Origin: Bryoerythrophyllum caledonicum
Taxonomy: Eukaryota; Streptophyta; Bryopsida; Pottiales; Pottiaceae
Reading direction: 5' to 3'
Assembly (NCBI GenBank): GCA_963971425.1
Contig: OZ020522.1
Span: 4,314,168 to 4,378,167, forward strand
Length of the DNA stretch: 64,000 nt
Part shown: in pieces, positions 1 through 64,000 of the stretch
How positions within the stretch are numbered: the stretch's first letter is position 1
Layout of the letters: every line of letters starts with the position of its first letter
Notes under the pieces: model-generated
Seen by the model: the letters and a program-made list of their open reading frames with translations, nothing else
The model's database searches: none
What the model was told of the DNA's origin: nothing
Made by a program: the position numbers and the translations under genes

Positions 1-574
1 ATTTTCTCTTAACTCTACGTCTTTCACAAGTGATTCTTTCTTCGTCTTGGGCTTGTTTCTGGGATGATTTTTGAATTTGGGGTGTTGCTTGAGTTCGATT
101 GCATGCAGTGATCAAGTTCAGAATCCTCTTGTCGCCGAGCTTGTTATGTTGGTATTTTTGCCTTGGTTATGTCGCGGAACTAGGCAACATTAGTGAAAGT
201 AAAGCATAGTTTAGGGTTAAGGGTGAATGTTTTGGATGAAAATTGTCTTGATGTATGAAAACAATGGATGGAAACTAACTAGAAATTTTAGTTGAAAACT
301 TGGCATGAGTTCTTTTGGATATGTGTTATTGTTTTTTCCGCTTCGTACGCATCAGTCACTCCCTGCCAAAATAATTTTTTTCCAATTCACATTCGTTCGG
401 ACACAACGAGTATCACCCATGTATGAAATGATTATCACAAACATATTACATGGATACGACCTCGGTATTACATGGATATCACCTTAGACAAACCCCTTGA
501 ATTTTCCCAATTTTTTTTGGACACTCTCCATTTTGAATTAATTATGTACAAAAAACCGACCAACGCGTAGGGAA
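1..574. other. Upstream region, no gene seen
   Basis: No convincing coding frame. The short open frames here have no recognisable motif and no splice context. The stretch may hold the upstream region of the amylase gene or the end of a neighbour outside the window. Confidence 0.5.
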
Positions 575-583
575 CTATAAAGG
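575..583 (+). promoter_or_regulatory. TATA box, candidate amylase promoter
   Basis: The sequence CTATAAAGG lies on the plus strand 225 bp before the possible first ATG at 808 and about 720 bp before the ATG at 1300. The same core is found in the D-module promoters further right (for example 45009-45017). Its use here is inferred from position only. Confidence 0.45.
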
Positions 584-807
584 GAGCCCCTAGACCAGGT
601 CAAGATGCGTGGGCCGCAATCTACGACCGTCCTAGATGCCAGGCGCATCGGAAATGGAGTCCAAAAAGTCACCCAAATGTCTGCTCGCAATGTCCAATAA
701 TCTTCCCTCGAACTTGCCCCTCGCACAACAACAATGCACTAAATAACGATCCTAACCTTGAGTGAATGGTCTCCCCCACACCCACACTTTATTCTAGAGA
801 AGAGCAG

Positions 808-869
808 ATGTTTGTTGCGCTCTTTGGTGTGCGACGGTGTTGTTGGTCGCCTTGGACGTCGTTGTTCCG
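808..869 (+). other. Possible extra first exon of the amylase gene (transit-peptide-like)
   Basis: An ATG at 808 opens a 21-residue frame rich in Arg, Cys, Trp, Phe and hydrophobic residues, with no acidic residue, which then meets a stop at 871. A GT (GTGAAG) begins at 870. If spliced there to an AG at 1291-1292, the frame continues as R-G-A into the ATG at 1300 without a shift. The protein would then gain a basic, hydrophobic N-terminus like an organelle transit peptide. This rests only on phase and composition. Without it, translation would start at 1300. Confidence 0.3.
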
Positions 870-1299
870 GTGAAGCACAAGGACGGCGAGGAGTAGTCGA
901 AGAAGATTTCGACGTGACGGCGGTGTAGGACGGTGAAGGTGATGGCCGTGAGCCTCCTCCGGGATCTTGGCTGGATGACGTGACTCGTTTTTTTCTGCTG
1001 CTTTGGGTTCGCAACTTTTTCTGCAGCGGCAGTTGCGTTGTGTGTATGAATTTACGATCAGCGCGTTATGCTTTGAACATGATCATGCGTTTTTGATACC
1101 GTTTGCATGTGAGTGGATGTTTCTGGGATGGTGGTGGTTGTGTTTTCTGTTTTCACGAACACTAGGTTTTGCGGCATTTCGCAAGCATTTGTGTACACTA
1201 ATGTGTGAAGGTGCGGGAGGATTTGTTGGCATCTGTGTAGTATTGATGTACTGTCTCTGTGCTGAATAGATATTTGGTGATTTTTGCGGAAGTGGAGCT

Positions 1300-4200
1300 A
1301 TGGAGGATCCAACTCCAGACCCTGCTGTTTTTTACCCTCAAGGCAAATTTTTGCACGGAGGATCTGCCTCTGTGAGTAGTACTTTCTGCGATTTTTGTTT
1401 TGCTATTAATCAAGGTCACTCAAAGTTTTACTAAGATACCCCTCCTTTTGTATAATACTACGCTTCCCTCACTCTTACAATCAGTTAGATCAATGAATTT
1501 GATGGTGTCTCACTTGAAATCCTGGAAGAGCTTAGTGGTCTTAAAATCTAGTTTTAGTTGCCTTTGAGAACAAAAGAAGGAGAGGTCATGCTGTACCATG
1601 AAGCTTAGCTGCTGATTATAGGAATTTTGAGCTGATTTTATTAATTAAGAATGGGAAAAACCCATGCTTCACTTTACGAACAAGTTCATTTTGTATATGA
1701 AAATAGAAGATGCATAGATCTTATGGGAAACACACTATTTAATTATGTGGAACATTGACCAGTTTGATGGAGCAGGAGAAAGTAAAAGTGAAAGCGGTGG
1801 TTCCCAACGTGAGGTGTTAGCACGAGGTGGCACCTCAGGAAAGTTTCTCAAGGTAAATCCTGACTTTTTTTCAAAACTTTTATGATTGATATCTTCACGT
1901 GGTCTGAATTTTTTAAATTTTAAAATTTATTATTTTAATGGATTCAATTAATGGCATTGTATGCAGGAAGGTGATGCTGAGCACAATGCACCAGATACAA
2001 TCACTCCCCCGAGTGTGGTACAAACTTAGCCTTTTACTCCTGTAGAACATCATAATATTCTACCTAAAGTTGTAACATTTAAGAATATTTCTATTATTTG
2101 AAAAAACTTGGCTCCTTGGTTGAGTTACAAGCTCACAGCCATCCTCATTTAAGAAGAAGTTGTTTGATCATGTGTGCAGGAGCCTGTTGAGGCTCGCATT
2201 GAGGAGGTTGTTCCAGTGCAAGAGATTTTAGGTCAGTAAATTTGTAATGTATTCATGTAGTAAAATTTGTTGCTAAGTCACCGAATAGGAGGTCAAGCTT
2301 TTATTTGTTTGTTGTCAATCAAAAGCATTTTAATATACGTAACTTTTCAAAATGACTATCGTATTGAATTCAGCAAAAACAGAGTATGCCTAAAATTCTC
2401 GGAAATAGTATGAAAAATGTAGAGAAACCTTTGCTTTTGTAGTGTACTGAACTCTCTCTTTCAACGTCACATGTCTTTGAGTTGAAGTCTGAAAAATAAG
2501 ATTCTTCTTGTTGAATGGTGAACCTTGTTTATTCGAGGCAAGTGAGTGTCGGTATTTGGATGCCAGATCATGAGCATGGTTGTTTAAGAAACTAACAGTA
2601 TGACGTGGCAATGACAGAGGATGATCTAATTCAAAGGGGCAGAGAAATATTCTTCCAGGTATTCAGATTCTTCACTTGTTATAAGCATGGTAAAAGGGTT
2701 TGTTTGTGAAGCAAAGGACTGAAGTAACGGTTGGCTGTGATGCAGGCTTTCAACTGGGAGTCATGTAAGCAGCGGTGGTGGAATCTGCTTGCAAGTAGAG
2801 TGGACGAGTTGGCAACCTGGGGGTTCACCTCTTTATGGCTACCACCTGCCTGGGACTCTCTTGCCTCTCAAGGTCAGATCACCTAAACATATCCTGAGTT
2901 CTGACCACGTTTCTTGTTATAAATAACTGAAATTAACCGAAGTGAACAAACAGTAATATTATATAGAGAAAGGATATCTCACTCAAACTTTGGGTAGCTT
3001 TACAAATACATCAATCATACAAAAGAAAGAAGAGGCTAACCCATGTACTTTTCTCTGTATTTCTACTATCATTAACATCAGCAATCATCATCATCAATCA
3101 TCATTAGCATCATCTGTTTTTCTTTTACAAATACATCAATCATAAAAAGAAAGAGAAGCTAAGCCATGTACTTGTCTTTGTATTTTTCTACTATTATTAA
3201 CATCAGCAATCATCATCAGCATCATCTTTTTTCAAATTTGGAGCATGGTTGGCTTGTCAGGCTACTTGCCCCGGGACTTGTATTCGTTGAACACACAGTA
3301 CGGCAGCGATGGCGAGCTGCGGGGGCTGCTGCGCAAGATGAAGGAGAGGGGCGTGCGAGCGATGGCGGACATCGTGATCAACCACCGGATCGGCAGCTGC
3401 CAGGGCTATGGAGGGCGCTACAACCGCTACGATGGCATGCCCATGCCGTGGGACGAACATGCTGTCACTTGCGACACCGGTGGCCTGGTATGGACAACAC
3501 ACATGCAGCTTCTCTTCTTGCAATTTCACATCTGTTGCATGTTGCTTTTGTATATCTTTCAGACCTCCACTATGAGTAAACTAGAGAGGTCATTAATAGA
3601 TAAATAATTCATTAATGACCTCTCAATATTTCATTAATTATCTCAAGTTTCAATAAGGCACCCCTCTCTCGACTGCTTTTTCCTCACTCTAAATAGTCAT
3701 CAGATCAATAGAAGAGAGAGTTTGGTGGTCCCATCCTTCAAGTCTGTCAATGGAAGAGCTTGGTGGTCTCTAATCTCATCTCAGCATAGTTGAGTTTGCA
3801 TGAGTTTTAATCTCATGCTTAATGATTATAATTAGGACTGATTATACTGATTAATTAGAGCTATTTAGGACTGGTCATGATCATTAGAAGAATGAATATT
3901 AATCTCATGTTTGTAGCCATCTTTGAGAGGGCATCTTATCAGATCTGAACTAGAATTTATACACATGATTAGGAGGCCTGAGTATGCTTCTTGTTGTGTG
4001 TCGTGTGAGCAGGGAAATCCGAAAACAGGAGTGATATTTGAGGGAGTGCCCAACCTGGACCACACGCAGGAATTTGTGCGCTCCGACCTCAAGAACTGGA
4101 TGCGCTGGGTGCGCAACGACCTCGGCTTCACCGACTTCCGCTTCGACTTCTCCAAAGGGTGTGTATGAATTATGTCCTCCCTCCACCTTTTTCTATTTTT

Positions 4201-7200
4201 TCTTTCCAATATTTTTCATTTAATTAATAAATAAATTCTATTTTTGCAGGTATGCATCTCGGTTTGTGAGAGAGTTCATTGACGCGGCCCAGCCCTTCAT
4301 CTCGGTGGGCGAGTACTGGGATTCATGCAGATATGCGGGACCTGACTACGCTCTGGATTACAACCAAGGTGAAGCTCTGTCATTTCTGAAACTTGCCAGG
4401 CAAAGGAGATCACTTTTCACATTTTTAATGACTATAATCAGTTCTAAATAGCTATTAGGGCTGATTATAGATACAACATGACCTCTTTTTTCTTGATTCT
4501 TGAAGGCAAAGTGTACTATTTTAAACTTGAGTTTACAGGCACTTAATTGGGAGACAACCAAGTTCTTCCATTGATCTATTAGCTATGACTTTTGAGAAAA
4601 GAGGAGTATTATGACAGAAACTGATATTTTGGGCGACTTTACAAATAACTTCATTCCTGTTTCAACAATGAAAAGAAAATTTGGTTTGTGTCCAAGGAAA
4701 AATAAAACTGTCAAGGTGATTAGACGTATTGACATACTTTGTACTGATTACTGTAGACTAAAAACACAACCTGTGTGTAATTTATGCATATAGATGCACA
4801 TCGGCAGCGGACGGTGAACTGGATTGATGGCAATCAAGGTGCAGCGTGTGCATTCGACTTCACCACAAAGGCCATTCTTCAGGTAACAAGTCTTGACGTC
4901 TTGAAAATGCTTTACAATTGTCGGAATTGCGTACACAACTTCTACTTCATCTTGTAACTCAACTCCATTGTAAGGGTTAACCCTTAAACGTCAGAAGGTC
5001 ACAGTATTCTACATGTATGGTGTCGTATTTGAACGTGATAAGGTTCACATATTGAAATGACCTCCAAATGAAAGATGAATCTTCAATCCAAAGGTGTAGG
5101 GTGCTTGCTAAACTTCAATACGTTTTTTATATTCTACAGAGTAATATATGTGCCCATATACACGTTCAACCCTTAAACGTCAAAAGGTGCCACTAGTGGC
5201 CACTACACTAAAATTTATGTTTAGTGTAGTATACACTAAATGTGAACCCATACACCAATTGCAAATGAGGCATTTAGTGTAGTGACATAACCGTACACTA
5301 AATGCCAACTACTACACTATTTGTCAATTTTGGTAAAAATAATAAAATTATTTCTTTCACTTGTGCACATTTAGTGTATCAATAGTAGAAGTGAAGAAAA
5401 AGGTCTGAGGGCTGTCATAGTATCTCATCAGCAACTTTCAAATCGCCATAACTCACTCAGTTTTTATCCTAATTGGGCATATGAGGTGTTTTTTTGGCAT
5501 CCAATTCTGACAAAATTTGAATTACTTATGGCCATTTGAAAGTTGCAAATGAGAAGAAGCATGGGCCGTAATGATTGGGGTTTTATTGGGATTTGAGCGA
5601 GGGTTACATTAATGACATTGGCAGCTGACACCAATTGTCAACTTCTTTACAAATAGTGTACTAGGGTAAGTACACTATTTGTACCACTACACTAAACATA
5701 AATTTTAGTGTAGTGGCCACAGTATTTTACATGTACGGTGTCGTATTTGAACATGATAAGGTTCACATATGAAATGACGTCCAAATGAAAGATGGTAGTT
5801 GAAGAATCTTCTATCCAAAGGTGTAAGGTGCTTTCTAAACTTCAATACATGTTTGGTATTCTACAAAGTAATATACGTGCCTGTATATATGGTTCCCGAC
5901 TGACGTTTCAGGGTTAGGCTAGAGTTTTTCCTACAACTTAGTAGGTTTGTTGACACCTCTTGTTATTGTTTAACAGGAGGCAGTGTGGAAGAAGCAGTGG
6001 TGGCGGCTCCGAGATGGGCAAGGGCGGCCCCCGGGTGTGCTTGGCATGTGGTCCTCCCGTGCTGTTACCTTCGTTGACAACCATGACACTGGCTCCTCCC
6101 AGGTATATAATAAAATTCATAAAGATTCACAGATTGTAAATACTAACTGTAAATGTCATGAATTTCTTGAATGGTGTAACAAGAGATTATTTACAGGAAA
6201 TCAGTATCAGTGGTGTCACTGAATGTCACATAACACTGAATATCAGTTTTAGTGTTGTTACTGTTTCTTCTTGTTTACACCTGAAGCCATTTTCTTGGAT
6301 TGTAAAATACTTTTGTTTGGATTATCTCATGGCAAGGAGGAAGTTAGATGTTATCGTGAAGTCACCCAAAGTTTCCTTTCGTAATACTACTCTTTCCTCT
6401 ATTTTAATAGTTATTAGATCAGTGGAAGAGCTTGGTGGTCTTGATACTCAAATTAGAAGTAGTTCTAGCTTAGAAAGAGAGGTCATGAATCTTAGCCGCC
6501 ATTTCCTTCTTTAAAATGATTATGAAAGTTTAGAGCGGATTTTAGTTAATTAAAACTCACGGTATCTTTGGCTCACTTTACAAACAACAACAACGCTACT
6601 GCTGATGACTTGTTGGGTACACTCGCAGAGATTTTGGCCATTTCCAGATAACCATGTTGTACAGGTACTTCAAATACTCCCTTAACCTCAGAACATGCCT
6701 TTGTGGCATGATCTTTTTATGTTCTATTTCGAACAAACCAATTGATCTCTAATGATTCAATATCAAAAGTCAAAAGAGAAGTTAGAGTTTTATTCTAATG
6801 AACAATCGAGTGAAGCTCCTGTTTGTAAAATAATATAGGGCTCCGCTTATACTGTTCCTAGACGTTTGTGGATTAAGTTAACCCCTATAGGACCAAGTGT
6901 CCGTTGGCGGGTACAATTTTTTTCACTTTGATTGCAATTACCTTTCAACCGTATGGTCAAAATTCACAATTTTTTTATCACATCATCTAATATAAGTTTA
7001 GAAGAAGATCCTACGGTTACATCTCAAAAGGTTTGTCTTAGCGGTTTTTTATCAGTAGAGATTCCTCTACAATGCCTTGGTCCTTTTGGGGTTAATGGTT
7101 TGTCATCTTTCGATTTTGTGCCTCTCTTTCTGGATTCTTGTTTGTTAATCTGATATATGTCTATATTTTCCAGGGCTATGCGTACATCCTGACACACCCA

Positions 7201-7920
7201 GGCCAACCTTGTGTGTTTTGGGACCACATCTATGACTGGGGAGATTTTCTCCGGGGCGAGATTCTCCGCATGGTACAACTCCATCCTTGTTAGCTCCTTC
7301 TTTAAAAACAAAAATTAAAAAAAGTTAATTGTTTCCTAAGAAATAAACCTTAACCCTTAAAGGTTTGAGAAGCCACCAATTAGGGTTGCAACATGATGTT
7401 TTCTGTGTATATGACATACACGGTGTAAGAATAGATGTATACAATAGTTACATAAGTTTGTATTTGTGTTAAGTCCGATCCAATAGCCAACGAATGACAT
7501 TTCAGATTTGGATCATTATCCTCCTACTACATGTTTGAGAAGTTAGTCATGTGTCTTACATGTACGGTGTCGAATTAAGGTTCAGATATTGAAAGATGTC
7601 AGTTGAGGAATCTTCAATCCAAAGGTGTATTGGTCATGGTGAATTTTAATACATTTTCTGTATAAATGTCTTGATAAGAGTTTGTTGTGGCTTGTGGATG
7701 GTTCTAGGTTGGAATTCGGAAACGGAATGATCTTCACAGTCGTTCCACAGTTGAGATTCTGGAAGCAAATGATAGGGTTTATGCGGCAACGATCGACCAA
7801 AAGGTTTGCATGAAACTTGGGGATGGAGATTGGAGTCCAAACTGGGGAGAGTGGGAGCTTGCCATATCCGGCCAGTCATATGCTATTTGGCAAAAGCCAC
7901 AACGTCTCCTGCCAGCTTAA
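1300..7920 (+). CDS. AMY: Alpha-amylase, GH13, plant AMY2/AMY3 type (14 exons)
   Basis: Endo-hydrolysis of alpha-1,4-glucan links in starch. Exons read by eye: 1300-1371, 1763-1852, 1967-2017, 2180-2231, 2618-2658, 2746-2872, 3261-3487, 4013-4158, 4250-4368, 4794-4882, 5977-6102, 6629-6664, 7174-7272 and 7708-7920. All introns are GT-AG and all phases match, giving 495 residues. The first ~100 residues are low in order. The barrel starts near [10 protein letters not shown]. Family motifs in order: ADIVINHR (D181), FRFDFSKGY (nucleophile D265), SVGEYWDS (acid/base E290) and VDNHDTGSS (D375). The SVGEYWDS motif and the C-terminal SYAIWQ match plant AMY2/AMY3 better than secreted AMY1. The starch-binding CBM45 modules of full AMY3 are not present, so the protein is cytosolic or depends on an upstream exon for plastid targeting. 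The catalytic set is complete. Intron 10 carries a MITE. Confidence 0.93.
4974..5169. repeat. Dispersed ~200-bp repeat, first of a tandem pair
   Basis: A degenerate repeat starting 'cccttaaacgtcagaagg' and containing 'attctacatgtatggtgtcg' and 'gacctccaaatgaaagatg'. The next copy follows directly (5169-5922). Others are near 7550, 10960, 14080, 15060, 18470, 33470, 37360, 42303 and 42538. Ends resemble 'ttaacccttaaacgtc' and its complement, so this may be a short TTAA-targeting MITE family. Confidence 0.55.
5169..5922. repeat. Dispersed ~200-bp repeat, second copy, split by a MITE
   Basis: The copy begins at 'cccttaaacgtcaaaaggtg', is interrupted by the MITE at 5204-5712, and resumes at 'agtattttacatgtacgg', ending near 'gactgacgtttcagggtt'. 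Both copies lie in intron 10 of the amylase gene. Confidence 0.55.
5204..5712. mobile_element. MITE with TACACTAAAATTTATG inverted ends, in amylase intron 10
   Basis: A 509-bp element with no coding potential. The left end TACACTAAAATTTATG is repeated in reverse complement at the right end. Each side is flanked by GTGGCCAC, an 8-bp sequence that is its own reverse complement, so it reads both as a target-site duplication and as an extension of the inverted repeat. Inside are further inverted copies of 'tttagtgtag'. A second copy at 20294-32340 is split by other insertions. Confidence 0.75.
7350..7670. repeat. Dispersed repeat in the last amylase intron
   Basis: Begins 'taacccttaaaggtttgag' and holds 'tgatgttttctgtgtat' and 'acggtgtaagaatagatg'. 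A diverged copy is at 10757-11075. The 3' part overlaps the ~200-bp family seen in intron 10. No coding potential. Confidence 0.5.
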
Positions 7921-10756
7921 CCCTTTAACGCCGGAAGGAGCGTCTACAACATTGCCCTTGAAATATCTATCTCACAACAAACTCTTCTTCTTCTTTACTC
8001 TTTTTCTTCTACCTTTTCTGTACATTCCCTTCTGATTTGAGGAGTTGATGTGAGTTCAACATTTAGTGACTGGAAAACAGCTAATTGAGCCAACTTGCTC
8101 AGGTGTAAATAAGGCCATATATCCCTCCCATTTCTAAGTGCTTGTGTGGGAACATTGTCAGAGATTTTGATGAACGTGGAAAGAAAATCTGTTATTTGTA
8201 AATGTGATATTCATCATTTTGGTGGCAAACAGTGTTGATACCATTGTATGAAATTTTAAGTGTGTAGTGGATGATAATGAAGCTTCAAAGATCAATGCGA
8301 CTGAATTTTCCAAGGGATGATTGTCGTTAGGAATATTTTTAGTATTATTAGTATTATTAATCTTATTAATATTATTATAATTCTTAATGTTATGATTATA
8401 ATTATAATTATTTGTTTTCCCACCCTCTTCATCTTCAGAAGTCCAAAAACCATTAGCATGTAACCTTCTAAGCATTTTTTACTAACCACCATCTGAAGTA
8501 AAGCCCCGTATTTGACAAGTTAAGCAATGTGCGTATATGGAGAGTTAAAATAATAATGAACTTATTTTTCAGTAAATGCCAAAATGGAATCACAATAACA
8601 ATTCAAGTTATTTCATGTTATTCCGACAAAAATCAAATTAGTTATGAATTTTCAAAGTGTGCTACCATGTTTAGTCAGTGGCCGCCAATAGGTACCCCCA
8701 AAAGCTCCGACTTAATGTAAGGGGTCTTGACTAATAGCAAACCCCCATTTGGACTTAAATGGGTGGTAATGGAATGGAAGTGGATTTTGGTTAGAGTGAA
8801 AAGAAGTCCAAAGTTTGAGTGAGTTCTGGTCACTCTTGCAATTATTTAACAGCCCAAGGGCCAAGACCATTCATGCATTCCCATTTTATTTTTTTCAACC
8901 TTCCAAGTTTTCAAATACTTGAAGTGCACTTCAACGTTTTCCAATTATTTCCTCAATGGGTTTCAATTTTAAAAACACTTGAGAAGCACTCACACATTTT
9001 TTTTCTTTTACAATCTTGAAATGTTTGAAATGATTGAAGACCAATTCATCCATTTTGCGTTTTTTTTTAATGGCAGTGTGCTGTCATTTACATTTTTCAT
9101 CAAATTTTTATATCAATCCAACAAGTCTAAATCGCACCCATTTTTTTTATTCACTCTTTTAGTTTTTCTAAATCCAAAGACTACTTTCACCTTTCCCATC
9201 TTTTTTAATTGCTCTTGCAATTTTTAGAACAACCTTACACTAGTTTGCCTATTCCCAATTTTTGTTAATCACTCTTATGAATTTGAAACACCCCAAGACC
9301 ACTCACACTATCTCCAATTTTTTTCCACTTTCGCATTTTTTTAACAACCACTCAAACATTTGCCATTGAAAAAATGAATTTAAAGAATGAATACTAGAAC
9401 TTCTATAATAACAAGGCTCATGTTGTGTGAACTAATTTAAATTAATGAGCAAATAATCCCATATTTAATCAACTTCAACATATTTATGTATACAAAATAT
9501 ATATAACAAGTGCATTCAAGTTGAACCATTAACATATTTTTGGTTTCATGTGTACCCATAAGTCCATTATATAATTTATTCCATGTAAGCAAAGCCAATG
9601 TTTCCACACAAACAAGTTTTGCCTATCTATGTAGGGGAGTTGCCCATTTTCTCAGTTTTTTGCTTTTGGGAGCGGTCTACAGTCATCTTGCAGTGAAAAT
9701 GAACGCAATGGTTGACGTTGCACTCAAACCTGACCACGGTTTTTTTGATGTCCTCCCCAACGTATATGTCCGCATTGACATCCACCCATTTCGCCTGTCA
9801 CAGGAGCACCTTTGATGCAACGTCAAACTAAATTTGAGGTTTTGCGGCCACTGTCCAACAAACCCTTGACGTCTCAAAAAATTAGGCACGTTGCAACCTT
9901 GATGACTCCAAAAATGCAGTTTTCTTATAGTGATCTTTCTCAAATTTTAGAAACTTAAAAATCCCTACGATAGATGCAAAGATTTCCTTTCCTTTTCCAA
10001 AAAGGAAGAAAACCTAAAACATTCAGGCTAAAACTCTAATTTCTATTGAATTTAGAGTTAATTGAAGTTTTGTTGTACTATTATCATGTCACTGAAAACT
10101 ATTGAATTATATCATATGTTACTAAAAATTGTTTGTAATTCTTCAAACCAAAAGTCGGATTTCTACAAAGATTTTGTCAGTGAAAAGCTAGTAAAAAGTT
10201 GCTAATACAATTAAAAAATCTCCAAAATTTATGCCAAAATTAGAGATTGTAGATCTCTATCCAAACTCAAATTATCCCCGGAGAAGACAACTGTCCATTA
10301 TGACTCTAACCCTTTAACGTTGGGGCCTTTTCAGCTTGTTTGGAACAACCAAGTAGTCCTCCGACATAAATTCATTGCCTAGGCGGTCAATTCTCAATCG
10401 CACCGTTTGGTTTAGACCTGGGTGGGATGGTAACATGCACCGGAAACTTCAACAAAATTGGTCGAAAGATCACAGAGATCGAGCTATCAATACGCGATAG
10501 GTGCGCTATGTTTGCTAGGCGACATATTTTATTTTCTCTTTTCTATATTTGTTCATCAATGTAGGGCGCATGGCATTTCTTTTTCCATGCACCTCCTACG
10601 CAAATGTCTTGACGTCTCGAGGAATCTTTGTCCATCTAGAGCGTAACAGGTAGCAACATGGGCATGTCTCTTTCTATGTTGCAGTAATCTTTTCCAAAAT
10701 ATGTGAGATTCCTTCACGTATAAACTGCTCGCAAATTTTGAAATTGGCTTTTTGAT
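7921..10756. other. Gene-free AT-rich spacer
   Basis: Downstream of the amylase stop I see no supported gene. 8320-8430 is an ATT-rich simple-sequence stretch, which creates an Asn/Ile-rich false frame on the minus strand. 8880-9370 is T-rich with repeated 'ccaatttttt' blocks. Degenerate copies of the 'taaccctttaacg' repeat ends occur near 10310. Confidence 0.5.
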
Positions 10757-11075
10757 TGACGATTAATCCTTAAAGGTTTGAGAAGCCACATTTGGGTTGC
10801 AAAATGATGTTTTCTCTGTATTTGACATACAAGGTGTAAAAACTGATGTATACAACAATTATAGAAGTTTGTATTTGTGTTGAGCCTGCTCCAATGACAC
10901 ATGAAAATTTAATAAAAAATCATTTTTGCACCTACTACATGCTTGAGAAGTTGCAAAATGGTTATGTATTCTACATGTATGGTGTCGTATTTGAGCATGA
11001 TAACGTTCAGATATTGAAATGACCTCCAAATGAAGAATGTTAGTTGAAGAATTTTCAATCAAAAGGTTTATGAAC
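10757..11075. repeat. Second copy of the 7350-7670 repeat
   Basis: Starts 'ccttaaaggtttgagaagcc', as at 7350, and runs into the 'attctacatgtatggtgtcg' repeat. Diverged by many point changes. Confidence 0.5.
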
Positions 11076-11299
11076 GTGCACTGAGGAGAGAACTCTATCT
11101 TGCTAAATGATGCGTTCTCTGAATGCTAAATGAACATGTTTTGTATGTTAAGATTAAACTACGTGACCATTAAGGAGTAAACCGTAAATGGCTACTCTGC
11201 TACGCTTATTTCCTACTCAACTTAGTATTATGATGATACTATACAGGAAATAACAGCTCCAAGGAATGTCCAGTTCTTGCTTCTGAAATTTTACAAAAC

Positions 11300-12836
11300 C
11301 GTGAAACAGAATGCCAAAAATCATCAACACTCCCTCTTCTCTGATCCGCAATAGCACACTCTGTAGAATTGAAAGTGATGAACTTACAGTTGAGAACAGT
11401 GGAGAACACCTGCTCATCGTCATGAGAAGGTGGCATGGCGAATGCGATCTTGCAAAATGCATACACATCCAAGAAAGACATTAGCCAAAAGAGAAGGTGA
11501 TCGTGCACTGAAGAGAGGACTCTATTCTCTAAAGAATAGTAAATGATGCGTAATCAGATTCTCATTCAATCAGTGTCGCAAGCACAAAAAATTCGCAACA
11601 TTCTCTGCAACATCATCCCCACACACCTCATGACCAGCCTCATCCAGCGACAACGAGGCCGCCATGTGTATGCAACATGCATACTCATCCAAGAAACACA
11701 CTAGCCAAAGAGAAGATCGTGCACTGAAGATCGGACTCCATTCTCGACTAAAGTGTAGTAAATGATGCGAAATCAGATTCTCATTCAATCAGTGACACAA
11801 ACACAAAAAATAAGCACTCTGCAACATCATCCCCGCACACACCTCATCACCGGCCTCATTCAGCAACGAGGCCGCCATGGCGGTGCACACCGCGAACATG
11901 TGTGCATTCAGAGGCCTCCTCCAGAGGCCCGAACTAGAACTCTCCATCATCGGATATATCATCGCTACTGTCCTAACTCTACTCTCCACCATGGTAACGT
12001 CCAATTCAACAAGAAGTCGCTTGCCTCCGTTCTAATCGCGCCTCATCCGCTCTCGCAAGAATCGTGGTCGTGCAGCTCTGCTCCGCAATGTCAAGCAGGC
12101 CGGAAATAATGTGAAAAATTGAACGAACATCAGCCATGTCCGCGAAACTCATCTTCCTCCTCAGTTCCTGCTGCTCCACGAGAACGAGCGCTGCGATAGC
12201 GAGGAGCGTGCGCCGTGCACCATCGACGTGAGCGAGCTCAACACGGACCGCGCTATGGCGGCCTTCACCTGCCCGCGCCGGGGCCTCCTGTGAGCAGCCG
12301 CGGCCATGGCCTGGGACACCAACGCTCCACGGTTGACTGCCATCGCAACTGATGCGCAACCGAAACTGAAACACGCAACTGGAAACAACACAAGTGCAGA
12401 ACAAATTCGCAATTGAAGAGCGCAGATCACAATTGAGCAAGACGAGATTGCAGCTGGAATTCTGTGAAGAATACCGCCACCACTGCCTTTATAGTTCAAG
12501 CTCCCCTTGACGAGCATGGATGAATGAAGCACGTGGGCTTTTAGATGGATGGATGAGCGTGGATGAGGAGCTGGGATTCTAGAAGGGCCTTGTTGAGTTT
12601 GGGCTTGGGCAGCAAGCCTGAGTCATGATTGTGACGTGGTTTGACTTGGACCTACCTACGAACGGAGAAGGTGGGGGCGAAGGGGCGGGGGCGGGGGTGG
12701 CGGTATTTCTGACTTGGATACTTGGGACCATGATGTCATGGATCATTCCCTCTCTGATATTTGGTTCTCCAATTCTGTCTGTGGCCCAGTTTTAAATTCG
12801 GTTTTGGGGAAGGGAGGGTAAAATAGTGTAGAATTG
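11300..12836 (-). repeat. Array unit 1: GC-rich D module
   Basis: First of seven copies of a module that reads as a minus-strand promoter plus short frames. From its 5' side (right): the C-rich block with 'gaaataccgccaccccc' (reverse complement), a TATA box at 12486-12494, then an ATG at 12343 opening a 60-residue frame that ends at 12161. One extra base near 12150 fuses a second frame with the downstream MSFADMADVRSIF segment, so a single open frame runs 12440 to 12006. This fusion is seen only in this copy. Further left is a conserved segment around MPPSHDDEQV (11239-11508). About 225 bp of the 3' part is tandemly duplicated (near 11478 and 11703). Function unknown. Confidence 0.6.
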
Positions 12837-12881
12837 TTACCTTCGGATTTTTACAAGAAAGGTTGTAATGTAACCCCTTAA

Positions 12882-13690
12882 CCCCTAAAAGTTCACAACA
12901 TTTGAGCACTCAAACTCGCCGAAAACTGCCAGTTTCAATGCATTCAACACAAAATGCAAATAAACACAACTTTTACACATCTAACCGTAGGATCTTGTAC
13001 TAAGATTGTACAAGTCTGTGTGGTGTAAAAAAAATTAGTTTGACCTCACAAATTGGAAAATATTAGCCTTTGAAGTGAGACATTTACTCTTCTTGAGGGC
13101 ATACTAGTCACCTTCAACAAACTTTGACCACCTTCTATGGCATATTTTTGCACTACGGTCTGTGGTTTTCTAATTTCAACTTTAAAAGGATCATGTTAGG
13201 CACATGTGCACCAAATTTTTGAAGTAGAAGAGGGGTGTAAGATGTCCTTAAAAATCGTGCAATGCAACAATGTGTTGAGAATTAACAATACACTTCAAGT
13301 TTTGCATAAATCATATCCTTCTCGTATTTTTGAAATTTGAAAATCCTTCAGTAGATGCAAAGATTTCCAATTTTTCTCCAATAGAGATTTTTCTTTTTTA
13401 AAAATGGACAAGAACTCAAATTTTTTGTTGAATTTAGAATTTATTGAAGTTTTGCTACACTCTTGTTATATATCACACTAAACCGCTGCACTATTTGTAT
13501 ATGTTACTAAAAAAAGTTTGTAACTTATGAACCGAAAGTCAGATTTCTACAAAAAAATTATGTCTACGGAAAGCTAATAAAAAGTTGCCTACCCAATAAA
13601 AAATTCTCAGAAAATCATGCCAAAATTTGAGATTGTGGGACCTTACCCAAACTTAAAATGTCCCCCGAGGGGACATTGGGCCTTTAGGGG
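12882..13690. mobile_element. piggyBac-type MITE, 809 bp, TTAA flanks
   Basis: Begins CCCCTAAAAG and ends GGGCCTTTAGGGG, directly flanked by TTAA at 12878-12881 and 13691-13694. TTAA duplication with C-rich inverted ends is the hallmark of piggyBac elements. The interior, with 'ccgtaggatcttgtacta' and 'gtcccccgaggggacatt', matches the 810-bp element at 36133-36942. Non-coding. Confidence 0.75.
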
Positions 13691-13694
13691 TTAA

Positions 13695-15880
13695 CGACCA
13701 TAGGTGGTCCATAGGTGGTCACTTTTGGAATAAATTGCAAATTTGGTGGACCGATGCTTCATCTCTGTTTGATCCACGGCCTAGGTTAAGTTTCAAGAAT
13801 TCATGCGCTTTCAACAAATGTAGTGAGATGGTGCGCCAAAGTCTATTGGGCGAGCTAATAATAGTGATTTCCGCGACGATTAGTCGCAATGAAATGTACC
13901 TAGTGTGTAGATGATGTTCAACATGATCTATTACACTTGTAAGCGTGGTCATCCTATTAGGCCTTATATAGTTATTGAAGTTGGCGATCCATTGCAAATT
14001 GTAATTGTTTAGTATACATGTTGGTTGTCTCATACCAATGGCTCAATACTTTGCTAGTTTATCAAAATTCAATTTAATCTTGAAACGTCAGAAGGTGTCG
14101 TTGGTGGCTACAATATTCTACATGTATATTGTCGCATTTGAACATGATGAGGTTCACATATGGAAGTGACCTCCAATTGAAAGATGTCATTTAAAGAGGC
14201 TTCGATCCAAAGCTATAAGTGTTGCTAAATTTTCTTCCATTTTTTGTATTCTACATAGTAAAATATGTGCCTGTGTATACAGTTCCCAAGTAACATTTAA
14301 GGGTGAACACACTTCCGTCACTGACCACCAAAAGCTGAATAATGCACTTCGATTGAATCCTCCATATGCAATCTCATTTTTCTCATTTTTTGGCAACACT
14401 TTCAACAGACCAATTCTCCAACAAAATCTCCACAATACCAATGCAACCTACTATGGTTGAACCAACCAAACCACCAACTTCTATAGTCAGCTCCCTTTCA
14501 TCTCTTACAACAACCATTTCAAAAAACACAGCCAGCTTGGATCTATAACAAATATTTGCTCTCGACAACAGTAATTTGCTTATAATAGCTACATCCATCA
14601 AGCCAAAACTCACCCTTCATGATGTTCATTGCATGTTATAGAAAGCAAATTTTGTTAAAACAAACATTGTTGTTGTAAGGGGAGCTGACTATATACCCAA
14701 GTTTTTGTATTTTACAAAGAAGATATGCTATAATAACTGATGCATGATTCTACTTTAACGCCTAAAATCCTTGACAATTTCACACCAAAAGCACTTCAAA
14801 ACTGTTGATTCTAGTGCAATAATTAAGGAATTTAACAAGGAATTTTGTTTCCGGTTTCACTGTAAAATCACAATTAAGACTTATTAAGTGATGTGCTTAC
14901 AAAGTTTCATAGAGTATTATCGCATTGATTGAAAAATTATAGTGCTTGGAGTTCGAGAGAATCGTTCAAATTCTTCCCTGCATCGAATGGATGAGTAGAC
15001 TTTGACTTCACTCGGTATCAATTTTTTTGGACTACACAAGCTCTAAATTAATCTCCACCATGTTAACCCATACATGACTAAATGGCTCACTTCTGCCTAC
15101 AATATTCTACATGTATGGTGTTGTATTTGAACATGATATGGTTCAGATATTGAAATAACCTTCAAATGAAAGATGGTAGTTGAAGAACCTAAAATCCACA
15201 GGTGTTAGTCTTGCTAATCTTTGATACATTTCTTCTATTCAATAATGTAAAATACTTCCATATATACTCAATTCCCCATTGATGTTGAAGAATCAAGCAT
15301 GATATCCGTTCCTGCTACACTAATTTATAGAAGTAGAGAAGCAGTGAAGCATGTTCAAACCATTTTAAATGAAAAATGCTACACCCCACGAGTATGCAAG
15401 GAATGGAGGTTAAAAAATTGCTAATTCACCTTTCATATTTTTTTGGTGAACTTGACATGTTGTAAGAAAATAATTCAAATTATCAATAAGAAGGTTTACA
15501 ACACATATTTTGGAAAAAATTAAAAGTAAAAAAATGTGAAGATCTCTAGAGTTTTCCTGAAAGTGCTTCTCGAAGAGGCAAGCTAGGAGGAATATGGTGC
15601 TAGACCGTATGAGATTTGAAAACAGAAAGAAAGAGAGCATGAGGAAATTCGAATCCTTTACTTCAACTCCAATGAAATGCTTTGACAATCAATGCTCTTG
15701 GGCCATACTCCATGCAAGCTAAATCTCCCCCATACTGTGGTACCCTAAGTTCTCAAAAAGCTGATCAATAGTTCCACCACACCATTCCCAAGCCAAGTCA
15801 CCATGTGCATGTGGTCCCAATTTCTAACATAAGACCCTAAGATTGGGGGTGACTATCCAGTGTGTTTTGGTGGCTTTCAG
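13695..15880. repeat. Array unit 2: AT-rich part
   Basis: Begins 'cgaccataggtggtccatagg', the same start as the AT parts of units 3-6. Ordered blocks recur in each unit: 'gaatcctccatatgcaatctc', 'ctatagtcagctccctttc', 'tgacaatttcacaccaaaagc' and 'attctacatgtatggtg'. No coding frame is preserved across copies. Confidence 0.6.
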
Positions 15881-15884
15881 GAAA

Positions 15885-17345
15885 ACTCTGATAACTCCAA
15901 AGAATGTCAAATTCTTGCTTCTGAACTTTTACAAAACTGTGCAATAGAATGTCAAAACAAACCTCAACACTCCCTCTTCTCTGCTGCGCCACAGCACACT
16001 CCAAAAAATTGAGGGTGATTCACTTCCAGTTGCAAACACGGGAGAACGCCTGCTCATCGTCATGAGAAGGTGGCATGGCGAATGCGATCTTGCAAAATCT
16101 GCAAATTGCATATACAAACCGCAAGCAAGCATAAACGAACATTTCTCACACCATCACAAAAAGGAAACATCACATCCAAGAATCACATAAGCCAAAGAGA
16201 AGGTCATGCACTCAAGATCGGACTCCATTCTCCAAAGTGTAGTGAATGATGCGTAATCAGATTCTCATTCAATCAGTGTCACAAACACAAAAAATAAGCA
16301 CTCTGCAACAGCGTCCCCGTATGTGCGCAATCAGAGGCCTCCTCCAGAGGCCCGAACTAGAACTCTCCATCATCGGATATATCATCGCTACTGTCCTAAC
16401 TCTACTCTCCACCACAGCTCAGCATAGTAAACAACAGGAAATCGCTCAAATCGTGCCTCAGAGAAGGCACAACCGCGCGCAGCTCATCCCATCTTGCAAG
16501 AATCATGGCCCTGCAGCTCCGCTCCGCAATGTCAAGCAGGCCGGAAATTATGTGAAAAATTGAACGAACATCAGCCATGTCCGCGAAACGCATCTCCTCC
16601 TCAGTTCCTGCTGCTCCACGAGAACGAGCGCTGCGATAGCGAGGAGCGTGCGCCGTGCACCATCGACGTGAGCGAGCTCAGCACGGACCGCGCTATGGCG
16701 GCCTTCACCTGCCCGCGCCGGGGCCTCCTGTGAGCAGTCGCGGCCATGGCCCGGGACAACAACGCTCCACGATTGACTGCCATCGCAACTGATGCGCAAC
16801 CGAAACTCAAACACGCAATTGGAAACAACTCAAAAGTGCAAAACGAATTCGCAATTGAAGAGCGCAGATCACAATTGAGCGACACGAGATTGCAGCTGGA
16901 ATTCTGCGAAGACTACCGCCACCACTGCCTTTATAGTTCAAGCTCCCCTTGACGAGCATGGATGAACAAAGCACGTGGGCTTTAAGATGGATGGATGAGC
17001 GTGGATGAGGAGCTGGGATTGTAGAAGGGCCCTTGTTGAGTTTGGGCATTGTTGATGGATGGATGGATGAGGAGGAGGAGGCGTGATGGGGTTGGGCTTG
17101 GGCAGCAAGCTTGGGCCATCATTGTGACATGGATGACGTGGTTTGACTTGGACCTACCTACCAACAGAGAAGGTGGGGGCGAAGGGGCGGGGGGCGGGGG
17201 TGGCGGTATTTCGGACTTGGTTACTTGGGACCATGATGTCATGGATCATTCCCTCTCTGATTCTTGGTTCTCCAATTCTGTCTGTGGCCCAGTTTTAAAA
17301 TCGGTTTTAGGGAAGGGAGGGTAAAATAGTGTAGAATCGGATTTT
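15885..17345 (-). repeat. Array unit 2: D module
   Basis: TATA box at 16928-16936 (minus strand), ATG at 16783, 60-residue frame ending at 16601. A second frame, MRFADMADVRSIF at 16593-16402, begins 8 bases downstream and is longer than in the other copies (63 residues). The 5' block includes 'ccgccacccccgcc' and a run of 'tccatccatccatc'. The 3' block includes the MPPSHDDEQV-like region, frame-disturbed here. Layout as in the other copies. Confidence 0.6.
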
Positions 17346-18655
17346 TACAAGAAAGGTTGAAGTGTTAATCATTTAAGGATAGTAGGTGGTCCATAGGTGG
17401 TCATTTTTGGAGTAATTTTCAAATTTGGTAGATCGATACTTCATCTCTCTTTGATTCGCGGCCTAAATTAAATTTTAAGGATTTCTGCACTTCGAACAAA
17501 TGTGGTGAGCTATAGTGATTTCTGTGAAGACTAGTTGCAAAGAATTGTACCCACTCTGTAACTAATGTTGGACATGATCTATTTCACTCATAGGCCGGGT
17601 CACCCTCGTAGGCCTTATAGGGTTAAGAAATTTGGCAACTTATTATAACATATTTGCTATACATGTTGGTCGTCTAATACCAATGGTTGAAATGTCTTTG
17701 CTAGTTTGTCAAAATTCAATCCAATACACTTCCATCACTGACTACAAGAAGTAGAATAATGCACTTCCTTTGAATCCATCATGCTCAATATCATTTTTCT
17801 TAATTTTTGCAATACTTTCAACATACCAATTCTTCAACAAAAACTCCACAATATCACTGCAACCTACTATTGTTGCACCACCCAAACCACCAACTTCTAT
17901 AGTCAACTCCGTTTACAAGAGCATCTCTTACAACAACCATTTCATTAAAACAACCAACTTGAGTCCATAAAAATTATGTGCTCTCTACAACGATAATCTA
18001 ATTATAACAACATCCATCAAGTTGGAAGCCAACCCTCATGACGTCCATTACGTGTTAAAGAAAACAATTCTTAGTAAAACAAAACGGTTGTTGTAGAGGG
18101 AGTTGACTATGTACCCAAGTTTTTGTATTTCACAACAAAGATACGCTATAATAATTGATGCATGATTCAACCTTAACCCCTAAAAATCCTTGACAATTTC
18201 ACACCAAAAACACTTCAAAATTGTTCATTCTAGTTCAATGAGTAAGGTAGGAAACAAGAAATTTGATTTCTACTTTTCAATATAGATTCACAATTAAGTC
18301 TTATTAATTAATGTACTCACAAACTTTGAATGCATAGATTGAAAGATTATAGTGTTTGGAGTTAGAAGAAACGGTTCAATTTCTTCCGTGCGTAGATGGA
18401 TTAGTAGACTTTGACTTCACTTGGTGTCCAATTTTTTGCACCACAGAGTGACTAAATTAACTTCCACAATGTTAACTTTTACACGTCAAAACGGCCCAAT
18501 GATAGCTATCGTATTCTACATGTATGGTGTCAAATTTAAACATGATAAGGTTCAAATAATGAAATGACCTCCAAAGAAAAGACAATAGTTGAAGAATCTC
18601 AAATTCAAAAGTCTAGACTTGTTGATCTTTACTGTAGTTCTTAACTTTATGTTTG
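17346..18655. repeat. Array unit 3: AT-rich part
   Basis: Same block order as unit 2, starting 'gtgttaatcatttaaggata'. It preserves two uninterrupted TTAA sites that are occupied by MITEs in other units: 17353-17367 (two TTAA four bases apart) and 18055-18058 ('cgtgttaaagaaaac'). It therefore serves as an empty-site reference. Confidence 0.6.
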
Positions 18656-18659
18656 TGAA

Positions 18660-20293
18660 TTTCAAAAAAATATGCAGATCTCTCTGTTTGTAGAAATGAA
18701 GAAGGCTTGATCACGAAGGAGCAAGATGGAGCCGCGATGAGAGCTCTCGCCGCTGTGGTAGCACAACAGAATCGATTGAGCTTGTGCCAATGCACATCGT
18801 TGCCTCAGTTAACAAAATCTGCTCAATCTACTAACGGTTCTGCTCTCCTGAACATCAACTTTGTTAGAAATCAGCCATTGCCCTTTTGAGCTGAATTAGG
18901 GTTTGACTCGACATTCGACAAGAAATCCTCGACATGCGACAAGAAATCCTCGACACTCCCTCTTCTCTGCTGCGCAACAGCACACTCCATAAACTTGAGA
19001 GTGATTCACTTACACTTGAGGACAGTGAAGAACACCTGCTCATCGTCATGAGAAGGTGGCATCGCGAATGCGATCTTGCAAAATCTGCACATTGCATATT
19101 GAAACCACAAGCAAGCATTAACGAACATTTCTCACACCATCAAAAAAAGGAAACATCACATCCAAGAATCACATAAGCCAAAGAGAAGGTCAAGCACTGA
19201 AGATCGGACCCCATTCTCCAAAGTCTAGTGAATGATGCGTTATCAGATTCTCATTCAATCAGTGTCACAAATACAAAAAATAAGCACTCTGCAGCATCGT
19301 CCATGTATGTGTGCATTCAGAGGCCTCCTCCGGAGGCCCGAACTAGAACTCTCCATCATCGGATATATCATCGCTACTGTCCTAACTCTACTCTCCACCA
19401 TAGCTCAGCATAGTAAACAACAGGAAATCGCTCCCCTTCGCTCTAATCGTGCCTCAGAGAAGGCACAACTGCGCGCAGCTCATCCGCACCCGCAAGAATC
19501 ATGGCCCTGCAGCTCTGCTCCGCAATGTCAAGCAGGCCGGAAATTATGTGAAAAATTGAACAAACATCAGCCATGTCCGCGAAACGCATCTCCTCCTCAG
19601 TTCCTGCTGCTCCACGAGAACGAGCGCTGCGATAGCGAGGAGCGCGCGCCGTGCACCATCGACGTGATCGAGCTCAGCACGGACCGCGCTATGGCGGCCT
19701 TCACCTGCCCGCGCCGGGGCCTCCTGTGAGCAGTCGCGGCCATGGCCCGGGACAACAACGCTCCTTGGTTGACTGCCATCGCAACTGATGCGCAACCGAA
19801 ACTCAAACACGCAACTGGAAACAACTCAAAAGTGCAAAACGAATTCGCAATTGAAGAGCGCAGATCACAATTGAGCGACACGAGATTGCAGCTGGAATTC
19901 TGTGAAGAATACCGCCACCACTGCCTTTATAGTTCAAGCTCCCCTTGACGAGCACGGATGAACAAAGCACGTGGGCATTTTAGATGGATGGATGAGCGTG
20001 GATGAGGAGCTGGGATTCCAGAAGGGCCGTTGTTGAGTTTGGGCATTGTTGATGGATGGATGGATGAGGAGGAGGAGGCGTGATGGGGTTGGGCTTGGGC
20101 AGCAAGCCTGAGTGATGATTGTGGCATGGATGACATGGACTGACTTGGACCTACCTACTAACGGAGAAGGTGGGGGCGAAGGGGCGGGGGGCGGGGGTGG
20201 CGGTATTTCTGACTTGGAACAATACTTGGGACAATGATGCCGGGGATCTTTCTGTTTCTGATTCTTTTGTCTGTGGCTCAGTTCTAAATTCGG
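18660..20293 (-). repeat. Array unit 3: D module
   Basis: TATA box at 19924-19932 (minus strand), ATG at 19779, 60-residue frame to 19597, then the MRFADMADV frame of about 50 residues. On the plus strand at 18707-18889 a 60-codon frame (MITKEQDGAAMRALAAV) is identical in unit 4 and changed at several residues in unit 5. The unit is cut at 20294 by a MITE and continues at 32341. Confidence 0.6.
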
Positions 20294-20378
20294 TACACTG
20301 AAATTTATGTTTAGTGTAGTGGCAAAAATAGTGTACTTACCCTAGTACACTATTTGTAAAGAAGTTGTCAATTAGTGT

Positions 20379-20688
20379 CCCGCTCACTAGGTTCAATCCG
20401 TGTTCGGGCTGTCAGGCCCTGTTTTGGTCTTCTTTCCGTCTCCCGCGGCCGTCCCCCAAAAGCATCTTTCCGCCCCCTTGTCCGCGTCTTTTCCTTCCAG
20501 CGCCTCTCGCCCTTTCCGAGATCCCTGCCCGATCCATCCCGATAAGCGCCTGCCCGCCCCTGCTATCGGCGCAGACCCCGAGACCCGATAACACCATATC
20601 GGCTATCGGCCTAGGAACGGATCCACGCCCACGTGTACCGGTGGGACCCATCCACCCCCCTCCGCCGCCGATAAGCCAGTATCATCCG
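20379..20688 (+). repeat. MULE left terminal inverted repeat, 310 bp
   Basis: Starts CCCGCTCACTAGGTTC and ends at AGTATCATCCG. It is the reverse complement of 30431-30740, with equal length and no difference seen. It contains several CCGATA/TATCGG motifs. The 79-codon frames inside both repeats are mirror copies and not genes. Confidence 0.93.
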
Positions 20689-20822
20689 GGCAATCCGAGG
20701 AGCGGAGATGATGTAGATGATTTATGTTGGACTCGGCTTGCAACGTCTCCCCAGCCCGTGTTCATTGCGGCGCCATTTGTTGTGCTCGCGGGAGAGTAGA
20801 GTGTCACCGATAGGCAGCGGGA

Positions 20823-23800
20823 ATGGAGTTCCTGGATCTGAATCTCCTGCCGCCGGTCTTCCCAGGTGTGGATGCAAGTGAGGTACCAGTTCGGAGTGGA
20901 GCCGATAACGGGGTGGCAGCGAGAGGATGGAGGCGGCAGGGTCGAAAGAAGCCTGCTGGTGTGCGTGAGGAGGGTGTGCAAGATCTAGATACAGCTATCC
21001 GAGAAGGCCCGCACGCTCGGTACCTCATGAAGCATGGTCACAAGGTTCTTAGGATGCGTGATGCATTACATAAGCCTCCACCTGGTTTGCTAACTTGGAA
21101 AGATCTGAGGTGGAATTTTGAGGCCGAGAGGGAGACGAAGTCCGCTGTTGATGACCTCCATGGTCTTCCTGATCATGACCCCGGTGAGGGAAAGCAATCG
21201 AAGCTTATCGCCTACATTCCATGGGATAGAGTAATGGATTTCGTGAACGGTGAGCAATCATGCCGAAAGGACGTCGAGACCACATTCGTGCGGGATAAAT
21301 TCGACCCCACGAACGTGGGAGATAAGACCCACTATCGCTGGAACTGCCCCATCGAGCTTCAACGGTAAGATGGTCATTGCTGTTACGAGGATTACTGTCA
21401 TATCGTCTACTGCGCACTGTATCCATCACAAAAAGTTCTCGGCTGTCGTTGCAGATGGCGTTGTCAATACGGTCCCCAAGACAATAGAGACAAGATCGAC
21501 GATATCACTCCCGATATGGCACCCACAGCACGACGATACAATCGGAAAGGAAAACAGATATACTCAGGACGTGGTCAGAAAGGCCCTCGTGCTACTGACG
21601 CGAAGGAGGGAGGGTCTATGAAGGTGGGCTGCCAATGTAGATTCTATGTAAGGAGGTACTACTTTCTACCATCTATCGCCGAGATAGGGTACTTCTGCAA
21701 AGATCACGTTGATAGAGAGGGCAATATCGTTCACGATAAGGTAAACATCACCAGGGGGAGACTCAGATTCCGAAAGTGCATATCGGAGGAGGTTAGAGAT
21801 TGGGTTCTACGGCAGTACGACGAGCTCGTTCCTATGGAATCGATTAAACTAAAGCATCAGAGGTTGGTACTCAAAGGACGCGATGAGGGCACGCTCACAC
21901 CTTCTCGGGATTGTTTCCTGAGCATGGAGGATATTCGGAACATTTGTGGCGTCCGTGCGCAAGGACTCTACATGAAGCACCATAATGATGCCGAGAGTGT
22001 TAGAATGTGGGTACGAGAGAATCGAGAGATGGTATTCTACTACCAGGATCCGGGGACTAAGATAGAAGGGGTCCTGAACTCTGACAACGTGCCCTTCGTG
22101 ATAGGGATTCAGACCCCTTTTCAGCTGCGGATGATGCTCAACTATGGGCACGATAGCATTATTGCGATAGACGGGACCTTCGCTACAAACAACAAGAAGG
22201 TATGTGCCTTTACGACTCGCTCTGAATGTGTCTACTCATCCGATCTACAAACTTGTGCAACATCGATTCGTATCTTCTAGTACTAATATTTCCTATTGTT
22301 TACAGTACCCTCTATTCACGATGATGGTGTTCGACGACTGGAGGAATGGCGTGCCCGTCGCCTTTATAATCACCGCGAGATCAAAACAAAGTGATCTAGT
22401 GCCTTGGATGCACGCTCTAAAAGAGAAGCTAGAGCAAATCAACCCAAGATGGAGACCTACAGCATTCGTACTCGACGACGCCGATAACGAGATCAACTCA
22501 CTCCGGTAAGAAACTATAGAGACTCGCAGAATACCCCCTCTGGTTTCATATCTTGCCTTTTGTACGTCAGGTTCAGGTCGGGATGATCCGACATATCGGC
22601 GTTCCGGCTTTCTCGTATCGTGCCGGGTTATCTGATGGGTTATCGTGTTTTTACTTATCGCAGGGAAGTTTGGCCTCGGTCGTTTCTGTTCCTATGCTTG
22701 TGGCACGTGCGTCGAGCCTGGCAAAAGAACGCTTGTGCGAAGTTGAAAGACATGGAGACGAGAGCTGCTGCATTGCGTACTGTAGGGGATCTTATGTACA
22801 TGTCGGAGACACCAAGTGATTGCGATGACCCTGCTACGAGAGGACCTCCTACGAGGATCTGGACGTTGTTAGAGTGGGTTCAACACGTCTATATGGAGGC
22901 AAAGGCACGCATTCCAGATGCAAAGGAGTACTGGAAGTATTTTGACAAGGAATGGATGCCGAAAATCCATATGTGGGTAGTGGGAGACAGAAAGATCCCT
23001 CATGCGGGCCAGGATACCACAGCTGCGATAGAGTCATTCCATTCGAACATGAAATCCGTCTTGCGACAGTCGAAAAGGAAGCTTATCGGCCGACGGATGG
23101 ACTGGCTTATCTATGAGCTCACTGGGAATGTCATTGAGAAATATGACTACACCGACTGGAGTAAACAGAACGGGTTCGTGAAGAACAAGAAGCTGAGGCA
23201 GATTATGGTAAACTCCATTATCCAAGCCAATTCTATCCCAAACGAGAACGTCGTATTGCCAATGTATATTGGAGGACCGGCTTTGGTTAGGTCTTCGAAA
23301 CGAGGTCACATTGCGTACGCTGTATACAATCCCTGCACGGAGTGGGCCGTCTGCGAGTGTGTGTATTCCCAGAAAGGGAACATCTGCAAGCATCAAGTTA
23401 AAGTACTCGAGTTAACGAGACCCGACCTCGCCTCGGGCAAGATTGCCCGATACCTCGGCTCTCTACGCGGCACGGCCCAAGGAGGTATGACCAATCTCCT
23501 GCTCTCCAACGACCAGAGATCGGAAATCCTACGGCCTGTTCTCGATATCGACGCCAACGAAATGTTGCCTTCAAGATCATGTGACCGAGATGTATGTTTC
23601 GAGACATCGCCAACACGAGAACTGGGAAGTGTGTGGTCAGATGACTTCGACCGCATGCACCAACTCATTTTGAAGCTCCTCGATAAGGCGTATCGGCAAC
23701 CGATACTGGCGCGGCACTTGGACGCCGGGTTACGAAGTATGGATGGGACATTGTCCAGAATCGAGGCAGATATTGATGCCGGCATGCTTCATCCACTGCT

Positions 23801-23930
23801 GCAGATTGCTCATTCCCTCCCTTGTAACCGAGACGGGCTCGGAATGAGGCTTCAAAGGCTGCGCGATTTCTTAGATTCGCGAGGTTACCGACATTCCTCG
23901 GCTCGTGCTCCCGAGAACCTTACGCAGTAA
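20823..23930 (+). CDS. mudrA: MURA-type transposase with SWIM zinc finger
   Basis: Cuts and joins the ends of the MULE. Four exons read by phase: 20823-21364, 21455-22199, 22306-22505 and 22664-23930, giving 917 residues, all introns GT-AG. An N-terminal Cys/His region (WRC near 181, then GCQC and KDH) resembles the WRKY-GCM1/FLYWCH-like DNA-binding fold of MULE transposases. The catalytic triad is IAIDGTF (D420), FVLDDADNE (D486) and AAIESFHSN (E619). LFLCLWHVRRAW is the usual helix between the second D and the E. A C-terminal SWIM finger has C726, C728, C737 and H739. The third intron is inferred because the usual frame is only recovered by joining 22505 to 22664. The frame is intact. Confidence 0.92.
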
Positions 23931-23965
23931 GCATAGCCAATAGGCTATATTCTTAATTTAGACAT

Positions 23966-23989
23966 CCGATAACGCCACCGCGTTATCGG
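23966..23989. terminator. Perfect 10-bp hairpin between the convergent MULE genes
   Basis: CCGATAACGC, a 4-base loop, then GCGTTATCGG, starting 36 bases after the transposase stop. It lies in the ~410-bp gap between the two convergent genes. It could mark a 3' end or be a protein-binding site. The same TATCGG motif recurs across the element. The function is inferred from position only. Confidence 0.35.
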
Positions 23990-24339
23990 GTTGCCATATT
24001 GTGGTCCATCGTCCTCTCCTACATATGTTCATCTTATCGGAAGAGGTATACTGCGCTCGCTCCTATAGTTCTTATCGCGGGAGGTATAGTCCTCGATAGG
24101 ATACAAACAGGATTGGTAGGACAAATACACATTATTATGCATAGATAAACGATAGCCAGGATAGATAGACAACGGGAGATCATTTCATTACCAACACATT
24201 CTTGTACATTTTGGAATGTACAGTACAGATTTGTCCGGTATTTGATCGGAAAATGAATGTATACACACCTATCGTCCTACCGCTAACTCTGAGCCTAACC
24301 TATCGTACATGTAAAATACAAGAAGAAGAAGCTCTGAGC

Positions 24340-27300
24340 CTACTTCTTCTTCGGCTTTCTCTTCGTGCCCGGCTTCTTCACCCCTTCCCTAGGTGCTTCG
24401 CCGAGAGGCTGCCTCACACGACATCCCTTGAGCTGCAATGCTATCGTCTTCTCGATACCCAAGTCGATAGCAGCCCTCGTCGTATTCCTCCTTCCTGTTT
24501 CCGGGCTCACCTCCATGGTTTCATCATCGCCCTCCATGTTCTCGCTGGCGAGAACATATGCCTGTACAGGACTCCAGACATCAACTGTAGGCTTAGAAAA
24601 CCCATTGGGCGGGGAAATAAGCTCGAGATAGAACGCCTGAACTAACCACAGTCGCGCTTTTGACCCCGCCCAGTCCTGCCATTTGTGGTTCTGCAGCAAA
24701 TCCGGATCGGCGGATGGACTACTCCCACGTATGACGAGGTACTGCCAGAATGCCAAGCACGACACGTAACCGCACTCCCACGACAACGCTTGCTTTGGAA
24801 TCGGCAACCTCTTCACCTTCCGTCCTTGCCACTTCCTCCACATGGCCGACTTAGGCGAAACACCCCTCGCCATCGCCCACGCCATGTGCAACACAAACGC
24901 GAAGTTGCCCGCTCGCTCGTCCCGGTGCATATTCAACGTGTCGAATTGTATCGTCTGGGAGTCCTCCACGACAAATATGCTCCAGTGACCCATGTTCTGG
25001 TAGGGCACCACTAGTGTGTCCTCGAGTCGAGATACGGTACGCACGGTACGATAGATGTAATACACGACTTCGTCCCATGTGCTTGCGTCATCGATTTTCG
25101 ACTGCATGCAATTAGACATCCAGTTGTGAGTCAACGCGTAGTGCCGTCGTACCTCCGGGTCAGCGCGGTATACGATATGCCGGAGTAGGAAGTCCATAAG
25201 AGAGCCGTCGAGCTCTCGCCCGTCCTGGAGAATGCAGCCCCAGTCGGCACGATTGAGCGATATGGTCACAGCTTTCCTCTTGTCCGGGCCGAAGACGAGC
25301 ATATCGTCTACAATGTCATCGAGTTTCTTGCCAGGGGGTCTGCGGGACAGAAATGACACTGTGAGTTAGCAAACGATACGTGCATTTGTACAGTACAAGT
25401 CATATCGTATTAAGGGGTTATCGTTCACAAGATATCGAACACGAACTATACTTGAGGTCGCAAATCGGAAAGTATCGGACGATAAGAGTAAAAAAACTAA
25501 ACCTGTGCTTCAGAAGCTCGACGATAAGACCCAAACTTTGCTCGACCAGCTCCGGAGAGTGACTTGCAGCCTCGAAGCATAGAGTGGGCTCTCTATTCCA
25601 GTCGGGCATCCGAGACGTGCAGATGTGGCGGTTCTCGGGCAACATACACTGATACGGGGGTGGGTTATCAGGGACGCGTTTCGCGAGCGATTCCAGAAGT
25701 CCTGGATGATACACAATGGACTCCCTCTTCTCCATCACGCCCTCGATGACTTGCGCTAGAGTTCGCTCTCTCCATTGTTCCGATAACCCGTCCTACAAAA
25801 ACACAGAATCTATAGTCGTTAGGGGCGTAGTCTCTATGACACGGATTCGAGGGGAAGCAAAGAACATAGCATACATAGGCGGATATCGCGATAGGTTAAA
25901 AGGACGGTTTTGTCTATTTATTCCCTCGGCAACCTTCACGGCTCGTTGTGTTCTTACCCCGTGTAATGATCGTAAGTCCTCGGGGGTTCCGTTCCCGTGT
26001 AGGTTTAGCAACCCATCTCCAAGCGTGAGGTCAGCCATTACCTGGGTCCATCCGAGAGGCGTTTCGTCCCCGTCGTCCGCCACATGGGGCTCCGATGGCG
26101 TTGCCGCTCCTTCTTCAGGTACGGTAGGCTCCGAAGGCATTGCCGCTTCTTCTTCAGACACAATAGGCTCCGATGGCTGCGAATCTCTCTCAACGATAGG
26201 CGGATCGTTGTTTTCCTTAGCCCGACATTCCTTATCGGCTTCGATAGGAACCGGGACCATGTAAGAAGGGACGCCTGACATATCGCCTGCAGATGTAGTG
26301 CGCCGGTCAGCTAGGTGACCAGCTTCCTGGCTGACCTCGGCGTTGTCAACTGTGACATCGGCTTCTCGCTCCTCGCTCCCACGGCTTAAATTCGGGACGA
26401 CATCGAACCCGGGGTCGGGGATACTGGCATCTCCTTCCTTACCCAAGATCTCCTCCCTCTCGGAGTCAACGTCCATCGTCTCCTCCCCCTCCCGAAATGC
26501 AGCTTCTGAAGGACTCTCATCTTTCTTATCGGCGACGTCCTCCACCACGATATGCGGCGGGAGAGAGACCTTCTCTACGTGCTCCCTTCTTTGAGCAGGT
26601 TCTCGTCGCTCTCCGAGCCCAATCGGAGTTCCCTCGTGGACGGCGATAAGAGCCTGGGCACCCTCGATGTCTCGAGTATTCCGAGAAGAACCCTCCGTGA
26701 CGTCTTCGGATCGAATACGTGACACCGATGCTGCGCATTGCTTCCGGCAGAAACTTGTTATCGCCGTGAGACAAGCCTGCATCTCGGGCCCGTCATGGAC
26801 TCCGATAAGGTGACCACCTACCATATCTGTACACACGTGACATTGGATAAACATAAGTACTCACACACGATATGCATAAAATTGTAAGTGAAGATCGTAA
26901 ACGATGTGGCGGACGGCTTACTCGATCCACTGCCGACATATAGTAAGTCGATGTCTTCCCGAAACAGGCATTGCTCTTCGAGAAGCTCCCATGGCATGTA
27001 CGACGCCAGATCGGTTTGACACCACCTCAGCTCAAACTGGACCTCGTGTCTACAGGCCATGTCGATGACTGTCCGCGCTCTTACGTGATGGGTGAACTGT
27101 ATTAGAGCTCTGCCGCATTCACGCGCTTCGTTAACGAGCATCTGATGGAGTTCTACCACCTCCGGATCTTCATCCGCGTACTCCACATGCCCGAAGAGAA
27201 ACCTCCCTAGCTTCTCGTACAGAAATAATGCGCCATCCCAAGGCGAATGTGCGTTATCGGAGTTCCTATCAATCATCAGCGGCGTCATTCGCGCGTGGGG

Positions 27301-29524
27301 ATGGCACATATTTGTTCCACTGCAATTCAAACAACAGTCAGCCGATAACTCATAAGCGATACCTCCAATCTAGTAGTTGTTAAAACGACAAAAAACTCTG
27401 AACTGGAACGAGAGTCCGATAGCATTGAAGCCCTAAAATAGCTGGTAAAAGAGATGACGATAATAGAGGGGGGACAAACCGGTTACTGAAACCGTTGGCG
27501 ATAAACCAGCACTTCAGGAGCCTCGCTTCTCGTGGAGGACGCATGGGATCGATACTTGCTGCCTTCAAGATCGATAACACCACTCTCGCCTCTTCGGAGT
27601 TGTGTTTCCATGGCATGGGCGGCAAGAGCTCGCGAATGAAGGGGTTATCGGCGCAGAAGTGGAACAGGAGATTGTAGTCCCACACCAAGGCCTCCCATTC
27701 CACAGACCGCTCCTTGTCGTAGGAGGCAATTCGGGAGACCAGTTCCGCCTCGCGGTCTTGTTGGATCCTGGCGGCCCTAGCTCTTCCCGAGACCTCCCAT
27801 TCTTCCGCCTCCTTCTCTCGTTGAAGAAATAGCCACGTCTCCCTCACAGTAGCCACCCACCGAATTCTCAGCTTCTCGCTCCACGGAAACTGCGCCAGCT
27901 CCACGATAGGCTTGCACTCATTTAGCTCGTCGGTGGAGATGGCTTGCGTGCAGAACGCTTGCCCGATAGCAGACGTAAAACGCCACTGCCCTTGCGCCAC
28001 AACGTCCTGCATCATCTGAAGTAGATGATTCTCGGACGATATGCTGCGACGCTCCTCTTCAGACAGCAAACCATTGTTCATGAGAATCCACAAAGGGGTT
28101 CGGGTTCGCCTCACTGGAGGTATGTCGGTTTGGATGGACGCCGCGTACTTTTCGTCCACGTCGAGACGAATGCGCTCTATTTCGCGAATGCGCATTTCCT
28201 CCAATTCCCGCGCCCTGGCTTCTCTGTCCGGGTTACTGTACCTCGGCCTAGCGCCCCCCGCGAGGTATTGTCTGATACTTAACCTCTCGTCGGAGATATC
28301 GGCGAGAGTCGCGCTAGGTCCGTCGTCCCTCCGCACCACCTTGTACTGTTCGCGCACTTCCGCTGCATTCCCTACGGAATATGGATCGTCTTCTCCATGG
28401 AAATTCGGGGCAGTGATGCTGTCAAAGGGACACATCGCACGCGCCTTCAAGTTCGGTTTGGGGCTCCTCGCACGCCGAGAGGGTGTTGCAACCTCCTGGC
28501 CTATCGTAGGCCTCTTCTCGACGTTCCCGGAGCTGCATTGCCCACCCTTCGCCGTCGCTGGATGCCTGACCGGGATCGCTTCATTGGGACGCGCATCGGT
28601 ATCTTCGCGCGCCTCAGAGGATTCGCTATCCTCTCGCGACCCGTCCTGGTCCTCCTCATCCGATGTGGTCGTATCGGACGGGGGCTGTGCATGCACTGCT
28701 CTCGATGCCCGAGAGGACGATGCACCTCGCTTTATCGAGTGCATGTCCCGACCACGAGCACTTGATGTAACAATCGCCTGGCTTATCGGGGCGCTGGAAG
28801 CGACATTCCCGGAAACGAAGTGCCCACTTTCCGATGTCGCTGGAACGCTGTAGGCGACGATGTCCATGGGCCTAGCATCGACATCTTCGTGGTCCTCAGA
28901 CCTATCGCCATCCTCGCCCGCCTCGTACTGATCGTCGTCATCCGATGACGACTCCTCGTCATCGGCTTCCAATCGGACTGGTCTCGATGCCCGAGAGGTC
29001 GACGCACCTCGCTTTCTTGCGCGAGTGTCCCGAGATCCAGTCCCGGCCGCTCTCTTCCCGCCGCCTCTCGGCTTCCTGCTAGACCTATCGAGTGGGACGA
29101 TATGCTGGAACGCAGCAATGACGTCGTCCACTGTTGTACAATCCACCATCTTCTGTATGAACTGAGGTTGATTCTTGATGTCGAGGTTCGGATAAGCAGG
29201 CATTTTCCTGTTAGGTCGCCCAGGGCACTTCGCGTGATTCAGGTGCAGATTGATCCTATGTTTCTGCCCGACCTCCTTGCAATACGGACAGTGAAAAGCT
29301 TTCTTCTCCGGAGACAGTTCACTGGTCTTGTAAATCTGCGAGTCTGGCCCGTGCATCGCCAGAATCATTCTCCTGGCCGTCAGAGGATGCCAGCTGTCTT
29401 GCCAGTAATGCCCCTCCACCTTGAAAACTTGCTCTATCCTCTTCAGCCTATCGTTGTAAATCGGGTGGGTGGGAACAGCCTCCACCCCTCTCGGTAACTC
29501 ACTGACGCAGTTGCATCTCGGCAT
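24340..29524 (-). CDS. MULE-borne zinc-finger protein with C-terminal Ulp1-like (C48) protease
   Basis: Five exons on the minus strand: 29524-27480, 27319-26922, 26826-25958, 25792-25503 and 25339-24340. All junctions are GT-AG and in phase, giving one frame of 1533 residues. The N-terminus has a Cys/His cluster (C79, C82, H94, H97, C100), a likely zinc finger. Residues ~165-350 hold two copies of a ~90-residue Ser/Asp/Glu-rich module starting KRGAS-SRASR. Exon 3 has three PSEP-V-EE repeats. The last exon is an Ulp1-like cysteine peptidase: GHWSIFVV (H1319), QFDTLNMH (D1334), Q1384 and WECGYVSC (C1390), the order expected for SUMO-protease relatives. It ends in a Lys/Arg-rich tail. Ulp1 domains are known passengers of plant MULEs, with unproven roles. 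Two separate genes are possible, but unbroken phase favours one. Confidence 0.85.
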
Positions 29525-30430
29525 TTTTGCAGACCTACAGCATACAGAGCAAATCAGTCATGAAACTTATTATGAAACGTGGTACATGAGAAGCTATAAA
29601 CCCTAAACCAAAACCGAGAAGTTTAAGCCTTTTAGTATTCCAAACGGTATCTCCCTTGGTACTCCTATCAGCGCGGCACTTGGAATTCCAATCGTTATCT
29701 CCTTTCGTACTCCAATCGACACAGTATATTCTATCATGAACTCCACGCTCACGCTCACTGACAACGTAAGAATAGAAAATCACATGAGTGCCTTATCGTA
29801 TACGGCTAAACAAATCCGACAGATCGCTAAACCCCAAAATCCTTATCGTCTACAGATAAACTTCAGTATGATTCCAGAAAAACTAGTACTGAGAATATCG
29901 AGTTCCAGAAACCCTAACTATCAACTTCCTGCGTCCACTTCCCAACTCGATATGAGCCTATAGGTTTACAAACTGAATGAGAGCGGGAGGGTTTGCATGC
30001 TTACCAGAAGGCGTCGTCGGAGATGGAAGATGTCAAGGAATTCTCTGAGATCGAGCTCGCAAAAGAACAGCGCAAACGATAGTAGGGAGTACAAACAAAC
30101 GGGTTTGCAAATGAGAGAGAAAACGAGCCAACAGCAGCCTTCGCCATTTGAACAACGCCGCCGGAACATTTGAAATTGATGGCGACAATGATGAGACTCT
30201 AATTCTCCTATCGAGACTACCAGCCGCCAACCACAGAACTATAGCTATCAAAACCATCACACGCTTTACCATGAGAGCACATCGCCTCGACCAAATCAAG
30301 AGACCGCCCTGTCATTCAATCCGCGATAGCTCCATCGAAACCCTATGCAAAAAATGATTGCTTTCAGATTCAATCGATTTGGATTCCGGCTGATTGCAAC
30401 CCTCCTGCGATGGATGATTGTGACAGGTAA

Positions 30431-30740
30431 CGGATGATACTGGCTTATCGGCGGCGGAGGGGGGTGGATGGGTCCCACCGGTACACGTGGGCGTGGATCC
30501 GTTCCTAGGCCGATAGCCGATATGGTGTTATCGGGTCTCGGGGTCTGCGCCGATAGCAGGGGCGGGCAGGCGCTTATCGGGATGGATCGGGCAGGGATCT
30601 CGGAAAGGGCGAGAGGCGCTGGAAGGAAAAGACGCGGACAAGGGGGCGGAAAGATGCTTTTGGGGGACGGCCGCGGGAGACGGAAAGAAGACCAAAACAG
30701 GGCCTGACAGCCCGAACACGGATTGAACCTAGTGAGCGGG
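30431..30740 (-). repeat. MULE right terminal inverted repeat, 310 bp
   Basis: Reverse complement of 20379-20688. It is followed directly by AATTAGTGT, the right copy of the 9-bp target duplication. The region 29525-30430, between the repeat and the zinc-finger gene start, is non-coding and presumably holds that gene's promoter. Confidence 0.93.
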
Positions 30741-30768
30741 AATTAGTGTTAGCTACCTATGTCATTAA

Positions 30769-31886
30769 CCCCTAAATGCCCTGGCATTTTCCCTCATGAA
30801 ACACTCCAATACTGCCATCATCAACAAGTGGCAACGAAAAATAACATTAAAGTCTAATTTTAGACTTTAAACCGTACAATCTTAAAATAGACACGTATAT
30901 GAACTTAGAGTACAAATTTGGTTGCAATCCACCACATGGATGTGAAGATTATAGCATTTGAAGTGCAAAGAAAAGTATTTTTCCCCCCTTGCCCATCAAG
31001 GTCTACCTACTTTGACTAGGTATATCTTCTAGTATTTACATTGAAATTTGATCAAATCTTTAACCAATATGACTTATATGGTGTTAGCTATTTGTGTGCA
31101 AAATTTGAGGTCAATTCAAGGGGTAATAGATGTAGAAATATACACTTTAGTGAAAGGGGGTACAAAATGTTGACAATTACTACGTAAGTGATATGAAATT
31201 GTTTGTATCATACAAGTTGTTGCATTTGAGAATCCCAATGGTGGAAAATTTCAATTTATTTTTTCACTAATTTTAGAAAAAGAAACAACTAAAAATAGTA
31301 AAATCCATAATTTTCATGAATATATGGAATAAATAAAGCATTATGGGAAAGGGCAGTGCTTGAAATTGGGTGGCCAATTTATCCCGTTGTTGACCGCCCC
31401 CGCAGTTGGACGGGGCCCGCCCAAAAAAAAAAAAAAATTTTTTTTTTTTTTTTTTTTTCCGGCGGGCTGCTTTTGGCGCGGGATGGTGGCAGGCCAGCTA
31501 ACAGCTGATTGTTTGCTGTTGTTTTTTAAAATTATTTCAACAACTCTTTTGATAATTTTCAATGCTTTTTCTACTTGGACTTCGTGCATAGAAGTCTGGA
31601 TTCCTTTCCTCGCCCTTTTTGTCCCAAAATTCTACCCCTATTTTTCTCCTCAAATTGCATTGGTTGACATGGCTGCCCCTATAGTCCAGAGTCCCCACTT
31701 TTACCTTTGAAGGCTAATAACTTTTGAACCAAAAGTCCAAAATCATATTTGAAAAATTCCCCATATAGATTTCATCAAGGACAATGTAGTGTAAAATTTT
31801 CATAAGAATCGGAGTATTTTTTCCACTCAAAGGTACATGCCCAAAATCCCAAACGTACGTGGTACGTACACTTGGGCTTTTAGGGG
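30769..31886. mobile_element. piggyBac-type MITE, 1118 bp, TTAA flanks
   Basis: Begins CCCCTAAATGCCC and ends GGGCTTTTAGGGG, flanked by TTAA at 30765-30768 and 31887-31890. It was inserted in the TTAA of the split MITE, whose unoccupied counterpart is at 5609-5612. Its right ~390 bp matches (reverse complement) the start of the piggyBac element at 53717, and its left ~620 bp matches the window end (63390-64000). The centre has an A15/T21 tract inside a GC-rich hairpin. Non-coding. Confidence 0.85.
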
Positions 31887-32340
31887 TTAATGTAACCTTC
31901 ACTCAAACCCCAATCAATTCCCCAATCATTCTAGCCCGTGCTTCTCTTCATTTGCAACTTTCAAGTGGTCATAACTCATTCAAAACTTGTCCAAATTAGG
32001 CAAATGAGGTGTTTCCCAAATTCTAAATTTTCTGCAGATGCCAAAAAACACCTCATATGTCCAATTCGGGTTTATAATGAATGAGTTGTGGCCAATTGAA
32101 AGCTGCTAATAAGATACTCTGATAGCCCTCGACTGCTGGACCTTTTTTAATACTTCTACAATTGATACACTAAATCTGCACAAGTGAAAAAAATTATGTT
32201 GAAATCTTCACTAAAATTGACAAATAGTGTAGTAGTTGGCATTTAGTGTAGGGTTTTGTCACTACACTAAATGCCTTGATTGCAATTGGTGTATGGGTTT
32301 GCATTTAGTGTATACTACACTAAACATAAATTTTAGAGTA

Positions 32341-33675
32341 GTGGAGAAGGGAGGGTAAAATAGTGCAGAATTGTTACCTTCGGATTTTACAAGAAAAGTT
32401 GAAGTGTTAAACGATTTCAGGATTTACTGGTCCAGAGGTGGTCAGTTTTGGAGTAATCTTCACATATGGTGAATCAACACTCCATCTCTATTTGATTTGG
32501 AGCCTAAGTTAAATTTTAAGGATTTGTGCGCTATCAATAAATTTGGTGAAAACGTACGCCGGAGTTTAACAGGTGAGCTACAGTGGTTTCTGTGACGACT
32601 ATTTGCAATGAAGTCTACCCACTGTGTAAGTGATGTTCTACGTGATCTATTTTACTCATAGGCCGGGTCACCCTCGTAGACCTTTTGTGGTTAAGAAATT
32701 TGGCAATCCATTGTCTACTATAACATATTTGGTATACATGTTGGTTGTCTCATACCAATGGCTCAGATTTCTTTGCTAGTTTGTCGAAATTCAATCCAAT
32801 ACACTTCCATCACTGACTACAAGAAGTAGAATAATGCACTTCCTTTGAATCCTCCATACTCAATTTCATTTTTCTCATTTTCTGCAATACTTTCAACATA
32901 CCAATTCTTCAACAAAAACTCCACAATACCACTGCAACCAACTGTGGTTGCACCACCCAAACCACCAATTTCTATAGTCAACTCCCTTTACAAGAGCATC
33001 TCTTACAACAACCATTTCATTAAAACAACCAACTTGAGTCCATAAAAATTACGAATTAAAGAATACAATTCTTAGTAAAACTAAAGGGTTGTTGTAGAGG
33101 GAGTTGACTATGTACCCAAGTTATTGTATTTCACAAGAAAGATACGCTATAATAATTATTGCATGATTCTACCTTGACCCCTAAAAATCCTTGACAATTT
33201 CACACCAAAAACACTTCAAAATTGTTCATTCTAGTTCAATGAGTAAGGTAGGAAACAAGGAATTTGATTTCTACTTTTCAATATAGATTCACAATTAAGT
33301 CTTATTAATTAATGTACTCACGAACTTTGAATGCATAGATTGAAAGATTATAGTGTTTGGAGTTAGAAGAAACGGTTCAATTTCTTCCGTGCATTGAAGG
33401 ATTAGTAGACTTTGACTTCACTTGGTATCCATTTTTTTGCACTACATAAGGTCTAAATTAATTTCCACAATATTAACCCTTACACGTCAAAACGGCCCAA
33501 TGGTACCTATCGTATTCTACATGTACGGCATCATATTTGAACCCGATAAGGTTCAAATAATGAAAATACCTCCACAGAAACTACGGCAGTTGAAGAATCT
33601 CAAATTCAAAGGTCTAGACTTGCTGATCTTCAATATAGTTCTTTAATTTTTGTTGTAAATTTCATTAAAAAATAC
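32341..33675. repeat. Array unit 4: AT-rich part
   Basis: Starts with the 'gaagggagggtaaaatagtg' module edge, then 'gatttactggtccagaggtg', and follows the same block order as units 2 and 3. Part of the middle ('ttgctctctacaa...') is deleted near 33050. No preserved coding frame. Confidence 0.6.
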
Positions 33676-33679
33676 AAAG

Positions 33680-35175
33680 ATCTCTACATTTGTAGAAAAG
33701 AAGAAGGCTTGATCACAAAGGAGCAAGATGGAGCCGCGATGAGAGCTCTCGCCGCTGTGGTAGCACAACAGAATCGATTGAGCTTGTGCCAATGCACATC
33801 GTTGCCTCAGTTAACAAAATCTGCTCAATCTACTAACGGTTCTGCTCTCCTGAACATCAACTTTGTTAGAAATCAGCCATTGCCCTTTTGAGCTGAATTA
33901 GCGTTTGACTCGACACTCGACAAGAAATCCTCGACACTCCCTCTTCATACAAACCGCAAGCAAGCATAAACGAACATTTCTCAACCATCAAAAAAAGGAA
34001 ACATCACATCCAAGAATCACATAAGCCAAAGAGAAGGTCATGCACTGAAGACCGGACCCCATTCTCCAAAGTCTAGTGAATGATGCGTTATCAGATTCTC
34101 ATTCAATCAGTGTCACAAACACAAAAAATAAGCACTCTGCAACATCGTCCATGTATGTGTGCATTCAGAGGCCTCCTCCGGAGGCCCGAACTAGAACTCT
34201 CCATCATCGGATATATCATCGCTACTGTCCTAACTCTACTCTCCACCACAGCTCAGCAAAGTAAACAGCAGGAAATCGCTCCCCTTCGCTCTAGTCGTGC
34301 CTCAGGGCAGACACAACTGTGCGCAGCTCATCCCATCTTGCAAGAATCATGGCCCTGCAGCTCTGCCCCGCAATGTCAAGCAGGCCGGAAATTATGTGAA
34401 AAATTGAACAAACATCAGCCATGTCCGCGAAACGCATCTCCTCCTCAGTTCCTGCTGCTCCACGAGAACGAGCGCTGCGATAGCGAGGAGCGCGCGCCGT
34501 GAACCATCGACGTGATCGAGCTCAGCACGGACCGCGCTATGGCGGCCTTCACCTGCCCGCGCCGGGGCCTCCTGTGAGCAGTCGCGGCCATGGCCCGGGA
34601 CAACAACGCTCCTTGGTTGACTGCCATCGCAACTGATGCGCAACCGAAACTCAAACACGCAACTGGAAACAACTCAAAAGTGCAAAACGAATTCGCAATT
34701 GAAGAGCGCAGATCACAATTGAGCGACACGAGATTGCAGCTGGAATTCTGTGATGAATACCGCCACCGCTGCCTTTATAGTTCACGCTCCCCTTGACGAG
34801 CATGGATGAACAAAGCACGTGGGCTTTAAGATGGATGGATGAGCGTGGATGAGGAGCTGGGATTCCAGAAGGGCCGTTGTTGAGTTTGGGCATTGTTGAT
34901 GGATGGATGGATGAGGAGGAGGAGGCGTGATGGGGTTGGGCTTGGGCAGCAAGCCTGAGTGATGATTGTGGCATGGATGACATGGACTGACTTGGACCTA
35001 CCTACTAACGGAGAAGGTGGGGGCGAAGGGGCGGGGGGCGGGGGTGGCGGTATTTCGGACTTGGAACTTGGGACCATGATGTCAGGGATGATTCAATTTC
35101 TGATTCTTCTGTCTGTGGCGCAGTTCTAAATTCGGTTGTGGGGAAGGGAGGGCAAAATTGTGTAGAATTGTTACC
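33680..35175 (-). repeat. Array unit 4: D module, 3' deletion
   Basis: TATA box at 34772-34780 (minus strand), ATG at 34627, 60-residue frame ending at 34445. The segment coding MPPSHDDEQV in other copies is missing at about 33940, where 'ctccctcttc' is joined directly to 'atacaaaccgcaagc'. The plus-strand 60-codon frame at 33709-33891 is identical in protein to unit 3. Confidence 0.6.
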
Positions 35176-35394
35176 TTCGGATTTTACAAGAAAAGTTGAA
35201 GTGTTAAACGATTTCAGGATTTAGTGGTCCAGAGGTGGTCAGTTTTGGAGTGATCTTCATATATGGTGGATCAACACTCCATCTCTATTTGATTTGCAGC
35301 CTAAGTTAAATTTTAAGGATTTGTGCGCTACCAATAAATGTGGTGAAAATGTGCGCCGGAGTTTAACAGGTGAGCTATAGTGGTTTTTGTGACA

Positions 35395-35601
35395 ACTACA
35401 CTAAACACTGAATATAGTGTAGAGGGATTATTGATGTAGATCACTCACACTAATTTCCATCAAAGCACGTGTATGCCAAGTTCTGATTGGGAATTTGTTC
35501 TCTAGCAAGTGTGTGTCAGTCAACAATTGCATGTAAATTTTCAATTAGTTTAGGAGATTTGAAATAGTCCAGTCTACACTATATTCACGGAACGGTGTAG
35601 T
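35395..35601. mobile_element. Small MITE, ~207 bp
   Basis: Left end ACTACACTAAACACTG and 'gaatatagtgtag' face the inverted 'ctacactatattc' and GGTGTAGT at the right. In unit 4 the same place reads 'gtgacgactatttgcaatg' with no insert (around 32590), so the insertion is visible by comparison. Related in end sequence to the TACACT MITEs but much shorter. Non-coding. Confidence 0.65.
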
Positions 35602-36132
35602 TGCAATGAAGTGTACCCACTGTGTAAATGATGTTCTACGTGATCTATTTTACTCATAGGCCAAGTCACCCTCGTAGACCTTACAAGGTTAAGAAATTTG
35701 GCAACCCATTGTCTACTATAACATATTTGGTATACATGTTGGTTGTCTCATACCAATGGCTCAAATTTCTTTGCTAGTTTGTCGAAATTCAATCCAATGC
35801 ACTTCCATCACTGACTACAAGAAGTAGAATAATGCACTTCCTTTGAATCCTCCGTACTCAATTTCATTTTTCTCGTTATCTGCAATACTTTCAACATACC
35901 AATTCTTCAACAAAAACTCCACAATACCACTGCAACCAATTGTGGTTGCACCATCCAAACCACCAATTTCTATAGTCAACTCCCTTTACAAGAGCATCTC
36001 TTTCAACAACCATTTCATTAAAAACAACCAACTTGGATCCATAAAAATTCTTTGCTCTCTACAACAATAATCTGATTATAACAACATCCATCAAGTTGGA
36101 AGCCAATCCTCATGACGTCCATTACGTGTTAA

Positions 36133-36942
36133 CCCCTAAAGGACCAAGGCAATTTTTCCTCAAAAACACTCCAAAACTACCATTTTCAGCACATTCAACA
36201 CAAAATGATTCAAAATCAATTTTCGGAAAATTTAACCGTAGGATCTTGTACTAGACTTGTATGAGAGTGTGTGGTGAAAATTTTGGTAAGTTTGACCGCA
36301 CGGATTGAAAGATATTAGCCTTTGAAATGCGACATAATCTCTTTTTTAGGTCAAACTATACACGTTCAACAAACTTCGACCACCTTCTATGGCAACTTTT
36401 TGCATTACGGGCCGTGAATTTATTGTGTTAACTTAAAAATGACCATGTTAGGCACATGTGCACCAAATTTTAGATGTAGAAGAGGTGTAGAAGATGTCCT
36501 AAAAACTCCTGCAATGCAACTATGTGCCGAGAATCAACAATACACTTTATATTTTGCATATATCATATCCTTCACAAATATTTGAAATTCATAAATCCGT
36601 ACGGTAGATGCAAAGATCTCAATTTTCTTTCCTAGAGGACATTTTTTTCTTTTAAATGGACAAAAAATCGAATTTCTATTGAATTTAGAAGTTATTAAAG
36701 TTTGGTGACCGTCTTTGTGATATGTCACACTAAACTGCTGCACTATTTATATATGTAAGTGAAAATAAATTGTATTTTTTGAACCGTAAGTCCGAATTCC
36801 ACGAAATTTGTGTCTACGCAAAGCTAATCAAAAGTTGTCCATGCACTAAAAAAAAATCTCATAAAATAATGCCTAGAATTGAGAACGTGGTAACTTACTC
36901 ACACTCAAAATGTCCCTTGAGGGGACATTGGTCCTTTAGGGG
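36133..36942. mobile_element. piggyBac-type MITE, 810 bp, TTAA flanks
   Basis: Perfect 15-bp inverted ends CCCCTAAAGGACCAA / TTGGTCCTTTAGGGG, with TTAA at 36129-36132 and 36943-36946. In unit 3 the unoccupied site reads 'cgtgttaaagaaaac' (18051-18065), so the insertion added exactly the element plus one TTAA. Interior related to 12882-13690. Non-coding. Confidence 0.85.
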
Positions 36943-37569
36943 TTAAAGAAAACAATTCATAGTAAAACTAAAGGGTTGTTGTAGAGGGAGTTGACTATGT
37001 ACCCAAGTTATTGTATTTCACAAGAAATGTACGCTATAATAATTATTGCATGATTTTACCTTGACCCCTAAAAATCCTTGACAATTTCACACCAAAAACA
37101 CTTCAAAATTGTTCATTCCAGTTCAATGAGTAAGGTAGGAAACAAAAAATTTGATTTCTACTTTTCACTATAGATTCACAATTAAGTCTTATTAATTAAT
37201 GTACTCACAAACTTTGAATGCATAGATTGAAAGATTATAGTGTTTGGAGTTAGAAAAAACGGTTCAATTTCTTCCGTGCATTGAAGGATTAGTAGACTTT
37301 GACTTCACTTGGTATCCATTTTTTTGCACTACATAGGGTCTAAATTAATTTCCACAATATTAACCCTTACACGTCAAAACGGCCCAATGGTAGCCATCGT
37401 ATTCTACATGTATGGCATCATATTTGAACCCGGTAAGGTTCAAATAATGAAAATACCTCCACAGAAACTACGGCAGTTGAAGAATCTCAAATTCAAAGGT
37501 CTAGACTTGTTGATCATTACTGTAGTTCTTAAATTTTTGTTGCGAATTTAATAAAAAATACAAAGATCT

Positions 37570-39215
37570 CTACGTTTGTAGAAAAGAAGAAGGCTTGATC
37601 ACGAAGGAGCAAGATGGAGGCGTGATGAGAGCTCTCGCCGCTGTGGTAGCACAACAGAATCGATTGAGCTTGTGCCAATGGACATCGTCGCCTCAGTTAA
37701 CAAAATCACCTCAATCTAGTGACGGTTCTGCTCTCCGAAACATCAACTTTGTTCGAGATCAGCCATTGCCCTTTTGAGCTGAATTAGGGTTTAACTCGAC
37801 ACTCGACAAAAAATCCTCGACACTCCCTCTTCTCTGCTGCGCAACAGCACACTCTATACAATTGAGAGTGATCAACTTACCATCGAGGACAATGAAGAGC
37901 ACCTGCTCATCGTCATGAGAAGGTGGCATGGCGAATGCGATCTTGAAAAATCTGCACATTGCATATACAAACCGCAAGCAAGCATAAACGAACATTTCTC
38001 AAACCAGCACAAAAGGAAACATCACATCCAAGAATCACATAAGCCAAAGAGAAGGTCAAGCACTGAAGATCGGACCCCATTCTCCAAAGTGTAGTGAATG
38101 ATGCGTTATCAGATTCTCATTCAATCAGTGTCACAAACACAAAAAATAAGCACTCTGCAACATCGTCCATGTATGTGTGCATTCAGAGGCCTCCTCCGGA
38201 GGCCCGAACTAGAACTCTCCATCATCGGATATATCATCGCTACTGTCCTAACTCTACTCTCCACCACAGCTCAGCATAGTAAACAGCAGGAAATCGCTCC
38301 CCTTCGCTCTAATCGTGCCTCAGGGCAGGCACAACTGCGCGCAGCTCATCCCAACTTGCAAGAATCATGGCCCTGCAGCTCTGCCCCGCAATGTCAAGCA
38401 GGCCGGAAACTATGTGAAAAATTGAACGAACATCAGCCATGTCCGCGAAACGCATCTCCTCCTCAGTTCCTGCTGCTCCACGAGAACGAGCGCTGCGATA
38501 GCGAGGAGCGCGCGCCGTGCACCATCGACGTGATCGAGCTCAGCACGGACCGCGCTATGGCGGCCTTCACCTGCCCGCGCCGGGGCCTCCTGTGAGCAGT
38601 CGCGGCCATGGCCCGGGACAACAACGCTCCTTGGTTGACTGCCATCGCAACTGATGCGCAACCGAAACTCAAACACGCAACTGGAAACAACTCAAAAGTG
38701 CAAAACGAATTCGCAATTGAAGAGCGCAGATCACAATTGAGCGACACGAGATTGCAGCTGGAATTCTGTGATGAATACCGCCACCACTGCCTTTATAGTT
38801 CAAGCTCCCCTTGACGAGCACGGATGAACAAAGCACGTGGGCATTTTAGATGGATGGATGAGCGTGGATGAGGAGCTGGGATTCCAGAAGGGCCGTTGTT
38901 GAGTTTGGGCATTGTTGATGGATGGATGGATGAGGAGGAGGAGGCGTGATGGGGTTGGGCTTGGGCAGCAAGCCTGAGTGATGATTGTGGCATGGATGAC
39001 ATGGACTGACTTGGACCTACCTACTAACGGAGAAGGTGGGGGCGAAGGGGCGGGGGGCGGGGGTGGGGGTATTTCTGATTTGGTACTTGGGACAATGATG
39101 CCGGGGATCTTTCTGTTTCTGATCCTGGGTCTTCAATTTTGTCTTTGGCCTAGTTTTAAATTCGGTTGTGGGGAGGGGAGGGTAAAATAGTGTAGAATTG
39201 TTGCCTTAGGATTTT
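37570..39215 (-). repeat. Array unit 5: D module
   Basis: TATA box at 38790-38798 (minus strand), ATG at 38645, 60-residue frame to 38463, then the MRFADMADV frame. The MPPSHDDEQV segment is open on the minus strand at 37995-37759 and ends in SVEDFLSSVELNPN. The plus-strand 60-codon frame at 37595-37777 is kept but with several residue changes. This is one of the fullest copies. Confidence 0.6.
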
Positions 39216-39237
39216 TACAAGAAAGTTGATGTGTTAA

Positions 39238-40332
39238 CCCCTAAAAGCCCAAGGCATTTTCCCTCATGAAACACTCCAAATCTGCCATCATCAATTAGTG
39301 GCAACAAAATCTAACATTAAAGTCTAATTTAGACTTTCAACCGTACAATCTTAAAAGAGACATGTATATGAACTTACAATACAAATTTGGTTGCAATCCA
39401 CCGTACGGATGTGAAGATTATAGCGTTTGAAGTGCAAGAAAAAGTATTTTTTTCCCTTGCCCGGCAAGGTTAGCCTAGTTTGTGTAGGCATATCTTCTAG
39501 CTTTTACATTGAAATGTGATCAAATCTTTTACCAATATGACTTGTATGTTGTTAGCTATTTGTGTGCAAAATTTGAGGTCAATTCGAGGGGTAACATATG
39601 TAGAAATATATACTTTAGCAAAAGGGGGTACAAAATGATGACAATTACTACATAAGTGATTTGAAATTGTTTGTTTCATACAAGTTGTTGCATTTGAGAA
39701 TCCCAATGGTGGAAATTTTTTATTTATTTATTCACTAATTTTAGAAAAAAAACCGACTATGATTAGTAAAATCCATAATTTTCATGAATATATGGAATAA
39801 ATAAAGCATGATAGGAAAGGGTAGTGCTGGAAATTAGGTGGCCAATTTGTCCCGCTATTGACAGCCCTTGCAGCGGGACGGAAAAATAGAAAAAAGAAAA
39901 TAAAGAAATAAATCTCGGCGAGCCCGCTTCAGGCGCTGGCGGGCCAGCTGATGGCTGGTTGTTTGCTATTTTTCTAAATTATTTTAATAATTCTTTTAAT
40001 AATTTTCAAAGCTTTTTCCATTTGGACTTTGTGCATGGAAGTTTGGACTCCTTTCCTCGCCCTTTCTGTCCCAAAATTGTGCCCCATTTTTCTCCTCAAA
40101 TTGCATTGGTTGACATGGTTGCCCCTATAGCCCAGACTCCCCATTTTGACCTTTGAAGGCTAATAACTTTTGATCCAAAAGTCCAAAATCATAATTGAAA
40201 AGTTCCCCATATAGATTTTATCAAGGACAATGTAGTGTGAAATTTTCATAAGAATCGGAGTATTTTTTCCACTCAAAGGTACATGCCCAAAATCCAAAAC
40301 GTACGCCCCACGTACACTTGGGCTCTTAGGGG
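39238..40332. mobile_element. piggyBac-type MITE, 1095 bp, TTAA flanks
   Basis: Begins CCCCTAAAAGCCCAAGG and ends TTGGGCTCTTAGGGG, flanked by TTAA at 39234-39237 and 40333-40336. Same subfamily as 30769-31886 throughout its length. The central GC-rich hairpin is eroded here. Non-coding. Confidence 0.82.
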
Positions 40333-40344
40333 TTAACCCCTTAA

Positions 40345-41167
40345 CCCTTGAAGGACAATTTGTCCCAGCAAGGGACAAATCAATTTTTAGTGAAAAATAG
40401 GAATATGTGTTATTTTGTGGGGAATTTTTCTTTTGTATTTACAGGACTTACAGGGAAAAAGTTATGGTGCTTCAAATGTAGAAAGCTTGATTTTTTTGGC
40501 ACCTAGGCAGGGTACTATAGAGATGGATTGTGCTAATGTAGAGTTGAGAATTGTACTTTTTTGACATAGGTAGTAATGAAGAAAAGCTCTTAGCAACCTT
40601 CATTGTTTTCACTTAAAAATGCATAGAAATTAAGGATTTTATCCATTTTTTAATAAATAAAGAAGCCATTATTTGAACAAGTCATAATAATTCTTTTCAC
40701 CGTTTGGATTTAGATCCAACAATTATTTCTACATCTAAAAAATAAATCTGCTTTCCGAAGTAAAGGGCCACTTTCTACAGCCAGTTGTTGCAAGTCGAGT
40801 TCTCTTATTGTAAGCACCTCCATTACTTGTGATTTTGGGTGTGCAATGACCCAGCACAAGGTAAAATATAGATCCATTGAGTTTATGCAAATTATAGTGT
40901 AAAATTTGCCATTATCTTGAATCAAATTACGCTAAATCTGTTCGAGCACAGTAAGAAAATAATTATGCACTCTTCAAATGGATATATCTTACAATCCTAA
41001 TCATCAAAGTTTACGAAAAGTTTAGGGTGTCTTTTGTAGTAGTTAGCTTGAAGATCCAATATTTGTAAGTAGTAAAAACTTGTTTTAATAAGTCTAATAA
41101 TATCTCATCTCAAAGTGGCAGTTTCTGAGATGGTTTTGGTGAAACACAAGGCCTGACCCTTCAGGGA
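40345..41167. mobile_element. piggyBac-type MITE, third subfamily, 823 bp
   Basis: Begins CCCTTGAAGGACA and ends TGACCCTTCAGGGA, with TTAA at 40341-40344 and 41168-41171. It sits four bases from the previous element and occupies the second of two neighbouring TTAA sites present empty in unit 3 (17353-17367). Non-coding. Confidence 0.65.
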
Positions 41168-41171
41168 TTAA

Positions 41172-43270
41172 GGATGATAGGTGGTCTATAGGTGGTCAAT
41201 TTTGGAGTTATTGCAAATGTGGTGGATTGATACTTCATCTCTGTTTGATCTGCGGCCTAAGTTAAGTTTAAGGATCCGTGTGCTTCTAACAAATGTGGTA
41301 AGAATGTGCACCAAAGTCTAACATGCGGACTATAGTGATTTCTGCAACGATTAGTCACAATGAAATGTACCCACTCTGTTGATGACGTTTTACATGATCT
41401 ATTCCACTTGTAGGCCTAGTCATCCTTATAGGCTTCGAAAGGTTAATGAAGTTGGCGACCCATTGCAAACTATAATTATTTGGTATATATGTTGGTCATC
41501 TGATACCATCGCTCAAATACTTTGTTAGTTCGACATAATTCAATTTAACATGCTTCCATCACTGACCACAAGAAGAAGAATAATACACTTCCATTGAATC
41601 CTCCATACTCAATCTCATTTTTCTCATTTATTTGCACCATTTTTGACATACGAGTTATTCAACAAAATCTCCACAATACCACTTCAATCAACTATTGTTC
41701 AATCACCCCAAACCACCAACTTCTACAGTCAGCTCCCTTTAAAAGAACATCTCTTGCATCAAACTTTTCATTAAAACAACCAACTTGGATCCATAACAAA
41801 TGTTTGCTTTCCAGAGCAGTAAAATGCTTATAACAACAACATCCATCAATCCGAAACTCACCCCTCTTAACAACCATTGCGTCTTATAGCAAGCAAATTT
41901 TGGTCAAGCAAACAGGGATGTTGTAGAGGGAGCTAACTATATACCCAAGTTTTTGTATTTTACGAAGAAGATACGCTACAATAATTGATGCATGATTCTA
42001 TCTTAATCCTATAAATTTTTGACAATTCCACACCAAAAACACTTCAAAACTGTAAATTTTAGTGCAATGAGTAAGGAAGGAAACCAGGAATTCGATTTCC
42101 GATTTTCAATGTAGGATCGCAATTAAGACTTATTACATAACATTCTCACAAAATTTCATAAACTTTGACTACACAGATTGAAAGATTATAGTGTATGGTG
42201 TTAGAAAAAACCGTCCAAATTCTTCCCTATGTAAAATGGGTTAGTAGACTTTGACTTCACTTGGTGTCAAATTTTTACACTGCACAGGGTCAAAATTCAT
42301 TTCCACCATGTTAACCCTTATACGTCAAAATCGGCTCAACAGTAGCCAAAGTATTCTACATGTATGGTCTTGTATTTGAATATGATAAGGTTCAGATAAT
42401 GAAATGACCTCCAAATGAAAGATGATACTTGAAGAATCTTAAATCCAGAGGTGTTAGTTGAGCTAATCTTTAATACATTTCCTCTATTCTATAATGTTGT
42501 ATACGTGCTTATATATACGGTACCTAACTAACGTTTAACCTTTAAATGTCAAAAGGTGCCACTGTGGCAATAATAATCTACATGTATAGAATTGAATTCA
42601 AACATGATGAGGCCCAAATATTTTAATGGCCTCAAAATAATAAATGATGGTTGAAGAAACTTCAATCCAAAGTTGTGAGTCATGGTGAACATTGATACAT
42701 TTTTTGTCTTCTATAGAGTAAAATACGTGTTTGTATATATGGTTCCCGAATGACGTTTAACCCATTTCAGGCTGATAATCTTTTTTAGCTTGCAAGAATC
42801 TACGAGAGTTCTAGATCATGGAGAATTACATCTACAAGGTACATTCCATCACAACCCTCACTCACGGAAATCATTGTTGCTCACTAATGCTTGCACCAAT
42901 TTTCATGACGATTGTCTCAATAGATGCCCGTCTTCCTCCACCTCTTTTTCATAGCTAAAGTTTCTCATGGAGGTGGCATGTAGTAGTTGCTATGGAGATT
43001 AACATGCCAAAACGACCCAAAATGAGTCGCTCGGCCTTATTCAATTGGAGGTTAAGGGTCAAGCATGATATTTGTTCCTTAGACATTGATTTTTAGAGGT
43101 ACGGAAGGGGTGTAGCATATTCAAAACAATTATGAAAGGAGTGGAGGTTTGAAAAATTGCCAACTCACGTTTTGTTCCTATTGTGAATTTAAGATGTTTT
43201 AGAATAATACCTCAAATAATCAATAAGAAGTTTTAAACCACATATAGTGGGAAAACTAAAAAGTAAAAAA
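41172..43270. repeat. Array unit 6: AT-rich part
   Basis: Starts 'ggatgataggtggtctatagg' and follows the common block order, more diverged than units 3-5. It contains a tandem pair of the ~200-bp repeat (42303-42537 and 42538-42765). No coding frame. Confidence 0.55.
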
Positions 43271-43274
43271 TATG

Positions 43275-44435
43275 AAGAATCACATAAGCCAAAGAGAAGG
43301 TCATACACTGAAGATCGGACCCCATTCTCGACGAAAGTGTAGAAAATGATGCGTAATCAGATTCTCATTCAATCAGTGTCACAAACACGAAACATAAGCA
43401 CTCTGCAACATCGTCCCCGCACACACCTCATCACCAGCCTCATCCAGCAACGAGGCCGCCATGGCAGTGGACACCGCGACCATGTGCGCATCCAGAGGCC
43501 TCCTCCGGAGGCTCGAACTGGAACTCTCCATCATCGGATATATCATCGCTACTGTCCTAACTCTACTCTCCACCACAGCTCAGCATAGTAACGACAAGAA
43601 ATCGCTTCCCATCGCTCTAATAGTGCCTCAGGGAAGGCACAACTGCGCGCAGCTCATCCGGTCTCGCAAGAATCATGGCCCTGCAGCTCTGCTCCGCAAT
43701 GTCAAGCAGGCCGGAAACTATGTGAAAAATTGAACGAACATCAGCCATGTCCGCGAAACGCATCTCCGCCTCAGTTCCTGCTGCTCCACGAGAACGAGCG
43801 CTGCGATAGCGAGGAGCGTGCGCCGTGCACCATCGACGTGAGCGAGCACAGCACGGACCGCGCTATGGCGGCCTTCACCTGCCCGCGCCGGGGCCTCCTG
43901 TGAGCAGTCGCGGCCATGGCCCGGGACAACAACGCTCCGTGGTTGACTGCCATCGCAACTGATGCGCAACCGAAAGTGAAACACGCAGCTGGAAACAACA
44001 CAAATGCAAAAACGAATTCGCAGTTGAAGAGCGCAGATCACAATTGAGCGACACGAGATTGCAGCTGGAATTCTGTGAAGAATACCGCCACCACTGCCTT
44101 TATAGTTCAAGCTCCCCTTGATGAGCATGGATGAATGAAGCACGTGGGCTTTTAGATGGATGGATGAGCGTGGTTGAGGAGCTGGGATTCTAGAGGGGCT
44201 TGGGCAGCAAGCTGTTGTGACATGGATGACGTGGTTTGACGTGGACCCACCTACCGAGAAGGTGGGGGCGAAGGGGCGGGAGTGGTGGTGGCGGTATTTC
44301 TGACTTGGTACTTGGGACCATGATGTCATGGATCATTCTCTCCGATTCTTGGTTCTTCCATTCAGTATATAGCCCTGTTTTAAATTCGGTTTTGGGGAAG
44401 GGAGGGGAAGGGAGGGTAATACAGTGTAGAATTGT
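43275..44435 (-). repeat. Array unit 6: D module, truncated 3' side
   Basis: TATA box at 44097-44105 (minus strand), ATG at 43953, 60-residue frame to 43771. The 3' MPPSHDDEQV segment is absent: the module starts at 'gaatcacataagccaaagag'. It faces unit 7 across a 240-bp spacer, so the two promoters are divergent. Confidence 0.6.
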
Positions 44436-44673
44436 TACAGAAAAAAAGTAGGAATTATCATAATCTTGGGGACCCATTGAGGACCTCGCAAATTGAACAC
44501 TAATCGTAAACTTGTTCCTAAGTATCGTGGGTGGGTAACTATTTTATTCGTACCATTCTGTACACTAAGCAAACATATTTATTATAGTTTAAGAACGTGA
44601 TGGATGCCTCCATGTTGTGATTTGAAAAATCCATGTTCTGATAAGAAAGTCATTTACATAGAACATCCACCAT

Positions 44674-44719
44674 ATTCTGTCTGTGGAATGATGGACCACC
44701 AAAATTCCACAGACAGAAT
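44674..44719. repeat. Hairpin at the junction of the inverted units
   Basis: ATTCTGTCTGTGGAAT and its exact reverse complement are separated by 14 bases. 'ctgtctgtgg' is also the outer edge of every D module, so the hairpin marks the point where the array turns round. Confidence 0.6.
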
Positions 44720-46050
44720 TCGAGATCCAAGAATCCGACAAAGAAATTCCAGAAATACCGCCACCCAAGTCCTTGCTCCTCCACCCCCACCTTCTCGGTG
44801 GGTGGGTCCAAGCCAATCCACGTCATCCATGCCACAATGCAAGCTTGCTGCCCAAGCCCACTGCAACACCATCACCCCAACTCCTCATCCACGCATCAAA
44901 AAGCCCAAACAAAGGCCCTTCTACAATCCCAGCTCCTCATCCACGCTCATCCATCCATCTAAAAGCCCACGTGCTTTGTTCATCCGTGCTCATCAAAGGG
45001 AGCTTGAACTATAAAGGCAGTGGTGGCGGTGTTCTTCACAGAATTCCAGCTGCAATCTCGTGTCGCTCAGTTGTGATCTGCGCTCTTCAATTGCGAATTT
45101 GTTCTGCATTTTGAGTTGTTTCCAGCTGCGTGTTTGAGTTTCGGTCGCGCATCAGTTGCGATGGCAGTCAACCGTGGAGCGTTGTTGTCCCGGGCCATGG
45201 CCGCGACTGCTCACAGGAGGCCCCGGCGCGGGCAGGTGAAGGCCGCCATAGCGCGGTCCGTGCTGAGCTCGCTCACGTCGATGGTGCACGGCGCACGCTC
45301 GTCGCTATCGCAGCGCTCGTTCTCGTGGAGCAGCAGGACCTGAGGAGGAGATGAGTTTCGCGGACAAGGCTGATGTTCGTTCAATTTTTCACATAGTTTC
45401 CGGCCTGCTTGATATTGTGCAGCAGAGCTGCGAGGCCATGATTCTTGCGAGACCGGATGAGCTGCGCGCAGTTGTGCCTTCCCTGAAGCACGATTAGAGC
45501 GAAGGGGAGCGATTTCCTGTTGTTTACTATGCTGAGCTGTGGTGGAGAGTAGAGTTAGGACAGTAGCGATGATATATCCGATGATGGAGAGTTCTAGTTC
45601 GGGCCTCTGGAGGAGGCCTCTGAATGCGCACATACGGGGACGATGTTGCAGAGTGCTTATTTTTTGTGTTTGTGACACTGATTGAATGAGAATCTGATAA
45701 CGCATCATTCACTAGACTTTGGAGAATGGGGTCCGATCTTCAGTGCATGACCTTCTCTTTGGCTTATGTGATTCTTGGATGTGATGTTTCCTTTTGTGCT
45801 GGTGTGAGAAATGTTCGTTTATTCTTGCTTGCGGTTTGTATATGCAATTTGCAGATTTTGCAAGATCGCATTCGCCATGCCACCTTCTCATGACGATGAG
45901 CAGGTGTTCTTCACTGTCCTCAAGTGTAAGTTAGTCACTCTCAATTTTCTAGAGTTTGCTGTTGCGCAGCAGAGAAGAGGGAGTGTTGAGGATTTTTTTG
46001 ACATTCATTTTCACGGTTCTTGTTGTATCATGCGTCAATTAGTATAGCAT
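44720..46050 (+). repeat. Array unit 7: D module, inverted
   Basis: The only copy reading left to right. Order: C-rich block, 'gctcatccatccatc', 'aaaagcccacgtgctttg', TATA box 45009-45017, ATG 45161, 60-residue frame to 45343, then a 48-residue frame MSFADKADVRSIF (45351-45497), and the MPPSHDDEQV frame (45811-46047). All elements of the other copies are here, in mirror image. Confidence 0.65.
45161..45343 (+). CDS. Short basic frame of the D module (representative copy), unknown
   Basis: A 60-residue Arg/Ser-rich frame starting MAVNRGALLSRAMAATAHR. The same start, length and stop are kept in all seven D modules, with few residue changes. It lies about 145 bp downstream of a TATA box, as a first exon might. 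A second frame (MSFADKADVRSIFHIVS..., 45351-45497) starts 7 bases after the stop. I do not recognise either protein. It could be a real small gene, the first exon of a longer spliced gene, or a chance frame in a young repeat. The Arg/Ser content and GC-rich codons make a chance frame quite possible. Confidence 0.3.
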   Translation: MAVNRGALLSRAMAATAHRRPRRGQVKAAIARSVLSSLTSMVHGARSSLSQRSFSWSSRT

Positions 46051-47400
46051 ATATTTTTTTGTGAAATACAGAAACTTGGATACTTAGTCAACTCCCTCTA
46101 TAACAATAGTGTTTGTTCTACCAAAATTTGCTTGCTATAAAATGCAATGAGTGTCATGATGGGTGACTTTCAGCTTGATGGGTGTTTGTGTTATGAATAG
46201 ATTATTCTTTGTTGTGAAAAAAAAGATTGCTACACAAAACAAATTGAGAGTCACAACCAACATTACATAAAGCCTTAATATTTGTAACACACTCTTCTTC
46301 TACTCTTCCCATTTAGTTCAACTCATCGAAATGCAAAAATGGTTAAAAAATAAGAGAAATATGAGAAGGTCTTTGTCAAGTGAGAATGTAGTAAATTACC
46401 GAAGTAGTCAAACGTCTCGCACTTCACAAGGGAGGAATCAACAAGTGGAAGCGGAAATATTGAATGCGGAGCCTGTAGTAATGATAAAGCATCACTTACA
46501 ATCAAAAAAACTCATCAATCACTCTTTAAACGCACTCATAAAGCTTGACTTGACAAAGACGTTGAGTTAAGCGTGTATGCACCATTGTATGCACACACGC
46601 AAAATCCTAGTGGATGAAATACATCCGTTAGGTGGATGTGGTGTGGCGAACGTACGTCCGTAACTAACGTAGATTAGAACTAACTAATCTACGCTAACAC
46701 TAAGTGCTGTAGTGCTGTCCTCGAGGCCATATTGTGAGGAACAAATATTTATTATGGACCTAAGCTGGCTATTTTAATAATATGGTTGTTATAAGAGATG
46801 TTCTTCTAAAGGGAGTTGACTGTCGAAGTTGGTGGTATGGGTGCTTCAACCATAGTAGGTTGCAATGGTATTGTGGAGTTTTTGTTGGAGGATTGGTATG
46901 TTGAAAGTATTGCAAATAAATGAAAAAATAAGATTGAGTATAGAGGATTCAATGGAAGTGCATTATTCTACTTCTTGTAGTCAGTGATGGAATTTTGACA
47001 AACTAGCAAATTATTTGAGCCATTGGTATGAGACGACCAAAATGTATACCAAATACTTATAGTTTGCAATGTGTGGCCAACTTCAATAAACCTTGTAAGA
47101 CCTATGAGGGTGATCATGCCTACAAGTGTAATAGATGTAGAACATCATCTACATAGTGGGTACAATTCACTGTGATTAGTCGTCACGGAAATCACTATAA
47201 TTTGTTTGTTAGACACCGGGGCACATTCTCACCACATTGGTTGGAAGCGCAAGGATCTCCAAAAACTTAACCCAGGCCACAGATTGAACAGGGGTGAAAT
47301 ATTAGTCTACCAAATTTACAAATTACTCAAAAATGACCACCTATGGACCACCTATCGTCTTTAAAGGGTTAACATTTCAACATTTCTCGTAAAGATTCAA
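46051..47400. repeat. Array unit 7: AT-rich part, inverted, with an insertion
   Basis: Reverse-complement order of the unit AT part: 'gtcaactccctctataacaa', 'gaagttggtggtatgggtg' and 'gaccacctatggaccaccta' at its end. An unrelated ~520-bp piece lies at about 46220-46738. Confidence 0.6.
46220..46738. other. Insertion of unknown type in unit 7
   Basis: Breaks the unit between 'ctttgttgtg' and 'aacaaatatttattatgg', which are close together in other units. It contains a 10-bp perfect stem (CGTAGATTAG, 6-base loop, CTAATCTACG) at 46668-46693, and 'cgtacgtccg'. A 79-codon frame inside (46331-46570) has no recognisable motif. No clear inverted ends or duplication seen. Confidence 0.4.
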
Positions 47401-49155
47401 AGGTAACATTGGTTTATCCACCCTTCCCCAAAACCAAACTTTAATCTTTAAAGTTACCAAGGCATTTTCACAACAAAAGCACTTCAAAACTGTTTGTTCT
47501 AATGCAATGAGTAAGGAAGAGAACAAAAACATTTATTACTACTTCCAACCGTAGGATCTCAATTAAGTCTTATAAAGTGACATTTCATAAACTTTGATTG
47601 TACAAATTGAAAGACTGTAGTGTTTGAAGTAGAGAAAACCGTTCATTTTATTCCCTTTGACTAGTGGATCAAAAGACTTTGACTTCACTTGGTGTCAAAT
47701 TTTTGCACTACACAAGTTCTAAATCCAATACCATTATGTTAAGCTTGATGTTAGTTCCTTGTTCACCAATTTTTAGACGTAGACAAGGGATGTAGCATAT
47801 TCAAAACAACTATGCAAGGAGTGGAGGTTCAAAAATTGCCAACTCACATTTAAAGTTTTTGCATGACTTAATATATTTTAGATTGATTATATGAATGCTC
47901 AATAAGAAGGTTTACACCACATATTAATGTGGGGTAAATAAAAAGTCAAAAACATGAAGATCTCTAAGTTTAATGTGGAAATGAAGAAGTTTTTCTGGTA
48001 CCTTGCCCAACAATGTCTGACAATGTGTGAAAATGTTTGACTTGAGTTAATATGCTATTATTTTTATTAAAGTGAAGATTTTTTTTTGACAACTCAAAAA
48101 GAAAGAACATTTCTTACTAGTATTGAAAATCTCACTTTCAATAGAGTCTTTTAGCAAAAGTTTTGGAGGTGAAAAAGTTATAGGGTTTTGAAGTTCAAAC
48201 GTGGAGATTTTTATTTTTTATTTTTTTTGGATTTGTGGTTTGAAAGTTAGTACCACTTAAAGCCAAAAGTGGGGACTCCGGGCACCTCTAAAATTTTTGA
48301 CAAAAGTTTCTATTGACATTGAGATTTTTCACACATATAAAGAATATTTCCTTTTTTGGAAATTTTCAAAAAAACATCTTGTCTTTAGTGTAAAAAGGCA
48401 TTTTATTCCAAGTCAAACATTTTCACACATTTTCGGGCAACGGGGGAAAAAAATTCATCTTTTCTACATAAAACCTAGAGATCTTCATATTTTTCACTTT
48501 TTATTTTTTCAACAACAATATGTGGTGAAAACCTTCTTATTGACCGTTTGGATTATCATTTGAATACATACGTAGTTCACAAAAAAATAAAATGTGAAAT
48601 GACAATTTTTGAACCTCCACTCCTTGCACACTTGATTTGAATATGCTACCCCCCTTTTTTACCTCTAAAAATTGGTGTGTTGGGTAACAACATCATGCTT
48701 AAGACAATGGTAAAAGATTTAGACCTTGTACAATGCAAAAATTTGACACAAAGTGAAGTCAAAGTCTGCTGATCTACTCAACGCAGGGAAGAAAATGAAC
48801 CATTGTTTTGACTTTAAACACTAAAATCTATCAATCCGTGCGGTGGATTGCAACCAAAATTTTACGGCATGTTTATATAGAAGTCTATTTTAAGATCTTA
48901 CGGTTGAAAATCCGAAATACACTTTAAAATGTGATTTTCATGTCTCTTTAACGCAGTGGCAGTTTTGGACTGGTTTTAGAGCGAAAGTGGTCGTGGTCCT
49001 TTAGGGATTAAATGTCGGATTAAGGAAAAGGTTGTTTTCCCACTGAGGTTTTAGTAACGGGCATCTTCAATAAAGAAGAATGTTAAAAATTGACAACATA
49101 GGAACCTGACCAAATCTTCAAAATGTCATTTTATGACACTTGGTTCTTTACGGGT
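47401..49155. other. Degenerate repeat-rich spacer, no gene seen
   Basis: Contains old copies of blocks found elsewhere ('tgacttcacttggtgtcaa', 'aaggagtggaggttc', 'gtggggactccgggc') and worn ends such as 'cctttagggattaaatg' near 49000. These look like eroded piggyBac-type MITEs. No supported coding frame. Confidence 0.45.
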
Positions 49156-49157
49156 TA

Positions 49158-49290
49158 AAACTGGGCCACAGACAGAATTAAAGACCGAGAATCAGGAACA
49201 GTGGCATCATGGTCCCAAGTACCAAGTCAGAAATACCGCCACCCCCGCCCCCACCTTCTCGGTTGGTAGGTAGGTCCGTTCGTTCGTTCA
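49158..49290 (+). promoter_or_regulatory. Upstream block shared with the D modules, before the TIR gene
   Basis: 'actgggccacagacagaatt', 'atcatggtcccaagtacc', 'agtcagaaataccgccaccc' and 'ggttggtaggtaggtcc' occur in the same order as at the 5' end of each D module (compare the minus strand of 17140-17300). Beyond 49290 the sequences part. It is thus a shared upstream segment, probably part of a promoter, carried to an unrelated gene or inherited from a common source. Confidence 0.6.
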
Positions 49291-49909
49291 GAAATTGCGT
49301 TGCCTGCCTGCTCCATCCTGCAATAACAGCTGCAAAGCTGCTTTCGATTTTCTCTGCTCCTTCAACTCTCTGCTCTTCTCCTTCAACCTTGCTTTTGTTG
49401 CTCTTGTAGCTTTTTGGCTGATGTGAATATAGCCAAGATCATAACACACATTTGCATTGTGACGCCTACTTCGACTGTTTATTACACCAATCCATTTTGA
49501 CACTTCTTTCTTACCTGGGCTTCTGGTTGGTTGTATTGACTCACGGATACGGAGTAGAAACTTACCGACAACTTGAATGATTCTAACAGAAAAGGATAGT
49601 CACTACACATATTGCTGGCCTCTTTCTTTCAAATGATTGTTCACTGTCACGACTTAGGTGATAAGAGAAGCATTCAGTGCGGAACGAAATGCTTGTTAAG
49701 GGCAATTTCATGGAGTAACTGTTCAATGCTAGTACTGCTTTTGAACAAGTAGCGACAAGTTGTGCAAAGATAGCGGACATCTGTAGACTTGCATTTGTAT
49801 TCATTGACAGGTTTTCTTAGACAAAACCCTCACACTAGTTTGCACTTGAGTTGAGTGAGGTACTGGATTGGTGTGAAGGAGACAGGGGTTTGTTTGGAGA
49901 ATATTCACC

Positions 49910-51679
49910 ATGTGGTTGAATCTGTGCGGCCTTCAAGGTTACTTCTTCAGGTGAGAATGACTGCCATTTTAAAGCTACGTTGTATATCAAGGCTTCAGAT
50001 GTCGTAGGGTTTCTATTTTTGGTCTCCTGATTTTAACCCCTAAAGTCGACTGAAGCCAGATTCTAGTTGATTAGGGTTTGGTCAGCCTCTGATTTACTAC
50101 GTTTAGATTGTATGAAGTTGAAATCTTTTGGTAGGTTGTATAGTTTTTCAATACCTTTTTTGAAATGACCATTCATGCTTCAAAATGCCTCATACTTTAG
50201 GAGGTATTCACAGTCAAAGTCTGAAAACACTATAAGGGCATGCTGACATCTGCCCTAAACTGCAGTATATGCTGCCCAAAATCAATTAGATCGTAGAAAC
50301 TTTGAATTTTTACCAAAAATTGAGATTTTACTTTTTTTTCAAGTTTTGTTTTTGAACATGTAGAAGACGTACCAATGCATAATCTCACCATGCGGATTTC
50401 CAATCCAATAATTTTTCACATGCCTTTTTTATTGTCAAAGACCGGCCTTTGTATTTGAATTTCAGCATACCTCCATGTGAATTATCAAGCATTTCTTTAA
50501 GTTTTATAGGTCCTATGAGGGTAAAAATTGCATAGACATGTTACTAACTCAACTAGGAACAATAATGTGAAGAGCCTCGGTTCGTGTTTACTTCCAGAAA
50601 TGGTCTTTTTGGCTGCTTACCCTTTTTACATCAAGGGATTTTTAATTTTTTTTCTTCAACTTTGAACGTTATGATCTCACAATTGGTGAGGAATTTGAAT
50701 CTAAGATTTATCACACATACACACATACAAGTTAGGTATTAGATCCTTGAAAGTTTGTCAAAAACTGAAAATTTCACCTTGCATTGAAAGAGGGCAGTTT
50801 TGAGACTTTTTGGCAGTTTTGAGGCTAATTGACTTTAGAGGTTAAATTAGTGTATGCAGGATGCACTAAGCGTGTTATCGACAAGAAGATGGTTTTTAAA
50901 CTGTGTCTTCTTTTTGCAGAACGGAAGAGAGTGAGCATGCCAGTGCTCACTTTCAACCGGAAGAGAGTCAGAATGCTAGCAATGGTTCCTCGGTGCCAGC
51001 TAGCTATGATGTTTTTCTGGCGCACAGCAGCCATCAGAAGGATTTTGTGGAGCAGTTGTACGAGGACATGAAACGGCATGGGATCAACGTGTTTTTCGAC
51101 AAACACAGTTTGGTAAAGGGTGAAGAATTCCCAGAGCATATATTCAACGCAGCCTCCACTACCACAATAGCAGTTCCGGTGCTGTCAGAAGAATTTTTCA
51201 TAGCAAGTTCATGGCCCATGGCAGAGATCATCACTTCTGTGAGAGCAAAGAAGCCGACAATTTACCCCCTGTTTTACATGATATCTGCTGAGACGGTCAA
51301 AAATGTTGAGAAAGTGACGGAGTGGTCTGCGCAGTGGGAGATTTGGGGAATGGAGAGGCACAACATGGGTCTTGAACATTGGAAGGAGACGTTAAAGAAG
51401 ATCGGGATAACGTATGGTGAAGAAAAGAATGTATTCATGAGTGAAGTGGAGTACCGGAAGAATGTTGTAGCTTGCATCAGAAAAATGTTGAAAACCAATA
51501 ATAAGGAAACGATTGTCTCAGGACGAGTAGTTACCAGAGGCGAGACATCGAGGTCGACATCAAATTCTGAAGGGGCGACATCAGAAGTGGCGCAACCATC
51601 GAATGTGGTGTGCACTCTTATTTCCTGCATTGGACTCTTAACTTTACTCTTTCAGGAGGAAACCTTGAAATTTATTTGA
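49910..51679 (+). CDS. TIR-domain protein (two exons)
   Basis: TIR domains act as NAD-cleaving or scaffold modules in plant immunity. Exon 1, 49910-49950, encodes MWLNLCGLQGYFFR. Exon 2, 50920-51679, continues in phase across a GT-AG intron of 969 bp, giving 266 residues. The TIR domain runs from about residue 42 to 215: YDVFLAHSS (strand A), VFFDKHSLVKGEEF (BB loop), and SSWPMAEI with E116 at the position of the catalytic glutamate of NADase TIRs. The usual plant WCL-EL motif is altered to WPMAEI. No NB-ARC or LRR follows. After residue 215 comes a Ser/Thr-rich stretch and a hydrophobic tail, which may be intron read-through. A glycine-rich zinc-ribbon frame starts 216 bp downstream and could be a further exon. 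The start at 49910 is inferred; no other upstream exon is seen. Confidence 0.85.
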
Positions 51680-51895
51680 TGACCTTGTTCATAGCATTAT
51701 GACAGTGCATTATGAGTCAAATATAGTCAGACGCAAGGGCATCTCCTCATTCATATGCTTGTATGTTTAGAATTGACATCATTCTTTCAAAATTCTTCCA
51801 AACGTGTATATTTGTGAAAGTTTTGGTCTATGTTGTATACTTCCTTTGTGAGTGTGCTTCGAGATCGCTGTTGATCGTGACTGTTGCTCTTGAAG

Positions 51896-52999
51896 GTGGC
51901 AAGCTCTGGATCTGCTGGACGACAATTTCGAGAGAGGTTTGCAGCGGGAGTGCCGATTGGACTTGGAGTTGGGGTGGGTCAAGAGGTTGTTGAGTGGATG
52001 GTGCATATCCTTGAGGGGGGAGGGGGTGGAGGTGGGGATGGGGATGGGGATGGGGGTGGGGGTGGGGGTGGGGATGGGGGTGGGGGTGGGGATGGGGGTG
52101 GGGGTGGGGATGGAGGTGGGGGTGGGGATGGAGGTGAAGGTGGTGGCGGTGATGGTGGTGGTGGTGGGGGTAATGGTGGTGGTAGTGGGGGTAATGGTGG
52201 TGGTGGTGGTGGGGATGGTGGGGATGGTGGCGGGGATGGTGGCGGGGATGGTGGCGGGAGTGGTGGAGTTATGAGCAATTTAATGTGCTCAAAATGCGGT
52301 AAACCTTTACAAGGTCCATATTGTACAAATTGTACAAAACCTTCTACTCAACCAAGTCGTGTTGGTGGAGGTAATGGCAATGGCGGTAGTAGTGGTGGTG
52401 TTTGGGGAGGTGGCGGTGGCAGTACTGGTGGCTCAAGCGGTGGTAGAGGTGGGGGTGGGAGTGGGGGTGGAGGTGGAGGTGGAGGTGGGAGTGGGGATGG
52501 AGGTGGTGGTGGTGGGGGTATAGATATGAGCAATTTAATGTGCTCAAAGTGCGGTAAACCTTTACAAGGACAGATTTGTACAAATTGCACGAAAACTTTT
52601 GTTCGACCGAGTCAAAGTGGTGGAGGCAGTGCGGGTGGCAGTCGCAACATTGGTGGCTGGAGCTATGGTGGGGGTGGGGGTGGAAGTAGCGGTGGCAGTG
52701 GAGGTGGCAGTCGCAACATTGGTGGCTGGAGCTACGGTGGGGGTGGGGGTGGGGGTGGAAGTAGCGGTGGCAGTGGAGGTGGCAGTCGCATCATTGGTGG
52801 CTGGAGCTACGGTGGGGGTGGGGGTGGAAGTAGTGGTGGCAGTGGAGGTGGAGGTGGAGGTGGAGGTGGAGGTGGAGGTGGAGGCGGTGGTGGAGGTGGC
52901 GGTGGGGGTGTAACCATGAGCAATGTAATGTGCTCATTTTGCGGTGCACCTTTACAAGGGCCAATTTGCATGAATTGCATGATGAAACCTTCCAATTGA
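51896..52999 (+). CDS. Glycine-rich frame with three zinc-ribbon modules
   Basis: An open frame of about 367 residues. It follows a frame stop at 51878 and has a possible splice acceptor ending at 51895, so it may be an exon. If it is its own gene, the first ATG is 51998. It starts with a short helix-like segment (VGQEVVEWMVHIL), then long Gly-rich linkers with Asp, Ser and Asn. Three near-identical modules begin near 52271, 52526 and 52916: MSN-(L/V)-MCS-x-CG-x-PLQG-x-x-C-x-NC, four Cys each in two CxxC knuckles. This fits a small zinc ribbon. Splicing from the TIR exon at phase 0 (for example after 51612) would keep frame, but no strong donor is seen. The Gly linkers are coded by GGT/GGG simple repeats. 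Confidence 0.6.
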   Translation: MASSGSAGRQFRERFAAGVPIGLGVGVGQEVVEWMVHILEGGGGGGGDGDGDGGGGGGGDGGGGGDGGGGGDGGGGGDGGEGGGGDGGGGGGNGGGSGGNGGGGGGDGGDGGGDGGGDGGGSGGVMSNLMCSKCGKPLQGPYCTNCTKPSTQPSRVGGGNGNGGSSGGVWGGGGGSTGGSSGGRGGGGSGGGGGGGGGSGDGGGGGGGIDMSNLMCSKCGKPLQGQICTNCTKTFVRPSQSGGGSAGGSRNIGGWSYGGGGGGSSGGSGGGSRNIGGWSYGGGGGGGGSSGGSGGGSRIIGGWSYGGGGGGSSGGSGGGGGGGGGGGGGGGGGGGGGGVTMSNVMCSFCGAPLQGPICMNCMMKPSN

Positions 53000-53712
53000 C
53001 CAAATCACCCAAACTCGTGTATGGGTGGTGGTCATCATGTATATCATGCACACATAGGGGCCAAAAGAATGTCCTATGTAAAACTTGACAACATACTTGT
53101 CAAATTCCCTTTTAAAGCAATTTTTTTAAAAACTTCAAAATTTTGTGTACTAAAAAGTGATAAATATTGAAGTGTTTAAGTGCGTGCAAATGCAATATTT
53201 GAAAATTCTATACGCATTTACTAACATTTTTAACATAATTTTTAGTGATTTATAAGCAAGTGAATAAGTGTAATAGATTTTTAAATCATTCATTTGATTG
53301 TCAAAATGTGACCGATGATGTCCTTATGCATGTTGGTAAAATGATAGTTATGGTCTTCTAACCATAGGCTTAGCTAAAATGAGCACCCAACAATTCGAAC
53401 ATTTTAGTGCGTCCTATCATAATGTGTCATGAACCCTACTTATAGTTCTGACTTGCTCATCTTGAAGGGAATTTCTACTTTTAATGTATTGTATTAGAAT
53501 AAGTCTAAAGAACTTTTAGTGAAGAGAATGTCATTTACACAAAGTGGCAGCATGGCAGTTACTTTTGTTAGCAATTTAAACAAAAAATATTACTTATCAC
53601 CAAGTGAACTATCTTTTGAAAAAGCTTCAAAGTTTTTCTTTGAATGTCAGATATCACCATTCTTACCATCTTGCATAAAATAGAACTATTTTCTATGAAG
53701 AATTTGTTTGAG
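53000..53712. other. Spacer, no gene seen
   Basis: AT-rich, with no coding frame, motif or repeat that I recognise. It ends at the TTAA (53713-53716) that starts the piggyBac element. Confidence 0.5.
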
Positions 53713-54551
53713 TTAACCCCTAAACGCCCAAGTGTACGTACCACGTACGTTTGGGATTTTGGGCATGTAGTTGTGAGTGAAAAAAAACTCCAATTCTTTT
53801 GAAAATTTTATAGTGGATTGTCCATGATGAGAACTTTTGGGGGATGTTTTCAAAAATGGTTTTGGACTTGTGGTTCAAAAGTTATTAGCCTTCAAAGGTG
53901 AAAATGGGGACTCTGGGCTATACGGGCAGCCATGTTGACCAATGCAATTCGAGAACAAAAATCGGGCAGTATGATGGGTCAGAAAGGGTGAGGAGGTAGG
54001 GAGCAGCCTATATCATGGGTCTAAGGGTTGAGAAGACGAAGTCCCCACTGTTAGGTTCAAAGTCCAAGAATAAACGATTAAAAAATACAACATTTTTAAA
54101 TAACAAATAACATAAAGCTGTCAGCCCACAGGCCAGCTGCTGCTGACTGATTTAACTACTGTTGCCAACCAACTTGCATCCAACCAGGTCTGCCGAGCAT
54201 AGAATTCCGGGAGCTGCCCTAGTCAAACACGTATTTGATGCACCTCAGCTCAAAGGTCTTCCCAAGGACTTTGTCCACGTAACTTGTATGTGCATATTAG
54301 GTGAGCAAGCTTGTAAAGGAAGTTGTGTGCAAGTAACACATTGAAAAATGATGAGGTCTAATTTTTAGCTCATGTGCAAAGGACACAATGCAAGAGAATA
54401 CAATGCGAAGTGCAATGTGCAATAATGCAAGTTGAAGAGGTCATATTTCAAATACAAGGTACAACTATAACCTCTAAGATTATCACATATCACCTTCACT
54501 TCCACAATCCTAGTAGTATACACATTGCAAAGAGTCTACGAGTAGTGATAG

Positions 54552-55592
54552 ATGATGTCAAGGTGGAAGGGAAAGGGTGTGGCAATGGAGCTTACACCAC
54601 CTCCAGCCACAACAGCTGCACCTTCTGCATTTCCACTCGCACCTTCCGCACTTCCACTTGCACCTACACAACAGCTCTCTCCACTACACACTTCAACTCA
54701 TCAAGATATTGGGCAAGACAATATTGACTTTCTAGACTTTCAAGAACACATTATACATGGCAGAGAATCAACTTATGATGGATTAGAAGACGAGTATATT
54801 GGTGAAGATACCTGCGCTTATGATGAGGTAAGTAACCTTCAAGAGATGTGTTGGCCCCGGAGTTAATGCATAATGTCAATTACTGCAAGTCCAGAAGCAT
54901 GAAGGTGCACATGAGAGGAGAGAATGCTGGAGAAACGTCAGTTACCGCATACAGGGAGGAGGAACATGGTTTCTGGAGTTGAGACGTTGGAGGGAGAGCA
55001 CGTCGATTCCGTTCAAGGGGAGAAAGCCGTTGAGGGAGAGGAGCGTTGTGCGCTAGTTGACATCAGAAATATCCTCCAGAATTCGTCGGCGACTAGTCTC
55101 GATGGGCGTGCCAGGCTGCGACCACCTTCTTCTGACGCTGCAGCGACGTTGCTGTTGGGTTGCGGAAGGCTGGCAAAGGCCGTTTTAGGCACGCCACGCT
55201 CTGTTGAGCAACGGCCACGCACTCCGCACCCACGGCGAGGCGCCGTCGACGCCCGGGAAGGCGGACATGTCGTACAGACAACCGCACACACTGTCGTGCA
55301 AACAACGCAGATAGCACAGACTGCGATGGATTCGATCAGGGGAGGGGTTCGAAGACGAGCTGGCAGGGTATCGGGAGGCCCCGGTCGGGTATCGCGAGGC
55401 GCAAGGACTGTATCGGGGAGCGCTGCGGCTGGGGGCTCATCGGGGAGCGCAGGGGATGGGGGGTTATTGGGGGTGGTAGGGGGATTATCGGGGGTGGTCG
55501 AGGGGTTATCGGGGGTGGCTGAGGGGTTATCAGAAGAGGCTGGGGGAGGTCGAGGGGAGGCTGGGGGTTATGGGGGGAGGCCTCGGGAGTAG
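54552..55592 (+). CDS. Possible accessory gene of the piggyBac element, unknown
   Basis: A frame from 54552 is Pro/Ala/Thr-rich, then acidic (DFLDFQEHIIHGRES), and meets an excellent donor GAG|GTAAGT at 54826. A downstream frame (54924-55592) can be joined in phase at an AG ending 54941. It reads LPHTGRRNMVSGVE, DIRNILQNSS, then Arg/Gly-rich repeats whose DNA is a degenerate 'gggttatcgggggtggc' repeat. No known domain is recognised. It could equally be the 5' exons of the transposase gene, whose ATG at 55763 lies close by. Low certainty. Confidence 0.3.
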
Positions 55593-55762
55593 GAGTACTA
55601 GGGGGTTCTATTAGGGAGTACGAGTATCGGGGGGACCTCTGATAGATCCGGAAATCGGGCTAGAGGGATTACAAAGAGAGTTAGGGGGAGGGCAAGGATT
55701 ACAAAGAGTTAGGGGGATTACAAAGAGAGTTAGGGATTAGGGGAAGGGTTGCGGAGGACTCG

Positions 55763-57682
55763 ATGAAAATTGAGGGGGCTTGGGGGGGATTGAACTCTCC
55801 ATTGGAAGGAGCCATACTTCCAACGGGGAGAGATATATTGAGTAATTGGAACGAGAATCATGACGAAGACATTAGTATCATCGATGTGAATATTCCAAAT
55901 TATGAGGATATTATTGATATTGAGGGCGAAGGATGCGATGATAATGGAATGCATGACCGGACAATTTCACTAGATTTTCTGGACATTTTACAACAAAATA
56001 TTGATGAGAAAGGAGTAAACATTCCAATTTTGCATGATGAGAGTGATGATATTCATGAGAGTTCAAGTGAGGACAATGATACAGTTCCAAGCGAAGCGCA
56101 CCAAGAAAGCATAAAACATCTCTACCGAGAGTCAACATGGAATGACGAATTCTCGACTTATTCTCCAATGCCAATGGATTTTGACGATGTTACGAGGACT
56201 ACAAAATCATGGCGTTTCTTTCTATCATTCATGCAATTGTTTCATTTATTTTGGCCTGAAGTTTTGCTACGAAAAATAGTTATTGAAAGAAACCGTTATG
56301 CTCGAAGTACAAATTCTTTGGGGAGATGTATTGGCGGTCGCAATTGGAAGGACATTGACATCCAATGTTTAAAAGTATTTTTGGCCATATATTTGTATAT
56401 GGGTATGAAAAGACAACCAAATATGCGAAGTTATTGGTATTGCAAAGATTCGGTTTTCCATTGTTCTACTATATCAAACCTTATGACAAGAACTCGGTTT
56501 CTCTCTATTATGAGTTGTTTACATGTTACCGATGGAAACACGTATGTGAGAAATAGAGAGGTTTTTGGATATGACAAGTTGGGCCAAGTTCGTTGGCTTG
56601 TATCTTCTATACGGGATAACTGTAAAAAAGTTTGGCATTTAGGTAAATTTTGCACGGTCGATGAAATGATGGTTAGATATAAGGGTATATATTGTCCAGT
56701 ACGACAATATATGCCGCAGAAACCGCAAAAATGGGGCATTAATATGTGGTGTCTAGCATATTCTGTTACAAAGTTTGTGTGGAATTTTGAGGTGTATAGC
56801 GGTAAAACACCAGTTGCAATCAATCTTCCACCAACTACACGCAGAGAGCCACAATTAGCTCACAAAGTTGTTTTAGACTTGGTTCAAGATATCGGACAAA
56901 GAGGCCGTGTTTTGGTGATGGATAATTATTTTACAAGTATTGGGCTATTTTTGAGTTTATTAGAACGTGGCATTTATGCGACGGGTACGATTAGATCTAA
57001 TAGAGTTGGCATTCCCATCATATGTAAGAACACTAGGGCATTTGCTAAAGAACGACAAGGAAATTTTGCTTGGAGAATGCACATATCACGGAAAATCGCA
57101 TGCATTATATGAAAAGACCAAAAACTGGTTATTCTGCTTTCCACACATGCATTGCCTCGCGTAACACCCGGTTTACCGGACATTACAATCCCTCGACGGA
57201 ACGGAGCCATCCGTGAAAATATCACAACATCTCCAATTCATTTGGAATATACAACACACATGAGAGGTGTCGACGTCGCTGATCAACTAAGGGCGTCGTA
57301 TGCCACTCAAGATCGGACGCACAAGTGGTGGCATAGGATCTTTTTTTTCTTGCTAGATATGACCTTGGTAAATATGTACATTATTTATGTAGAAAAATGC
57401 AAATCTCACTTTCCACCTAGAGATCCACTAACACATTTACAATTTATGGAGGAAATGTGTTAGGCATTGACCAAGAATTGGCAACGTAGAGACATTCAAG
57501 ATATAGTTCCAATGCGCGATCGAGGACCTGTATGTTATCCGGTAACGTCGGACAATCGTCGTCGAGTATGTGTTATTTGCAAGTCGCGGCCTTGTACTTA
57601 TTGTCCAACATGTGGAAATAGGTTCATGTGTTTTAACAAGGGCTGTTTTCGATTATGGCACGAATGCCTCAACCATAGATAG
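55763..57682 (+). pseudogene. piggyBac transposase with two in-frame stops
   Basis: One reading frame of 639 codons plus a final stop, interrupted by TGA at codon 450 (57110-57112) and TAG at codon 567 (57461-57463). No frameshift is seen. The N-terminal ~150 residues are acidic. The core has family motifs FCTVDEMMVRYKG (D300), RQYMPQKPQKWG, VLVMDNYFTSI (D387) and MRGVDVADQL (D504, D507), the DDD set of piggyBac. The C-terminus is the Cys-rich zinc-binding domain (CVICK, CPTCG, CFNKGC, LWHECLNH). The TGA falls where relatives have Trp before the Lys-Asp pair, so a TGG-to-TGA change is likely. The third catalytic Asp lies after it, so the truncated product should be inactive unless the stops are read through or spliced out. 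Confidence 0.9.
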
Positions 57683-60600
57683 ACAAATGTCTAGAAGGAT
57701 AATTAATAGTATAGGTGAATTCATGTATTGTTTGATACATAAACAAATATGTTTTTTTTGTGTTTTTACTATCTATGCCTAACAAATGTGCGTTTATCTA
57801 TATCTACCAAATTTTAGTTTATCTACGTTTAACAAATGTGAATTAATGAATGTCTAATAAATTTAAGTTTATTTATGTCTAACAAAATTGAGTGTATTTA
57901 TGAGTAACAAGTATGAGCTCATCTATGTCTAAAACATATGAATTAATCAACGTCTAATATATATGATTTCTCTATGTCTAACAAATATTTATGTCTTACA
58001 TATATGTTTCATCAGTACCCTTCATTTGTAATTTTTTTTTGTTAATTTGTATTCTTAATTCACATGTGTTATGCCATATCATGTATAATGTTTTCAAACA
58101 CCTTTTATGCTATAATATGATAATCAATACAGTCAATAAGAAAGAATTTGGAACATATTGTTTTTTCCACCCTTGCTTGAAATGTATGAATAATGTTTGA
58201 CTTGGATGTCTGAATAATGTCTGAATTTTACATTCTCGAAACATATGAAAGTCTTTGATTTAAACATTATTTGAAAAATTAACATTTGATTTTGAAACGT
58301 GCTTTCATATTGTCAAATAAGTTCACATATTTCTTACTACATCATCATAGATGTGTAGAAGAAGAATATATGGTTCTATTTTGAAACCATTAAAAACCTA
58401 AGGTATTTTAGAATCACTACACCATTGATGCAAAAACGAGCAGATGAATTTTTTAAGAATGTAACCGTAGAATTTTTCTCAGAACTTCAATAAGTAGATG
58501 TGGTAAAAAAAAAATTCATCATACAAATTGAAAAATGAAAACCGTGAAAGTAAATAGCATGGTACTAAAGAAACTTTTGTTCAACAGAGGTTATAATCAT
58601 AAAATAATGTCTTGATCCTTTAGGGGTCCATTTTGCAAGACACAGACAATAAACTTTCATTATAAAAGATGGAAAAAAAAATTGATTCATAAAAATGATC
58701 TACCAATTAAATTTCGTAATTTCGCGTAAGAAATAAACAAAATACTAAACTACTTTGTAAAGTGAATCCAAAAAGGAGGGCTAGCAAGGGAAGAAAATGG
58801 TAAGTAGTAAGGTCCAAGTAATAAAGGTCTGGCACAAACACTAAAGCACAGGCCGCCAATTCAACCCCCAAGGTAGTCTCGGGCCAGCCTAGTGGCCATG
58901 GTAATTCAAAAACGTATGTCGCGTACCATTATATAGTGGCACATTCTTCACATTGCAAGGCTTATGGGATATTTGCACCAGAAGTGCCAAAACAGCCACC
59001 ACCAAAATGTGACTGTAATTTTATAATTAAAAGTAAAAACTCGGATTTTTAACCGTAAGATCTTACGAAGATTGAATATATGAAGTCACAGAAAAGGTTT
59101 GGCAGCAATGCACCGCACGGATTGAAAGATTACAGCGTTTAAAGTCAACAAAATTGACATTTTCTTCCTTGCGTAGAGTGGATCAGCAGACTTCAACTTC
59201 ACTTGAGGTGTTATTTTGCACTACACAAGGTCTAATTATTTTATGATCTTGTTTAGCATGATTTTAGTTTCCTACAATCCAATTTTTAGATGTAAAGAAG
59301 GGGTGTAGCATATTCAAAATGATTGTACAAGGAGTGGAGGTAAAAAATTGACATTTCACTTTTCAATATTAATTGTACTAAATTTGAAACCATTAATCAA
59401 TCCTAAATAATTAAAAAGGCACCTCTACGAAGCTTTTATCAGAGACACCATAGTCGATCAAATTCATAGATTTTATTTGATTTCTTAAATTTTAGGAGTG
59501 TGCCAAAAGGCTATATGCATTTCTAACCAACACTTGGGCTCTTAGAAGATCAAAGACTGTATTCATAATTCATTCCCTGTTCACTCTCTTTGTAGATGTT
59601 GCAATAATCTAAATATTTGATGTTTAGTGTAAGATACTTAGTGATTTAAAATTGCAACAAGTTTTACTTTTGATGCAGTTATAAGTTAGTCTTTTCAAAA
59701 AAAATTATTTCTAGTAGGAGAAGGCATGATAATGTGATTTACAAATTGGAATTCTAAATCTAATTGGTAAAGATATAGTTCCTTTGCCAACAATGTTCAC
59801 ATTTTATATATTTGTAGTCATTGCAATATTTTTTACATATCCTAAGTTACTCCATCACTTGTGCCTTAGATTGTACAATGCTTCAACATTGGTCCATAAT
59901 ATCTATGTGTAGCAAAAAATATATTCCAAGCATTGGAGTTCAGACTAATTTTATTATGAATTCTCAACGTCTCAAACATAATGGCTAACTCCTATGTATT
60001 GCACAAGTATTGCCTGTATATTAAATGGATATGACCTTTGCATTTCATAGGTTCAACCTTAGAGACAAAATACATATATTTCAAAAAACTTGGAGAGCCC
60101 AAGTTTTGGATTATTTATGTACAAACCAGAGCACTGCATGTAGTATTGTAATGGACATAATTTTGACTGTACGGATCAAAAGATAATTGTGGTCAAAGTG
60201 TACATTTTTGTACCCCGCACGTACACTTGAGCCTTTACAAGTTAATTAACGAAGTAGAAATTCCTAAAAAATTGCTTGGGCCTTTAGGGGTTAGGAGTCT
60301 ATTGTAAAAGTCCCACACATTTAGAGGAATATCTAATGTATTGATCTTCACTTTATGATATATCGCTTCTAAAAAGGATTTGTTTTTCTACGAGTAGAAC
60401 GCTTTGATAATATTCAGTTGTATAGATTTAATTATTGTACCTATCATATGTTTAAGAAGTTGCAAAATGATCATGTACAGTACATATCTCATTTGTCGTA
60501 CTTCAATCCAAGGGTGTATATCTTGCTAACCATAAATATAATTTTCCTTTGACGTCAACACTATCTTACAAACATTTTAACAAAGCTTGCCTTTGGCCTT

Positions 60601-61401
60601 CTGAGGAGAACAGAACCACGGAACAAAGAAGCAATTGTTTCCCCTAAACTTGATAGATTTCTTGGTGGTAAATCAAATTTGAAATCAAACGGTTCACTTC
60701 ATATACCATCATGCTATAAAAGAATATGAAAATGTTGGGAACTATGACCTCAATAAATGCTTACTAAGTAATAAACTCACAAATTGTCATTGATTTTGGC
60801 CACAAAGATTGAAAGATTATAGTGTTTGAAGTAGGAAAATTGGTTCATTTTCTTCCCTACATCAAGTGGATTGCAAAGCTTTGACCTCACTTGATGTCAA
60901 AATTTTGCACTGAAGAGGGTCTAAATTCAATACCATCATCTTCAACATTATATTATTTTTCTGTTCACCAATTTCTAAAAGTAAAAAAAGGGTGTAGCAT
61001 ATTCAAAAAAATTCTGCAAGGAGTGGAGGTTTTGGAATTGTCATTTCACATTTAATAACAACTAAAGTAAAAAATATTACAAGGTAGTGGAACATGCTTT
61101 TGATCTCTTGTTAGAATATAATTAAAAACACGTTTATCATATTATGTATCTAAGGGATGTTGCAAAGAATATATATATTTTTAGCATAGTTATTGTTGAA
61201 ATTTCTTTTGCGTATAAGTTTTTCGTATAGGTGCAGCCATGAGTTTCTAGGGACAATGAATATATTCATCAAACTTGAATATATTGCAATTTTGGAAAAA
61301 CTGTACAAGGTGTCTACCTCAAGAGTAGTTCCACAGTACTAATCATTTGTTGTGTGGGCATCGACTTAGTGGTGGAATGAATAGAGACTTTATTCACGTT
61401 G
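57683..61401. other. AT-rich interior of the piggyBac element, no gene seen
   Basis: 57780-58000 has about eight loose copies of a ~35-bp phrase like 'tttatctatgtctaacaaa'. 58400-60292 is old MITE-like sequence with 'gatcttacgaagattgaat', 'aaggagtggaggtaaaaaattg' and a worn end 'gggcctttaggggttagg' at 60280. No frame with coding character. Confidence 0.45.
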
Positions 61402-62728
61402 ATGTATAGTCCCCTTCAATAATGTTACGTACTTTTTGCACTCGTAGGGATAGTAACTTTCAGTGCTACCAACTGTGACACCCTCTTGAGGGTGAGAAAT
61501 TGTTATTTTACCATGAAATTTTTGGCACAAGATCATTCTATGTTGACAACACGTGTGCAAAATTTCAAGGTCGGAAGTCGAATAAATAAAAAGATATTCA
61601 AGATCTACCAACATGGGTAGCACTAAGAAAAGTTTCATAGCTACGAACTTTGACACCCTGCCAAGGATTGAATTTTTTGTTTTTGCCCATGTAATTTTTG
61701 GCATGGGACCTTCTCTTTGTTTATTACATGTTTAAAGTCCAAAACATCCACACTAAGAAACATATTTAAAATCTAGCAACATGTGTAGTTGTGAGTGTAG
61801 TTGTAAGAAACATTTCACTCCTCGCCAACTTTGACACACTCCCAAGGATTCAATCTTTTGTTTTTGCACATGAAATTTTTGGCATGAAACCATGTCTTTA
61901 TTGAATACATGTGTACCAAGTTTTAAGGCTAGAATACCTACATAGCAAAAGATTTTTGAAATCTACCAACATGTGTAGTTGTGAGAAACATTTAACTCTT
62001 GCCAAATTTGACACCCTCCCATGGATTGAATTTTATATTTTTTCCCATGAGATTTAGGACATGAGACCATCTCTATGTTGATTATACGTGTGCTTAATTT
62101 CAAGTCTAAAATATCCACGATAGAAATGAAAAAAAACAAAATCTACCAACGTGCTAAATGTGAGAAACAACCGGGTACCATTTCAACTTTGGCACCTTCC
62201 CTAGGTTTGAAAGATTGTTATTTTACTATGAAATTTTTAACACATGATCACCTCTATGTTTATAACATGTGTGCCAAATTTCAAGGCTAGAAGATGAATA
62301 AAAAAACCCATATTCAAAATCTACCAACATGTGAAACTATGAGAAACAATCTTGTGTATCTATTATTGTATTCATCACATGGCTTTGAAATTTTAACTCA
62401 CATGTTATCAGCATAGAGATGATCTTGTGATAAAAATTTCATGGTAAAATATCAAATTTTTAGCCCTCAGGAGGGTGTCAAAATTGGCAGTAGTGAATGG
62501 CTTACAACTACACATGTTGGTAAATTTGGCATATCTTTTTCTATATTCATCTTCTGGCCTTGAAATTTGGCACACATGTTGTCAACATAGAAATGATCTT
62601 GTGCCAAAAATTTCATGGTAAAATAACAATTTTCTAGACCTCAAGAGGATGTCAAAGTTGGCGGCACTGAAAGTTACTATCCCTAGGAATGCAAAAAGTA
62701 CGTAACCTCATTGAAGGGGACTGTACAT
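61402..62728. mobile_element. Foldback-type element made of inverted tandem repeats
   Basis: Ends are ATGTATAGTCCCCTTCAAT and its near-exact reverse complement. The interior has about five ~180-bp copies of a unit ('accaacatgtgtagttgtga', 'tttgacaccctcccaagg', 'gaaatttttggcatgaaacc') in one direction, then about two in the other (from ~62340). The arms could fold on each other. No coding frame. Confidence 0.7.
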
Positions 62729-63389
62729 TAGAATCCGGAGCTTTTCTTCTTTTTATAAGATTTTATTTTCCAAAGAACACTTCACCAATTCACAAAAGTT
62801 AAATAGTTAATCAAATTTAGTTTGTACAAATTCTAGAGAGAAGTAATAATTCGAAATAAACATAGGGAAGAATTTAAATATGAAATTATATGGGAAATAG
62901 AAAAAGAATTATGTAACAAATACATATCTTCAATTTATTATGATAAAATAGTAGAATTTTAAAATTATAGTAAAAATTATTTCACAATTTATCACGGTAA
63001 TTTAGTAATAATAAAATATTTTTAAAGTGAAAAGAAGAAGAAGAAAATGAGCTAAAAAAGCAGAAAGGAAAAAAACCGAACACCATTCAACAAATGGAGT
63101 TCAAATTTATAAAAAAAACAAAAACCAAAATCAGTACGAAATAGGCAGGTCGCCCCCTCTCACAGTGATTATATACCATTTTTAAAAAGTACCAAAAAAA
63201 CCAAAAAAAAAAAAAAACGAATTGCGGATCGCCACGTTGGCGTGGCGGGCCCTCCTCCCGACAGCCACTGTGGCGGCGGGGCCCCCGCAGATAAGGTTTT
63301 TAATTTCTTTTTTTATTGACTATTTTGAAGACCCTTCTAACATTTCAAGTCCTTTCCATGAAGACCCTGTCTTCATGTGGAGTGGGTGA
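62729..63389. other. AT-rich spacer with a GC-rich island
   Basis: A/T-rich to about 63130, then 63225-63300 is strongly GC-rich with 'gccacgttggcgtggc', an inverted repeat, next to an A15 run. It sits where the 1.1-kb MITEs also have an A-rich/GC-rich core. No gene seen. Confidence 0.45.
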
Positions 63390-64000
63390 ATGACGTGGCC
63401 CTAGATATTGTGAAGAGTCCCCAATTTCAAGCGCTGCCCTTCCCCATAATGCTTCATTTATTCAAGAAATTCATGAAAATGAGAGATTTTACTAATTTTA
63501 GTCGCTATATTTTTTTAAATTAGTAGAAAAATAAACTTGAAGTTCCCACCGGTGGGATTCTGGAATGCAACAATTTGAATAAAACAAAAAATTTCATATC
63601 ACTTATGTAGTAATTGTCATCATTTCGTAACCTCTTTCACTAATTTTTTTATTTCTACATCTATCACCCCTCGAATTGACCTCAAATTTTGCCCAAAAAT
63701 AGCCAACAACATATGGGTCATACTGGTAAAAGATTTGATCACACTTTAGTGTTAAAGTTAGAAGATATGCTAAGTCAAAGTGGGCTGACCTTGTCGGGCA
63801 AGGGGTAAAAAAACTTTTCTTTGCACTTCAAACACTATAATCTTTACATCCGTGCGGTGGATGGCAGCCAAACTTTTATGTTAGTTTATATGGATGTCTT
63901 TTTTAAGATCTTACCGTTAAAAGCCTAAAATTAGACATGAAAAACAGATTTCGTTGCCACTTATTGATTGTGGCAGTTTTGGAGTGTTTCATGAGGAAAA
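63390..64000. repeat. Right subterminal region of the piggyBac family
   Basis: Reverse complement of the left ~610 bp of the MITEs at 30769 and 39238: 'ctgcccttccccataatgc', 'tgacctcaaattttgccc' and finally 'gtttcatgaggaaaa'. The outermost ~24 bp and the TTAA should lie just beyond the window. Confidence 0.75.

Follow-up and report, generated by a model that had tools for sequence, protein, structure and literature searches.

We identified, on the forward strand of the window (the whole 64,000-nucleotide stretch of Bryoerythrophyllum caledonicum DNA that was analysed), a gene for a TIR domain followed on the same strand by an open frame (51881-52999) for a glycine-rich tail with three four-cysteine modules. 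In our judgement it is somewhat likelier that a single gene encodes one TIR-Gly-zinc-ribbon protein than that two genes lie side by side. The predicted gene would comprise three exons (49910-49950, 50920-51607 and 51896-52999) and encode a protein of 610 residues, in which a plant-type TIR domain would lead into a Ser/Thr-rich linker and a short hydrophobic segment, and then into a long Gly/Ser-rich low-complexity tail carrying three modules of zinc-binding type (Table 1).

Table 1. Features of the predicted TIR-tail locus, with the copies of the repeat family found in the same window.
Feature	Positions	Strand	Description
Predicted exon 1, TIR gene	49910-49950	+	ATG; MWLNLCGLQGYFF plus 2 bases of the next codon
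Predicted intron 1	49951-50919	+	969 bp, 36% T; 3' end TTTTTGCAG
Predicted exon 2	50920-51607	+	N-terminal linker, TIR domain, Ser/Thr-rich linker; if unspliced, runs to a stop at 51677-51679
Conserved TIR glutamate codon (SSWPMAE)	51224-51226	+	From alignments with L6, AT1G72930 and two bacterial TIRs
Candidate intron 2	51608-51895	+	288 bp, phase 0; donor GTG/GTGTGC, acceptor CTCTTGAAG/GTGGC
Rival 48-bp intron	51608-51655	+	3' end TTACTCTTTCAG; product would be a 250-residue TIR-only protein
Possible mini first exon of a stand-alone tail gene	51755-51760	+	ATGCTT; donor CTT/GTATGT
Tail head	51896-52027	+	VASSGSAGRQFRERFAAGVPIGLGVGVGQEVVEWMVHILEG...; short hydrophobic, glycine-spaced segment
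Gly-rich region	52028-52999	+	Three SR(N/I)IGGWSYG repeats and three four-Cys modules; stop at 52997-52999
Four-Cys module 1	52286-52333	+	CX2CX8CX2C, CSKCGKPLQGPYCTNC; DZR 20.5 bits alone
Four-Cys module 2	52541-52588	+	CX2CX8CX2C, CSKCGKPLQGQICTNC; DZR 21.9 bits alone
Four-Cys module 3	52931-52978	+	CX2CX8CX2C, CSFCGAPLQGPICMNC; DZR 16.6 bits alone
Repeat family copies	11898-12607, 16321-17051, 19307-20048, 34155-34895, 38173-38914, 43482-44199, 44901-45461		

The TIR assignment rests on profile and structure matches. The frame at 50900-51679 matches Pfam TIR_2 (E 6.9e-14, 52.8 bits, cut-off 28) and, over profile positions 2-168 of 179, Pfam TIR (E 6.2e-12, 46.1 bits, cut-off 21.3). Flax L6 is its best relative of solved structure (E 5e-13), followed by a second flax protein (4.1e-11) and Arabidopsis AT1G72930 (E 7.4e-10); these plant TIRs are the first three of the 18 distinct solved chains found at E <=0.01. 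Identity over the aligned parts is 28% with L6 and 33% with AT1G72930, and the first loop, FLSFRG in both of those proteins, is FLAHSS here. We read the sequence as that of a divergent plant TIR. As the original prediction held, the domain is intact, has a glutamate at the usual catalytic position and is accompanied by neither NB-ARC nor LRR. When the domain is aligned with the corresponding parts of L6 and AT1G72930, 22 columns are invariant, the glutamate among them, and two bacterial TIRs also keep it at the NADase catalytic position. Pfam listed neither NB-ARC nor LRR for the TIR frame or the tail frame (E <=1), or for the fused prediction (E <=0.01); with neither domain matched after the TIR, the protein does not belong with the TIR-NBARC-LRR class. 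Family membership together with the glutamate leads us to expect that the TIR part cleaves NAD+ as an enzyme of immune signalling.

Bacterial anti-phage TIR proteins (retron-TIR, PDC-S66, ThsB) have the TIR domain in common with the protein described here. The models for two of them matched in the TIR part only: NCBIfam retron-TIR (E 4e-15, 55.6 bits, far from the equivalog cut-off of 600) and PADLOC PDC-S66 (E 6.3e-17). A bacterial origin of the domain, which these matches might suggest, seems less likely to us, since plant TIRs are its best relatives of solved structure and the C-terminal WKETLKKIG aligns with WKDALKKVG of L6. In contig collections of viruses and prokaryotes, with no plant genomes, no relatives were found among viral contigs (queried with a three-TIR alignment as well as with each of the two frames) or, with the TIR alone, among prokaryotic genome contigs; the three-TIR alignment recovered two bacterial TIR proteins from the latter, among 81 candidate stretches. 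Within the window, tblastn of both frames (E <1) returned only self-matches and the tail's own modules, and Rfam gave nothing at gathering scores.

The 5' part of the gene model is well defined. Splice sites were scored from approximate plant frequencies and ranked against every GT or AG in the window. The donor of exon 1 (CAG/GTGAGA) scores 9.0 and the acceptor of intron 1 scores 6.2, and each is in the top 0.3% of its class (3571 GTs and 3626 AGs), in agreement with the start at 49910 that had been proposed. Exons 1 and 2 join in phase 2 with an open frame, and the product begins MWLNLCGLQGYFFRTEES... and continues into the TIR domain.

The TIR and tail frames lie together in a 4434-bp island (49278-53711) that is free of dispersed in-window repeats. 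The window has a GC content of 42%, and dispersed repeats cover 43% of it (counting repeats found within the window itself and excluding matches within 1.5 kb). A short way 5' of the TIR gene, 49155-49277 matches the end of a repeat family of at least seven copies, pairs of which are about 89-97% alike and one of which is inverted. Also present is a large DNA transposon (20378-30741) with two 311-bp inverted repeats that are 100% identical, enclosing long frames on both strands (20814-23930, +; 24340-29557, -). Six frames tested from this element gave no Pfam match above cut-off. With its ends placed one base inward, it is flanked by the 9-bp direct repeat AATTAGTGT (7 bp at the ends as given); this suggests a recent Mutator-like element, for which we take a 9-bp target duplication as the criterion. 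The frame at 55685-57112 (+) encodes a transposase of piggyBac type (Pfam DDE_Tnp_1_7, E 3e-59), a group that is rare in plants, and at 57770-57986 a 25-bp unit (TATCTATGTCTAACAAATGTGAGTT) is arrayed in 8.7 copies. Of the 13 frames initially run through Pfam, the one other that looks like a non-transposon gene is an alpha-amylase exon at 3146-3607 (+; Pfam 1.7e-07), which we take to be AMY2-like.

Whether the TIR and the tail belong to one gene turns on the junction 51607^51896. The predicted splice yields the 610 residues with zero internal stops, and both the TIR and the DZR matches of the product exceed their Pfam cut-offs. The anticipated phase-0 join was recovered, with a fused frame that stays open; such a phase match has a one-in-three expectation by chance. 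The donor at 51608 had been named as the weak point and is indeed weak: it scores 4.53, and about 13% of the window's GTs equal or better it, as do about 13% of AGs the acceptor at 51896 (TTGAAG/G, 0.83). T content jumps at 51604-51609, with the best position at 51604 (13.1 log units, a maximum reached by 0 of 500 base permutations of 51300-51895) and 51608 within 0.8 of it; the gain is 12.3 log units at 51608 versus 6.6 at 51680, after the TIR stop. T content is 0.23 in exon 2, 0.40 from 51608 to the stop, 0.38 after the stop, and 0.36 in intron 1. A change point at the donor fits an intron, and not a 3' UTR, beginning at 51608, although a T-rich UTR preceded by coding sequence for a hydrophobic C-terminus could equally explain it. 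Around the acceptor, T gives a weak change point (2.8 log units at 51892 and 2.1 at 51896), and the G change point falls at 51848 (9.4 log units, versus 6.7 at 51896).

Possible, though less probable, is that a TIR gene ends at 51679 and a separate gene encodes the Gly-rich zinc-ribbon tail. The TIR product would then be either the unspliced read of 266 residues, whose hydrophobic C-terminal stretch (mean hydropathy 1.88 over 19 residues) might serve as a membrane anchor, or a protein of 250 residues after removal of the 48-bp intron. The tail would start either at ATGCTT (51755), with a 135-bp intron and a 369-residue product, or at the ATG at 51998. All four products are open. The acceptor of the 48-bp intron, at 51656, is strong (4.93, top 0.7% of window AGs), and the donor at 51761 (5.65, top 6.9%) outscores that at 51608. 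The claim that no ATG lies near the tail start holds in frame, where the frame opens 15 bp 5' of the acceptor at 51896 and the first ATG comes 102 bases past it, but not for the mini-exon, which could be joined in phase. Against two genes, an intron of 48 bp would be shorter than is usual in plants, and a stand-alone tail gene would leave 75 bp (start at 51755) or 318 bp (start at 51998) for promoter and leader. The T change point lies away from the TIR stop. The gap of 216 bp between the frames (51680-51895, the spacing originally given) contains no AATAAA, a weak point since AATAAA is also missing 3' of the tail (53000-53400) and the gap has one AATATA, at 51720. Two independent genes so close together would be unusual, given that both frames share one island in a window with so much dispersed repeat. 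The proposal of one transcript joining both frames is favoured by the T change point near the donor, by the common island and by a tail frame that opens so close to the acceptor and lacks an early in-frame ATG; it is weakened by the stronger rival acceptor, the unspliced read to 51679 with its hydrophobic end, and the possible stand-alone tail start.

One gene need not mean one product. The one-gene reading includes, as a special case, a single locus with alternative 3' splice sites, in which use of 51656 would yield a TIR-only protein and use of 51896 a TIR with the tail; splicing would decide whether the tail is present. The donor at 51608 can pair with both acceptors (introns of 48 and 288 bp), and since both introns are multiples of three, neither form shifts frame before its stop. 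The shorter intron is perhaps too short for splicing, and we regard this arrangement as unlikely.

The tail itself, from 51896, reads VASSGSAGRQFRERFAAGVPIGLGVGVGQEVVEWMVHILEGG. Of its 367 residues, 183 are Gly and 39 Ser (together 60%), and its aromatic residues include five Trp and four Tyr. The openness of the frame is weak evidence of coding, because GGN repeats cannot form stops in it. Nor are in-frame repeat periods a strong sign: tandem-repeat periods divisible by three account for 10/10 rows in the tail, and 10 of 14 rows elsewhere in the window share this divisibility. A codon-position coding test, for which the training exon was small, gave no signal in the tail head or in any module. 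The modules are better evidence. All three of the four-Cys modules predicted in the Gly-rich tail have the form CX2CX8CX2C, with 12 of 12 cysteines kept and module starts 255 and 390 bases apart. They had been described as near-identical, which is accurate for modules 1 and 2 (2/22 amino-acid changes; four synonymous and two non-synonymous differences over 22 codons) and not for module 3, which differs from each at six of 22 residues (three synonymous and six non-synonymous differences from module 1, two and six from module 2). The whole tail frame matches Pfam DZR (E 1.3e-7, 32.1 bits, cut-off 27.3), as does the fused prediction (29.8 bits); single modules fall below this cut-off and cover about half of the profile. 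It is very improbable that the tail is an expanded G-rich simple repeat, untranslated and open by chance: even though openness means little here and the codon-position test gave no signal, such an expansion would have to include three spaced modules with every cysteine kept, differences between modules 1 and 2 that are mostly synonymous, and a DZR match above cut-off.

We predict that the modules bind zinc. In the double zinc ribbon (Pfam DZR, PF12773) the CX2C pairs are shared with the tail, whereas each module here is one four-Cys unit, and the three units stand far apart in Gly-rich linkers in place of the adjacent pair that defines the family. The tail head has no Pfam family reaching its cut-off. 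A search of the PDB with the tail gave 19 chains at E <=1 (best 4.3e-4), which we take to be matches to Gly-rich stretches; NCBIfam gave one match, below threshold, and PADLOC nothing at E <=0.01.

For the predicted one-gene product, the tail would keep several TIR copies together. Clustering may be promoted by the flexible Gly-rich region, in which W and Y residues recur, and the three modules may bind multivalently to a partner or to one another; we propose that the TIRs would therefore reach the density needed for activity. Passages of PMC10972746 describe how plant TIR proteins condense when they bind NAD+ and ATP and are activated in this way, and report that fusing the disordered region of FUS to a BB-loop mutant of the RPP1 TIR raised NADase and cell-death activity, to levels below wild type. 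A Gly/Ser-rich tail with aromatic residues and three zinc-type modules could act naturally as the FUS region does in that construct. The two have in common a TIR and a low-complexity region potentially driving clustering; that of RPP1 is a laboratory fusion with the FUS IDR, whereas the tail here is natural and predicted. Judging from the composition of the tail, its driving of TIR enzyme clustering would be the likeliest mode of action. That alternative splicing (51656/51896) additionally switches the protein between a free form and a self-assembling form is a long shot.

Plant TIR-only proteins (RBA1/AtTX1 and the conserved TIR-only group) likewise have a single TIR with the glutamate and lack an NB-ARC or LRR match. 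The TIR-only definition given in passages of PMC9806590 is a length under 400 residues with no other Pfam domain. An unfused product (266 or 250 residues) would likewise be under 400 residues, whereas a fused one, with 610 residues and a DZR match, would be outside the definition. In favour of two genes, the portions of PMC9153377 and PMC9806590 surveyed give a TIR alone, or with one short further domain, as the most frequent architecture of plant TIR proteins. Zinc-finger domains are described as integrated domains in NLRs in parts of PMC11218826 and PMC9153377, and the zinc-ribbon passages seen in PMC7159879 concern GTPase and kinase proteins. A TIR with a Gly-rich zinc-ribbon tail did not appear in the partial texts surveyed (among them PMC9806590, PMC11218826, PMC7075850 and PMC9153377). 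The architecture would be a moderate surprise, because sections of PMC9153377 report 53 TIR domain architectures in Arabidopsis alone.

If the two frames are not fused, the locus holds a TIR-only gene of the ordinary kind, with a Gly-rich gene next to it. What switches on TIR proteins that lack a receptor part is under active study, and condensation is one answer, given in the passages of PMC10972746. A TIR with a splice-switched clustering tail, if it exists, would be a natural counterpart of the laboratory FUS-TIR fusion. If the frames are fused, a natural TIR with a low-complexity multivalent tail would allow condensation to be tested within one protein.
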